NCBI RefSeq assembly: GCF_029962835.1
Contig: NC_080586.1
Location: 63,434,001-63,498,000, forward strand
DNA: 64,000 nucleotides
Origin: Magnolia sinica
Lineage: Eukaryota; Streptophyta; Magnoliopsida; Magnoliales; Magnoliaceae
Direction: 5' to 3'
Part shown: piece by piece, positions 1 through 64,000 of the stretch
Layout: every line of letters begins with the position of its first letter
Numbering within the stretch: position 1 is the stretch's first letter
Translations under genes and position numbers: made by a program
The notes under the pieces: generated by a model
Told to the model about the DNA's origin: nothing
Databases searched by the model: none
Seen by the model: the letters and a program-made list of their open reading frames with translations, nothing else

Positions 1-378
1 TGTAATTTCCTTTTTTACATTTGTGGAGAATGTTGTAATTTCTTTTATGCAAGTGTGGGAATGTTGTAATAGCTTAGTTATTTCCTTTGCTATTTATTTC
101 TTTATTCCTCTGTATCAATTTGAGTTTTTAATACACGGACCGTTCTAGAAATCAGGTTGTCCTACCATAAACCTTTAGTTTTTGGTGTAAGGTTGTCCTT
201 AGAACAACATCTGTATCAACCTCTCAATACTTGTACTCTTGAGGTTGTATTTAATTTCAGCATTGTGAGATTGTTTATTGCTATCAGTATTTATATTTGT
301 TTAAATTCCGCTGTTAATTTTTTAATTTGGCACAGTCCTATTCACCCCCCAAGACTTAATAGCTCGGCCTTTTCAGAA
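1..378. other. Unclassified AT-rich sequence, possibly an LTR fragment
   Basis: No coding region is visible. The sequence is T-rich, with runs of TTGTAAT and a pyrimidine-rich stretch ending in TATTCACCCCCC near 340-352. That C-tract context is common near the 3' end of plant Copia LTRs and also occurs inside the Copia-A LTR. I infer a piece of another LTR, because homology between the two Copia-A LTR copies starts only at about 379. The element cannot be named from this window. Confidence 0.35.
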
Positions 379-2175
379 AGATATGCTGGAAACGTTGATA
401 GCATTGATAGCTATTTGATATCATTGAACTCCATTCTTCAATGACATCGAATGGCCTTCGATTACTTCAACCATGGACCTCTTATAAAGAATCAAAAAAT
501 ATGCCAAGTTCTCCTCGATGTTATCGAGAGTAAGTTATCGATGGCATCAAAGTCTATTCGATAGTATGGAAACTAACCCAGTTTTATCAAGCAAACTTTT
601 AAAGAAAACCTACTTTCTTCAAATTCATCGAAGACCATTCGATATCATCGAAATTCAAACTTCGATGGATCGAAGGACTCTTCGATGGAATCAAACAGAG
701 GAAAAAACTATCTAGCAACCTTTGTGTATTTTTCAAAAGAAATCTCGATGCAATCGAGCACCCCTCGATGAATCGAAGTGCACGTCAATATCATCGAAAG
801 ATGCTCGATAAAAAATAGTCAGAATCTATCATACTCTCAAATGAACATCTTGAGTAGAGAGTCAATACAATCGAAGATGGTTCGATGATATCAAAATTCA
901 AATTTCGATAACGTCAAACACCCTTCAATGACATCGACAGCATCAAATTTCTACTCATTTTTTTACCATTGGGATTTCAACACTATAAATACACTAGTGT
1001 TACTCTTTGTAAAATGAGCTATAATCCAAGAGAGTTTGAGCCTGTTATTCCAAGATCAACATACCCTCTTCTCACTCTATCTTTCCCATTAGAGTTCATC
1101 ATTCAATCTTAGGCACAAGCACTAACTCTTCATCTTCTTTGCTTGGATTTAATAATGAACTCTAGCATTCACTGAGTTGCCAACCAACCAAAATCCTAAG
1201 TGTTGGAACTCCTGAATGCATAGCTCATGGGAACCTTCCTTATGGTTTTAAATTATACGATTTAAATAGAGAAGATCAAAACTATAAACCTCACAATCTA
1301 GGAGCATTCATTGACATCACAAGCAGGTTGCAAGTCAAAGGGAGCTAAAGATTCTTCATCATCATTGAAGAGATCATCACATTATGCAAAAACGAGACTC
1401 ATCCACTTATTTGTAAGTACTCAGAGTCTACTATGTCTGAAGCCCTTTCCTTGTGTAGGATTGAGATTTAAAGTTTGAGTGTCAAACTCACTAAGTCCTA
1501 ATTGTAGGCATCCAATAGGAGAATATGTTGTGTCTTTGTGTAGGACGTTGTGCCCTTGTATAGGATGTATTGCGCTATGTAGGCATGGGATGCCTTGTGT
1601 AGGATCCCAAGTAGTGTCCTTGTGTAAGACTTGTTGCCTCGTATAGGCACTTAGGGGAACCTTATGTAGGTCTCCTAGTTAAACTTGTGTAGGTTGTAAC
1701 GGTTTATGGTTAACCTGATTTAAAACCATTATATAGTGAAATCTGGTACAGTCTAGGAGTGAGTGCATCTGCAGGGAGTGGAGTAGGCAAGTAGCCGAAC
1801 CACTATATATGAATGTGTTTGGGATTGCTTTGAGTACATTTATCTAGTTATGCTTATGTTTATCCTTTAATCTTTATGATGCATGATTTAGTTAATGTAT
1901 AAGTGTTGATTAGAAATTATATCCCACACACCATCACATTCACTATCCCTATAGGCTTATACTTTATTTAAAAAATCTTGTTATAGCCTAAGTGAATTGG
2001 ACCCTCTATTAGCTTGGAAGCCTTAGAGTTACATTGCCTTATCTTTCCAATTAAAAGTTAAGCATTGTTTGTACTTATTGGAAAATAATCTTAAAAAGTC
2101 TTCTTCCCCCCCCCCCCCCCTCGGACATTTGGTCATACTTCATATTTCAGCATTAACGGTTCTACCACAATTTCT
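379..2175 (+). repeat. Copia-A 5' LTR, truncated at its left end
   Basis: This segment aligns by eye with 12861-13320 followed by 38693-40029, the two parts of the Copia-A 3' LTR. The first about 430 bases of the LTR (12434-12860) have no counterpart here. It is rich in palindromic TCGAT/ATCGA words up to about 960. A TATA-like CTATAAATA lies at 982-990, and there is a long transcribed-leader-like region with many TTGTGTAGG words (1430-1700). A run of 15 C's is at 2106-2120. The LTR ends at about 2174-2175, just before a tRNA-iMet-type primer site. The two LTR copies differ at roughly one base in ten where I compared them, so the insertion is old. Confidence 0.8.
975..1000 (+). promoter_or_regulatory. 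Core promoter (TATA box) of the Copia-A LTR
   Basis: CTATAAATACACTAGTG begins at 982 and is conserved in the other LTR copy at about 38845. It sits between the TCGAT-rich upstream part and the TTGTGTAGG-rich downstream part, as expected for a U3/R boundary. Its use as a promoter is inference. Confidence 0.5.
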
Positions 2176-2192
2176 ATTAGTATCAGAGAGAG
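2176..2192 (+). other. Copia-A primer-binding site (tRNA-iMet type)
   Basis: TTAGTATCAGAGAGAG lies directly after the LTR end and resembles TGGTATCAGAGC, the sequence complementary to the initiator-methionine tRNA 3' end that most plant Copia elements use. Confidence 0.6.
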
Positions 2193-2249
2193 TTCCTGTT
2201 AAAGGGTTTAACAACCTAGAGGGAGATCCTTAAACTAAAGTAGGAATTA

Positions 2250-3900
2250 TGGATAAAGAAGAGGGAACTTCGGTCTCTCGACCTCCTATTTTCAATGGTT
2301 CGAACTACGCTTATTAGAAAGTGAGAATGGGTTATTTTCTGCAATCCCTAGATCATGATGTTTGGGAAATCGTTGAGATTGGATATGTGTCACCAAATGA
2401 AGACATTGTACTAGATAATGGCACTACCATCTCTAAGCCCAAACCAAAAGAAAAATAGACAGCTTTTGATAAAGAAAATAAGACAAATGAAGCAAAAGCT
2501 ATGAATGCCATTTACTTTGTAGTCTCTGAAGAGGTGTTCCACCAGATTAGTATAGCAAAACCTTAAAAGAAGCATGGGATCTATTAAAGACAACCCATAA
2601 AGGAACTAACACAGTGAAAAAAATCAAGGTTGCAATTCTTAACTACATAGTTTGAACATTTGAGAATAGAAGAAGATGAGATCTTCATGGAGTTTTTCAC
2701 AAAATTGAATATCATATACAACTCCATGGGAGGAATTGGAGAGTCAGTTCCTATTCTTAAAATATGTAGGAAAATCTTAAGATCACTCCTGGAATGGTTT
2801 AACTCCAAAGTTACCACTATAGAAGAATGTAGAAATATTGATGAGATGAAAGTAGAAGAACTGATAGGTTCCCTACAAACATTTGAACTACATCTTAAAA
2901 CTCCCACAAATTTCAAAAATAATATTCTCAAAACCTTTAAAAACATAACTACAATAGAGAAAGAAGATAGTGAGAACAAATATAGAGATTAAGAGGTTTT
3001 ACACCTAGCTAAAAAACTTCAAAAGATTCTTTAACAGGAACCGTGGGAAACCATACAATAACAAAGGAATTCAATTGGATCGCAAACGTCAAACAGGGAA
3101 AACCTTTAACAAGTCCAAAGAATTCCAGTATTACAACTATAGAAAATATGGCCACATTTCCACAAAATGTCCCACAAAGAAATCTAAAGAAAAAGCTATG
3201 GCAGCCTCTTAGGATGACGCTGATGACTCAAATTCAAACTCAAGCAAGTCAGAAAGTGATAGAGACCAAAAATCATTAAAAATACTCATGCCCGCCAACA
3301 CTACAATCATTCCCAAGAAGCTAGAAGAGGAAGATAAACTTGATCTTGAAAGAATTAAAAATGGAAGAGGATCAGCTGTGAGAAGTGTTACCTTCAATAA
3401 TCAAATCAAGAAAAATGAACTTTTAGAACTAAGAATTGAGAAATTAAAAAGAGAAAACAAAACTCTTAAACCATAAGTAAAATATTCTAATTATACAGTT
3501 GAACTGACTTGTAAATTCACTCAAAGAAATGGAAATTTTGAAAAACTACTAGGTATGGGAAGAAACACTAAAAACATGAAAGGCCTTGGATATGAATTAA
3601 ATAAATCCAACTCTTTCTCTACTTCATCAAAAATGACAAATTTAACTATTCCAAACCAGAACAATTCAGTCGAATTGTCATGTCATCATTGTGGAAAAAT
3701 AGGACACTACAAATGAGAATATCCTATATCTAGAAATCCTCATCTCACTTCCAAGACAAATCTCAAAGATATATCCAAATCATCTGGAAGTCACTCTAAG
3801 AAACATTCTTTTAACTCAAAGAAAGTTGTTACCAAATGGGTAACACAAAACAAGTACAAGTGCCGTGAAAATGAAGTGATTAACTCAGGCTCTTGTAACA
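2250..3900 (+). pseudogene. Copia-A gag polyprotein remnant (UBN2/DUF4219 type)
   Basis: Reading from 2250, the sequence has the hallmarks of a plant Copia gag. It opens with a short acidic start followed by a PPIFNGSNY-like motif, then an UBN2-type core (about 2660-2990). A zinc knuckle of CHHCGKIGHYK type lies near 3680. The gene is broken by several changes and is a fossil. No protease, integrase or reverse transcriptase of this element is recognisable between here and its 3' LTR, so it was probably non-autonomous or has been internally deleted. Confidence 0.75.
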
Positions 3901-5021
3901 ATCGCTCCAAGTAAATAAACCTATTACCTTAACCCGTATTTTGATACTTGCTGTAATGGGTCAAGTACTCTATAAGGGAGCTATTAGAAGCAAAAATGAG
4001 CTAAAGAAATTTTCAAGGATTGATTAAAAGATATTGGTCAAGAAGTAAATCACAGTCCTATAAAATTGATTCAAGAACATTAAAAGGCAAGGATAAATAA
4101 CGATTTTTTTAATTTTTTTTTTATATTTTATATTTTTATTTTTTAGAATCAATCTATAATCTTTCTCTTGAGTAATGGTTTCATCATGGAGTTTGTTGAG
4201 ATTCATGTGATTCAATAAAATTAATTTAGAAGCTCAGCCTCTCCATGTAAAGTAGGTATCATGCATGATTTTGGAATTATTCTGAAAATCTTTCTTAATG
4301 TACTAATACTTATTTTGAGTCAGAGAAGGTTGATCTATATCCGTCAATCAATATTCTTACAGAAGATCAACCATCTCCACAGATTGATTAATGGTTCATA
4401 TGACAATAATTGAGGACACATAGCCTCACCATTCCTTTTGGATATTTGTAAATTTTATTATCTTATTTGATTACTTTTTGGATGTATAAAATGCATATGT
4501 ATTGGTAAATATATGTGTACATCGTTTGAGATAGGCTAGCTCATCTGAAATGAAAAATGAGTTGTTTCGATAGTATCAAGGGATGTTCGATGTCACCTTT
4601 GATAACATCGAACACTACTTGATAGAATCGAAACATTGCAAAATTGCTCTGACCTATCTGGACTCTCTTCGATATCATCGAACATGGTTCAATAGAATCG
4701 AAGTATCACCTTCGATAACATCGAACATGCTTTGATGGAATCGAAGAGTCGCGGTAATTTCTTTTCTTTCATTTATCTTCCTTTGCTCCACAACTTCTCA
4801 ATTTCTAAACGTTGGTGGACCTCCATACAACCCATTTTCATTGTCATTTGAGCTTGGATCTTGGTGAGTTACTCCTTCTTGTCCAAATCTCTGATTCATC
4901 CTTTGAAATCATTAGTTGCGTCTATCTTGTGCCCTTTTTGGTCCCAATCTATATCTTTTCCCTAAAATATATTTTCATTTCTGAGTTTTCCTTAAAAAAG
5001 GGATAAGACAAAAGCAAATCT
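3901..5021. other. Copia-A internal non-coding region with a TCGAT palindrome cluster
   Basis: No gene is recognisable. From 4556 to 4755 there is a dense cluster of TTCGAT...ATCGAA words like those in the Copia-A LTRs, here inside the element. The rest is AT-rich and mostly without open frames. Confidence 0.5.
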
Positions 5022-5274
5022 TTGGATCAAGGAGAATCCTCCAAGGCAAAATGTAACAAAATGGTTGCCCAGAGAAAATTGGCACAACCACCAACCCAAA
5101 TAGACTCTCCTTCATGGAGAAATGATCTAGCCCCTCAAGTTCAAATCCCTATTGTTCCACCACCTCTAGAACCTCTCTATGAAAAATTTAGAGTAAGAGA
5201 AATGGTATATGAGAGACAAATTCATAGAAATTTTCTATCACCATTTGGGATTGAGCCGATTCTTGAGGCTATTG
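5022..5274 (+). pseudogene. Retroelement ORF fragment, left part (cut by a solo LTR)
   Basis: An open stretch starts MDQGESSKAK and ends in RQIHRNFLSPFGI. It stops at the insertion point of the 5275-10744 LTR, whose TATTG duplication flanks it. The composition (proline/glutamine-rich N-terminus, then a charged segment) resembles the N-termini of the 'putative plant transposon protein' ORFs found in plant LTR elements. The matching right-hand part lies at 10745-11480. It is a fossil. Confidence 0.45.
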
Positions 5275-5719
5275 TGTCACGCCCCAAACTCGAAAACCGG
5301 ACTCACAGAATTCCCAATCACCGAATACGGCACTGACAGCCTCCATAGTACCCCATTCTCAGCCCCCGGCACACATATGCCAGATTCCAATCCTAGGATC
5401 CTATAAGGAGGATTTTCAATATGAATTTATTTTTATTTTTTGTAAAAGAGCATAACCTAGTCACAAACAACATCACCACATATCCACTACATCAAAAACT
5501 TTGAATACAATGAGGAAAGAGAAATACAAGATGATAAAAAAAAGCTCCAAAATGATCTGCCTGTGCTCCTGTCTCAACATTGCTATGACCTAACATCACT
5601 TACACGCAACGGTCGTGCATAAGCTTACTATGAAGCTTAGAGGGTGGGGTACATGTGTGCGTAAAGCATGTGCTAAGCATATAATATCAACGTAAGCAGA
5701 ATACTGGCAAGTCTATAAG

Positions 5720-6020
5720 TCATTCAATATCAGAGTATGCAATACAGATCGACTATGCAATGTGGAGTCACAGTGAACCAAATATCAGATGCTAAGGATG
5801 CAATACAATATGCAATTCTTGACGAGCCACAAATACCATGAACCTCATCTAGGCCATATAAATGTAGAAACATAGCAACCCATATGCCATATGCCGTGGA
5901 TGCAATGCAATATACAGATCCTGGCGAGTCCATAATACCATCAACCTTATTGAGGCTAGGCAATACAGAACCATAGTAAACCAAATGCTATGTGCTGAGG
6001 ATCTAATGCAATATATGGTG
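5720..6020. repeat. Short tandem array, unit about 105-115 bp
   Basis: Three diverged units share the order AACC(A)AAAT...GAGGATGCAATGCAATAT...GGCGAGTCC, at about 5776, 5876 and 5979. The array lies inside the solo LTR. Confidence 0.55.
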
Positions 6021-8339
6021 CGAAAGAAATGACCAAGCTAGAGTGTGAAGTCGGGATGATAGTACGTAGTATCACAAGCTGTAGGGTCCATCACAAGGGA
6101 CTTCTATCCAAACTAGTCTCATGCCTAAGTTTAGATAGCTAGACTCAATATGGTAAAATCCTGATCTCAGGTTGGTCATGCGCCCAACCGAAATCCTGGC
6201 CATTGGGAAGGTACACATAATAATTTAGTTATTTACCACCATCCCGAATGGATAATGAATGAATGGATGAATGAGTCAAATGCTGAGTACGCAACTCCTA
6301 CTCTGTAAGTCCACATATAGCCACCACAACGCTTCTAATGTGGGACAAGGTTTCACCCCACTGCATGCACAATAGCCCTTAGGCCCTGCCCACATCAGCG
6401 TCCACCCACGTGTGCCCGCCCACATGTGCAACAATGACGGGGCGTCACAATATCAGTACCACACATCTCTAGGATATCACTGGGGTCTAATACACTCCAC
6501 ACTAGTTGCCGCCTCCCTAGCCGCACAACCCAGTAAGAGGAAAAGACCTCACTACCCGCTTGGCCAGTAGTCTGCCAATACCTACTCGGCTCATTGATAG
6601 TCGACCCATTTATGAGCTGGTTAAACTCAGCCTAGCTTACAGCCCCCTCACTTGGGCGGATAAGGCCACACCCCCTTCACAACCGACCACAACTCAGTGG
6701 GAGACGTCACCTACTGGTATTCATCACTCGAGCGCTCCTTTATCCACTCGGTCTAGACCTTAGAGCATCCCCTGGCCATGGGGGTTTATGAGCTTTCACC
6801 CACAAACATCGAACGTGCCCATATGCTGAGTCCCAAATATTTTCATTGTCCCATATGGCCATCCACAATATGCCTGTGGAGGCCACAACCCTAATATCAC
6901 TAGGGCACAAAGTGATCATGTAACACAAAATGCAAGATGCATGAGTGATACCATCCAGTCATGCATCAACCTGCGTGTACCACGAGATTATGTGGGGAAA
7001 CTTTGTCTCGCAAGGAGTCTCCTAAATAACTTAACCCAACGGCAATGCTATGATCAAACATTTCTTACAATAGGCATACAAATGATGCATATGAACATGT
7101 ATCATGATGTAATACTAATGTTCTCAATGTGTCTTACTAAACTAAGTACACCAACATGATTATTAGATATAACAGGCGATGATCGGCCTTAACCGGTATG
7201 TCACTTATAAGAATATGGGCTGAATGATACGCCCCACTAGACGTATAAGAGTCTATATGGAATGGTTCATGTTAGACTATCATAACCTACTTAAGGTACT
7301 AGCATAACATATATCCCAAGGCGGGGTCCACTAAAAGGACGGCGGATCTAACCCATGTATCAAGGTAGTCTCCACAGAGTGGATATACCAAATCTGATAC
7401 CACATATTCTTCCATCTATGGCAAGGGATGATGATGTACTAATATCAAGGATGGACCTCACACTTATCTCAACAGGGAGATGGGTGGTGTGGATGATATG
7501 TACATGTCATGAGGTCCTAGCAAATGGGATACAAAGGTAGGATATATCTCTCGTGGGGAGTGAAGTGAGTGTACAACAAAGTGAGTTTACAGGGTTTGCT
7601 AACAGGGTAAAAAAGTGGGCTTTCTCAATTACTATATCATGAATGAACTGGGTTTTTCTATGGGAAGCTCGATATGTACACAAGGTGGACTTTGGTGGTG
7701 GTCCATACATCTAGGACTATGTGTCCTTCCAAACGGGTTGGGCAGTCTGCTCAACATCTAAGTGAGCCTTGGGTATATATACTAAACTTTAGGTAATCAC
7801 ATGTATCTAGGTAGGCCACATCTCCTATGGAAGGCCCAGTATGAATACAAGGTGGGCTCCAAGGTTTGAATTATCCTACAAGGTATAGTGGAAAGTACCA
7901 TCATCAAATGGGGGCCCAGTGGTTTGGGTTAGCTCTCTATGGTAAGATGGGTAACACTTATGAGGGCCCAATGATTTGGGATAGCCCAATAAGGTAAGAT
8001 GGTCATGGGCTTAACAACGGGCCCTAAGGAGATATACAACGAGGACATTTAACCACCGTTTACAACGTAGACATTTAACCACCATTGCTCCCAATGTGTG
8101 GCCCATTTAGAATTTGAATCTAACTCTCTGGGGCCCACGAACCTTATAAAAATCAGGGAAATGGATGGGCATCGTGTATGTAACACCTACATCATGATGG
8201 GCCTCATAAGGCAGCCCCATGGTAGGTATATAATCCATAAATCAGGGTGGGCCTCTCAAGGCAATGGGGCCTACGACCTTAGAGAAATGGATGAAGGGTG
8301 TGAATATAACACATACATCATGGTGGGCTCTACACGTCA

Positions 8340-8745
8340 CAATTAGGCCTCAAATATATAATGGGCCTTACACATATAGTGGGCCTTATACCATCACAAT
8401 GGGCCTCATACACGAGCATCATATACATCACAAAAGGCCTCATACACAGGCCTGATACACATCACAATGGGCCTCCTACATAGGCCTCATACACATCACA
8501 ATGGGCCTCCTCACATAGGCCTTATGTACATCACAATGGGCCTCCTCACATAGGCCTCATGTACATCATAATGTGCCCCACATAAGGGCCTCATGTGCAT
8601 CACAATGGGCCGTATCTCATGGGCTTATATACATCACAATGGGCTGCATATTAACAGCGAATGGGCCTCACATCAGCAGCAAGTGGGCCTCAACTCAACA
8701 GCATGTGGACCTCACCTCAGTAGCAAATGGGCCTACTGAAAATTT
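8340..8745. repeat. Tandem array of a GGGCCTCATACACATCACAAT-like unit
   Basis: About ten diverged units of roughly 35-45 bases contain CACAATGGGCCTC and CATAGGCCTCATGTACAT. They lie inside the solo LTR, and no coding sense is visible. Confidence 0.65.
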
Positions 8746-8859
8746 TAATGGTGGGCGTTAATCCTTGTTGTCCAGCAGCACCCAGACCGGGCTGCTGGAC
8801 AACAGTCGGTGTGGATCAAAGCATACATCATCGTAAGTCCCACCATCAGAGGATGGTGA

Positions 8860-9740
8860 GGATAAAACTCAAATATCACGGTGGGTTTCACGTTTAGATT
8901 GACGATGTAGATAAAACACAAACATTAAGGTGGATTTCCACGTCCAGATGGACGGTGTGGATGAAACATGAACATCATCATGGATTTCCATGGATGCATG
9001 GTGTGGATTTAACACATATATCACGGTGGGTTTCAACTGTCCAGATAGCTGGATAGTGTGGTTATAAAATATATACATCACATGGCGTCCACATGTATGG
9101 ACGGTGTGGATTACAACACATCCGTCTGGGTGGATCTAACTGTCCAGGGATGGACAGTGAGGATAAAAGACATACATTACAGTGGTTTCCACCGTCCAGA
9201 GGTATGGACAGTGGATAGCATGGGTGAATCATATACATCAGGTAGGTCCACACGTGTGGCCCACCAGCTTTAAACAGGCTAATATTTGTGTGATCTCCAC
9301 CGTCCAGGCTTGTTGGATGTCCTCTAAACGGATGGCCTGGATGGACATATACATCAAGTGTGGGGTCCACGTCCCACATGGATGATGTGGATGGCAGGGA
9401 TGAAACACATACATCTGGTGGGTCCACACGTGTGGTCCATCAATAGTTTTGTATCAAGCAGATATTTGTATTTTGCCTCCATCCAGACCCCAACATTTGG
9501 ACAGTCTGGATGCAACTCGTACATTAGGTGGGTCCACATGGTGGCCCACCAATCAAGCTAATATTTATATTTTGCCTCTCATCTAGGCTCGTTCAGGAAG
9601 GACGGTGTGGATAATACATCATGGTGGGATTTCCACCGTTCATAATCTGGACAGCGTGGATATAACAGTTACGTCACGGTGGATTCCCACCGTCCATGGC
9701 TGCACAGTGTGGATCTAATCCCTTCATCAAGGTGGGCCGC
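8860..9740. repeat. Tandem array of a 'TGGACGGTGTGGAT' unit
   Basis: About ten to twelve units of 60-100 bases each repeat the order CACGGTGGGTTTCCAC, CGTCCAGA, TGGACGGTGTGGAT, AACACATACATCA. CCGTCCA and TGGACGG form inverted arms, so each unit can fold. Short open frames on both strands come from this repetition and are not genes. Confidence 0.7.
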
Positions 9741-9744
9741 AACA

Positions 9745-9745
<1 letters not shown>

Positions 9746-9784
<39 letters not shown>
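9746..9784. repeat. (GA)n microsatellite
   Basis: About 20 GA units lie immediately after the TGGACGG array. Confidence 0.95.
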
Positions 9785-9786
<2 letters not shown>

Positions 9787-10744
9787 TGGTGGAGAGGAGC
9801 TCCGCTACTACGAGCTCCTTTCTATCATACAATGTGTACATCAAATGGGTCCCACCATATATGGGCCCTTAAATCACAAAGATCAATGGTGAAAATCCCT
9901 TTCCCACCAGCAATACAAGGTCTAGATGACCTTCTTACAATGGAACCAAAATAAACATCATGATGGGGCCCATGGAGAATGGCCCCATCATGGAATTCAT
10001 ATATGCATCAAGGTGGGCCATTGGCCACACCTAGGGCCCAAAGTGAGATCTCTACCATCAACAGGTAGGCCCCACTTATCCTATGATCAAAAGTCCTAGG
10101 ATCACCTACTGACTCTACTCCTTCTTGGTTTTATGGCTTCCTTAGCTCCTTGGCTTCTTTTTTTTATGGAGGTTGATGAAGGTTGGAGGGTTGAGATGAG
10201 AGACTAGGGGGGTAGGAAGTGGGCCACACACTTGGGGTTCTTTCTCCTTAGAGCTTCACTTACTTGGACGGTCACCTCTCTTGGTGCTTGGGAAAATGGG
10301 TAGAGAATAAAAGAGAGAGGGTGGTTGTAAGAGAGATGTAATGGGTGTGAGTGATGGGTGTGAGTGACATGAGGGTTGACTTAGGGAGATGACTTGCTTG
10401 TCTTAGGGAGAAAGAAAGCATGGGTTGAAGTGATGGTTGTACTTGACTAGTTAATGTGAAAGGTGGGTAGAGATTCTTTGAAATCTCTCAGAATTTGCAA
10501 CGCATAGCGTTTCCTCGAGATATATGCGGGCCAGCAACTCCTTGCCTGGGTAATGCATCAGTGCGCAAGACGCGGCGACGACCTGGTCGCTAGGGTACAA
10601 GTCTCGGGTTGAGTCGACTCACAACTATGGGATGCGACTTAGAGTCACACGCAAACACAGTCTACAGGTCGCGGTTCTCCAAAATTTGACGAGGAGGATT
10701 GCGAGAGTCCAAGGAACGGTACGATTTAGGATACAGGTCTTACA

Positions 10745-11480
10745 TATTGGGTGGCCTAGAGTGCTTGATTTTGGTGGAGTAACCTAAATGAACATATATT
10801 TAGGTTCCTAGACTACTGCCACTCACCCGTCTCTGATCCTCCCTTCATGGATATCACCATTGGCCAAACTACCACACATATCACTCTGGCTCTCATCAGC
10901 CAATACCTTGGAATTTTCACAAAGCCCTAAGGTTTTGCAGAGTATGACTTCAACTCACTCAAAGCTCAATCAGAAATCACTAAATATCTTTGTAATGGGA
11001 AAAATATTCATTGGCATGAGGAAAATGAACTACAAGGATCCCACATGTCCCCTAAATTCTATATCCTTCACAAAATTTTTAGTTCAAACGTATATCCTAG
11101 GGGCACTAACAAATCCAATCTTACTCCATTCATGTTGGGAATTCTCTATGATGTTGGTCATGGAGTGGAACTTTGTCTGCTTACTCTTATTTTGCATCAG
11201 TTGGCTGTCGCGGTCCAAAGGACTAGAGATACGTACATTCCATTCCCGTATCTTATCTGCCTTTTGTCTTGTCATGTGGGATTGCTTCCCACTACTGACC
11301 TTCCTAGATTCCCTCACAAGTTCACCAAATCAAATATCAAAAGAATGGGCCTACTGGGTACACCAAATTCTTCTTCAGCCCCTCATCATGAGGAGACTAT
11401 GGGAGAGACAGAAGCCGAGGGTGCTAAAACCGTAGCAATGGAGATAGAGGCCGCTAAGACAGAGGATAAGAGATAGCCAC
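10745..11480 (+). pseudogene. Retroelement ORF fragment, right part ('putative plant transposon protein'-like)
   Basis: After the TATTG duplication the coding trace resumes. Motifs such as FYILHKIFSSNVYPRG (from about 11060) and LITRYLG-like text upstream resemble the putative plant transposon protein domain that occurs as an extra ORF in plant LTR retroelements. The C-terminal part is glutamate/alanine-rich (ETEAEGAKTVAMEIEAA). The gene is broken and is a fossil. The assignment rests on resemblance by eye. Confidence 0.45.
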
Positions 11481-12422
11481 CCAGTGACATTCTGTTCACA
11501 CCAATCACTCACATCCGTCATCATGTTGGCTAGCGCGAGCGTCGCGCCTCGATCATACATCAGCTTTGCCAATAAGATGAACGATTGTCACAAATTGAGC
11601 GAATCACGGGAGTGATGCAGTGAGGAGTAGAGCGAGTGGAGTAGGTAGTTCAGGACCTGATATTTTTCGTCACATGTAGACGTGATGACACCATGCCACA
11701 CGGAGCCGATCTTTCGACCTAGCCTTATCCATAGGTGGAGATATAGGGTCACTAGCTCGCTTATCAGTTATCTTTTTAGATAAGCGAGCCAATTTGATCG
11801 AGTCATAATTCTTATCCGTATCAGATTTATGTGTCCCTTTGTGGATAGAATGTTGTCCGTTGATGAACTTTTATTTTTTATTATTAGATATTCATGCCTT
11901 TAAGGGCTTGTTGTTTTTTTTTATGATGATGATGACACTACCCAAGCTTTGGGTATTATTTTGGTATGCTTTTGTGGATGAATGATGATATCTTTTACCT
12001 TTTCTTGATGATGATGCCATTTATATTCTATATTAGCATATTTCTAAAGGCATGCTTATTTCACATTTAGTTCTTAAGCTTCATACTTCTATCTTATAAA
12101 CTTATGTGATTTTTCTTATTCTCCCTCTAACCTGTATTTATTTGTAAATTCCACACTTCAGTTGTATTGGTCTACATCCTTTATTGCTTACCCTTTGCCA
12201 ATAATTGACAAAAAGGGGGAGAACATTTTATGCTCCCAAGTTTGCTACTGCTTTGTGTTTCTTAAATCTTAATGTAGGAACTTAGGGGGAGCATGAAGGG
12301 GTAACATGAATGATGGGGGAGCTACAAACAACTCAAGAATAGACTTAGTTGAAGACTTTTATGTATTGTGTTGTATGTAATAATTTGGGGTTTGTTAGTT
12401 TGTTTTTATCACGTAATTGATA
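11481..12422. other. Copia-A 3' untranslated internal region
   Basis: No gene is visible. The stretch is T-rich and carries several AGGGGGAGAA/TTAGGGGGAGC words (about 12210-12330). Such words are typical of the region before the 3' LTR of SIRE-like plant Copia elements. Confidence 0.5.
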
Positions 12423-12433
12423 AAGGGGGAGAT
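12423..12433 (+). other. Copia-A polypurine tract
   Basis: AAAGGGGGAGA lies immediately before the TG that opens the 3' LTR, the expected place for the plus-strand primer. Confidence 0.7.
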
Positions 12434-13322
12434 TGAAACTGCCATTGTTTGTTAATATATGTGAGTGTTGAGTCTGTCAGTCTAAGTGAGATCTTAAATG
12501 AAGACATTAAGACCAAGCCTCAACAAAGATGAAGGCTATGATCAAGCTTAAACTGATAAACCATAGCCTCATCATCCCACAACAAACACTAATAGGTATA
12601 TGCCCCCATATAATTCCAACTTATCCTATAAAAAGGAATTAAAAATCTTCTGGTCAAGTTGGTATAATAATGCACAGTGAGTATAAATGGAAGAAAGACA
12701 CAAAACTGAAAAAATCACAAGTCCTGGTTGAGTAGATTTAACTGCAATTGAGGGAATCTTTGATAACATTGAACATCATTCGATAATATCGAATGTACGC
12801 CCATTCTGTCCAGCAATAATAATTAAATAAAAAAAAATAAAAAAAAAAGATATGCTGGAAACCTCGATAACACCGATAGTTATTCACTATCTTTGAAGTC
12901 CATGCTTCGATGACATCGAATGGCCTTCGATTACTTCAACCGTGGACGTATTTCAAAGAATCAGAAAATACTCTAAGTGCTCCTCGATGACATTGAAGCC
13001 TCCTCGATGTTATCAAGAGTAAGTTATCGATGGTATCGAAGTCTATTCAATAGCATCGAAACTAACTCATTTTTTCCAGTAAGCTTTCAAAGAAAACCTA
13101 TTTTCTTCGAGTTCATCGAAGACCAATTGACACCATCGAAATTCAAAGTTCGATGGATCGAAGGACTCTTCAATGGAATCGAACAGGGGACAAAACTGTC
13201 TAGGAACCTTTATGTATTTTACAAAAGAAATCTCGATGGAATCGAGTGCCCCTCATTGAATCAAAGTGCACGTCGATATCATCGAAAGATGCTCGATGAA
13301 AACCAGTCAAAATCTATCCTCC
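12434..13322 (+). repeat. Copia-A 3' LTR, first part
   Basis: It starts TGAAACTGCCATTG directly after the polypurine tract. From 12861 it matches the truncated 5' LTR (379 onward), including the TCGAT palindromes. It is interrupted at 13322 by a Gypsy element and resumes at 38690. Confidence 0.8.
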
Positions 13323-14740
13323 TGTTCACAACCTCAAGTGTAAGGTCGCGATGTAGTAATAATCTCGGTGAGACCGAGGTTGAATCCACAGGGACTAATC
13401 TTGTGAGTATTCTAAAAGAAACTAGAAGAACTAGAAAAAGATGAAAACCTAAATCTGGAAGTATAGAGAGTAATTGTGAAAGATTTAATGAAAAACTTAA
13501 GAAATTTAAAGGTGGGAAACTAGGGTTTCCAAGGATCCACTTGTAGAGATCAAGGAGATCTATGCTTGATTCACAGACACAACTGAAATCAGAGTCTCAT
13601 CTTATCCAATTAGAAGATATCTCAGTAAAATCAAATCTAAACTTCCTTGGACCTAATTCTCAATGAATGAGAGGTGTGAGAACTGGAAGTGATTCCGTCA
13701 CAAAACCATGCCCAAGAGACAAGGCAAATAATAGGATTTACCAATCCTAAAACCAATCTGAGAGAATTGTGAAAGCTAGGGAGGATTCCATCATCTAACC
13801 ATGCCCATGGGACGATGGTGAACAATAAGATTTCCTAATTTCACAATCTCAATGCATGAAAAGAACATACTCAAAGCTATCGCAGATCTATTATAATTTG
13901 AGTCACAACAAACCATTAAAAACTAAAAGTATTCCTTGTAATCAAACTAGAATAAAAGAGAGTTCAATATAAACATGAATTAAAGCAATAAAAACATCCC
14001 ATCATGGTACAAGCTTCACCTCTTAGCCCTAGCTAAGAGGTTTAGCCAACCATAGACATGATTGAACTAAAATCTCTTTAGAAAAACATAAAAACAACTA
14101 AGGAAAATGAAGAAAAACTCTTGGTGACGGCTTCTCTATACTTTTGCTCTACTCCCCAAACCCTAGATTATACCTAGGAATGCTCTAGGGACCCCTATTT
14201 ATAGTTTTAGGGCTTAAACTTTCGCACCGATTTGAAATTTTCCAGAAACCGTCTCAAATTTATGCAGTCCGCGTAACTTTTACGTAACCCTTAACTGGTC
14301 GTGGGTCACCTTCGACCAGTTGTAAGCCACCCTCGACCAGTCGAGGGTCTCCTTCAACTGGTTGTGGGCGATGAAGATTAAGAAGTTTTGATTGCTGGAG
14401 TTCGAGTCGAGGCACCTTCGACCGGTTGACTTCGACTAGTCGAGCAGAGGCCAAGATTGGTCAAGGATCACTGAATTTTACTTCAAAACTTTGATTCTCT
14501 TTATTCTTGACTTGATTTTCTTTAATTGTTAATATGTGCATTCTTCATTCTTGGTCTTGAAAGATCTATTCTTGACTTTGGTGATTCTTGAGCATTAAAT
14601 CCATGCTTTTAACATCCTTTTCAATCTAAGATGTTAAATTCACCTTGCAACATAAACATGATTAAAATAGAATATTAAGCATTATCATGTTCATAAAACC
14701 AAGTAATAAATGGGGTCCAATATGCAATATTTGACCGTCA
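13323..14740 (-). repeat. Gypsy 3' LTR (left copy)
   Basis: On the plus strand it begins TGTTCACAACC and ends TTGACCGTCA. It matches 37251-38689 throughout. The stretch 14290-14460 contains GACCAGTCGA/TCGACCGGT palindromic words. Confidence 0.88.
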
Positions 14741-16140
14741 ACACAATTTCAAACCAACATTTTGCTAGTCCCGAGAAAAGTATACAAAAAATGAACTTTA
14801 ATGCGCAATGTTCAAACCTTTTTTCAGAAAATAATTTTTTGTGTAATTAAGTATGAATGAGCAGACTTAAGATGAGAAAGTGAGATTTTGAAACCCTAGA
14901 TCCAAATCACATAAGCAATCGATCAAATAAGTTCTTTATCCATTAAGCCAGAGCAAAGTTCGCACATCAAGTTTTTCAATGCGTTCAATGAAAATACTAT
15001 CTTTTCATAATGTTAGCTATGCTCATCACTTTAAGATTGGTTGAAAACCCAAGTACTGATTCCAAACTTATCCCCTTTTTTTTTCTTTTTTCAGTTTTTT
15101 TTATTTTATATCGATGGTCATTTGTATTCAATCAGTCTTGTCATCTTTTCTTTTCTTTTCTTTTTTCTTTCATATTTTTCATTCTTTTTCAGACTTTTTC
15201 AAAATTTTCATCATACATGACCCTTTTTATCGATCTCCTATTTTTTAACTGGTTCTTTTCTTCTTTTAAGGTGGATAAAATTCTTCAGACTCGATTCTCA
15301 ATATCTTTCAATGATCATCATACTAACAATCAGAAGATCTAGTATTATTCACCGAAAACAACTTGAATAACATAATATTCAAACTTCCTCTTAATCAATA
15401 GAATGTAAGAACCAAAAGTGATAGGTTACTTTATTGCTCCAACTCCAACAATTTAAAATTCGATCTCTATCTTATCATTATACTCAAAACATTCTTAAAT
15501 ACACAACTTATCGCTTACCAAACAGATATACATTGAATATTTTTCAAACATTTTGCAAATTTTTTACAAATTTTGCTCAAAACTGAGAAAACACTGATTA
15601 GTTTCCTAATCCCTCATCCCCAACCTAAAATCTACATTTTCCTCAATGTAAAAGAAATAAGCATGATTTACAAAAGAGACAACATAATTGAAAGAGAAGT
15701 GATGGAAAGATAGTACCAGATAAAGAAATTTTAAGGCTTTTTCGAAAGGATCTCAGCGTGAAGGTGGGTTAGCACATGAGTTAAACAGTCAAAAAGCAAA
15801 CTATCCTAAATAGTAGAAACAAACTATCCTCAAACGGTGGAAAGTTAACTATCCTAAACAACAGAAAGTAGTAAACCTAACTACACCTCTGTCTAACTCG
15901 GAGATCAAACCTGATAAACAGGATCATTTAGAGGTATGGACATGTCCTCTAAATCAAATTTGTCAACAAATGGCTTTAATCGATGTCCATTTACTTTAAA
16001 TTCATTTTCATTATTCAGATTATTTATCTCAACAACCCCATGAGGATAAACACAGGTAATAATAAAGGGGTCGGTCCAATGAGATCAGAGCTTACTCGGA
16101 AAGATATGTAACCGAGAATTATACAAGAGGACTTTCTGAC
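14741..16140. other. Gypsy 3' internal region, no recognised gene
   Basis: It lies between the integrase remnant and the 3' LTR. An env-like or extra ORF is found here in some Athila elements, but I see none. The plus-strand open frame at 15010-15342 is low-complexity TTTTCTT text. Confidence 0.5.
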
Positions 16141-16990
16141 CTAGTTAAATGATTTCTGAAGAACCTTTTGATCATGAAATACCTTCATCCTATCCTTATA
16201 AATTCTCAATTTTTCGTACGCATCATTCCGGATTTCTTCGAGTTCATTTAACTGAAGTTTGTATAGCGAGTCAGCGTTGTCCAAATTGAAGTTCAGATTT
16301 TTAATCGCCCAGTGGTAAGCCTTTCCATAGATAAGTTTAAAGGGAGACATTCCAATAGGGTCTTACATGCGGTATGGTAAGCCCATAAGGCATCGGTCAA
16401 TCAGATTAACCAATCCTTATGGTCAAGGTTAACCGTCTTTTCCAATATATGTTTAATTTTTCAATTGAAAATTTTAGCTTGCTCACTTGTTTGTGGGTGG
16501 TATGGACTTCTCACCTTGTGAGAGATGCCATATTTCTTCATTAAGTTCACGAATGGCCTATTACAAAAATGTGAGCCCCTATCACTAATGATGGCTTGAG
16601 GCGTTCCAAACCGGGAAGGGATATTCTCTTTTAAAAACCTAATGACCGCTTGATGGTCATTATTCCGACATGGAATCACTTTAACCCATTTAGTGACATA
16701 GTCTACTGCTACTAGAATGTATAAATTTCTAAAAGATTGGGGAAATGGTCCCATGAAATCGATGCCCCAACAATCAAATGCTTCAATGATCAGAATGGGT
16801 TTCAGAGGCATCATATTTCGACAGGACTATGCTCCCAACTTTTGACAATGCTCACAATGTTTACAAAACTCATGAGTATCCCTAGACATAGTGGGCCAGT
16901 AAAAGTCACACTGTAGAATTTTGGTCATGGTCTTTTTAGAAGAAAAGTGACCACCATAGGCCTGAGAGTGGCAGAAGGAGATGACACTTT
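16141..16990 (-). pseudogene. Gypsy integrase remnant
   Basis: The minus strand shows an rve-type integrase core with [30 protein letters not shown] and YHPQTSEQA (16461-16814), which are the Asp, Asp and Glu regions. A C-terminal segment starting MSPFKLIYGK (16141-16350) follows, typical of Athila/Tat elements. HHCC-finger-like text lies just upstream at 16830-16990. It is a fossil with several breaks. Confidence 0.85.
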
Positions 16991-17081
16991 AGTGATCATT
17001 GTCTGGCACACATATCCTTAAGATTTGGTTCGAGCAATATTTAAATAAATATGGATCATCTCAGAAGAACTTACGAACCTC

Positions 17082-17525
17082 CACTACAAGAAAAGGGGGT
17101 TTTAGCCTCGGTTCAAAACTGTGGCTAAAAAGGTTAAAAACTGAGGCTAAAGCCTTTAGCCTCAGTTTTGCCTCAGTTATCCAAACCGAGGTTGAAACCC
17201 CTGTGGCTAAAGGCTTTAGCCTCAGTTTTAGCAACCGAAGCTAAAATGATTTTTATAGCCTCGGTTCTTCAAGTGAGGCTAAAAACCTTTTTAGCTTCAA
17301 TTTTCTCGAAATGAGGCTAAATCAAAATTTTAGCCTCCATTGTTTTTAACTGAGACTAAATCCAAATTTTAGCCTCAATTGTCTCCAACTGAAGCTAAAT
17401 CTATTTTTAACCTCAGTTCTCAACAACCGAGGCTAAAGTCTTTAGCCACGGGAATTTTAGCCTTGGTTATCAACAACTGAGGCTAAATTCAAGCCTCAGT
17501 TACAAATTGAGGCTAAAAATGTTTT
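17082..17525. repeat. CACTA-1 left terminal and subterminal repeat zone
   Basis: The terminal inverted repeat is followed by about ten GAGGCTAAA...TTTAGCCTC words. The same layout, in reverse complement, forms the right end of CACTA-2 (53440-53917). Presumed to be transposase-binding repeats, by analogy with En/Spm. Confidence 0.8.
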
Positions 17526-18003
17526 TTTTTAATATTTATTCAATCCACTCATGAAACAATCAATCATGAAAGCCATAATACCAACAAAACAGTTAACAAC
17601 CATTTATTTAAAGTTTAACTACTTTAAATCAATCAAACTATTACACAACATTAGGTTCCACAAATAATACAAAGTCATGGTCGCGGCCATCATCACCGGT
17701 GTCGTTGTGCTTGGCAGACCCTGAGATAACACTGCCTGTCCATCTTCTGCTGCTTCCAGGCCAACGTCATCATTGTCTCTACCAGCATTCTCCATTTGAA
17801 TTGTGCGTAGCAGGCCCCTGCAACCTCAACAGGTAGCACTAGCCTGCTGGCTGCAAGACATGAAATGAAACTCTCAAACAAGAAAGGAAATGCAGATGGA
17901 TGTGTATGGATGCATAGCAAGCCCTGCAACCCTAGCCCATTCATTTGTCAAGGCCTGAGCAAGACAACAAATGATTGACCAACCACTTACCTACAAGATG
18001 GGA
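17526..18003. other. CACTA-1 interior, no recognised gene
   Basis: It lies between the left repeat zone and the first minus-strand exon piece. A minus-strand open frame at 17693-17944 matches nothing I know. It may be a 3' untranslated region of the chain of exons. Confidence 0.35.
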
Positions 18004-18131
18004 CTAATCCAATTTTGTATTAGTTTCATGGGGATTCTTCATGATAAGAGGATTGAAGTCAGGTTTGAGATGATCAGAGAGCGATGCCCCCAAGAAAGCC
18101 GTGTCCTTAACCATTGCATTCGGTTTCACCT
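18004..18131 (-). pseudogene. Unrecognised terminal exon in CACTA-1
   Basis: On the minus strand a good acceptor (ATTTGCAG, just above 18130) opens an exon reading VKPNAMVKDTAFLGASL... and ending in a stop after NPHETNTKLD. I do not recognise the protein. The splice signal and even codon use suggest a captured host exon that now forms the 3' end of the chain. Confidence 0.4.
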
Positions 18132-18275
18132 GCAAATTGATGTAGTAGTCATAATAAGAAATAGAAAGTGTAGCTATATTAATAATGCAATTGAAAAAAA
18201 GTAAAGAACTATTCAGAAAACATATCTTGGTTAGTCCCATTTTGGCCTAGGTATGATTCACCATACCTTTCTCCC

Positions 18276-18575
18276 AGATTTCTTCTACCCCTGAATAAAA
18301 GACTCTGCCGACCTAGCTGGAATGACCTTGTCAACTATGTTGTACAGATACAGCTGAGGGCAGGGAGGCTGGTCACTTGAGAGGATGGAGATGATCTTCC
18401 TCAACTTCCTATTTACATCAGGCAAGTTCAGAAACTTGGAGAAGAACTTCTCTAAAATTGATAGGAGCACCTTCTCAATCAATAGGGGTTTGTTATTAGT
18501 ATCGAGTTTAGGAGTTGGTAAATATTGAAAGATATTTACAAACAGGGCCATCATATACCTTCCATCTAGTGATCG
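18276..18575 (-). pseudogene. Captured TMEM53-like (DUF829) exon
   Basis: The minus-strand text contains PPCPQLYLYNIVDKVIP and, before it, FSKFLNLPDVNRKL. These match my memory of plant TMEM53/DUF829 alpha/beta-hydrolase-like membrane proteins, in which PQLYLYS.ADKVIP precedes the acidic and histidine active-site region. A stop codon interrupts the text just after FIQG. The exon ends at a GTATGG donor (about 18276). The catalytic histidine region (HVDH) would lie in a later exon that is absent. Cargo of CACTA-1. Confidence 0.65.
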
Positions 18576-18787
18576 ATGAACACTGAGAAACTGAAACAGA
18601 TGCTTGCACTGAGGATAGGAAGGATTCTAATTATACGTGGCACATATTAGGATGCAAGTCACACTACACAAAGTAGACAATGCAAACACAGCAACATACT
18701 GTTAGAAAAATTATACACAAAAACTTTAATTCGTGACTAAGTAAGCAGCATTAACTAAGATCATCAAAAGATACAATGGTCGCTCAC

Positions 18788-19090
18788 TTGAAGCTTTGTT
18801 AATATGTGTGCAATTGTATTGTCTCTGGCTAAACCAATCAGGACTCGACATGCTAGTGCGCGTAGGCAGTCGAGAGAAGCTGGAGGTGTAAATATCCTAG
18901 GATGGAGAAGATGCAAAAGAACCTTTATACCATTGTTGGCATGCATGGCATCCCTTGCTTGGCGATATCCTAGTTCTAGCTGTGCAGCAAGGCCGGCACA
19001 ACCTGCTCCAGGACTTAAAAATATCCTCCGCTCTCCAACTACTGTAGGAGCAATAGTAGGCACAACAGTCTGTGAACGATTGCAAGTGTC
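18788..19090 (-). pseudogene. DCAF1: Chimeric exon: RNR1 start fused in frame to DCAF1
   Basis: On the minus strand an acceptor (TTTAG at 19091-19095) is followed by codons DTCNR, which is the RNR1 sequence that normally follows the MLFK ending the upstream exon. From 19075 the text changes, in frame, to DCAF1: AGCAGLAAQLELGYRQ, then LDCLRALACRVLIGLARD and IAHILTKLQ, with a GTGAGC donor at 18787. DCAF1 is the substrate-receptor subunit of CUL4-DDB1 ubiquitin ligases; this piece is from its armadillo-like N-terminal region. The whole exon is open. The match to both genes is by recall. Confidence 0.75.
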
Positions 19091-19174
19091 CTAAATAAAC
19101 AAATCAACATCAAAACCACACAACCATGGGATTTAAATGATTATGGAGGATCATTTGTTCACTTAGTAAAATAC

Positions 19175-19268
19175 CTTGAAAAGCATATACAGTGTTCCAG
19201 TTTCTATCTATGATTTCAAAATTTCAAACCATAGGGTCTGTGCCTGAACAACTTTTTTTGCCGTACCC
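19175..19268 (-). pseudogene. RNR1: Captured RNR1 (ribonucleotide reductase large subunit) exon, downstream piece
   Basis: On the minus strand, after an AG acceptor at 19269-19270, the text reads GTAKKVVQAQTLWFEILKS, then after one stop IETGTLYMLFK, ending at a GTATTT donor. This is the ribonucleoside-diphosphate reductase large-chain segment KAKKVVQAQ.LWFEILKSQIETGTPYM. The intron between this exon and 19366 is kept. The enzyme reduces ribonucleotides to deoxyribonucleotides; this fragment lacks the active-site cysteines. Confidence 0.85.
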
Positions 19269-19365
19269 TTAGTCCAACAAATGCAAAGACAATTTGTAAC
19301 ATTTTCATTGAATGAAAGTACCAAAATTTTCAAACTTCAAGCTCCAGTCAAGCTTACCTCTCTTT

Positions 19366-19545
19366 CATATCTAGTGTATAGTTCTTCAAATTCCTCACCC
19401 CAACAATCAGATAAACCTGGAGCCTCATTTGGGCAAAACAATGACCACTCCCCATTGTTGTTCACCCTTTTCATGAAAAGGTCAGGAAAAAGGGCATAAA
19501 ATAGATCCCCAGCTCTGTGTTCTTCCTCCAAGAATGTAGCAAAAC
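19366..19545 (-). pseudogene. RNR1: Captured RNR1 exon, upstream piece
   Basis: The minus strand reads [12 protein letters not shown], then [24 protein letters not shown] and [16 protein letters not shown], and ends at a GTAAGC donor (19361-19366). This is nearly the plant RNR large-subunit sequence, with one residue missing after LFYAL. The exon is otherwise open. Confidence 0.88.
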
Positions 19546-19736
19546 AAACATTGATAAGGCAGCTCAGACCACCATAATAACCCTCCCAACAGTTAAAAAA
19601 AGAAAACTCCAAAAAACATTTATCAAAGCCTAGAGCAGCATGTGTAAAAGAGAGGGCTCTACCACAGTAGACTATCCAACTATGCATCCATACACATCAA
19701 CATAAATTAGGTAGACAAAAATGTAGAATAAGTATT

Positions 19737-19937
19737 TCAAAATGAATAAACATACTTCTCGTTGAAACACAAAATCAAGCATTCTAATGAAGCACTTTGA
19801 ACTGATATATCCATGCTTGTGCCATACACATTACAGGTGTCATCCAAAGTCAAAAAAACAACCCAGTCCACATGCAATTTTAAGTGCTGAAGTATCAAGG
19901 GCCTGACACCTACAAATTGAGTTTTCACAACAAACAT
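19737..19937 (-). pseudogene. Unrecognised open segment in CACTA-1
   Basis: The minus-strand text VGVRPLILQHLKLHVDWVVF continues to CLILCFNEK. I do not recognise it. It may be another captured exon or element coding sequence. Confidence 0.25.
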
Positions 19938-20024
19938 ACAATAAATTCATTATATTTGACTAACTAAATCATACAAACATTCAGCTCAAAAAATGTCCAT
20001 CAAAGTAAATGGATTACATAACGA

Positions 20025-20050
20025 ATATATATATATATATATATATATAT
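20025..20050. repeat. (AT)n microsatellite
   Basis: About 13 AT units lie in an intron-like spacer of CACTA-1. Confidence 0.9.
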
Positions 20051-20139
20051 AATGCACTACAGAACAAAAATGAGAACAATGTAGGAACAAGGTGAGTTCG
20101 GCAAAGAACTGAGATGTCAATGATTGATAAATTTCTACA

Positions 20140-20275
20140 TACAATAACATGAGCCGACTCCTCATTCACAACACTCCCATCTTTCTTCCAATGGGTCGTT
20201 ATGAACAACGTTGCCCGATCAGGAGACTCTCCACCAAGATTCTTTGCCCACTTTTTCCATGTAAAAAAAATGAGT
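20140..20275 (-). pseudogene. Possible CACTA own-protein exon (Transposase_24-like)
   Basis: The minus strand reads WKKWAKNLGGESPDRATLF followed by TTHWKKDGSVVNEESAHVI, then a GTATGT donor. The THxxKDGSxVNEE pattern is that of the plant transposase family Pfam Transposase_24 (En/Spm-associated). If correct, it is the only trace of the transposon's own coding capacity, embedded among captured host exons. Match by recall. Confidence 0.5.
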
Positions 20276-20869
20276 TGGTAACACATAAAATGTTTTTTCT
20301 TCCCACTTTCACCATTGGGGGAAAAAAACGATTGCAGGTGAATCAGTAATGCGTACAAATATAAATGTATAAAGCACACAAGAACTTAATTCAAAATCTT
20401 TTTTTGTAGAGAATAGTTGTAAGCAATCCTTATTTTTCATCATATGAACTACTAGAACCTAGTGTGTTAAAGCAAAAGAAAAAGTGTAGAAAGAGTCCTC
20501 TACACCACTTTATTTATAATGTTGTAGGTGAAAGAACCACTCTAATAATACAACCCAGGCCCATTTAATCCAGTCAAAAAAAGATCCACAAATATATAAT
20601 AAATAAATAAATAAATTTGTAGCAAATAACAACAATGATGTTCTTTATGTTTAGAACTTAAAGAGTGGAAATAATATTGATAATAGAACTTGCAACAGAG
20701 TCTATCTTCTATACTAGTTGGCTAGGTGATGTTAGTAGTAGAAGCTGGTTCTTCTTAGGCTTCTATATTTCAGTTGCTGGATCATTTGATAATAAAAGGA
20801 GATGGAAACCTGAACATTAGGTGACACATTTAATTAAATTAGAGTATGGTTGACATTCTCAATTCACTT

Positions 20870-20975
20870 ACCCTAATATTGGCATCGTCATAACTTCTTG
20901 TAAGAGAAATTCAGCATTTCTATCCGACAATTTTAACATAGCCATATCACAACATTGTCTAGTATGTATGTGAAT
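20870..20975 (-). pseudogene. Unrecognised exon-like segment in CACTA-1
   Basis: The minus strand reads CCDMAMLKLSDRNAEFLLQE and on to MPILG, followed by a GTAAG donor at about 20868-20872. It has exon-like composition, but I cannot name a family. Confidence 0.35.
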
Positions 20976-21508
20976 CTTTTTGGTATCACATAATTTTTTT
21001 AAAAAATTAAAAAATTGGCATTTGCAGATATTTATTTGGTTTGTTATGACAAAGGAAACCATGGCCTCACCTGACGAATCCACCAATATACATAAGTTGA
21101 TATTTTGTACCCTTTTGAAGAATCAAATTTCTCTATCCCACGCAGTAATCCAATCAAACCTCCTAACATTCAAAAAGGAAGTTAGCTGTGAGATGGACCC
21201 AGGAACAAAAATTTGTGTGGCATGTTAACAGTCTAGAAAGAGGAACAAGTTCAAAATGCATTGGAGATGGAGTTAGTGGTAAGAGGTATCACCTGAACAA
21301 GGACAGCCATTTCAGCCCCCATGTTATCATATTTTTGAGCAAAATCAGGGCAGAGACAGAGAGAGAGTTGGGGCAGGGAGAGAAAGATGGAGATACTATT
21401 GTTACAATGTTGGAGAACACAATCACACCCTAAAGAATGGGGACATGTAAAACACGTCGCACCTTGATGCCTTTTTCTTAATTCAAATGAACCATTGAAA
21501 TTAATTAC

Positions 21509-21703
21509 CTTAATTAGATTGACTCTATCATGTGATGCATTTTCCTGCATCCTATCATGTCTACTCAGCTGGTGAACATCAATGCCATAGGATGCCAACT
21601 CTGAAGCAGGTGTTGTCCCCTGATACTCAAAATTGTGGCATGTAAAGAAAATCCTAGCCGTATTCAAACCTCTAGGAGCATACAAATCCCAATAGAGTGG
21701 TGC
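21509..21703 (-). pseudogene. SS4: Captured starch synthase 4 exon, downstream piece
   Basis: After a CTCAG acceptor (21704-21708) the minus strand reads APLYWDLYAPRGLN, CHNFEYQGT, LASYGIDVHQLSRHDRMQ and DRVNLIK, then a GTAATT donor. This is the GT5 glycosyltransferase region of plastid starch synthase IV, which starts starch granules by transferring glucose from ADP-glucose. The exon is fully open. Confidence 0.88.
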
Positions 21704-21795
21704 CTGAGAAGCCAAGTTTACTTATTGTGGGGGGGGACATCAGAAATTATTTATGAAAAGGAACTAGTGAAATTCTAACTATTGCCAGTGCATAC

Positions 21796-21985
21796 AACAA
21801 ACGCTGTCTGCCGGTCATGGCGATCGATTATATCTGGTTTCTTGCCAGCTCGAAGAAGCAATTCAGGTGCTGCAAGACTAAAGAATGAAAAATGCTTGAA
21901 ATCGTCATTCTCTCCATTAAACTGTTCTCTCCAGAAAAATTTAGCCAGATGATGAGGCTCAATGAAATAGACAGGAAGACCGGTT
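21796..21985 (-). pseudogene. SS4: Captured starch synthase 4 exon, upstream piece
   Basis: The minus strand reads GLPVYFIEPHH, AKFFWREQFNGENDDFKHF, ELLLRAGKKPDII and HDRQTAFV, then a GTATGC donor at 21790-21795. The next exon (21509-21703) continues the protein without a gap across a short kept intron. The HDWQ motif usual in starch synthases reads HDRQ here, a change at a conserved position. Confidence 0.88.
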
Positions 21986-22617
21986 AACAATTTTAATCAA
22001 CATGAATCATAAAATCATTTGCAAATGGAAGCTAAGAATTAATGAGGAACTATCGCTGACCTTCGACTGTTCCAACCTAAATTTTATTTCGGAATAGCTT
22101 ATCAGCTGTTGGAAATTAATCTGTTTCTAGAAGATGCAGACAGTGAAGAACATGGAATCAAAAAGCTAATGATGCACCATTTGGTCCCTTCCAAAGGCAT
22201 AAGTAAAAGCATACTGATGAAATTCTAAAGACAAGATGGCAATATATTCTATATGAAAGTAAAGCAGGCCTACATAAGCAAATGCTAATACTAAACAATG
22301 TTGTATATTAGAGACATTTCATTGTACCATTATTGTGAAAACCCAACATCATTACAAGAGGACCGTTTTTTACAAGTATGTTCAAAGATGATAGATCAAT
22401 TGACACTTGATGTAAACTTAACTGATGATCACTTTACAAAAACATTATCATGAAAATTGCACAAAGCGGATGGGAAGAACACTTAGTATCTGGACTTCTT
22501 GAATGTAATGAAGCACATTAAAATGCAATGAAGTTCAAATTCAAAATGCAATGGAGCACATAATGATCATTTAAATGAATGCTTAATACACAGAAAATTT
22601 TTAGAGGGAATGCTGCA

Positions 22618-22700
22618 AACCTGAAATAAATTTGAGTCCTTTACATCTGGCCACAGCTCCTTCAAGAAAACAATCACCATGCATACCGGGTCTTGATACC
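22618..22700 (-). pseudogene. Unrecognised exon-like segment in CACTA-1
   Basis: After a GATAG acceptor-like site the minus strand reads YQDPVCMVIVFLKELWPDVK and on to SNLFQ, ending at a GTTTGC donor. It looks like a small host exon, but I cannot assign it. Confidence 0.35.
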
Positions 22701-23880
22701 TATCCAAAGATAAAATAAGTAGGATAGACGAAGAAGTGAATGATTTGAGTCCTAGCTCATCTATTTTAGACTGAAGCATTCCTTTATAAATGAATAGGAA
22801 AGCTGAACAAGGAAAATCATGGAGCATGCAAGAGGTAAAGACAGGCTACAAAAGGCTCATGGATATTTCCTAAGCTGACATTCAAGTTAAAGTATTAAGA
22901 GAAGAAATTCAAAGGTTTTATAACAATGTTTTGACAGAATAACAAAACTATCAAGCTACAAGTTGAGCCCATAGACGATTACATGAGCAGAGAAATCATT
23001 TTACCCCATATTGCATAGTTTCATATTATAAAACCACAAATGCTGAACATGGAATCTAGTAACAATGTATCATCAATATAAAAGACATCCTATGCAAATG
23101 AATTGACTAAATGTTAGCTTGCCAAGTTTGAACTGCATGACCCATACATGTATGTAAAAATGCAATATATCTAATTAATATGTCGGGATTTTCCCTTAAG
23201 AATAGCTATGTTAAATGATCACATTAAGGTCTGGATTGTTGAGAGCCTTTGGGTTCAAACCTAGGAATGATTTTCCTACTCCAAGTTTGTTCTGTTCTTC
23301 TGTTACTTTATGCTCCAAAGAATTATCTGCTCAATCAAAAGAGAAACAAAGACTGTGATGAGGATTGCATATGAAGAAAAAGAAGAAGATGAAGAAGAAA
23401 ACACCATGAAAAACTCTCTTTGCATGTTTGTTTTAGGCTTAAAATGTAGTTCTGAAGTCGTAGAAAGAAACCCATGAAGATTGCTCTTTTGTATGTTTAA
23501 ATGCAGTTATAAAATCATTGAAAGAAACCAACAAAGAATTTTCTTTGCAAGCCATTTTCAATTTTGAAATCCTAGGAAATAGGAAAGTTCCATCATCCAT
23601 TTGTTTTGGACTTAAAATGTAGTTTTGAAATTGGTAAAGAACCCACAGGATTTTTTTTCATGCATGTTGCTTGTGAGTTTAAAATGCAGTTTTGACATCA
23701 CAGAAAGAGACTAGTTCTTTCTTCTTCTTTTTCTTTTTTTTTTTTTTTTTTTGTGGTCTGTTTATTAGGATGTTGAAATGCAGTATTGAGTCATAGACAA
23801 AAACCATGAAGATTTTTCTCTGTTGGTTTTGAGCTTGAAATACATTTTTGAAACCATAAATGTTTGTTTGAGCTTACTTA

Positions 23881-24032
23881 AGAAATCAAAACAGTCAGCT
23901 GCTCTAGGACTTCCCATCTCAAGAATTTCATTGCCAACTTCATTGCAAAAATTCCAGCCTTCAAATGCCACTCTCAATCCATCTCTTCTCATGCTTGGAT
24001 CACCCACTACTGAAATATACCTTTGTTCTGTA
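23881..24032 (-). pseudogene. Unrecognised captured exon in CACTA-1 (conserved-looking)
   Basis: Between a TTTTACAG acceptor (about 24033) and a GTAAGC donor (about 23876-23881) the minus strand reads EQRYISVVGDPSMRRDGLRV, AFEGWNFCNEVGNEILEMGS and PRAADCFDFL. It is fully open and well spliced. I considered an HD-domain phosphohydrolase N-terminus (SPxAIDFL) but cannot support it. Confidence 0.5.
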
Positions 24033-24831
24033 AAACAAAAGAAACTAAAAGAAAGCATTTTCATCATAATAAACAATACAAAAAAAATGGTTTTCCATGG
24101 ATCTTTTCATGCAAGTCTGCTGAGAAAGAGGGTCTGAATACTTCAGAAAAGGGATGCAGCTTGCAAGTGTTGGCCTCTTTTTGATTTTTTTAGTCCTTTT
24201 TATCATATGTAGATCTTTGTTGTGTTCTTTCTTCTTGCATTGGTTTCTTTCCTAACACTCTTATTAGTATCTACAAGCAAACAATTGAGAAAATTCATGA
24301 AAGATAGCCCCTGATTTTTATACAAATAAATAAGATGTCAAGTAAAGGCAAGAGCTCATCTGTTTTCATCAGACCAATGCAAAACCAGCAGATTCAACAC
24401 CCTCACACTCATAAGCATCCTAACCTACTAATATGAGGCCCACCCCTATAAAACCCTAACAAATAGCACTAGATATAAAACTTTCAAAAAGATGTAAGTG
24501 CATTACCTATAATCTGAAGTAATATCAACTCTGATTTCAAATCCTTATGATCTAAACTCTGCAAACTCTCAATACTAATTAAATGGAAGACCTAAAAATG
24601 GCACTTCCCTTTTCTCACTAGCTGTGCATTTGATTGCACCTAATCATGAAATTTCATGATATTTGATGCAACCAAATGCACTCTAAACCATAAACCGATA
24701 GAAAAGAAATTTCAGATGAAAGAAAGTGAAATTTGTGGCCCTCCCCTATAGTAGCCCCTTTAAAATAAGAATTCAGAATTATAGACAGAATCACATATAA
24801 AAACAGGAAATTCGGAACATAGAACCCATAC

Positions 24832-25054
24832 CATGAAGGACCTGAGCTCATTCTTCATGTCAGCAATGCCATTCAGAGTCTCAATCTTTTGGACATGACC
24901 AAGTTTGCTGAGAAAATTTAACTCCATTCCTTCCTGTTGCTCCAATTTCTCCTTCCTCTTTTCCTTTGCCACCTTTTCATATTCCTCAATTGAGTCCTCA
25001 TCAATTAGATAGCCAATGCCCTTTTGGACATAGAATTTTGTGCAAGCATTACAC
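24832..25054 (-). pseudogene. UBR7: Captured UBR7-like exon
   Basis: Between a TTTGCAG acceptor (25055-25061) and a GTATGG donor (24826-24831) the minus strand reads CNACTKFYVQKGIGYL, then EEYEKVAKEKRKEKLEQQEG, LNFLSKLGHV and LNGIADMKNELRSFM. This resembles the C-terminal region of plant UBR7-type UBR-box/PHD ubiquitin ligases, where CxCxxC is followed by a coiled charged segment. The UBR box and PHD finger are not present. The exon is fully open. Confidence 0.75.
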
Positions 25055-25603
25055 CTGCAAAGAAGATTTCTCCATTTCTTAGAAAGAAACATGGGTTTTT
25101 TCTTCTATGAAACAAATGAGGCTTGACGTGGATCCACTCCAAATATACAGTTGGGATTTGAAATGCTACCGTGGGCTGCATCCTGCTTTAAAGCCACATT
25201 TTTCTCCAAATTCACTCTAAGCAGAGGATCTCTAAGAAAACAGTTATTAAAAAAAACCTAACTATCTGATTTGGACTGAACAGAGCTCACTCTATATTGG
25301 CCTATTTATTTTAAAATAAGAAATAGGCCTTGGACCGTTCTAGAGGCCAGTCGATTTTGCCCTCCATGTTTTCAGTGAGAACAGACGTATCCCAAATCTG
25401 TGCTATCAAATTGACGTGAACAAACTAACAATATTAACAATCTAGATTTAAAATAAATTCCTATTTCTCTAATCCGCACTCAAATTCGAATTCAACAGCA
25501 TGTATGAACCCCCAAAAACAATCACAAACCTTCAGAAACGCTAAATCTACAATCATCTCAAAGCAGAAACCCTATCACCGACTAAAGAAATGAAGATTCA
25601 TAC

Positions 25604-25800
25604 CAATCATGCGAGCTTTCAAGTTCGTCTCCCTTGGATAGTTTCTGCATTATGCTCAAGAGGGTCGGAGCTCCAGCATCGCCATATGCTGAACATCTGG
25701 ATGGGAGAACCTGACCCCGGGGCTTTTCTGGCGGAGTCTCCGTCCCAAAGACCTCCGGTGGGAGGTCTCTTACAGTCGGAGCAACGGATTTTGCTGCCAT
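25604..25800 (-). pseudogene. First exon of the CACTA-1 chain (unrecognised)
   Basis: The minus-strand ATG at 25798-25800 opens MAAKSVAPTVRDLPPEVFGT and runs to LLSIMQKLSKGDELESSHDW, ending at a GTATGA donor. GC content is higher than in the surroundings, as in the 5' end of a plant gene. An upstream open stretch to 25998 looks like a 5' leader. This could be the promoter-bearing first exon of an unknown host gene that drives the chain; I do not know the family. Confidence 0.45.
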
Positions 25801-26109
25801 GGAAGGGTTCTGCTTTAGCTGCTTCGGGGGAAACTGCGCCAGGCGGTGGTGTTGGAGAATCTTAGTATAGGAAGAGGAGTCGGAGCTAGGGTTTTCTATG
25901 TAGACAAAAGGAAGGATGATCGAGGTGTGAAAATTCGAGGGGAAAACCATAGAAAGAGAATGAAGATCTCTCTCACTCGCTCGCACACCAAGTGACAAAA
26001 GGAGTCGGGGGAAAAAGCGACGCGCCTACGAATTTATATTTTGAAATTAGACTTTTGGCCTCGGTTCCTATGCTACCGAGGCTAAAAAGCAGACGTTTGG
26101 CCTCGGTTC

Positions 26110-26572
26110 CTATGCAACAGAGGCTAAAAAGTCTGAATTCATTTCAACTTTTTAATTTTTTTTTAAATTTTCAATTATTTGAAATTTCTCGAAATTTTTT
26201 TCAAGATTCTCAAGTTCAAAATTCTTATTGTTTTTTTCAAAAATTTCAAAAATTTTCAAAATTCTTAATTTTTTTTAAATTCTCAACTTAAAAAAAAAAT
26301 ATCATACTTTTTCACAATTATCATTTTTTATTCTTAATTTTTTTAAAAAAATTCTTAATTTTTTAAAAGTTCTCAAAATTTTAAAAAATTCTTAGTTCTT
26401 AAAAAATTCAAAATTCAAATCTTTTTCAAAACTCTCAATTTTTTTTTCAAAAGTCTAAATTTTTTCCCAATTGTCTCCATTTTTTTTCCAAAATTCTCAA
26501 TTTTTTCACAATTGTCAAAATTTTTTTAAATTATTAATTCTTTCAATATTCTTGATTTTTTTTTAATATTCT
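26110..26572. repeat. AT-rich spacer of CACTA-1
   Basis: About 460 bases of short AATTTTT/TTCTCAAATTT words with almost no G. A similar stretch lies in the equivalent, inverted place in CACTA-2 (49260-49840). It separates the hairpin array from the captured exons. Confidence 0.75.
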
Positions 26573-27807
26573 TAAATGTAGACTTTTGGCCTCAGTTCTT
26601 ATGCAACAGAGGCTAAAAAGTAGATTTTTGGCCTCGACTACTATGCAACTGAGGCTAAAATGTAGACTTTTCGCCTCAGTTCTTACGTAACTGAGGCTAA
26701 AAGGTAGACTTTTTGCCTCGGTTCCTATGTAACCGAGGCTAAAAAATAGACTTTTCACCTCGGTTCTTATGCAACTGAGGTTAAAAAGTAGACCTTTCGC
26801 CTCGATTCCTATGCAACTGAGGCTAAAAAGTAGACCTTTCGCCTTGGTTCCTATGCAACTGAGGCTAAAAATTAAACCTTTCGCCTCAGCTCCTATGGAA
26901 CTGAGGTTAAAAAGTAGACCTTTCGCCTTGGTTCCTATGCAACTGAGGTTAAAAAGTAGACCTTTCGCCTTGGTTCCTATGCAACTGAGGCTAAAAAGTA
27001 GACCTTTCGCTTTGGTTCTTATGCAACTGAGGCTAAAAAGTAGACTTTTCGCCTCGGTTCCTATGCAACTGAGGCTAAAGAGTAGATTTTTTACCTCAGT
27101 TCCTATGCAACTGAGGCTACAAATTAGACCTTTTGCCTCGGTTGCTATGCACCTGAGGCTAAAAAGTAGATTTTTTACCTCGGTTCCTATGCAACTAAGG
27201 CTACAAATTAGACCTTTCGCCTCGGTTCCTATGCAACTGAGGCTAAAAACTAGATTTTTCACCTCAGTTCCTATGCAAATGAGGCTACAAATTAGACCTT
27301 TCGCCTCGGTTCCTATCCAACAAAGGCTAAAAAGTAGATTTTTCACCTCAGTTCCTATGCAACTGAGGCTACAAACTAGACCTTTCGCCTCGGTTCCTAT
27401 GTAACTGAGGCTAAAAAGTAAACTTTTTGCCTCGGTTCCTATGCAACTGAGGCTAACAATTAGACCTTTCGCCTCGGTTCCTATGCAACTGAAGCTAAAA
27501 AGTAGACCTTTCGCCTCGGTTCCTATGCAATTGAGGGTAAAATGTAGACCTTTTGCCTCGGTTCCTATGCAACTGAGGCTAAAAAGTAAACCATTCGCCT
27601 CGGTTCCTATGCAATTGAGGCTAAAAAGTAGACTTTTCGCCTCGGTTACTATGCAACTAAGGCTAAAAAGTAGACTTTTAGCCTTAGTTCCGTAGCAACT
27701 GAGGCAAAAAATGAACTTTTAGCCTCAATTCCATAACAACTGAGGCTAAAAAACACATTTAGCCTCCATTTTTTCAACCGAGGCTAAAGGCCTACTTTCT
27801 TGTAGTG
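26573..27807. repeat. CACTA-1 right-end array of 42-bp hairpin units
   Basis: Roughly 28 tandem units of 42 bases each read about CTTTTCGCCTCGGTTCCTAT then GCAACTGAGGCTAAAAAGTA. GCCTCGGTT and AACTGAGGC are inverted arms around a 7-base loop, so each unit can form a hairpin. Because 42 is divisible by three, long repetitive open frames appear on both strands; they are not genes. The array ends in the terminal inverted repeat. Confidence 0.9.
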
Positions 27808-28467
27808 CTCGAGGAAGAATTTTTCTTATCTTGCGTAGTCCAATGTGTCGGCATGAAACCTGTGGCAAGATAATTAGTAATATCTACAAACCAATGTGAA
27901 GGGGAGACTTTAAACAATTGTTCGTCAGGGAATATGTCATTTATATGAGTCATCTCAAGGGAATCAGAGAGATTAAGGCGGGATAGATGGTCAACCACTA
28001 TGTTCTCTACTCCATTTTTATCTTTTATTTCCAAATCAAATTCTTGGATTATGAGGATCCATCTTATCAGGCGGGGCCTAACATCATTCTTAGAAAGAAG
28101 ATACTTGAGCGTTGTATGATCTGTGTAAATGATGATCTTGGATCTAATTAAGTAGGACATATATTTATCCAAAGCGAACACTACAGCTAAGAGTTCCTTT
28201 TCCGTAGTAAAACAGTTCACTTGGGCAGGATTTAGAGTTCTAGTTGCATAATGAATAACGTAGGGTTTCTCTTTCTTTTCTCTGGCTTTAAACCGCCCCA
28301 AGAGCATAGTCAGACATGTCGCACATAAGTTCAAAAGTAAGACTCTAGTCTGGTGGCTGCATGATAGGTGCAGTGGTTAACATGCCCTTGAGCTTAGTAA
28401 AAGCTTCCTGGCATTGCTCAGTCCACTCGTATGGTGTATCCTTTTGAAGTAGATTACATATAGGACG
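27808..28467 (-). pseudogene. Gypsy RNase H and RT C-terminal remnant
   Basis: The minus strand reads [43 protein letters not shown] and [10 protein letters not shown]-like text. These are the RT C-terminus and RNase H of a Ty3/Gypsy element. It is a fossil with several breaks, separated from the rest of the RT (33217 onward) by an inserted LTR remnant. Confidence 0.85.
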
Positions 28468-29049
28468 TATAACACCTCAGTTCCCGAAACCCAAGTACAC
28501 TACTCATTTTCCAAAAACCCAAGTATTAACCTTTGGCAGTGGCTCAAATTTGATGTACATTTTTTTCTTTATCAGAGTTAGCAATTTACCAGAATATAAA
28601 CAATTAAGTATAAGAGGGAGTCCAAATATACATAACCAAACAAGTGGTTACCCGAAAACTTATACAAACCAATGTCTTAAGTTAATAATAATACATGACG
28701 GTACAAATTTAAACACATGAAATTAGGAATAGAAGGATGTAAGATCGTCTGGCTCCTCCTATTCCACATAATCACCAGCATACGCATCCTCTACATCTCC
28801 TGCACACTGGATATGGTTTCATAGCATCAATGGCTATTCCAGTGAGGTATATCCCCCAAGATTTATCATACCATCAAGATAATTAAGCATAGTTAGCAGA
28901 AATATTGTATAACAACATTCCACAATGATTATCAAGAAAATCAGATAAGGTTCATTAGATACGCATTCATCAAATAAATCACACAAGATAATCTTGTTTA
29001 AATGCATGAATACATGCACATGCTCACAAACCTAGGGATGCACATCCAG

Positions 29050-29200
29050 CTGGTAAAAAGTCGCCCGAGGAGAACTAGCCCTCTGAAAAAGACTATGCAA
29101 CGAGGACGCCCAAGGTGGACTAGTCTCCTGGAAAAGTACTCAAAGGTACTCCCTAAGGAGAACTAGACACCCAGAAAAGTCCATACAACAAGGACAACCT
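29050..29200. repeat. Short tandem repeat inside the chromovirus-like LTR
   Basis: Two to three units of about 60 bases carry GGAGAACTAG...CTGGAAAAGT...CAACGAGGAC. Confidence 0.45.
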
Positions 29201-31050
29201 TAACGGTATGAATGCACGAAATAATGATTTAGGATCACCTGGTAAAATACTCTATGGTACAGCCCATAGTGATCCAAGAAAACCCCCGTGTCTTACATCG
29301 ATCACCCGGTGAAGTCTACATGCCATGAAAATGCATGATTAGCCTAACCATTATTATTGCAATTTCAAACAATCATTTTAAGGAAGCTCAAAGGTCACTA
29401 TGGGGGTTTGTCACCCAATATAGGCTGACAGTTCAAGCATAGTATCTCATTCCACCATCCCTGGCTCATGAGACTAACAAATATGATGTTTAAAGGTAAC
29501 CTACACAAGTATTGGCCAATTATAGTTCTATAAGTAGAACTTATCATCGCAAGGTTATATGAAGATGATTCCTTAAAGCCATGTAGAGCAAATATAATAT
29601 CAAGCCATAAAGGGAAAATATGCAATTAAAGCCACATAGGGCACCTAGTCAATCGAAGCCACATATGGTAAATAGTCCTTTTCTGGACACAGTGAAAGGG
29701 ATTGACCCCAAAAGCCACAAAGGCGCAACGATTCATTAGAGGATAAGTCCACCATAAATAAATTCCATTTAATTTATTAGACAGAATGGCCACTAGTTCA
29801 AGGACCTCCACGCATTCCATCAAGTAATCATGGATGATAAACTGAATCATGTATAATAATATCAAGATATCACATGCACATCTAAAGCATACATTTCAAA
29901 TTAGATTAGAGTCATTTAATTCACATCAAATCCAATTCATCAATTATCTTAAGGAATTAAAATCAATAAAAGCAATCCACTACATTAAGCAATTAATGAG
30001 ATAAATGAGCAAGGAAAAATAGCAGGGCTAATTATCAAGATGTGGAAAAAGCTTGAAGGTAATCCTCACCTCTCAAGTCAGGTCCCTGTTTCAACACTTG
30101 TTGGAATTTGTGTGCACAATTTAGGATCGAATCCTACGAGTGAAGGTCTAGGATTCTGAGTATTCAAAAGAGAACTCCAATATCTCAAATGTGTGGATTT
30201 CTAACACAACATAGCCTGATTATAAGATTTTATAGGAGTGTTTGGAATCTATAATGTCTGCATCCCACCTTACTACTAGGTTAAGTCGACTTGGTTTGCC
30301 TGCCTCAACTTGAACCAATCAACCTGAACTGGGTCAACTCAGCTCCACACACATAGATCTGCTGAGTCAACCCAACATCTCAACCGAGTTGACTCTGCAG
30401 GTGTAACAACCACTCCAACCTCTCTCTCTATCTTCCCTTTTTTCCTTCTTCCCTTCTCTCTCCTTCTGCTTCTCTTTCCTTCCTCCTTGTTGGAATGTCC
30501 AGCAATAAGTATAGACAGACCAAACCTGAACAGGCTCCACTCAGCTAACTCGGCAGTGAGTCAGTTCACTAGCTGAACTATCTCTCTCTTCCCTTCTCTT
30601 TCTTCCTCTCCTCTATCTTCTTTCTTTCATTTCTTATTTCTCCTTTCTTTTCTTTTCTTTTTCCTTTTTTTCATTCCTAACCCATCAAACTAGCGCCTGA
30701 CGACCAACAACTTACATTTGAGTCAGCCAACGAGTCGACTCAAACTTGACTTGACAGTAACCGCACTGAAACTTCATTTCTCCTTCTTTCTTTCTCCCTT
30801 TTGTTTCTCTGTTGTGGAAATCCAACAACTGGACTTGACTCGACCCAACTCGAGTGAGTCATCAACTCAACTCGAATTCGGCTGGTGCAATGAACCAGCG
30901 TTGACTCTCTCTCTTTCGTGTCTTCTTCTTCTTTGCTTCTTCTTCTCCTTTCTCCTTTCTTCTTTTGTTCGTCCTTCCTGCATCTAGACGGAGCCTGGCT
31001 CTACTACGACTCAAACAGGTGGGTGCAGCACAACTCAGAGCCACTCCATG

Positions 31051-31076
31051 CTCTCTCTCTCTCTCTCTCTCTCTCT
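31051..31076. repeat. (CT)n microsatellite
   Basis: About 13 CT units at the end of a pyrimidine-rich zone (30400-31080) inside the chromovirus-like LTR. Confidence 0.9.
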
Positions 31077-33216
31077 AGATTTTTAAGGCCGGCTACCCAA
31101 AATAGAAGGAGAGCTTTTATAGCTCTCGAAAGCCTTTCCAGAACTTTCGGTGGCAACTAATCAGAGGCTTAGTTGTGATATTTTTTCTTTTAACCGATCC
31201 ATAATTGAGGTGGTGGACTTCAGATTTGCTTGCATGGAGAAAATCTGAAGATGCAATGAAACTTCTAACATCGTGGCCCACAAAATGAACGAATTTGATC
31301 GATCAATGGGGTCCACATAAGGGGAATGGGTTTTCTCAACATATGAGGAAGATGATCCATCGATCATGGTGTATTTTGATTGGTTGGGCCACTTTTCATG
31401 ATGAGACACCTAGATGGTCTAAGGAGCATTGTGGGTTCAACCATTTCGATGGCTGACCACAATTTCTCAATGGGTTCGAAGTTCAAGCTGTGGCAGCGTT
31501 TTGTGAGAGAATGGAACCCTAGAGAAAACAAAGGGAATGGATGGCTAGGATCGTCCCGTATAAAGTGCTAGGATTCAAGGATGAGGAGGCACGCGCGATG
31601 CCAGCTAGCGTGGAAACATTCGCATGCACAGCTCCTTTTAAGCCCATGCTTGTATGTATACATGCGAGAAGCTACGTGTGAAACCCATGAAATTTGGTCA
31701 GATATGCATCATGAACATGATAGACAGTTCCGATCGATGCAATGGCCCATGATGGTGGCCACAATCGAACCCAAACAACAGTCTTCCATTTAAACTACAG
31801 TCGCATGAGAGAGAGGAGAATTCCTCTTTAAAAAAAAAATCCATCATGTCAAGCAGCTTTGAGCAGACTGTGTAGTCCAGTGCATCATGGGTGCTCTTGC
31901 ACTGTGTACACACTCATCTTCAGAGTGGGGTCCATAGTGATGTTTGATCTAATCCACACCATCTATCTAGTTCTGCTTGTCTCATTGGGGCATCTGACAA
32001 AGATGAGGCAGATCCAAGGCTTAAGTGGGCCATATCGAGGGAATTGCGGCCTTTGATGTTATTTACGTCGATCTAATAGCTAGACCCTTTTAATTTTGGT
32101 TATAAATGGTCTCAGAGATTTTCGAATTAGATGGTCGCTTGGCATGACATCGTCCAATGTTATGTTGTGGACTTGATGGATGGATTAAATCTTCTAAATG
32201 GTCAATGAAGGTGTACTTTTGGTGGGCACTCAAGTTAAACGTGGGGTCCACTATGATGTTCGGTACAATCCACTTTAATCATGAGGCTTCATGGGTCCCA
32301 CTAGGTCATTTGACCAGATATGGGCCACATCACAACTTTGGTGAGCCCAACTTAATTACTTTAAGTTCTTATTATGAATTTGCATTAACTCAACGGTCAA
32401 ATTGCCCTATTAGCATGATCAAGTTGTATGTTGATGGATAAGGTGTTGCAGACCCAACAGACGATGGATTTCATGATTCAAGCTTTGAGACTTAACCATA
32501 TATAGTCCACGCCAACATTTACACTGTGAATCAATGGTTGGATTGATTCGAAATCATTTATTAAGAGCCCTAGTAGCTCCATTATCCATCCACGTGGACT
32601 TTAAATGTTTGACTAAACATTTAGATCGTTGAATAGTGTTATTAGGTGGTGGATCACTTTACAAAATGTTGTTGGCCTGATGGACTTTATATTTGATGAT
32701 CAATCTCGATATTAAAATAAATAGTTTAATTAATGCATGATTAAGTTTCATACTGATCTTGACATCGATTGCCCGATTGGACCCATTCTATGATTACGAT
32801 GAGAATTGATCAAGTCGATTTAAGACCAAGTTGATAGATTGGTTTATGTTTGTAATTGTATCAATTATGGGTTGGATCACCATCGTTGGTGTAGTCTTGG
32901 GTTAAAAGGTCAAGGGTGGACAGATTGAGGATTGCTGGATGGAGGTGTGTAACGTAAAATTAAAGGTGTTTCCACACATGTATACACTTATTTAGATCTT
33001 CATAGTAACACCCGACACTACTGAAAACTACAGGGTGTTACAATATACCCCCCTTAAAGAAAATCTCGTCCTCGAGATTTAGTGCTTCTAATTCTAATAG
33101 GATTAGGGACAATTATAATATAATTTGCGGTAATTCTAAGCATTCGTCATTTTCCTATGAAGGTTATTTGTATGTACGAACGTATACCACTAACTGTCAG
33201 AATTGGGGTTGTTATA

Positions 33217-34160
33217 GGACGAGAGAGGTGACTCAAGTCTTTTACGAATCTCCTATAAAAACCGGCATGTCCTAAGAAGGATCTCACATCCTGTATATTC
33301 TTGGGTGGAGGTAGGTTAGAGATAAGATCAATTTTAGCCTTATCTACCTCGATTCCTTTGGACGAGATGATATGTCCAAGGACAATTTCCTTACGAACCA
33401 TAAAATGGCACTTCTCTCAATTGAGTACCAAATTCTTTTCTTCACATATTTTCAACACACATTTAAGATTTTCTAAGAAATTACTGAAAGATGAACCAAA
33501 GACAGAGAAGTCGTCTGTGAAGACCTCTAGATATTACCCCACCATGTCAGAAAAAATACTCATCATACATCGCTGAAAAGTGGCCGGGGCATTACACAGT
33601 CTGAATGACATCCTTCAGTAAGCAAATGTGCCAAAGGGACATGTGAATGTGGTCTTTTCCTGATCTTCAAAGGCTATCTCTATCTAATTGTATCCCGAAT
33701 ATCCGTCAAGGAAACAGTAATAGGAATGACCAGCTAGCTTTTCCAAAATTTAATCAATGAATGGCAAAGGAAATCAGTCCTTCCTTGTGACGGTATTTAA
33801 TTTTCTATAATCAATGCGCATTCACTAACCAGTACTAACTATGGTTGGCACAAGTTCATTGTTGGCATTGGCTACGATGGTGATTCCGAACTTCTTAAGG
33901 ACCACTTGAGTTGGACTCACTCATTGACTATCGGATATAGGGTATATGATACCCACATCCAATAACTTAAGAACCACTGCCTTAACCACTTCCTTTATGT
34001 TTGTATTTAGTCTATATTGTAGTTGTCATGAGGCCTTCGCATTGTCCTCAAGATGAATGCAGTGAGTACAAAACAAAGGGTCAATTCCCTTGAGGTCCGC
34101 AATCGACCATCCAAGGGTACCCTTATGCTCAATGAGAGTAGAGATGAGCATACTCTCCTG
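33217..34160 (-). pseudogene. Gypsy reverse transcriptase remnant
   Basis: The minus strand contains LGHIISSKGIEVDKAKIDLI and SFLGHAGFYRRFVKDL (33217-33401), the end of a Ty3/Gypsy RT palm/thumb. Weaker RT text continues to about 34160. It is a fossil with several breaks and is cut at 33216 by the inserted LTR remnant. Confidence 0.85.
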
Positions 34161-34163
34161 TTC

Positions 34164-34960
34164 TTACTCATGGTGGGAAGAAATCACCACCGGGTATGTC
34201 TCATATTGACCTAAATAGACATATTTCAAATCTGACGGCAAAGGTTTTAGGTCAAGATTCGGTGCCTTGAGGTTAGACAGTAGAGGCACTACATCAGTTT
34301 GAGGTAATTCTTCGAATTGTGGCCTCCACTGGTTAACTTCAAGTACCGGCACAGTATCAAGCATGACACTTATCTCCCTAATGATATCATCATCTAAATT
34401 ATGGGAGTGGGCCAAGAATGTCTCTAGAGGGTCAGAGGATAAGGTTAGAAGTACTCTATCTTCCATGAAAGAATCAATCAGGTTAATATCGTGGGATCAT
34501 CTTCATCCTCTGACTGTTTGCTTATGTTGAAAAAGGTATTCAACTCCAATGTCATATTCCTGAAAGACAAAATCATAACTCCATTCCTATAATTAATGAT
34601 TGCATTTGATGTGGCAAGGAATGGGCAACCAAGAATGATAGAAATTTGAGTGCTCATGTCCATGATAGGTTGAGTATCCAGGTCGATAAAATCTATCGAG
34701 TAGTAGAATCTGTCAACCTGGACCAACACATCCTCAATTATCCCTCTCGGTATACGAATTGAGTGATCGGCAAGTTATAATATGGTCCGGGTGGGTTTTA
34801 ATTCACCTAGACCCAATTGCTCGTAAACTAAGTATGGGATCAGATTTACACCTGCTCCTAAGTCAAGAAGCATGTGATCAATCTGGTAGTTTTCAATTAC
34901 ATAAGTGATGGTTGGGCTACTGGGATCTTTTTATCTTTGTGGCACATCTTGCTTTAGGAT
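34164..34960 (-). pseudogene. Gypsy protease region remnant (Athila/Tat type)
   Basis: The minus strand contains DMSTQISIILGCPFLATSNA and FRNMTLELNTFF. The ILGxPFLATxxAxI signature follows the aspartic-protease fold in Athila/Tat Gypsy elements. The segment 34164-34466 is the acidic linker toward RT. Fossil. Confidence 0.8.
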
Positions 34961-36770
34961 GGCACTTATTTTTTCTGCCAAAAAATTTTTCTTTTTGATA
35001 CTTTGCCGTCTTTTGGTCGTACACAGGTCTTTCAGAAATTTGTCATATGAGGGAATTTATTACGGCATCAAGTAGAGGAATATTGACCTTCACTTGTTTC
35101 AACACCTCTAGAATGTCCTGAGAATTAGAGAGAGATTTTAGTGCAACCAACCGTTGGGGGAATGGGGCAATCGGCATGCCTTGAAGTTCTGGTTCCAATT
35201 CTTTTGGAACAGTGCTAGGTTTATCATCATTATCCTCTTCCGGGTCCTTAGGCATTTCAACCCTAACTGGAATGGTTTTATCAATGGTCTTCCCACTTCT
35301 AAGAGTGGTGATAGATTTAGCTTGCTCTATCTGATTTGAAGAGCTCGGTTCGCTAACTTCATATTGTGGTTTTGGATTGGGAAGAGGTTGAGGTAGAAGG
35401 CTCCCCTTATTCCCAATCATATTCCTTATGTCAAGCCCTTGTATGGCTTTTGTAAGGTCTTGAAGGGCTTGTAACATCCCTTGATTGAAAAGCTCTTGAT
35501 TTTAAAGATGTTTTAGAACCGAATCCTCTTAAGGTTTTCCTTGATTTGAAATTTGGTTGAAGAAACCTGGAGGGGTAGCGGTTTGTCCATTCCTCTAACT
35601 AAAGTTTGGATGATCTTTCCAACTAGGATTGTATGTATTGGAGGTAAGTCCATTGAAAGGTCTTTGGTAATTATTCACGGCATTAGATTTCTCATTCAGC
35701 ACCTCTTGAAAGGCAGGTATTGTTGGACAATTTTTAGTTGTGTGAATGTTGCAAGCATAAATACCGCAAATAGTTTCCTTAGCCTTATCCTTCTTTAGTT
35801 CCATGGCCTCAAATTTTCTTATGAGATTAGACACTTTAGCATTAATATCATCATCCTCTTTCATAAGGTATAATCCTCCCCTCCTTTGATTGAGTGGGCT
35901 TAGAACTGGTGCTTAATTTTGGGGAGGTGTCTCATGATTGTGCATTTTCAGCAAGTCTGTCCAAGTAGTCTCACACATCATCGACATTTTTATTCATGAA
36001 TTCCCAATTACACATTATCTTGACCAATTGGCACATGGGAGATGTCAGTCCATTACAGAAAAAGTGTGTAATCCACCACGTTTCAAAACTATGTTGTGGG
36101 CATGAACTGATAAGATCCTTGAACCTCTCCCAACATTGGAAAAATGTTTTATCCTCCTTTTGGGTGAAGTTCGTGATTGACTTTCTAAGGGTGTCTATTT
36201 TATGATGTGGAAAAAATTTCTTTATGAACTTCCTTATCATGTCATTCCATGTGCCAATAGATCTAGGACGTAATAAATGCAACTATGTCTTACCCTTCTC
36301 GTTCAAAGAAAAGGGAAAGAGCTTTAGTCTAACCGTGTCCTCAAACACGTTTGGAAAATATAAAGTGGTTATAATCTCATCAAACTCTTTCAAGTGTGGA
36401 TATGGACTTTTAGATTCAAGTCCATGGAATTTTGGAAGGAGTTGGATCACTCCTAGCTTGATATCCATATGTCATGTATTTTCTGGAAAAATCCTGCATG
36501 AGGGCATGCTCACCTCGCCGATTGTAAATAGTCTCACAAAGTACGATGTGGGGGTGCTTGATGCACCTCATTCTCATCCTGGACTTCCTCAACCCAAGAT
36601 TGAGGTTGTCTTCCCATTTGATTGACCAGTTGATTTGTAGCCATCACTTCAATTAACTCTGAGGATCTCGAGTGGTGTCTAATCCTATGATGGACAGATA
36701 ACCCCTCAACCAATCCTCCTTCACTCAAAACAAGTTGAGTGTTGTCACAAACCCACTTGGGCATGAAACA
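34961..36770 (-). pseudogene. Gypsy gag remnant (Retrotrans_gag type)
   Basis: The minus strand has a Retrotrans_gag core with GTWNDMIRKFIKKFFP, TQKEDKTFFQCWERFKDLIS and CPQHSFETWWI (35971-36282). A C-terminal CxxxxHxxxxCP-like knuckle follows (35700-35780), then a proline/glutamate-rich linker (35043-35477). The N-terminus is near 36764. Fossil with several breaks. Confidence 0.85.
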
Positions 36771-37224
36771 CTCTCAGCCCTCAATTTTAGTTTAAAACCT
36801 AAACCTAAAGGAGAGAAAGGAAATCTAGAAATAGAAGGAGAGAGGGAATTAGAAAGAAGTTACCAAATTAGAAGTTCCTAAATTAAGATCCTGCAAAACA
36901 AAATAAAATAAGTCAATTTCTAAAACAGAAATTCTAAAATTAGAAAATTTTAAAAATAGAAAGATGGATTAGTTTCAAAACTAGAAAGAAATGTTTCTAA
37001 AAAAATAACCTAGTTTCTAAAAACAAATTAGGAAAGTAAATTAGTTTTTAAAAAGGAAAGTTTTTAAAAACAGAAAATAGAAAGTTTCTAAACCTAAAAG
37101 TAAAAAAGTTAAGTTCGTTTCTAAAATAATTAAGAAAACCCTAATCCTAAAAATAGAAATTAAAAAAAAACCCTAATCTTAACCTAATTTCAAAACAAGC
37201 TATTCTCAGAAAAATGCATTCGTT
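36771..37224. other. Gypsy 5' leader, no recognised gene
   Basis: A-rich on the plus strand, with many TTTCTAAAA/AGAAAGT words. It lies between the gag start and the primer site. Confidence 0.5.
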
Positions 37225-37244
37225 AATCCCCAGCAATGATGCCA
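37225..37244 (-). other. Gypsy primer-binding site (tRNA-Asp type)
   Basis: The minus strand reads TGGCATCATTGCTGGGGA six bases inside the 5' LTR. It resembles TGGCGCCGTTGCCGGGGA, complementary to plant tRNA-Asp, with transitions concentrated at CG dinucleotides, the pattern left by decay of methylated cytosines. Confidence 0.7.
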
Positions 37245-37250
37245 AAAACT

Positions 37251-38689
37251 TGTTCACAACCCCAAGTGTAAGATTACAATGTAGTAATAATCTCGGTGAC
37301 GCCAAGATCGAATCCACATGGACTAATCTTGTGACTATTTTGAAAGCAACTAGAAGAAGAACTAGAAAAAGATGATAACCTAAATCTAGAAGTATAGAGA
37401 GTAATTGTGAAAGATTTAATTAAAAACTTACGAAATTCAAAAGTGGGAAACTAGGGTTTCCAAGGATCCACTTGTAGAGATCAGGGAGATCTATGCTTGA
37501 TTCATGGACATAACTAGAATTAGAGTTCATCTTACCAATTGGAAGATATCTTAGTAAAATCAAATCTGAACTTCCTTTGACCTAATTCTCAGGGGATGAG
37601 AGGTGTGAGAACTGTAAGTGATTCCGTCACAAAACCATGCCCAAGAGACAAGGCAAACAATAGGATTTACCAATCCCAAAACCAATCTGAGAAAATTGTG
37701 AAAGCTAGGGAGGATTCCATCATCCAACTATGCCCAAGGGACGATGGTGAATAACAAGATTTCCTAATTTCACAATCTCAATACATGAAAAGAACATACT
37801 CAAAGCTATCGCAGATCTATTGTAATTTAAGTCATAACAAACCATTAAAAACTGAAAGTATTCCTTATAATCAAACTAGAATCAAGGAAAGTTCAATATA
37901 AACATAAATCAAAGCAATAGAAATATCCCATCATGCTACAAGCTTCACCTCTTAGCCTTCCTAAGAGGTTTAGCCAACTATAGACATGATTTAACTAAAA
38001 TCTCTTAAGAAAAGCATAAAAATAATTAAGAAAAAGAAAGAAAAACTCTTGGCGACGGCTTTTCCACACTTTTGCTCCATTCCCTGAACCCTAGATGATG
38101 CCTAGGGATGCCCTAGGAACCTCTATTTATAGTTTTAGGGCTTAAACTTTCGCACCGAATTGGAATTTTTCAAAAACAGTCTTAAATTTACACAGTCCGC
38201 TCAACTTTTACGTAACCCTCAACTGGTCATGGGCCACCTTCGACCGGTCGTGGGCCACCCTCAATCAATCAAGGGTCTTCTTCGATTGGTCGTGGACGAC
38301 GAAGATTAAGAAGTTTTGATCGTTAGAGTTCGAGTCGAGGCACCTTCGATTGGTCGACCTTCAACTAGTCGAGCAAAGGCCAGGATTGGTCGAGCGGAGC
38401 CAAGACTAGTCGAGGATCACCGAATTTTACTTTAAAACTTCAATTCTCTTCATTCTTGACTTGATTTTCTTAGATCTTCAGTGTGTGCATTCTTCATTCT
38501 TAGTCTTGAAAGGTCTATTCTTGACTTTGGTGATTCTTGAGCGTTAAATCCATGCTTTTAACATCTTTTTCAATCTAAGCTCTTAAATTCACCTTGCAAC
38601 ACAAACATGATTAAAATAAAACAATAAGAATTATCATGTTGATAAAACCAAGTAATAAATGGGGTCCAATATGCAATATTTGACCCTCA
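37251..38689 (-). repeat. Gypsy 5' LTR (right copy)
   Basis: It matches 13323-14740 along its length and has TG...CA ends on the plus strand (TGTTCACAACC to TGACCCTCA). The stretch 38220-38410 carries the CGACCGGTCG/GACTAGTCGA palindromic words. Confidence 0.88.
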
Positions 38690-40029
38690 ATACCTACTCT
38701 CAAATGAACATCTTGAGTAGGGAGTCAGTGCAATCAAAGATGACTCAATGATATCAAAATTTAAATTTCGATAACATCGAACACCCTTTGATGGCATCGA
38801 CAGTATTAAATTTCTATTCATTTTTTTACCGTTGGGATTTCAACTCTATAAATACACTAGTGTTGCTCTTTGTAAAATGAGCTAGAATCTAAGAGCGGTT
38901 AAGCCTATTATTCTAACATTTATATACCCTCTTTTCACTCTGTCTTTTCCATTAGAGTTCATCATTCAATCCTTGGCACAAGCGCTAACTCTTCATCTTC
39001 TTTGCTTAGATTGAATAATGAACTCTAGCATTCACTAAGTTTCCAACCAACCAAAATTCTAAGTGTTGAAACTCCTGAACGCATTGCTCATGGGAACCTT
39101 CTCTATGGATTTAAATCATACTATTTAAATAGAGAAGATCAAAACCCTAAACCTCACAACCTCAGAGCATTCATCAACATCAGAAGCAGGTGGCAGTTTA
39201 AAGGGAGCTGAAGATTCTTCATCATCATTGAAGATCTTCACATTGTGCGAGAACGAGACTCGTCCACTTATTTGTAAGTACTCAAAGTCTACTGTGTCTG
39301 AAGCCTTTCCTTGTGTATGATTGATATTCAGAGTTTGTGTGTCAAACTCATCAAGTCCTAGTTATAGGCCTCTGACAGGAGAATACATTGTGTCCTTGTG
39401 TAGGACGTGTATCCTTGTGTAGAATGTATTGCCTTGCGTAAGCATGGGATGCCTTGTGTAAGATCCCAAGTAGTGTCCTTCTATAAGACTTGTTGCCTTG
39501 TGTAGGCACTTAGGGGAACCTTGTGTAGGTCTCCTAGTTAACCTTGTGTCAGTTGTAAAGGTTCATGGTTAACTTGATTTAAAACCATTAATGGATAGTG
39601 AAATCCGGTACACTCTAGGAGAGAGTGCATCTACCGGGAGTGGAGTAGGCAAGTAGCCGAACCACTATATATGAATATGTTTAAGATTGCTTTGAGTACA
39701 TTTATCTAGTTATGCTTATGTTTATCATTAATCTTTATGATGCATGATTTAGTTAATGTATAAGTGTTGATTAGAAATCATATCCCACACACTATCACAT
39801 TCACGATCCCTATAGGCTTGTACTTTATTTATAAATCTTGTGCTAACCTAAGTGAATTGGACCCTCTATTGGTTTGGAGGCTTGAGAGTTACACTGCCTT
39901 ATCTTTCTGATTAAAAGTTAGGCATTGTTTGTACTTATTGTAAAATAATCTTAAAAAGTCCCATTCACCCCCCTTAGGACATTTGGTTATACTTCATACT
40001 TTAGTACCAGCGGTCCTACCACAATTTCA
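38690..40029 (+). repeat. Copia-A 3' LTR, second part
   Basis: It continues the LTR interrupted at 13322 and matches 833-2175, including the TATA region and the TTGTGTAGG words. It ends ACCACAATTTCA. Confidence 0.82.
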
Positions 40030-40194
40030 GTTTTTTTCTCGCAAGGGTTTTTTCATGTAAAATTCGCGTGTGCTTGTGATTGTTTTGTTTACATTTGTTT
40101 AATCTCGTGTGATCTGAATTCAGAGTTTGCTTTTGCAGATTCCAAATAAGTTGTATTAGAGCAAACCTTAGTATTTGAGTTTGGATTTAAGTCA

Positions 40195-41010
40195 TGACGA
40201 TTAAGCGATCAAACGTGAAATATGAAGCAAATAATTTAACCAGTAAAAATATCTTCAAACTATGGAAGGTGGAGATGAGAGGCCTTCTATTTCAGTAATG
40301 GCTGAAACACGCCTCCTTGGTTTTGAAAAGAATGCAGCTTCCATGAGTGATGAAGACTGGAAAGAGTTGGATAAAAGAGCAAAACTTTCAATCCAACAAT
40401 GTTTGGTAGATGATGTCATTTACAATGTCCTTGATCAAAAGACTACCGCAGGACTTTCGAAGAAATTAGATAGCTTATATATGAAGAAATCGTTATCAAA
40501 CTGCCCGTATCTGAATAAGCAATTCTACAATATGAAGATGACGGAATGGTCCGATCTTAATAAATACATCAGAACATTCAATGAGATCCTTTTATAAATT
40601 GATGAGTGTCAAAGTGAAGATTGGCAAAGAAGATTAAGCTCTAATTTTGTTAAATGCTCTTCTAAAGTCTTATGATAGTCTTATAGACACGATGTACCTT
40701 CGTAGAGAGACCATTAATGTTGAGACTCTCATCTCAGCCCTTCAGTCGAGGGTGTAGAGAAAGAAGGATAACAACACAGGTTCCACTATGGATGAGTTGG
40801 TTATTGAGGGAAGAAATTCTGAGCGGGATAAGAAAAACTTGCCACATTCATAGTCCAAGTCTAAGGGTAATGAAAAGATGAAATGCTTGAACTGTTGAAG
40901 ATAATGATATATGAAAAATCATTACTGAAATCCTAAAGCTGGAATTGGAAATAAAACAGGTGAAGCACCTGAGGCCAACATAGCAGAATCGAGTGATGAT
41001 GTGGACACTA
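40195..41010 (+). pseudogene. Copia-B gag remnant (UBN2 type)
   Basis: Text such as SMSDEDWKELDKRAKLSIQQ, DDVIYNVLDQKT and SLYMKKSLSNC is the standard Tork-lineage gag. A worn zinc-knuckle region is near 40885-40935. Fossil. Confidence 0.88.
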
Positions 41011-42150
41011 GTGTTGTTCTACGCACATCCAAAACCAACTATCTCAATAATGAGTGGATCTTGGATACGAGGGTGTCATGCTGCATGATCTCACATCGGA
41101 TTTGGTTCACTACATACAACGAGCGTGACAGTGGCTAGGTGTTTATAGGCAATGATATTTCTTATAAGGTCATTAAAATTGGATCGATGTGCATCAGGAT
41201 GTCTAATGGGATGAAACACATTCTGACATATGTGAGACACGTTCTTGATTTACGAAAGAATTTAATTTCTATGGGAGCTCTCGAGGCAATTGGGTTTAAA
41301 TTCATTTATTTTCATCGTATCGTAAAGGTTTCAAAGGGGATGGTTGTAGTGTTGAAGGAACAACAGAATGATAACCTTTACAGGTTAATCGGGAATATCG
41401 TATTGGTGGAGTTACAATGTCTTTAGAAGAGTCCATGTCGGTATGTTTGTGGCATTTACATCTAGGCCACATAAGCAAGTGCAGCATAAAGGTACTTTCC
41501 GATCATTCCTTGATTTATACGCTTAAAAGTGTTGATGTTGATATATGTGGGCATTGTATATATGGTAAATGGTCAATGTTATGTTTTAAATCGAGTAAAC
41601 ATGTTTGTAAGGGTATTCTGGATTATGTGCATTTTGATGTATAGGAGTCGTCTCCCATAGTTTTTGAAAGGGGGTTATCGTTCTTTATATCATCAATATA
41701 TGACTACTCTAAAAAAATTAGATGCACTTTATAAAGTACAAATTCAATGTTTTCACTACCTACAAAAGTGTGGAAGATGATGGTGAAAAATCAATTAGGG
41801 CATAAGGTAAAAGTTTTAAAGACAAATAATTGAGATGAATTCACTTCGAATGAATTTAACCATTTTTTGTAAAGATGAAAGGATTATACGATATAAAGCA
41901 GTCAAGCATACACCAGAGCAAAATGGTGTAGCAGAACAGATGAATTACACTCTCTTGGAGAGAGCTCAAACCATGTTGAGCAACATTGGATTAGGCAAAG
42001 AGTTATAGATAGAGGCTATTAACACGACTTATTACTTAATGAATCGGTCTTCGTCTACCCCAATCGGTTGTAAAATTTTTAAAGAAGTGTGTAGTGATCA
42101 TAAGTTGATTACTTGGGGCTGCTAGTATTTGGTTTTGATGCTTACTCTCA
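41011..42150 (+). pseudogene. Copia-B protease and integrase remnant
   Basis: WILDT-type protease text is near 41050. The pre-integrase domain follows at 41220-41645, with VLDLRKNLISMGAL and CLWHLHLGHIS then CxxC (an HHCC finger). Integrase core traces run to about 42100 (PEQNGVAEQM near 41910). Fossil with several breaks. Confidence 0.82.
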
Positions 42151-43370
42151 TATACCATCCGTTGAGAGAAATAAGCTATACTAAAGGGTGAAGAAGTGTA
42201 TCTTTGCTGGATATAATGATGGTGTGAAGGGATATAAGCTGTATGACCAGGTCACATAGAATATCATGATTAGTCGTGACATCAAGTTTAATGAGGATTC
42301 TTTGTTCCGTAAGGAAGAACACAAAGAACTAGATAAATTAGTAGTGATCAATGCTAAAATTGACAAGGGTGAACATATACTGAAGTTGAGCAACAACAAA
42401 AGGTACAAGACCAAGTGGAGCAGCCACCTATGAGGAGAAATCCGTATAGGGATGGCAGATTATTGACAAAATACAGAAATGACTCAAATATTGCATTCGC
42501 CAACATTATGGATGGGGTAGATCTTTTCACCTTCAATAAAGTACCGAATAACTTAGATGTTGAAAAGTAGATGACGACAATACAAAACAAGATGGACTCT
42601 TTATATAATAATGAGACGCGGGAGCTGGTGAAGCTTTTCGTTAAGTGTAAAGTAATCAGGTCCAAGTGAATTTATAAGAAGGAATAGGATGGGCACAAGG
42701 AAATATTGGTTGCAAAATTGTATGAGTAAAAGGAGCATGTCAACTTTAGCGAGATTTTAATGCCTGTGGTCAAGCATGTATTAACATCGGTTGTCCAATA
42801 CAACCTTGAACTGGAACAGATGGGTGTGAAGAATGCTTTCCTTCATGTGAAATTAGAATATCATATTTACATAAAGCAACTAGAAGAGTTCGGAGAAAAT
42901 GAGTTAAAGAATAAGGTTTACAAGTTGATGAGGTCGTTGTACGGTCTAAAATAGTCGACTAGCCAGTGGTATAAGAATTTTGATACTTTCATTGTGAGTC
43001 AACAGTTTACTAGAAGTGAATATGAGAATTATCTCTACTTCAAGACACTAAGTGATGGAGGATTCATTTTATTGGTATTATATGTTAATGACATACTTAT
43101 CGCCAATCGAAGCATCTCTGATCAACATATTGAAGACTTAACTATTAGAGACATTTAAAATGAAAGATCTAGGGGTTACAAAGAAGATTTTCGACATATA
43201 TATACACAGAGATAGGGAGATGAGTGGATTACAATTATCTCAGGTAGAATACCTAGAGAAGGTATTTGCGAAGTTTATGATAAAGGAGCCTACGCCAGTT
43301 AGCACACCCCATATTGCTCACTTTATGCTTTTGTTTAGAATAATGTTCTGTTACTGATGAAGAAAAGTAA
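42151..43370 (+). pseudogene. Copia-B reverse transcriptase remnant
   Basis: VKNAFLHVKLEYHIYIKQLE and KLMRSLYGLK (42760-42954) match the Copia RT segments xxNAFLHGxLxExVYMxQPxGF and KLxKSLYGLKQ. LYVNDILI (about 43080), the YVDDML region, and MKDLG (43160) follow. Fossil. Confidence 0.87.
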
Positions 43371-43925
43371 GTTATGTCTCGTATGCCCTATTTAAGTACA
43401 TTTGGCAGTTTGATGTATACAATATTATTTACAAAACCAAATATTTCACATGCAGTCAATGTTATGAGCAGATATATGCCAAACCCCAGCAAGCAACATT
43501 AGGAAGCAGTGAAATGGCTACTTCATTATCTAATAGGTACAATGGACTATGTCTTAATATTTTAAAAAATCAAGGAAAAGTTGGTAAGTTATGTGGATGC
43601 ATATTACGTAGAGAATGTGGACAACAGAAGGTCGACTTCCAACTACTCATTTACATTAACGGGTGAAGCAATTAGTTGGATGTCGAAGATTTAGTCTATG
43701 GTTGCTCTTTCCACAACAGAAATTGAGTATATGGCGGTGACAGAAGCACTTAAGGAAGGTATTTGGTTGTGAGGAATGATGAACGGACTTGGGATTCAAC
43801 AGAATGCCATGCCGGATAATTTTGACAGGAAAAATACAATCAATTTGGTGAAGAATTCAGTTTACCATTCTAGAACTAAACATATTGATGTTCGTCATTA
43901 TTTTATCTAACAGGTGCTTCAGGAT
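43371..43925 (+). pseudogene. Copia-B RNase H remnant
   Basis: Traces of the Copia RNase H are seen: a GSLMYT-like start, SYVDADY near 43595, and a KHIDVRHYF-like end near 43890. Fossil. Confidence 0.8.
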
Positions 43926-44280
43926 GGCGATGTCACTCTCGAGAAGATCGATATGAGCGTGAATCTGGTGGGCATAGTAATGAAGTTGATTCTCATAAAG
44001 AAGCTCTGATTCTGTTTAACTTTTCTAGGTTTGGCGAAAGGATAATAAAGATAGAGTGTACACGAAAAGTAATGGCGATGGAGAAGCAATGATGGAGGCA
44101 ATGAGAGATTCTCACTCTCAAGAAGATTCGTACAAGTGTGAATCTGGCAGACATGCTAACGAAGCTTGTTTCTATTGAGAAATTCTGATTATGTTCAACT
44201 TTTCTAGGTTCGGAGAAAGGATGATAAAGACGGATTATGAGCGACAAGCAATGACGATGGACAAGCTATAATGGAGGCTA
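43926..44280 (+). repeat. Tandem duplication at the 3' end of Copia-B pol
   Basis: About 43930-44100 and 44105-44280 are two diverged copies of the same segment. Both contain GTGAATCTGG, TTCAACTTTTCTAGGTT-like text, GATAATAAAGA/GATGATAAAGA and ATGGAGGC. Confidence 0.75.
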
Positions 44281-44930
44281 GTAGAGATGGATCTGTGGTA
44301 TATGAATGAAGATTGAAGACATAGTGAAGATGTTATGAGATGTCTTAAAATTGTACATAAAATAGGGGTTTGATCGATCGACCACCCTGGTTGATCAATC
44401 GAGGGAACCTTAAATTATAAAGATTGGTCTCTGAACAATTTTGGACAGTCTCGATCGATCGAAGTCTCAACTCGATCGATTGATGAAATTCAAGAATTAC
44501 TTGTAAACTCTCAAGACAATTTTGAGCATGTTTGATCACTCGAACATGGGAGCTCAATCGATTGGATGTGTGCTCGATTGATTGATGTCTAGATCGACGG
44601 CGTGCACAGTTTTTCTTAATTGCGCGAATGGTTTCATTTTCTAAGTACAACACTATATATGTGGGTGTAATTATGGGTTGAGGATATATTAATCAAGGAC
44701 TAAACATTTTTAGGATCTGGGGAGGTGAAAATGAGGATTTTTTTGACATTGTAAATGATTTCATCTCTTATACTCTTGCTTTCATAATAATTCATTGTCT
44801 CTTTGTGACGTGGTTTTTTTCCGCAAGAGTTATTTCATGTAAAGCTCGCATATGCTTATGATTGCTTTATTTACGTTTATGTAATCTTGCGTGATCCGAA
44901 TCAAGAGTCTGCTTCTGCATATTCCCAACA
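44281..44930 (+). repeat. Copia-B 3' LTR (approximate left end)
   Basis: The right part matches 40030-40148. The middle (44370-44600) is dense with GATCGATCGA palindromes. A TATA-like ACTATATATG is at about 44650. I could not fix the left border because no full 5' copy exists. Confidence 0.6.
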
Positions 44931-45094
44931 AGTATTGAAGTAAACAATGTCATCATTAGCTGAATGTAAACAATGTCATCATTGTATTTAAATAGTACTG
45001 TGGTCGCTACACAAGTAAATTAATTTACAGTCATTACTCATTCTTTTTTAACTTTAGCAATGTAATTGGTGAAACTAACAAGCCTTTACTAAAT
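44931..45094. other. Short intergenic stretch
   Basis: AT-rich, with a doubled AATGTCATCATT word at about 44946-44985. Nothing recognised. Confidence 0.3.
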
Positions 45095-46010
45095 TTGAAT
45101 CATTTATTATTTTACTGATTCGATGTTAGTATTCCCTAATTATTAGGCGTGGAATGGACATAATTGAAGATGGGACCCACATAATAAATGGTCTAGAACA
45201 ACAACTAGGCTTTCTCTACTATGGTCAATTTGCATCAATCGTTTCAGTGGGAATTAAATAGATGATTGGAGTCATCAATATCTAAAAATGATTGTTTGGA
45301 GTCTCTCTCGCAATCACCAGCTTGGATCACATAATCGAAATTCCAGATTGATGATAAAACCCTCTTTATGGATCCAGGCCATGCAATCACTAGCTGGGAT
45401 CACATAATTGAAAGTCCAGATTGATGATCAAACCCTCTTTATGGATCCAGGCCATCTATTTTTCTTGTTTATTGCTTGGATGCTTAAGATGAGCCAATCC
45501 AGGTGCTACTTATATAATACATGCAATAAAAAGTGGGCCTCATGTGATTCACCAATGCAGATCTGCATTCGATGATTATCCCCTTTTCTTGGAATTGATC
45601 TGGACCATCTATTTTTCTGGCCACCAAATGGATATCTGATCAAGTTGATTATGGTAAAGAATATACAATAAGGGTAGGGCCCACATGTAGACCATACAGA
45701 TATATGATTAGACTCCATTTCCGAAGAACTGATCCTATAGCGGACGGTTCGATCAAAGTGATTCTTGAAATGCACCTGCAATCAAAAGAAAGGCCCGGGT
45801 TGATACAATCATTCTGAACGGTCCATTTAATAGGCCTTCTAACCGATGGTTAGAATGACCTAATTCAAAATGTTGCTTAAGAGGAACATCCAATTAATCA
45901 AAATTGTATCACAGGTGATAGATTGCTGATTGGACCCACTTTCCTACAATTAATCTTTATCATTATACTGGCCATGGATTAGATGGTTAAGACAATCGTC
46001 CAAACGATTA
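45095..46010. repeat. Repeat X, broken copy, part 1
   Basis: It matches 58822-59620 by eye. Shared words include GATGTTAGTA, GAGATGGGACCCAC, GTCCAGATTGATGATCAAACC and TGGACCCACTTTCCTACAAT. It contains an internal tandem duplication (AGATTGATGATMAAACCCTCT twice, 45340-45440). No coding region. The class of repeat X is unknown. Confidence 0.7.
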
Positions 46011-47215
46011 TGGTAGATCTCACGTAATTAAAAGTGGTGGGGTGCACATTATAAACCGTCCAAATCAATTATTAGCCCATTTTAGTACAACCAATATTAA
46101 CCATCCTTTTTCTGGCCGTTGATTACAGTGTGGCCGTCCTTAGTGGTAGGTTGACGTGGCAAAGTTCTGTGGACACCACCTTGATGAATGTTATACATCC
46201 GCACCGTTCATCCATTTTTCAAGAACTTTTTGTGGCATGTATCCAAAAAAATTGAGACAGATCCAAAGCTCAAGTGAACCACACCACTAAGGTAGTGGGG
46301 ATAATGATGCCCACCTTTGAAACCCTCCTATGCCCATTATGATGTTTATTTCTATCCAACCTGTTCATAAGGTCACAAAGACCAGAACAATGGAAAACAC
46401 AAATATCAGCTTAATCCAAAACTTTTGTGACTCTCAGAAGTTTTCAATGGTAGGCATTCAATCCCCCTTGTGGTGTATGCTCCCATAATTGCTCATGTGA
46501 TCACACATGACAACATTGATTAACAATTCAAATCCAAAATTTGCAATCCCTGGGATTTTCATTATGTTAGTTGTGTTAGAATTTTAAGAGTTTCTCGTAC
46601 ACAACGGAGGATAGAAGAAAACGATAATAAAATGATTAGATCTATCAAGTTCAAGGCTCGACTTGAATAGTCAATTTCTCAAGACAGATTTGCTGCCCTT
46701 TTTCTGGAAGTTCCAGCAAGTGCAAACAAAGGAAATCTGCAAATTGTCTTCAGGATACAATGAACTCTCAATCCGATTTTCAACACGAAAATTTGCACAT
46801 TTAAGTGTTGAACAGATCTCTAGTTTTGACACCGATATGCCTCAAAACGTTCAAAAATACTCAGCAAGAGATTAAATCGAGAGTAATTGCACAGGATATG
46901 ATATAAACTCATGAATTAAGAGTCTGTACTTTTGGATTATAGTATCCAGGATTTATATCAACTGAAGGGTCATGGATTTCTTCCGGAAGAGGTGCTAAAG
47001 AGCCTCTTCAAGAAATCCATACCCATTCACAGCAAATAATTGTTTTTCCATAAAAGGACATGACTCTATGTCATATGACAGTTATTTCTGTATCCATTTA
47101 GACAAGAGTAGTTATCCAACAGGAAAAACTGTATCCACATAAGCGACACATGGCATAGGTGCCACATGTACAATCATGTCACAATTACTCTCAATTAGCC
47201 AAAAAAGGTAATAAA
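46011..47215. other. Unclassified stretch, no gene recognised
   Basis: It contains GTGGGG/CCACC-rich sequence (46030-46560), then a more mixed stretch. The open frame at 46663-46875 has no recognisable domain. It interrupts repeat X relative to the copy at 58822. Confidence 0.3.
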
Positions 47216-47440
47216 ACATTAGGATACTATGGCCCAAAAAAATTGAACCGTGTGCCAAAAAAACTAAGGCTCTTATTCCTCCTTGCGACGATGCGAAGTG
47301 CGCCTAATAAAGCGCCAAAAAGTGCCCAAGCAGCCCTACAGCTCACGCCACGCGCGCGCAGACACACCGTCCTCGAGGAGCTTTGAACCCTAGTTGCATA
47401 AGCAAAAACTCCTTCTCTTACCGATTGGCTATACACACTA
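47216..47440 (-). mobile_element. Candidate tRNA-derived SINE
   Basis: On the minus strand from about 47436 the sequence reads TATAGCCAATCGGTAAGAG (A-box-like, compare TRGCNNAGYNGG), and about 40 bases on ACTAGGGTTCAAAGCTCC (B-box-like, compare GGTTCGANNCC). This is the spacing of an internal RNA polymerase III promoter. A GC-rich body of about 150 bases follows, ending near a T-rich stretch. A retained tRNA cloverleaf is not apparent, so a SINE is more likely than a tRNA gene. Confidence 0.45.
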
Positions 47441-48149
47441 TTTATGGAAAGTTTAAATAATTAATATATTTATTTACTTTCTAAAAATAACTTTTATTTT
47501 TGAAATTTATTTTTTTTATTCTAAAAAACACAAGTTGTATTTGGCAGCTAGGATTTTCAATCCGGTGGAATCCGAAGCTAATTTTCAACCTGGGTTTTTG
47601 AAAATGGGTTCAAAAAGGCTACTTTATTGAGAGGAGGAGAGATCAGCTATGACAATTGGAGAGAAAAGAAAATCCCATCTTTTAGAGAAGAATAAAAAAA
47701 GGGCCCCTTTTGAGGATCTTGATCCAGAGTGGATTGGAAATCGAACAAAATCAAGGGTGCCAAACACAACTTGGATTCAAATTCCAGGTATGAAAATCCT
47801 AATTCCCAATATTGTTGCTGCCAAATGGCCCATTATGCATTTTGGAAGTTCCGTATATTAGAGTCCTCTACATGAGCAAATGTTGGTGAGTTATCAGGAC
47901 CATTGATCTGGCTGGCCAAAACTTGGATGCCCATCAACCAAAGTCTCACCGTGTGAATGCTACTAACCCGGTGTTGTCCACTTGAGGTTTCGATCTGCTT
48001 CACTTTTCGGCTCATGCCTTAAAATGATCTTGCAAAATAGATTGAACATGCAGATAAAACAAATACATCATGGTGGGCCCAGAAAACCTTTCCACGTCAA
48101 CACATGGTTGGTGGTGTGTGATACACCCAATCTGCATCCTAATCATAAA
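47441..48149. other. Unclassified stretch, no gene recognised
   Basis: AT-rich at first, then mixed. Short open frames without recognisable domains. Confidence 0.3.
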
Positions 48150-48289
48150 TAAAGATGAAATGAATTGGGTTCGGGTCAGGCACGCCGTAAATAAATACTA
48201 GCTCCACCGTACGGATACTAGGGAGTGGTAACCAGTTGTGATTTGCCTAAGTTGTACTGATTTATAGTTGGACTGATATACTAAATGGG
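48150..48289. repeat. Repeat X, broken copy, part 2
   Basis: AATGAATTGGGTTCGGGTCA, GATTTGCCTAAGTTG and ACTAAATGGGC match the intact copy near 59753-59895. The LINE fragment starts at the right edge. Confidence 0.65.
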
Positions 48290-48622
48290 CCTTTTCCACT
48301 ACGTGGACTTGCGTTACTCTAAAGTGGAAGTGGAGAGTGATTCAAAAGCAATAGTAGGTATATATCCTTGCAAGGAACTCGTCTCCCTCATGGGCTATGA
48401 GCCACTGGTGGCTCACGGCCAAGAGGATCTTAGTGGAATTAGAGCTCTCCATCTCTCATATCCCCGGGGAAGCTAATGCAGTAGCAAACGATCTCGCCAG
48501 AAGGGGCAACGCTGCTCAATCCCGAATGCTCTTCCAATAAGTGACGGAACTTCTTCAGATTACCAAAGGGCTCCTATTCCTAGACAGGCTGGGATCGGGA
48601 AACATGAGGAAACATTAACTTC
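48290..48622 (+). pseudogene. L1-type LINE 3' end: RNase H remnant
   Basis: EVESDSKAIVGI followed in another frame by PGEANAVANDLARRGNAAQS is the C-terminal half of the RNase H (RVT_3) domain that ends many plant L1 LINE ORF2 proteins. The frame shifts once between these parts. The text ends in a stop after NMRKH. The element is 5'-truncated, as is usual for LINEs, and is split by CACTA-2. Its 3' UTR and poly(A) continue at 53921-54062. Confidence 0.7.
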
Positions 48623-49258
48623 CACTACAAGAAAATAGGCCTTTAGCCACAATTTTTTAGCCTTAGTTGAAAAAATGGAGGCTAAATGTGTCTTTTAGCC
48701 TCGGTTGCTAAGGAACTGAGGCTAAAAGTTCATCTTTCTCCTTAGTTACATAGGAACTGAGGCAAAAAGTCTACCTTTTAGCCTTAGTTGCATAGGGACC
48801 GAGGCGAAAAGTCTACATTTTAGTCTCAGTTGCACATGAACCGAGGCAAAAAGTCTACCTTTTAGCCTCAGTTGCACAAGAACCGAGGCGAAAAGTCTAC
48901 CTTTTAACCTTAGTTGCATAGGAACTGAGGCAAAAAGTCTACTTTTTAAGGTAAAAAGTCTACCTTCTAGTCTCAGTTGCATAGGAACCGAGGCGAAAAG
49001 TCTTCCTTTTAGCCTCAGCTGCATAGGAACCGAGGCCAAAACTCTACCTTCCAGCCTCCGTTGCATAGGAACTGAGGCTAAAAGTCTATTTTTTAACCTC
49101 AGTTGCATAAGAACCGAGGCCAAAAGTCTACATTTTAACCTCAATTGCATAGGAACTGAGACTAAAAGTCTATATTTTAGCCTCAGTTGCATAGGAACAG
49201 GGGCCAAAAAGTCTACATTTTAGCCTCCATTGCATAGGAACCAAGGCTAAAAGTTTAC
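48623..49258. repeat. CACTA-2 left-end hairpin-unit array
   Basis: About 14 units of about 42 bases, each reading roughly TTTTAGCCTCAGTTGCATAG then GAACCGAGGCAAAAAGTCTA, in inverse orientation to the CACTA-1 array. Each unit has inverted GCCTCRGTT/AACYGAGGC arms. Confidence 0.88.
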
Positions 49259-49842
49259 ATTTAAGAATATTGTAAAAAATTGAGAATCTTGAAAGAATTA
49301 ATCATTTTTAAAAAATTTGACAATTGTGAAAAAATTGAGAATTTTGAAAAAAAAAAAATTTTGAGAGTTTTGAAAAAGATTTGAATTTTGAATTTTCTAA
49401 GTACCAAGAATTTTTTAAAATTTTATGAACTTTTAAAAATTAAGAATTTTTTTTTTTGAAAAATTAAGAATAAAAAAATGATAATTATGAAAAAGTATGA
49501 ATTTTTTTAAAAGTTGAGAATTTTTTAAAAATTAAGAATTTTGAATATTTTTGAAATTAAAAAAAAAAAAAATTGAATTTGAGAATCTTGGAAAAAAATT
49601 TGAGAAATTTCAAATAATTGAAAATTCTTTAAAAAAATTAAGAATTTCTAAAACTACTAAGAATTAATTTATTTATTTTTATAATTTTGAAAAAACTGAG
49701 AATTTTAATTTAAAAAAAAAAAAATTCAACAAATTTATAATCTTGAAAAAATTTAGAATTAAAAAATATATATAAGAATCGTGATTTTTTTTTCTTTTTG
49801 AGAATTTTCATAAAATTGATAAAATTAAGAATTAATTTTAGT
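49259..49842. repeat. AT-rich spacer of CACTA-2
   Basis: Low-complexity AAAATTGAGAATTTT-like words. It is the reverse-complement counterpart of 26110-26572. Confidence 0.75.
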
Positions 49843-50235
49843 GCAAGAACCCAAAAATGAAATAGATCCAAATCTCATTTTGGGCCCAGCAAATGAACGG
49901 ACTCGATTTCCGCATTGCCTGCCACGTGTGCCGTAGAGAGATGAGTATACCATATTTCGTTTCTTACGGATGCAATATATCTTCTCTGTGGCTTTTATTC
50001 ATTTTGGAACTTGGAAGCTCGAAACAGAGCTCTCTCTCAAAATCCCAGCTTCGAATGGAAAACAGAGAGAAATCGCGTTTTACTTTTGCAATTCTATCTG
50101 TCAAAATCCCCAAGCTCTGAAAGGAAAACAAATCGAAATCGCATTTAACTTTTGCAATTCGATCCTTTACAATGCCTAAAAACGTTAATTCTGTCCTCCA
50201 CACCAGCAATCTCTTCGCCGATTTCAGGTACTCGT
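49843..50235 (+). pseudogene. Promoter and first exon of the CACTA-2 chain (unrecognised)
   Basis: The sequence changes to gene-like composition. An ATG at 50171 opens MPKNVNSVLHTSNLFADFR and meets a GTACTC donor at about 50228. GAGAGAAATC-type words are repeated twice (50060-50150). It may be a host gene's 5' end; I do not recognise it. Confidence 0.35.
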
Positions 50236-50674
50236 TCTCTCTTTTTTTCTACTGATTTCTCAACTGAAATCCTATCGAAAATTAGAAATCAGGGCAAAAA
50301 TCTTCATTTTCGTGCGTTTTTCCCATTTGGCCGTTCAAAATCCAATTTCCGCATTTTTTAGTTCGATCTGAGGAGTGTTTTTTTTTTTTTTTTTTGGCTG
50401 AAAATCTTTCTCAGGAAGTGGAAAATCCTGTCATTTCAAGCTCATTTGCTGGATTTGAGCAGTTTCTACATTGCAATATCAGCGATTAGGGTTTGGTGTT
50501 CGATCTGAGAGCAAAACCTTGTTCTCTGCTGCGAAATATGCTCCTCCATTGTTGATTTCCATGCAAGCTAGATAAACAAGGGGCATATACACCGATATCA
50601 GCTCCTCACTGAATCGAACTCTAGCTCTTCTCTCTGTCTTCTCCAATATTTCTCTTGTCTTCATTAGATCTACC

Positions 50675-50733
<59 letters not shown>

Positions 50734-52499
50734 ATCATCAGATCCTTAAAAGACAATGAGCTTTTTTCCAATTTTTTTCCACTTATGGTTTTTTTTCTCA
50801 ATTTTTAGTGATTAATCTATTTTAATATGAATCTATCTTATGTCTCTCAATTCTGAGAGATTTCATTGGATTTTGATCCAATTCTTGATGATAGATCTAT
50901 CTCCTTTCGGATCTCATTGTTTGGAGCTTTGCTTTTTTATTTTTGTTTTGAGCTGATGATGCATATTGCCTTCCTTTTCGATTTTTTTTCTCAGTTTGAT
51001 TATTCATTTGAAGAAGTTACTTAGATTTACAGTTGGCATTATTTAAGGACAGAGGAAGGGTTTTAACTTTCAATCAGGTGAGCTTCCCGCTCTCATTTCT
51101 CCAAAATTTTCCACTTAGGGTTTGGTTTTTGTAATTTTTTCTTGATTTCTGGTGCTTGATCTGTTTTGATCTTGATCCAACTTATGTCTCTTTATTCTTA
51201 GAGATTTCATTAGATTTTGTTTCGATTCTTGCTGATATAAGTTAAAATTTAGGTTTTTGTATTTAAATTTTAGAGATTTATCTTTAATTTATGTAATATC
51301 ATGTATTTGAAATACATTTTGAGATTTCATTGGATTTTCTGTTTCTTTTGGTGATTTGAAATACATGAACCTGCAATAAAACGCAGATTCTTAGGAACCT
51401 TCAATTACTTCTTATCTACTAGTAGTACATGTGACTCTGATCTCCTGTAAGAAATTATCTCTGCTCATGCTTCCCTGCTATCAAAACTGTTGCCAATTCA
51501 CAACTTAATCCATGTGGGAAGACATTTGCTGAATTTTCTCTTCCTACGCTTTGTCCTGCAACTTGCTTCAGTGCAACACCATCTCGTTTATACCAAACCA
51601 ACAACTTGGAACATATGAGTTCCTGTTCGTATTTTAATGGGCTTTCTTGTAATCTTCTCATTGCCATAATCCACGTATGGGCCACGGTCCACTTAGATCA
51701 AGACATAAGATTTATATTATCTTAATGAATCATGGTTCTTCAACAAAGCATGCTCGTTAGGCAATCTTAACCATCCATCCATGGATTGGAAAAGGGACAG
51801 CGACAGACAAAAGGCCAAATCAAGAATGGATTAGACAATTCAGATCAAATGAATAGACTATCCAAGCAAACCAATTCAACTAGGAGCATGATATAGTGCT
51901 ATGAGAGCACTAGAGCATTTCTCTAACATAAAACAATGTTTTGATACATCTTTCCACTTCAATCAAACTAATGCAAGTTTTAGTCAACTTTTTCAAGTAA
52001 AAAACTACCAATAGAAGTTAACTACAATGAATTATAGTCCTGATATTCAAGTAACATACATTTCGCTACATGCAATGCCCATGGTTTAGTAATCCAGACT
52101 GTTGATTTGATTATCCCCAAAAATCTCCATGATTGGAAGAAATTAATACTCTAATGGTTGGCCAATTTCTGTTGAATGTGGACCTTTGTTGTATTTGTTC
52201 TTCTTAACCATCTATTTTTAGGTGACTAAAGTATGGAGGCTTGCATTTAGCATGATAGATTCTGTTTACTTCATTTAATATTTAAGTGTTTTTATGGATT
52301 AGAGTGATCTAAAGGCCCATTTGGCAGACGCCCAGAAACGGGTTCATCTCATTAATTAATCATTTAATATCTATGTGTTTTTATTTCTCAGACAATTTTT
52401 CATTTTCATGAAGGGAAATATAATGGAACTTAGACTTGATGCCGTGGTTATTTGATTTCCTTATAGGTCCATTCTCGGTTTTCAACAAACACTTTTCAG
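50236..52499. other. CACTA-2 interior, intron-like
   Basis: T-rich, with no recognisable exon. It contains a long (CT)n microsatellite and two similar stretches ending TGATTTCATTGGATTTTG (about 50855 and 51200), which hints at an internal duplication. Confidence 0.4.
50676..50731. repeat. (CT)n microsatellite
   Basis: About 28 CT units. Confidence 0.95.
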
Positions 52500-52592
52500 G
52501 TGATGGTCTTCTAAAATGCAAGGAGCCGGGCTTGTCAAAGAATGAAATGAAGAAGCTTCTACCCATCATTGATGCCAGCTCTTCAGATTCAT
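52500..52592 (+). pseudogene. Captured Fd-GOGAT-like exon 1
   Basis: After a TTTTCAG acceptor the plus strand reads [20 protein letters not shown], then [11 protein letters not shown], to a GT donor at 52593. This matches my recall of plant ferredoxin-dependent glutamate synthase, where ...GLSKxEMKELLPxVDAxSSDSG precedes FDGVLELL. The enzyme makes two glutamates from glutamine and 2-oxoglutarate in plastids. Confidence 0.75.
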
Positions 52593-52802
52593 GTGACCTT
52601 ATGCTTACCAAGCATTTTTTAATAGACGTGTGTCGGTGGGCATAGGCCAAGTTTTGTCTCTCTGCTTCTATGTGCGTGCACAAATACATGTGCATGCTTG
52701 TGATTGTGTTTATGTGCACACAGATTTAAATATGAATGCACTCATGTTTAATTGCATATTTCAAGCTTGGAGTTTTCTGAATTGGATCTGTGATTGTTTT
52801 AG

Positions 52803-52982
52803 GAACATTTGATGGCGTCTTGGAGCTTATGGTTCATGCTGGCAGAAGTCTGCCTAAAGCCATCATGATGATGATACCTGAGGCGTGGCAAAATGTTAAA
52901 AACATGGATCGTGATAGAAAAGCCTTATATGAATATTTTTCAGCTCTTATGGAGCTATGAGATGGACCTGCACTTATATCAT
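52803..52982 (+). pseudogene. Captured Fd-GOGAT-like exon 2
   Basis: After TTTTAG the plus strand reads [44 protein letters not shown], one stop, then DGPALIS, to a GTAAAG donor. It belongs to the glutamine amidotransferase (class II) domain of glutamate synthase. The stop replaces part of the usual MEPWDGPA. Confidence 0.88.
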
Positions 52983-53068
52983 GTAAAGTTTGTGCTGGAA
53001 TTGCTTCATGCTTTAATGATTCTGCATGTGACATGAGTATTTTGAACTTATATTTATTGTATAAATGC

Positions 53069-53224
53069 AATTACTGATGGCCGCTATCTTGGAGCGACAT
53101 TGGACCAGAATGGATTGCGCCCCGATCGCTTTTACATCACACATAATGGACGCGTGATCATGGCCAGTGAGGTTGGTGTTGTAGACATCTGCCAGGAGAT
53201 GTGGCTAGGAAAGGAAGACATCTG
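53069..53224 (+). pseudogene. Captured Fd-GOGAT-like exon 3
   Basis: The plus strand reads [17 protein letters not shown], then RFYITHNG and [14 protein letters not shown], and diverges after CQEMW. The acceptor before it ends in GCA rather than AG, so splicing here is doubtful. It is the continuation of exon 2 in glutamate synthase. Confidence 0.87.
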
Positions 53225-53439
53225 ATCGGTCCAAAAGGGGACCTTATTAAAACAGTTCATGTGGAAGGCTATGTGGTAGTTCATGTGCATTTGTATTTTT
53301 TTTGAAAAAATTAAATAGACCATTAATTGTTTTGTTGATATTGTGCAGAATTGTTGTCTTGATGAATGTTAAAAGGGTGAAATATGCACAGGTTCAATCA
53401 TTTGTTGATTATGATATTGTTAGCTTTGGTTGATAGAGA

Positions 53440-53917
53440 AATGAGGTTCAAAAACCGAATTTAGCCTCGATTGATGCCAAAAGAGGCTAAATCTATCTTT
53501 AGTATCGATTTTACCTCAGTTACATAAACTGAGACTACAACTCCCGTGGCTAAAGGCTTTAGCCTCGGTTGTTGAGAATTGAGGTTAAAAATAGTTTTAG
53601 CTTTGGTTGGAGGCAACTAAGGCTAAATTTGGATTTAGTCTCAGTTGAAAACAATGAAGGCTAAAATTTTGATTTAGCATCATTTTCGAGAAAACTGAAG
53701 CTAAAAAGATTCTTTTAGCCTCACTTAAAGAACTGAGGCTATAAAAGTCATTTTAGCCTCGGTTGCTAAAACTAAAGGCTAAAGCCTTTAGCCACAGGGG
53801 GTTTCAACCTCGGTTTGGATAACTAAGGCAAAACTGAGGCTAAATGTTTTAGCCTCAGTTTTTAACCTTTTTAACTACGGTTTTGAACCGAGGCTAAAGC
53901 CCCTTTTTCTTGTAGTG
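53440..53917. repeat. CACTA-2 right terminal and subterminal repeat zone
   Basis: About ten TTTAGCCTC/GAGGCTAAA words, then the terminal inverted repeat. It is the reverse complement of the 17082-17525 layout in CACTA-1. Confidence 0.82.
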
Positions 53918-53920
53918 TTC

Positions 53921-54062
53921 CTTTGTTTATTCTTTCGTTTTCATCCTTACCATAGGCAGACCTCACCCCTTTTTTGTTGATAGGTTCACCGGAAGCTCTC
54001 GTGTATGATTTTTTATCCTATCAATATGATGATAAATTATTACCAAAAAAAAAAAAAAAAAG
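53921..54062 (+). mobile_element. LINE 3' UTR and poly(A) tail
   Basis: It continues the LINE after CACTA-2 and ends in about 17 A's at 54045-54062. AGATAGTCACCTGAACC of repeat X follows directly, fixing the right border of the LINE. Confidence 0.7.
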
Positions 54063-55055
54063 ATAGTCACCTGAACCAGTCCATGACCCATTAGCCTATG
54101 GCACAACCCAACCGACGTGAATTTTATCACGCCCAATCTCAACAGCCCAACTCAGCACGACCCAAGTCAGGTGTAATAATATAACATGGCATAAAAGGCA
54201 TGCCCAACATGGTGCAATTTTAGTAGATTCATACACTCCATATGTACAATGTGTATGTATCTATATTTATCTTCTATTAATTTGTTTCGGCTTATGGACT
54301 GTATCAAATGGGTTCACCGGTCTAATCTATTGATAACCTTTATGGGCACGTCAGGTTAGGTGGGCTTCTACCCAGGCTAGATTGACTAACATAAATGAGC
54401 CACATTTTCTGACTCCTACCCATTTAGGTTTTCATGAACCGCCTCAGAAGTAGATTGAGCCATTTGATTGGTGGGCTGACCCGACGCATACCCAGCCATG
54501 TTGGCCTAAAATAATGTAGGCTTGCACTTGTGCCTACATTAGGGTGTCGGGTGCCCATTAAGGTACTGATCTCATTTATAATTTGAAATTTTTGTCAGGA
54601 ATTACTTACCTATGTGTATCACTATTACAATGCACCATGTGGTAAGCACTTTGAATCATATCGAACCCAGCAGTGAACTTTGTGAATTATTTGGATAATG
54701 CATAGTCACATTGTAGACTTCTCAATAAAAAATTTGAATACAAAGATGCTATTGACAAGCAAAATAAAATTTTGACTATATAAACTATTTGATAAAGAAA
54801 ATAAATTAAAATTCTACTTATGATTAATTAAAGAAAAAAGTGGATCACATTATTAGTTGATTGATTGATTGATTTTGAGGTCAGGTCATCTACATTTGTT
54901 GTGTTGCCTTTCAACCATTGTTTGCCACCTATCGAATGGATTAGGATTTTCCGATATGGTGATTTTGTTGCATTAAGCTGTTTAAAATGGGTAAATAATA
55001 TTAGACCACTTGAAGGTTGCCTACTTATATAAATTGACAACTTGAACTGTATTAT
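54063..55055. repeat. Repeat X, broken copy, part 3
   Basis: It matches about 59905-60915. Shared words include CATGACCCATTA, TTTATCTTCTATTAATTTGTTT, GAGCCACATTTTCT-like text and AATAATATTAGACCACTTG. No coding region. Confidence 0.75.
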
Positions 55056-55896
55056 ACAATCTCTCAATCCGATCAGCGGAAAATACTTTCAATAGAGCTG
55101 ATTCATAATCAACTTAGCCATCACTTATCATTATCATTATTGTCATCATTATCTAAGCTTCATTCCAATTATTTGGGTTAGTGAATTAGTCTTTTTCTTT
55201 TTTAAATAGAGATTTATTACTTTCAAGCTCAAAAATTACAAGAAGCAAAAAACAGAATTCAAGAGTTAACACGTCCCTTTCTTGAAATAAATAACCATGA
55301 AACGTAGAAAAATGGGAAGAAGGGAAGAGAGGACGACCTAAGAGCCCATTTGTCCGATTAGAATAAAAATAAAAATAGAAGGGCTGCATATGATTATTTA
55401 TCCGCTGCGTCTTTTGGCAGCAAAAAACAGTGATCTTTTATCTTTCTTGTAGACTTCATCATCTTAACACATGGATTTGATGTACTTCGCATCTTATTAT
55501 ATTAGATTGAGTCTGTAGAACTGGTCAAATGCATTTTCTCAGTGAGTTGGCCTCAGATATGGTAATGAGAGGCACACGTGTGAGAGTTAGAACTGGCCAT
55601 CAAGTGCTGGAGTAGGTTCCTTGTCTTAAGAACCAGGTCAATCTGATCATCATGTGTGGCCGAGCCCCGAGATGAGCCGTCATAGCATTGGGGAGTATTC
55701 AGTGACCAGATCCCATCATACAAATATGTGCCACATTTCCATGCATGAGGAGTTTACTTTCAATGTGCACTCGAGCTAGTTCACTTGGGTTTTATTTATT
55801 TAAGTGATTAATGAGCTATGTAATAAAAATAATTATCATTGTAGTTTTTTTTATTTATAGAGAAAATATATTATTTTTTTTTTGGCAAGACTATTT

Positions 55897-55922
55897 CCCC
55901 CCCCCCCCCCCCCCCCCCCCCC
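55897..55922. repeat. Poly-C tract (26 C's)
   Basis: An uninterrupted run of C on the plus strand. The exact length may be affected by sequencing error. Confidence 0.9.
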
Positions 55923-56292
55923 GGCATAGGCAAATGCTCACTTGCGCAATGTGAACTTTTTGAGAACCCATCATATGTGATGTAGATCCAAAATCTGAAC
56001 CATCCATGTGAAGCAGTACCTCATAAAACCCCTAGGCCCAAGTTTTACTTTGATCCAAAACTTTGGTGGGCCATGAAAAATGAAAACAGCTTCCTCCCTT
56101 GATTGGCATTTCTCTTTGATTTATGAGATATCCCAAAAATCAGCCGTATTGGAACTCAGGTGGGCCATAACAGTTGATTTATGGGATATCCCATAATTTA
56201 AATGGGTCCCATCAAATGCACAGTGTTGATGTTCGACACACATCATGGTGGGGCCCACACAACTCAACTTCATGGAAGTTCCTATGAGTTCG

Positions 56293-56441
<149 letters not shown>

Positions 56442-57234
56442 GTGATACCCAAGAGGAAAGCTGAACCCACCTCGCTATAGCTTTTTAAAAGGACAATGTG
56501 GAGATATCTTTCTAATAAATTAGTGTGGACATTATCATGAGAATCATGTGGTGATGCACGTAAGAAAAATATTGTCATGATTATATAAAAGATAGAAATG
56601 TTCCTCTCTCAAAGTAGTCTTCGTAGTTGCATCGATTAACTTGGACAGTCTAACCTATTAATCTGAACTGTCCATTAAAGTCCAAATTATATTTCATGGG
56701 CTACCATGCAAAAATCACACTTATATAGGATGACAGCTCATCCTTGATTTGGCATTATTTTATCAGTTGTCCTTTCTTCCATGCCATGATTGCATGGTTA
56801 CGAATCCTTTAGCATTCCGTGATGGTCCCTAACAAATAGAGGTCTCAATAGCTGGTTGGACATTTGTGAAAATGATCTTGACCGTCCGTATTTAACACTA
56901 GTGATGAAATTGTTAATATTTGTCCAGATTATGTGGTGTTTTTATGGTGGGTCATGAATTCTGCATTGGACTTAATGAACGCTCTAGATCTATGGATTGG
57001 ACTGTCTTGGTGTCTATTGCAATTAAGATCACTGTTACTTGTAGTGCTGTGAGAGCAGTGGAGCATTTCTCCACAATAACAACACTGACATGATGCAATG
57101 TGAGTGTTGTATGGAACTTTGATTGAATATCCTATGGTAAGTACTACACGGTATCATAATTTAAAAACTCAAAATCTACTCAACTCAAAAGGTTTGTCCA
57201 ATATCATCATCAGCACCCGTGTCTTTGTCTGGTA

Positions 57235-57264
<30 letters not shown>
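57235..57264. repeat. (TTA)n microsatellite
   Basis: About ten TTA units. Confidence 0.9.
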
Positions 57265-57267
<3 letters not shown>

Positions 57268-57991
57268 GCTTTTTTAATGAGTTTTTAAATAAGAGCTTTG
57301 CCAAGGCCACGCACGTGTGCAATAGAGCTCATGTAGATGCCACATGTGCCAGCATGGCACGACAGGTCAGAGATCTAATCCATCCATCTGAATTGGCACC
57401 AATATAGTGATGCCCTAGCCCAAGAATTAAGTTGACCCACTAGTCCGGTGGGCCACAGTTAGCAAAACAAATCTACTGCTTTGAAAGACTTTGCTGAATT
57501 TTTCTAACCCATTCACCTGTTTCCACTATCGTCGCTCACGTGCTGAGCAGACACGTCTATTTTTCCGAAAGACATGTACAAGGTGAGGCCAACTTGACAG
57601 AGGCATTGGATATCTCGCCCATGTGCCATACTAGCATATGTGTGGCATGTACATGCACTCTCCTAGACACACATATCCGCTCTTTAATTAAGTAATATCT
57701 AAGGTACATTTGGTTGTGACTTAATTTCATGATGTCTCTTGATGTTTTGCTTACATGATTGAATTTTGTTTCTATTGCTTAAGATAATATTTTTGTTTTT
57801 CCTTTCCAAGAGAGATCAATCTCAGATATGTTATTTCGTGTTTGGGTGCACCAGATATCACAATATCTTAATAATTAATCAGTCTAATTTAAGGCAACAT
57901 TTCACAAAAATTTAATGATATCCAGTGCAAACAACAACTTTTCAAAATAAAAATTTTAAGGAAAGTTTTATTAGCAACGGAAGAGGCTTAA

Positions 57992-58668
57992 TGACTAGGG
58001 GATGAATGTGATGAGGTTGATCAATGTCTTCCTTAAAGATAACTACTTCGAATCCTCAAAGCTTATCTGGACTCTTCACAAATACTTCTCGAATTTACGA
58101 GGAAAAAGCAAGAAAATAGAAATAATATTCTAAAAAATTTGTAAATTGATTTTCAAATAGGGATACTAAGTCATGAAAGAAGTTTCAAAATTAAACTACA
58201 AATAAAACTCTTAGAAATCGTGACTTACTATTTATAGACGGTTGTGATTTCTACTAGTGCGCATGGTTTTCGGCAAAAAATAGTAAGTGTCCTATTTGGC
58301 TTCACCCCGCTGTTCTCTTAATTATTTAAAGCACTTTTAATGTTGGCTGCAACTCCTAAAGCCCTACATATGAAGAGTTATAATCAAAATAAAACTTACT
58401 ATAAATAATAAAAACGAAAATAAAACAAGAATTTAACTATCAATCTAATGGTACTTTGCAAGTTCGGCATGTGCAACACGGCATACCAAGGTCGGGTGGC
58501 TAAAGTAGCGCGTCCTACCCCAAAATCATATATGGTGCATCTGATAGCTCATTCTGATTTGTGAGATATGTTCGTTTTAGGTTTTGATGATCTGGATTAC
58601 CTCTGTCTCTGATCAGCCTTTTCTGATCCATCTTGGCCATGAAACTATTGGCGACCCACTCTATATCA
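57992..58668 (-). mobile_element. Solo LTR, family Y, copy 1
   Basis: The plus strand runs TGACTAGGGGATG ... CTCTATATCA and is flanked by the perfect 5-bp duplication CTTAA (57987-57991 and 58669-58673). Its reverse complement matches 61732-62454 along its length (TAGAGYGGGTCGC, TTTCATGG.CAAGATGGAT, ACTATTTATAGTAAG). No internal retroelement sequence adjoins it. Confidence 0.82.
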
Positions 58669-58821
58669 CTTAAGCCGAATTGGGAGCTACAAAAATACGA
58701 GGATAGAGCACAAAGCTCAAAAACAAAGCCTTCAACCAACGGAGCTCAGCGCACGGCAACATGCAGCCAACTAAGTCTCTTAGAGCTACTTAGGGCTCCT
58801 TTTCTTTTAGTTAATTTGGAC

Positions 58822-60915
58822 CATTCATTATCTAATTGATTTGATGTTAGTACTCCCTGATCAATGTGATTCTTAGGATTCGACAGGATACGATTCGAGA
58901 TGGGACCCACGTGATAATACGATCTTCATTGACAACTGGCTCTCTCTGCTGTGATAATTTTGGATCACTCCTTTTGATGGGAATTGAACGGATGGTTGGA
59001 ATGATCATCTAAAAATGATTGTTTGGACGCTCACGTAATCACAAGTTGGAATCACTTGATTGATGGTCCAGATTGATGATCAAACCCTCTTTATGCATCC
59101 ATGCTATCTATTTTCTTGTTGATTGATTGGATGGTTAAGATGAAGCAACCCAGGTGATTCATAGAATATAATTGCAATAAAAAATGGTGCTCCTGTGATT
59201 AACGAACGCAAAAAAGACAAATATATAATTCTCCTGGAATCAATCTGGGCAGTCTATTTTTCTGGTAGCTAACTGGATATCCGATCAACTTGATTTTGGT
59301 AAAGAATGTGTGATAAGGTAGGGCCCACATGATAGACCATCCAGATTTATGATTACGGTCCATTTTTGTACAATTAATCCTAAATCAGACAGTTAGATCG
59401 AAGTTATTCTTGAAACGTACCCGCTATCCCGGGTTGATACAATCATTCTTAACCGTCCATTCGATTGACCTTCAAACCGGATGGTTAGAATGACCTAATT
59501 CAAAGTTTTTCTTAAGAGGATCATCCAATCAAAATTGTATGACACGTGATAGATTGCCTAGATTGATGATTGGACCCACTTTCCTACAATTAATCTTGAT
59601 CATCCACTATCCTAGACACGTCCTTCCCAATCAATGGATTAGCCCATCTTCCCACAAACAATCTTACCTGTCCGTCCTAGTCATTGATTAGACAGGATGA
59701 TCTCATAACAGTTTTTCTTGCAAGGCATATCCAATGATAAGTTGGGGTGGCAATGAATTGAGTTCGGGTCAAGTACAGGTACCATGCTCATACCGCCAAC
59801 GAATGATGGATCGAGACCATACATCATGCACCATCTGGGTCGTTATCAAATCTCATGGGGATTTGCCTAAGTTGCGTTTATTTATTAAATGGGCTAAGAT
59901 TTTCGCCTAAACCCAGTGCATGACCCATTAACCTGTGGCCCAACCTGACCACTTACATTTTATCAAGCCCAAGACCAACGACCCAGCACAGCCAGACCGA
60001 ACCCATGTCTAAGAATGTATTTATATTTATGCGTCTATACTTTATCTTCTATTAATTTGTTTAAGGTTTTGGATCATATCAAGTGGGATTATGTGGTCGA
60101 ATCTATTGAAAACCTTTATAGGCAGATCAGGTAGGGTAAACTTATACCCAAACTAGACCTGTTTCCTTAAATGAGTCACACTTTCTAATTCCCTATCCAT
60201 TTGGTTTGTCACGAGCCACCTCATAAGAAGTAGATTGGGCCATTTGATCTATGGGCTGACCTTACCTATAGCAACCCTTACCTACACCTATGTTGGCCTA
60301 AAATGCACACTTATACATATGCTTAATAGGGTGTTGGGTACCCATCAAGCACTTACTACTCATTTATAATTATACTTTTCAAAAAGAAAATTTTTCCAAG
60401 CAACGCTTACCTATGTTGACACTTTAAATCATTTACCCTTCATTAGAGTATGTGGAATCCATCTGATTAGCGTACTTGTGAATCATTTGTATATTAGGTT
60501 ATCACATTTGTAGTGCATGTCTCAATAAATAATTTTGAATACAAAGAAATTTTTTAAAAAAAATTAAATTAAATTTGATTATATAAGCTATTTAGTAAAG
60601 AAAGAAATTAAAATTCTACTTATAATTAATTAACAAACCAAAAGTGGATCACCTTTTCATCTGTACGGCCCAGTTATTAAGCGATGGTATCCATACATTG
60701 AAGCTCATTTGATGGAACCTTTTGATCTCAAACATGAGTCTGCTGCAGATTGATTGATTTTGAGGTGAGGCCATCTACATCTGTTGGGTTTTGGTTGCCA
60801 CCTATATATTGAATGGGTCAGGATTTCTGGTTAAGGTGGTTTTGTAGAATTAACCTGCTTAATGAGTAAATAATATTAGACCACTTGGAAGTTAAATTGA
60901 CAATTTAAACTGTAT
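58822..60915. repeat. Repeat X, uninterrupted copy (about 2.1 kb)
   Basis: It aligns in order with three separated blocks at 45095-46010, 48150-48289 and 54063-55055. It has no long open frame. It is rich in GATGGTTAGAATGACC-, GGACCCAC- and CATGACCCATTA-type text. It could be a long non-autonomous element or an old host duplication. No clear terminal repeats were found. Confidence 0.65.
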
Positions 60916-61731
60916 GTATTGTGTTAGTGCACTGATCTATGCATCTTATTTGTCAATCACATGAGTCATTGTGTCATGTAATTGGTTGAGACCTTAAAAG
61001 CTAAAGAATAAAGATGCCAGAAGACGTGAAGCATTAAGGAGCAAAGAGCATGTATACGAGATACCTTGGTGATCTTAACCCTTGATTCAAAACAACCATT
61101 GAAGCTCTAGATGATCATGGCCTAATAGGTAAGTCTTGGATTGATCATTCTTTAGCCTTTGGAGCTTTAACTGACCATACTTTGATTAGCTTTAGAGATC
61201 CCGAGTTGCTAGAAAACAAATTGCAGGATTTCATACTACCTTCGGTCATACCAAAAGTGCTCAAAATAGGTCAACAAGCTAAGACAGCAAAAAAGATAAT
61301 TTGGTCTCACCAAACCAACCTTTGGCTAGTTTCGATGCGACCAAACGTAAATTCCGGTTTGACCTAAGCTTGAACTTATAGTTTTCAGAAATGACTATGC
61401 CTTAACAATTTTGGTCAAACTGACCCTGCACTGCCAATTTTGGTCAAACCGACTATGTTTTTGGTCCAACCGAATAATAGCCGTTATAAATCTATTGGAG
61501 CATTTTTCTTATAAATTAATCTAGTAAAAGGATCTTTATAAAAATGATAATTTTGAGTGAGAAAAAGACCCTAGAGTGTCCCAATACTTCCAAATTCGTC
61601 TAGGCTCTCACGTGTTGTGATTCATGCCCTCTTCTAAGAGGTTGTAAGTGGTTCATTACTTCAAGAGCATTCAAATGTTTTATTTGTGAAAGAACTTGAG
61701 ATCTCACATTCTCTAGCGGTTAAACTAAGCC
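60916..61731. other. LTR-like sequence with GGTCAAACCGA words
   Basis: From about 60939 (TGTTAGTGCACTGATC) the text resembles SIRE-like Copia LTRs. It has AAGACGTGAAGC-type words and, at 61400-61480, repeated TTTTGGTCAAACCGACTATG-like words. No second copy in this window supports a border. Confidence 0.35.
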
Positions 61732-62454
61732 TGATGTAGAGCGGGTCGCGGACAGTTTCATGGACAAGATGGATTAGAAAAGACCCGGTCGACGACAGAA
61801 GTGAACCAGATCGTCGGACCTTAGATCAAGCATATCTCACAATCTGGAATGAGTTATCAGGCGTAAAATATATGATTTTGAGGTAGAACGAGCTACTTTA
61901 GCCAACCAACTCCGCTATGCCGAGTTATGCAAGCCGTTTGATGAAATATCCCTGGATCGACGGTCCTTATTCTAATTCCGTTTTTACTATAAATAGTAAG
62001 TTTTAGTTTGATTATAACTCTTCATCCGTTGGGCTTTAGGAGTTGCGCCCAACGCAAAAAGAGCTTAGAAAAATTAGGAGAACAGCTTGGTGAAGCTAAA
62101 TAGGACACTTACTATTTTTGGTCAAAAACCTTGTTCATTAGTAGACATCACGACCTTCTATAAATAGTAAGTTTACTATTTATAGTAAGTTGCAAATTCT
62201 AGAAGTTTTAGTTTTAGTTTGTTTCTGATTTCTCTCCCATTGCTTGGTATCCCTATTTAAAGGGTTGTGAACTCGTTTATTTAATTCATTAATCAGTTTT
62301 AAATTTTATAGAATTTATTTTCTATTTTTGCTTCCTTTCTTTCTCATGGATTCGAGAAGCCTCTGTGAGGAGTCCAGAGAAGTTCCGTGGATTCGGAACA
62401 ATTATCCTCTTAAGGGAGATAGTGCTCGACTTCATCACGTTCATTCCTGCGTCA
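61732..62454 (+). mobile_element. Solo LTR, family Y, copy 2
   Basis: It starts TGATGTAGAGCGGGTCGC and ends ATTCCTGCGTCA, matching 57992-58668 in reverse complement. The flanks AAGCC (61727-61731) and AAACC (62455-62459) agree at four of five bases, a worn target duplication. It contains a self-complementary segment CTATAAATAGTAAGTTTACT then ATTTATAGTAAG (62157-62190). Confidence 0.72.
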
Positions 62455-62561
62455 AAACCCAATATACATATCATTTGTCTAAATAACCTCTAAAATAACA
62501 ATCTATGTACATCCCTACTAATAACCCAATCTTATCATTAGTTGTAAGTTTTAGTGTGAGT

Positions 62562-62762
62562 TGTTAATTAAGAGATTATAGGAATAAACCAAATCAAAGA
62601 GATTTTAGGAATAAGCTATAAACTGTCAACCATGATTCTAGTCCTGAAAATCTGTATAACATAATCTGTATAGCTAAGAATAGCATAGCAAATCGCTCTA
62701 TAAATGTATACAATACCTCTGTAAATCATTAATGAGAAATACATTGAAAAACAATTGTGACA
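62562..62762 (+). repeat. Copia-D 5' LTR (about 200 bp)
   Basis: TGTTAATTAAGAGATTATAG to AACAATTGTGACA, directly followed by a Copia primer site. The short length fits the Ale/Retrofit lineage. The left border is inferred, since the 3' LTR lies outside the window. Confidence 0.5.
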
Positions 62763-62775
62763 TGGTATCAAAGCC
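62763..62775 (+). other. Copia-D primer-binding site (tRNA-iMet type)
   Basis: TGGTATCAAAGCC, close to the initiator-tRNA complement TGGTATCAGAGC. Confidence 0.75.
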
Positions 62776-62849
62776 AGTCACAATCTGGCCCCTATTCATG
62801 CCCATCCATTACTAGCTTTTAAACCTCCTTCCACCGACCACCCTCTCTT

Positions 62850-64000
62850 ATGGCATCCATCGAAACCCCAACTCAGACGGATGAATCTCCCACCAACCAG
62901 ATTCTTTCTGAAATATTCACCTACAAGATAGTTGAAACTTTGTCCAAAGCTCAGGCCCCAACCGTGACCTCAAACCTGTGGCTCTACCAATTGGCATCAA
63001 GTTGGATGGTTCCAACTATGGCTTATGGTCCCAAGTTGTCAAGATGTACATCTCCAGCAAAGACAAGTTAGGCTACATCAATGGCGAACTGACCCCGTCA
63101 TCTCCTACCGATCCGTCCTTTCATAAATGGCGCACTGATAACGCCATTGTCAAAGGATGGCTGATTAACTCCATGGATCCGACTTTAATCAGAAATTTTA
63201 TTCATTTTCCCATGGCTAAACAGGTGTGGGACTCTGCTGCCACCACCTATTTTGATGGTGGTGATACATCCTAAGTTTATGATCTCCAGCGCCGTGTCTC
63301 ACGTCTCCGCCAAGCAGGTGGATCCCTTTAAAAATACTACACTGACTTGCAAAGTCTTTAGCGTGAGATTAATTTTCACCATCCAAATCCAATAAAGTGC
63401 CCTACTGACATTCAAAGATATAATAATCACCTCCAAGAAGATCGGGTCTATGCTTTCTTAGATGGCCTTGACGACAAGCTGGACAACATCCGCAGTGATG
63501 TGTTGCAACTGCACCCATTTTCCATCGTGGAGCAAGCTTATGCTCATGTCCGTAGAGAGGCCTTTCGCCGGGTGGTGATGAACGCAGGTGATCATGAACC
63601 TCTAGTAGTTGTGCTTGCTTCGAGAGGCCTCACACTTAGGCTCTCTGGATCAACTCCCCAGCATCATGAAAAATCTGTCTTTAAAGGTCAATCCTCATCT
63701 GACAGTCTCAAATGTTCTCACTGTGGCAATATGAAGCACATACGTGAAAACTGTTTCCAGTTGCATGGATACCCAGATTGGTGGCACGAACTCCAAGCTA
63801 AGAAAAAATGGAATACTGCTGGTACGGCCGAAGGCACGGGCAAGGCTGTTGTAGCGGCAGCCGAACCTTATCTCTCTCTAATCCCACCCACCATCCCCTC
63901 CCAACTGGACTTATCCCTTGTGGATCAAGGTAATCTCTGTCACGCCTTGCTTAGTCATCGCTAAGCTGTTGACCGTGGTGATTGGCTTCTCAACTCTGGA
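62850..64000 (+). pseudogene. Copia-D gag remnant (Ale-like), continues past the window
   Basis: It starts MASIETPTQTDESPTNQIL. LDGSNYGLWSQVVKMYISSK and KLGYINGEL are the standard gag N-terminal domain. LRQAGGSL- and YAFLDGLDDKLDNIRSDVLQ-type text follows, then the zinc knuckle CSHCGNMKHIRENC and LHGYPDWW (63710-63785). It is less worn than the other Copia elements here, with a few breaks. The rest of the element lies beyond 64000. Confidence 0.88.

Follow-up and report, generated by a model that had tools for sequence, protein, structure and literature searches.

A probable Pack-CACTA element of Magnolia sinica carrying fragments of at least six host gene families in one orientation

The interval 17082-27807 of the analysed window, a 64,000-nucleotide stretch of the Magnolia sinica genome (NC_080586.1, 63,434,001 to 63,498,000), is a complete CACTA element sitting inside the pol gene of a Ty3/gypsy retrotransposon. 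It is very probably (about nine chances in ten) a non-autonomous Pack-CACTA with fragments from six or more families of host genes. The coordinates of all features are collected in Table 1.

Element boundaries and insertion site

Perfect CACTA boundaries with inverted ends and a CTC duplication had been proposed in the first-pass annotation, and these were recovered. As CACTACAAGAAA occurs at both termini (17082-17093 on the plus strand and 27796-27807 on the minus strand) with 0 mismatches, the ends are those of a CACTA (En/Spm) element. With up to one mismatch allowed, CACTACAAGAAA matches five times across the window, against 0.49 expected. The target-site duplications have the 3 bp typical of CACTA elements, CTC/CTC here and TTC/TTC in a second member of the same family (element 2), which lies in the opposite orientation in the window. 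A Helitron or a MULE is ruled out by the CACTA ends together with the 3-bp duplication. Subterminal repeats are present at both ends, as a 42-bp array on one side and as repeats within 17082-17488 on the other.

When the empty site is reconstructed, the gypsy pol gene is continuous from RNase H to integrase, indicating that the element moved as one unit. For the LTR ends of this gypsy element, the long repeats detected in the window were not collinear. NCBI lists a protein, LOC131224988, at this position, as would be the case for an ordinary contiguous host locus mistaken for a transposon. Such a locus is rejected on the transposon ends, the duplication and the empty gypsy site, and it would also have to contain six unrelated families as partial exons; this reading deserves next to no credence.

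The presence of six families within 8 kb, and the merging of neighbouring elements as a published model of capture (PMC8903248 and PMC13317346, in their available text), could instead point to two or more gene-carrying elements nested in each other rather than to one mobile unit. However, the whole length of 10.7 kb lies between one duplication at the gypsy site, and no internal CACTACAA is found in either orientation. Positions 17502-26035 gave no match to element 2 at E 1e-3, and therefore contain no inner copy of the ends that both elements share. Nesting is thus very unlikely.

Table 1. Features of the CACTA element, its insertion site and element 2 (window coordinates)
Feature	Position	Strand	Details
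Ty3/gypsy integrase (H2C2 + core)	16503..16988	-	Flank, downstream side of interrupted pol; Integrase_H2C2 4.7e-14, rve 2.7e-17
CTC target-site duplication, left copy	17079..17081	.	
Complete CACTA element	17082..27807	-	Strand is the sense strand of each recognised piece; perfect inverted CACTACAAGAAA, CTC duplication
Subterminal repeat region	17082..17488	.	3' end of gene chain; 89% identity with element 2 53508-53917
Piece L, last exon-like piece	17630..17817	-	No Pfam match
Piece K, exon-like	17991..18129	-	Contains stop; no Pfam match
DUF829 (TMEM53-like) exon	18267..18608	-	Stop near 3' end; Pfam 9.9e-10
DCAF1 exon	18788..19069	-	AG and GT at both ends; PDB 7v7b and 7okq 3.5e-08
Ribonucleotide reductase large subunit (RNR1) exon	19358..19525	-	Pfam 5.1e-15, PDB 2.3e-20; one codon shorter than human RNR; 5' acceptor uncertain
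Piece G, exon-like	19756..19909	-	AG/GT boundaries; best Pfam E 0.13
Transposase_24 (Ptta/En/Spm) remnant	20143..20304	-	Pfam 2.7e-06, 28.0 bits, slightly below the cut-off of 28.7
Starch synthase 4 exon	21379..21429	-	M. sinica SS4 702-718, 71%; homology stops inside exon
Starch synthase 4 exon	21509..21703	-	M. sinica SS4 637-701, 89%; AG and GT at both ends; PDB 6gne
Starch synthase 4 exon	21796..21981	-	M. sinica SS4 575-636, 85%; AG acceptor absent; Pfam 2.2e-10
Starch synthase 4, exon end	22059..22100	-	M. sinica SS4 residues 562-575, 79%; with stop
Piece B, exon-like	22621..22699	-	AG/GT boundaries; no Pfam match
DUF7705 exon	23878..24044	-	Acceptors 24027 and 24044, donor GTAAGC; Pfam 1.8e-21; tails of P0002, P0003, P0005
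UBR7 exon	24832..25054	-	Acceptor cryptic (within parent exon); donor where parent proteins run on in another exon
Further UBR7 exon sequence	25055..25233	-	Upstream of cryptic acceptor, one stop; tblastn with P0006, P0010
Exon 1	25604..25950	-	Two in-frame ATGs (MVFPSN, MAAKSV); identical in LOC131224988 (P0001), related in P0002-P0004
TATA-like sequence TATAAATT	26029..26038	-	Weak candidate, upstream of exon 1
Array, about 28 copies of 42-bp unit	26574..27752	.	5' end of gene chain; homologous to element 2 array
CTC target-site duplication, right copy	27808..27810	.	
Ty3/gypsy RNase H	27811..28376	-	Flank, upstream side of interrupted pol; RT_RNaseH 1.5e-22
Element 2, same family	48623..53917	+	TSD TTC
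Element 2, segment with glutamate synthase (GATase_2) exon	52781..52957	+	Pfam 1.7e-16
Element 2, segment with following glutamate synthase (GATase_2) exon	53046..53222	+	Pfam 1.5e-16

Captured fragments and their orientation

Six host families, unrelated to one another, were recognised: UBR7, DUF7705, SS4, RNR1, DCAF1 and DUF829. The five sources named in the initial reading (UBR7, starch synthase 4, RNR1, DCAF1 and TMEM53/DUF829) are all confirmed by protein, Pfam and/or PDB matches, and DUF7705 is added to them as a sixth, along with a Transposase_24 remnant. Because of this remnant, the possibility that all recognisable pieces are of host origin was rejected. None of the 78 open segments of at least 45 aa gave a further transposase match in Pfam, a search that shorter exons could escape, and the element is considered non-autonomous since no open segment of this length has a transposase core by Pfam.

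The UBR7 piece matches proteins P0006-P0013, and relatives of P0010 carry the name UBR7; neither Pfam nor PDB gave a match for the piece, nor did PDB for P0010. Likewise, DCAF1 was recognised without a Pfam match. For starch synthase, a composite-protein query (7996 candidates scored) returned starch synthases only among the best 120 of 389 matches, with M. sinica SS4 on top at 81% identity. Over the four exon pieces the identity to this protein ranges from 71 to 89%, and the match to PDB 6gne has an E-value of 6.8e-27. As SS4 residues 562-718 span four exon pieces separated by introns, the fragments appear to be DNA-level copies with introns, a conclusion drawn from SS4 only. No parents of the exon-like pieces B, G, K and L were named by Pfam.

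The expectation that most pieces would keep their splice sites holds in part: those of DCAF1 and of SS4 21509-21703 are intact, but SS4 21796-21981 is without AG and the UBR7 acceptor is cryptic. In addition to this absent acceptor, the captured pieces show decay in the form of stops, located in SS4 22059-22100, in the UBR7 stretch preceding the acceptor and in the DUF829 exon. The HCHDW stretch of SS4 is altered as well.

All recognised pieces lie on the minus strand, in agreement with the single orientation described earlier. All 78 open segments of at least 45 aa in the element served as a strand control, and Pfam matches with E<1e-4 were obtained for 6 of the 39 minus segments vs 0 of the 39 plus segments. 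For six host families on the same strand, the two-sided chance is 1 in 32 if captures are independent. The glutamate synthase (GOGAT) exons of element 2 likewise point away from their repeat array, matching the direction of the pieces in 17082-27807; under the same assumption of independence, this makes 7 of 7 captures sense relative to the array. A low-complexity segment of the array, one on each strand, gave weak Pfam matches (2.6e-4 on the plus and 0.0025 on the minus strand), below the cut-offs.

Gene models, splicing and reading frame

Adjoining the repeat array, a GC-richer exon with an ATG had been noted, and exon 1 indeed has a GC content of 0.522 vs 0.366 for the element. The NCBI protein LOC131224988 (P0001) matches exon 1 followed by the UBR7 exon in this copy with 100% identity. 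A further four M. sinica protein clusters (P0002-P0005) contain the UBR7 exon, three of them exon 1 too. When the tails of these proteins are compared with the sequence behind a UBR7-to-DUF7705 acceptor, P0002 fits in 25 of 27 residues, P0003 in 15 of 17 and P0005 in 14 of 14, with the runner-up among 203 start points reaching 5, 3 and 4 residues, respectively. The tail of P0004 has 3 residues and is uninformative. P0001, the model of this copy, reads through the UBR7 donor to a stop and is not spliced into DUF7705. Since three of the four sister-cluster tails fit this junction, the support for splicing between parents comes from gene models rather than from reads. These models favour splicing from exon 1 to UBR7 and from UBR7 to DUF7705, with a predicted translation start in exon 1 near the array. 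The only candidates for a resident promoter are the minus-strand TATAAATT (position 26038) and the start of the gene model.

Several M. sinica clusters share exon 1-UBR7 and differ in their tails, as would be expected if exon 1-UBR7-DUF7705 were a pre-existing chimeric Magnolia gene that was captured once as a whole, the remaining fragments being captured separately. This is possible though unlikely. Exon 1 is matched by no proteins except Magnolia P0001-P0004 (candidates 77-245 aa long), and the decayed UBR7 sequence upstream of the cryptic acceptor is what captured genomic DNA predicts, although an older fusion is still compatible with it.

Following the full exon chain, the frame stops after 196 or 204 codons, that is 6 or 14 codons into DUF7705, so the idea that the whole chain encodes one full-length fusion is rejected. 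In contrast, a chain that skips exons (ex1-UBR7-SS4b-RNR1-DCAF1-DUF829) has an open frame of 512 codons, with five exons in their parent frame. Among 1536 chains only 4 contain five such exons, and these four differ only past the stop. Exon 1 was part of every chain counted; the count left out three SS4 pieces, 22059-22100 for its stop, 21796-21981 for its missing acceptor and 21379-21429 for lack of a donor, together with the Transposase_24 remnant and exon-like sequence around 21070-21122. Among plant exons, about a third are 0-0 in phase, and 4 of the 6 homology-anchored exons are so here, counting RNR1 with its uncertain acceptor. At that rate this number is compatible with chance. The 512-codon chain, itself compatible with chance, is therefore regarded as a lead only.

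The open chain, and the recurrence of exon 1 plus UBR7 in three other M. sinica clusters, would agree with a working chimeric gene in which exon skipping yields a 512-residue exon 1-UBR7-SS4-RNR1-DCAF1-DUF829 fusion in parent frames and under selection. Such a gene is highly improbable: besides the rarity of such chains and the near-chance phases, it requires that DUF7705 be skipped, an exon present in three sister models, it depends on the uncertain RNR1 acceptor, and it has to accommodate the changed HCHDW stretch and the stops. In a further reading, the whole family would work as a self-contained exon trap: a fixed leader exon and promoter by the array, present in many copies, would drive transcription through captured sense exons downstream, with at least one splice form making a long five-exon in-frame fusion, and with sense pieces kept since antisense ones are lost or never captured; this is improbable.

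In the favoured Pack-CACTA reading, genomic fragments from six or more host gene families were captured with their introns, possibly when elements excised aberrantly and neighbouring ones merged, a mechanism proposed for Pack-CACTA in Arabidopsis. The captured pieces may then serve as cassette exons downstream of a leader exon located near the array end, and the resulting transcripts would be varied and often terminate early. A Transposase_24 remnant was kept, and the element inserted into the Ty3/gypsy pol gene. The suggestion of an exon-shuffling transposon accordingly stands as far as a Pack-CACTA with five or more sources (six were found) in one orientation is concerned, but not for a continuous protein from the full chain, given the stop after 196 or 204 codons.

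Relation to known elements and significance

CACTA elements bearing host gene pieces include the Tpn1 family of morning glory. According to the available text of PMC1947982, the soybean CACTA element Tgm-Express1 (F3H, wp allele) carries intronic and exonic fragments of five unrelated host genes. These retain their splice sites and enter numerous chimeric transcripts as cassette exons, and many of the transcripts contain premature stops. The Magnolia element is alike in holding multiple host gene fragments (six families) but larger, with 10.7 kb vs 5.7 kb. The transcripts isolated for Tgm-Express1 originate from the promoter of the host gene F3H, and an internal start is most likely absent, whereas the Magnolia element lies in a retrotransposon and its gene model is predicted to start in an exon inside the element.

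The Pack-CACTA/Pack-TYPE elements of Arabidopsis, rice and maize are similar too, being non-autonomous with CACTACAA ends and coding DNA from several loci; the available text of PMC8903248 gives no orientation rule for captured fragments and does not mention Magnolia. Gene-carrying CACTA elements with subterminal repeats and host gene fragments are described in Chenopodium in the available text of PMC8978399, which also mentions a CACTA transposase of Magnolia ashei. There the fragments occupy the 5' part, ahead of ORF1, while in Magnolia they fill much of the body and only a remnant of the transposase is left. Among the matches listed from open literature titles and abstract openings, none concerned CACTA gene capture in Magnolia or an orientation rule for CACTA captures. 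Five or more sources in one copy had been called a rich case, which it is with six families, but not an unprecedented one given the five fragments of Tgm-Express1. Capture of several genes by CACTA elements has precedents in soybean, Arabidopsis and maize.

The findings indicate that LOC131224988 is no ordinary gene but a chimera carried by a transposon, and this may also apply to the four related M. sinica entries. The element adds a magnoliid example of CACTA exon shuffling with at least six identifiable sources. It also provides a testable setting, as a leader exon within the element recurs in sister loci and the captured genes of two elements are all directed away from the end with the array. 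A comparison of all copies in the M. sinica assembly could show whether the sense orientation is a rule and how the fragments join.

Boundaries and insertion site of the gene-carrying element

The CACTA boundaries proposed in the first-pass annotation are confirmed, with perfect inverted CACTACAAGAAA ends and a flanking CTC target duplication bounding element 1, the gene-carrying element. Merging its flanks at a single CTC restores a Ty3/gypsy pol from RNase H to integrase, with a frame change and stops present. Therefore, the 10.7-kb element is a single unit inside an older retrotransposon.

Elsewhere, two pairs of long, LTR-like direct repeats are not collinear, making a rearrangement or two elements likely. 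A CCHC-like stretch (CSHCGNMKHIRENC) lies in an open frame that is retrotransposon gag-like by eye and had no Pfam match at E 0.01.

Positions of features within the window
Feature	Position	Remark
Element 1	17082-27807	recognised pieces on minus strand
Ty3/gypsy integrase, zinc-binding and core domains	16503-16988	flank of element 1
Ty3/gypsy RNase H	27811-28376	other flank; RT_RNaseH 1.5e-22
Array of element 1	26574-27752	~28 copies of 42-bp unit
TATAAATT	26038	element 1
Exon 1 (ATG-bearing leader)	25604-25950	element 1
UBR7 exon	24832-25054	element 1
Element 2	48623-53917	opposite orientation
ATG-bearing exon-like stretch	ATG 50172, GT donor 50228	element 2, adjoins array
Long direct repeat	13323-14764 with 37251-38715	~88% identity
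Long direct repeat	832-2174 with 38695-40028	~88% identity
Direct repeat	377-830 with 12846-13318	~82% identity
Dispersed repeat	45085-45963 with 58806-59603	73-78% identity
Open frame, CCHC-like	63362-63964	

Captured contents and coding potential

A Pfam scan of all 78 open segments of at least 45 aa in element 1 gave matches at E<1e-4 in six of the 39 minus-strand segments (DUF7705, Glyco_transf_5 twice, Transposase_24, Ribonuc_red_lgC and DUF829) and in none of the 39 on the plus strand, which bears out the common direction claimed for the pieces. Transposase_24 scores just under the Pfam cut-off and is therefore called a remnant, while in the repeat array one low-complexity segment per strand matches weakly, under the cut-offs. 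The DCAF1 piece was detected through PDB alone. The UBR7 piece is so identified because the protein P0010 resembles it (67% over 53% of the query in the protein search) and several relatives among the matches listed for P0010 bear that name. Pfam, PDB or protein-search matches thus support all named sources (UBR7, SS4, RNR1, DCAF1 and DUF829). As for the exons left unrecognised, four exon-like pieces (B, G, K and L) have no significant match, and DUF7705 is now recognised as a further source.

The starch synthase 4 (SS4) capture spans residues 562-718 of 991 in M. sinica SS4 (P0014) as four exon pieces, the first of which contains a stop. Most captured pieces were said to keep their splice sites; piece 3 (89% to M. 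sinica SS4) has both, but piece 2 (85%) lacks an AG acceptor and in piece 4 homology breaks off within the exon. The fragment is intron-containing genomic DNA, partly decayed.

Combining exon 1 with all subsets of the remaining exon candidates yields 1536 chains; this count leaves aside the transposase remnant, three of the SS4 pieces and a stretch of doubtful status. In the full chains, which have 196 and 204 codons, UBR7 is the sole parent-frame exon. Joining exon 1 to UBR7, the SS4 exon SS4b, RNR1, DCAF1 and DUF829 gives the best chain, with 512 open codons and five parent-frame exons; it is not taken as selection, since its exon ends were picked by the analyst, RNR1 has an uncertain acceptor and exons of phase 0 are common.

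Gene models and splice junctions

Five M. sinica NCBI protein clusters (P0001-P0005; n=16 member sequences: 1, 8, 1, 1 and 5) share the UBR7 exon. Exon 1 and UBR7 of element 1 are 100% identical in P0001 (LOC131224988) and found at 86-91% in P0002-P0004; P0005 has UBR7 and lacks exon 1. The UBR7 acceptor falls within a parent exon, and parent proteins align uninterrupted over it.

For each model, translations from each AG in 21300-24831 after the UBR7 donor, plus the read-through, were compared (203 start points). The tails of P0002 (25/27 residues; next best start point 5) and P0005 (14/14; next best 4) match acceptor 24044, and that of P0003 (15/17; next best 3) matches 24027; the P0004 tail, at 3 residues, is too short to tell junctions apart. 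The proposed splicing between parents is thus supported by these three sister models, which fit a UBR7-to-DUF7705 junction, but not by P0001, the model of element 1, whose tail is read-through past the UBR7 donor (23/23 residues). Both DUF7705 acceptors yield a non-parent frame, and the predicted product loses the parent frame after UBR7; in the element 1 copy, a stop follows 6 or 14 codons after UBR7, within DUF7705.

A second element, mechanism and known elements

Element 2, a gene-carrying CACTA element of the same family, has ends matching those of element 1 and a TTC duplication. Its array is homologous to 26146-27788, and its far end has 89% identity to 17082-17488. Its two glutamate synthase segments (GATase_2, Pfam) have the same direction relative to the array as the captures in element 1. 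At E 1e-3 nothing in element 2 matches the body of element 1 (17502-26035), so the two hold different captures. Element 2 also has its own ATG-bearing exon-like stretch.

Element 1 carries captured fragments in one orientation and inserted as a unit. The gene models support a leader exon adjoining the array and spliced to UBR7 and DUF7705. Transcription would start near 26040, by TATAAATT, and the remaining captured exons may be used like cassettes. Capture has been modelled as aberrant excision of neighbouring elements (PMC13317346; PMC8903248); as read here, this model does not itself predict sense orientation.

Soybean Tgm-Express1 carries five unrelated host gene fragments; splicing places them in at least 12 distinct transcripts, many of which stop prematurely (PMC1947982). 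Its isolated transcripts begin at the host promoter, whereas the leader exon of element 1 is internal and, according to the models, recurs in sister loci. Among the Pack-TYPE elements compared, maize Pack-CACTA carry the most distinct loci (PMC8903248). In view of Tgm-Express1 and maize Pack-CACTA, element 1 is a rich further case of a kind already known.
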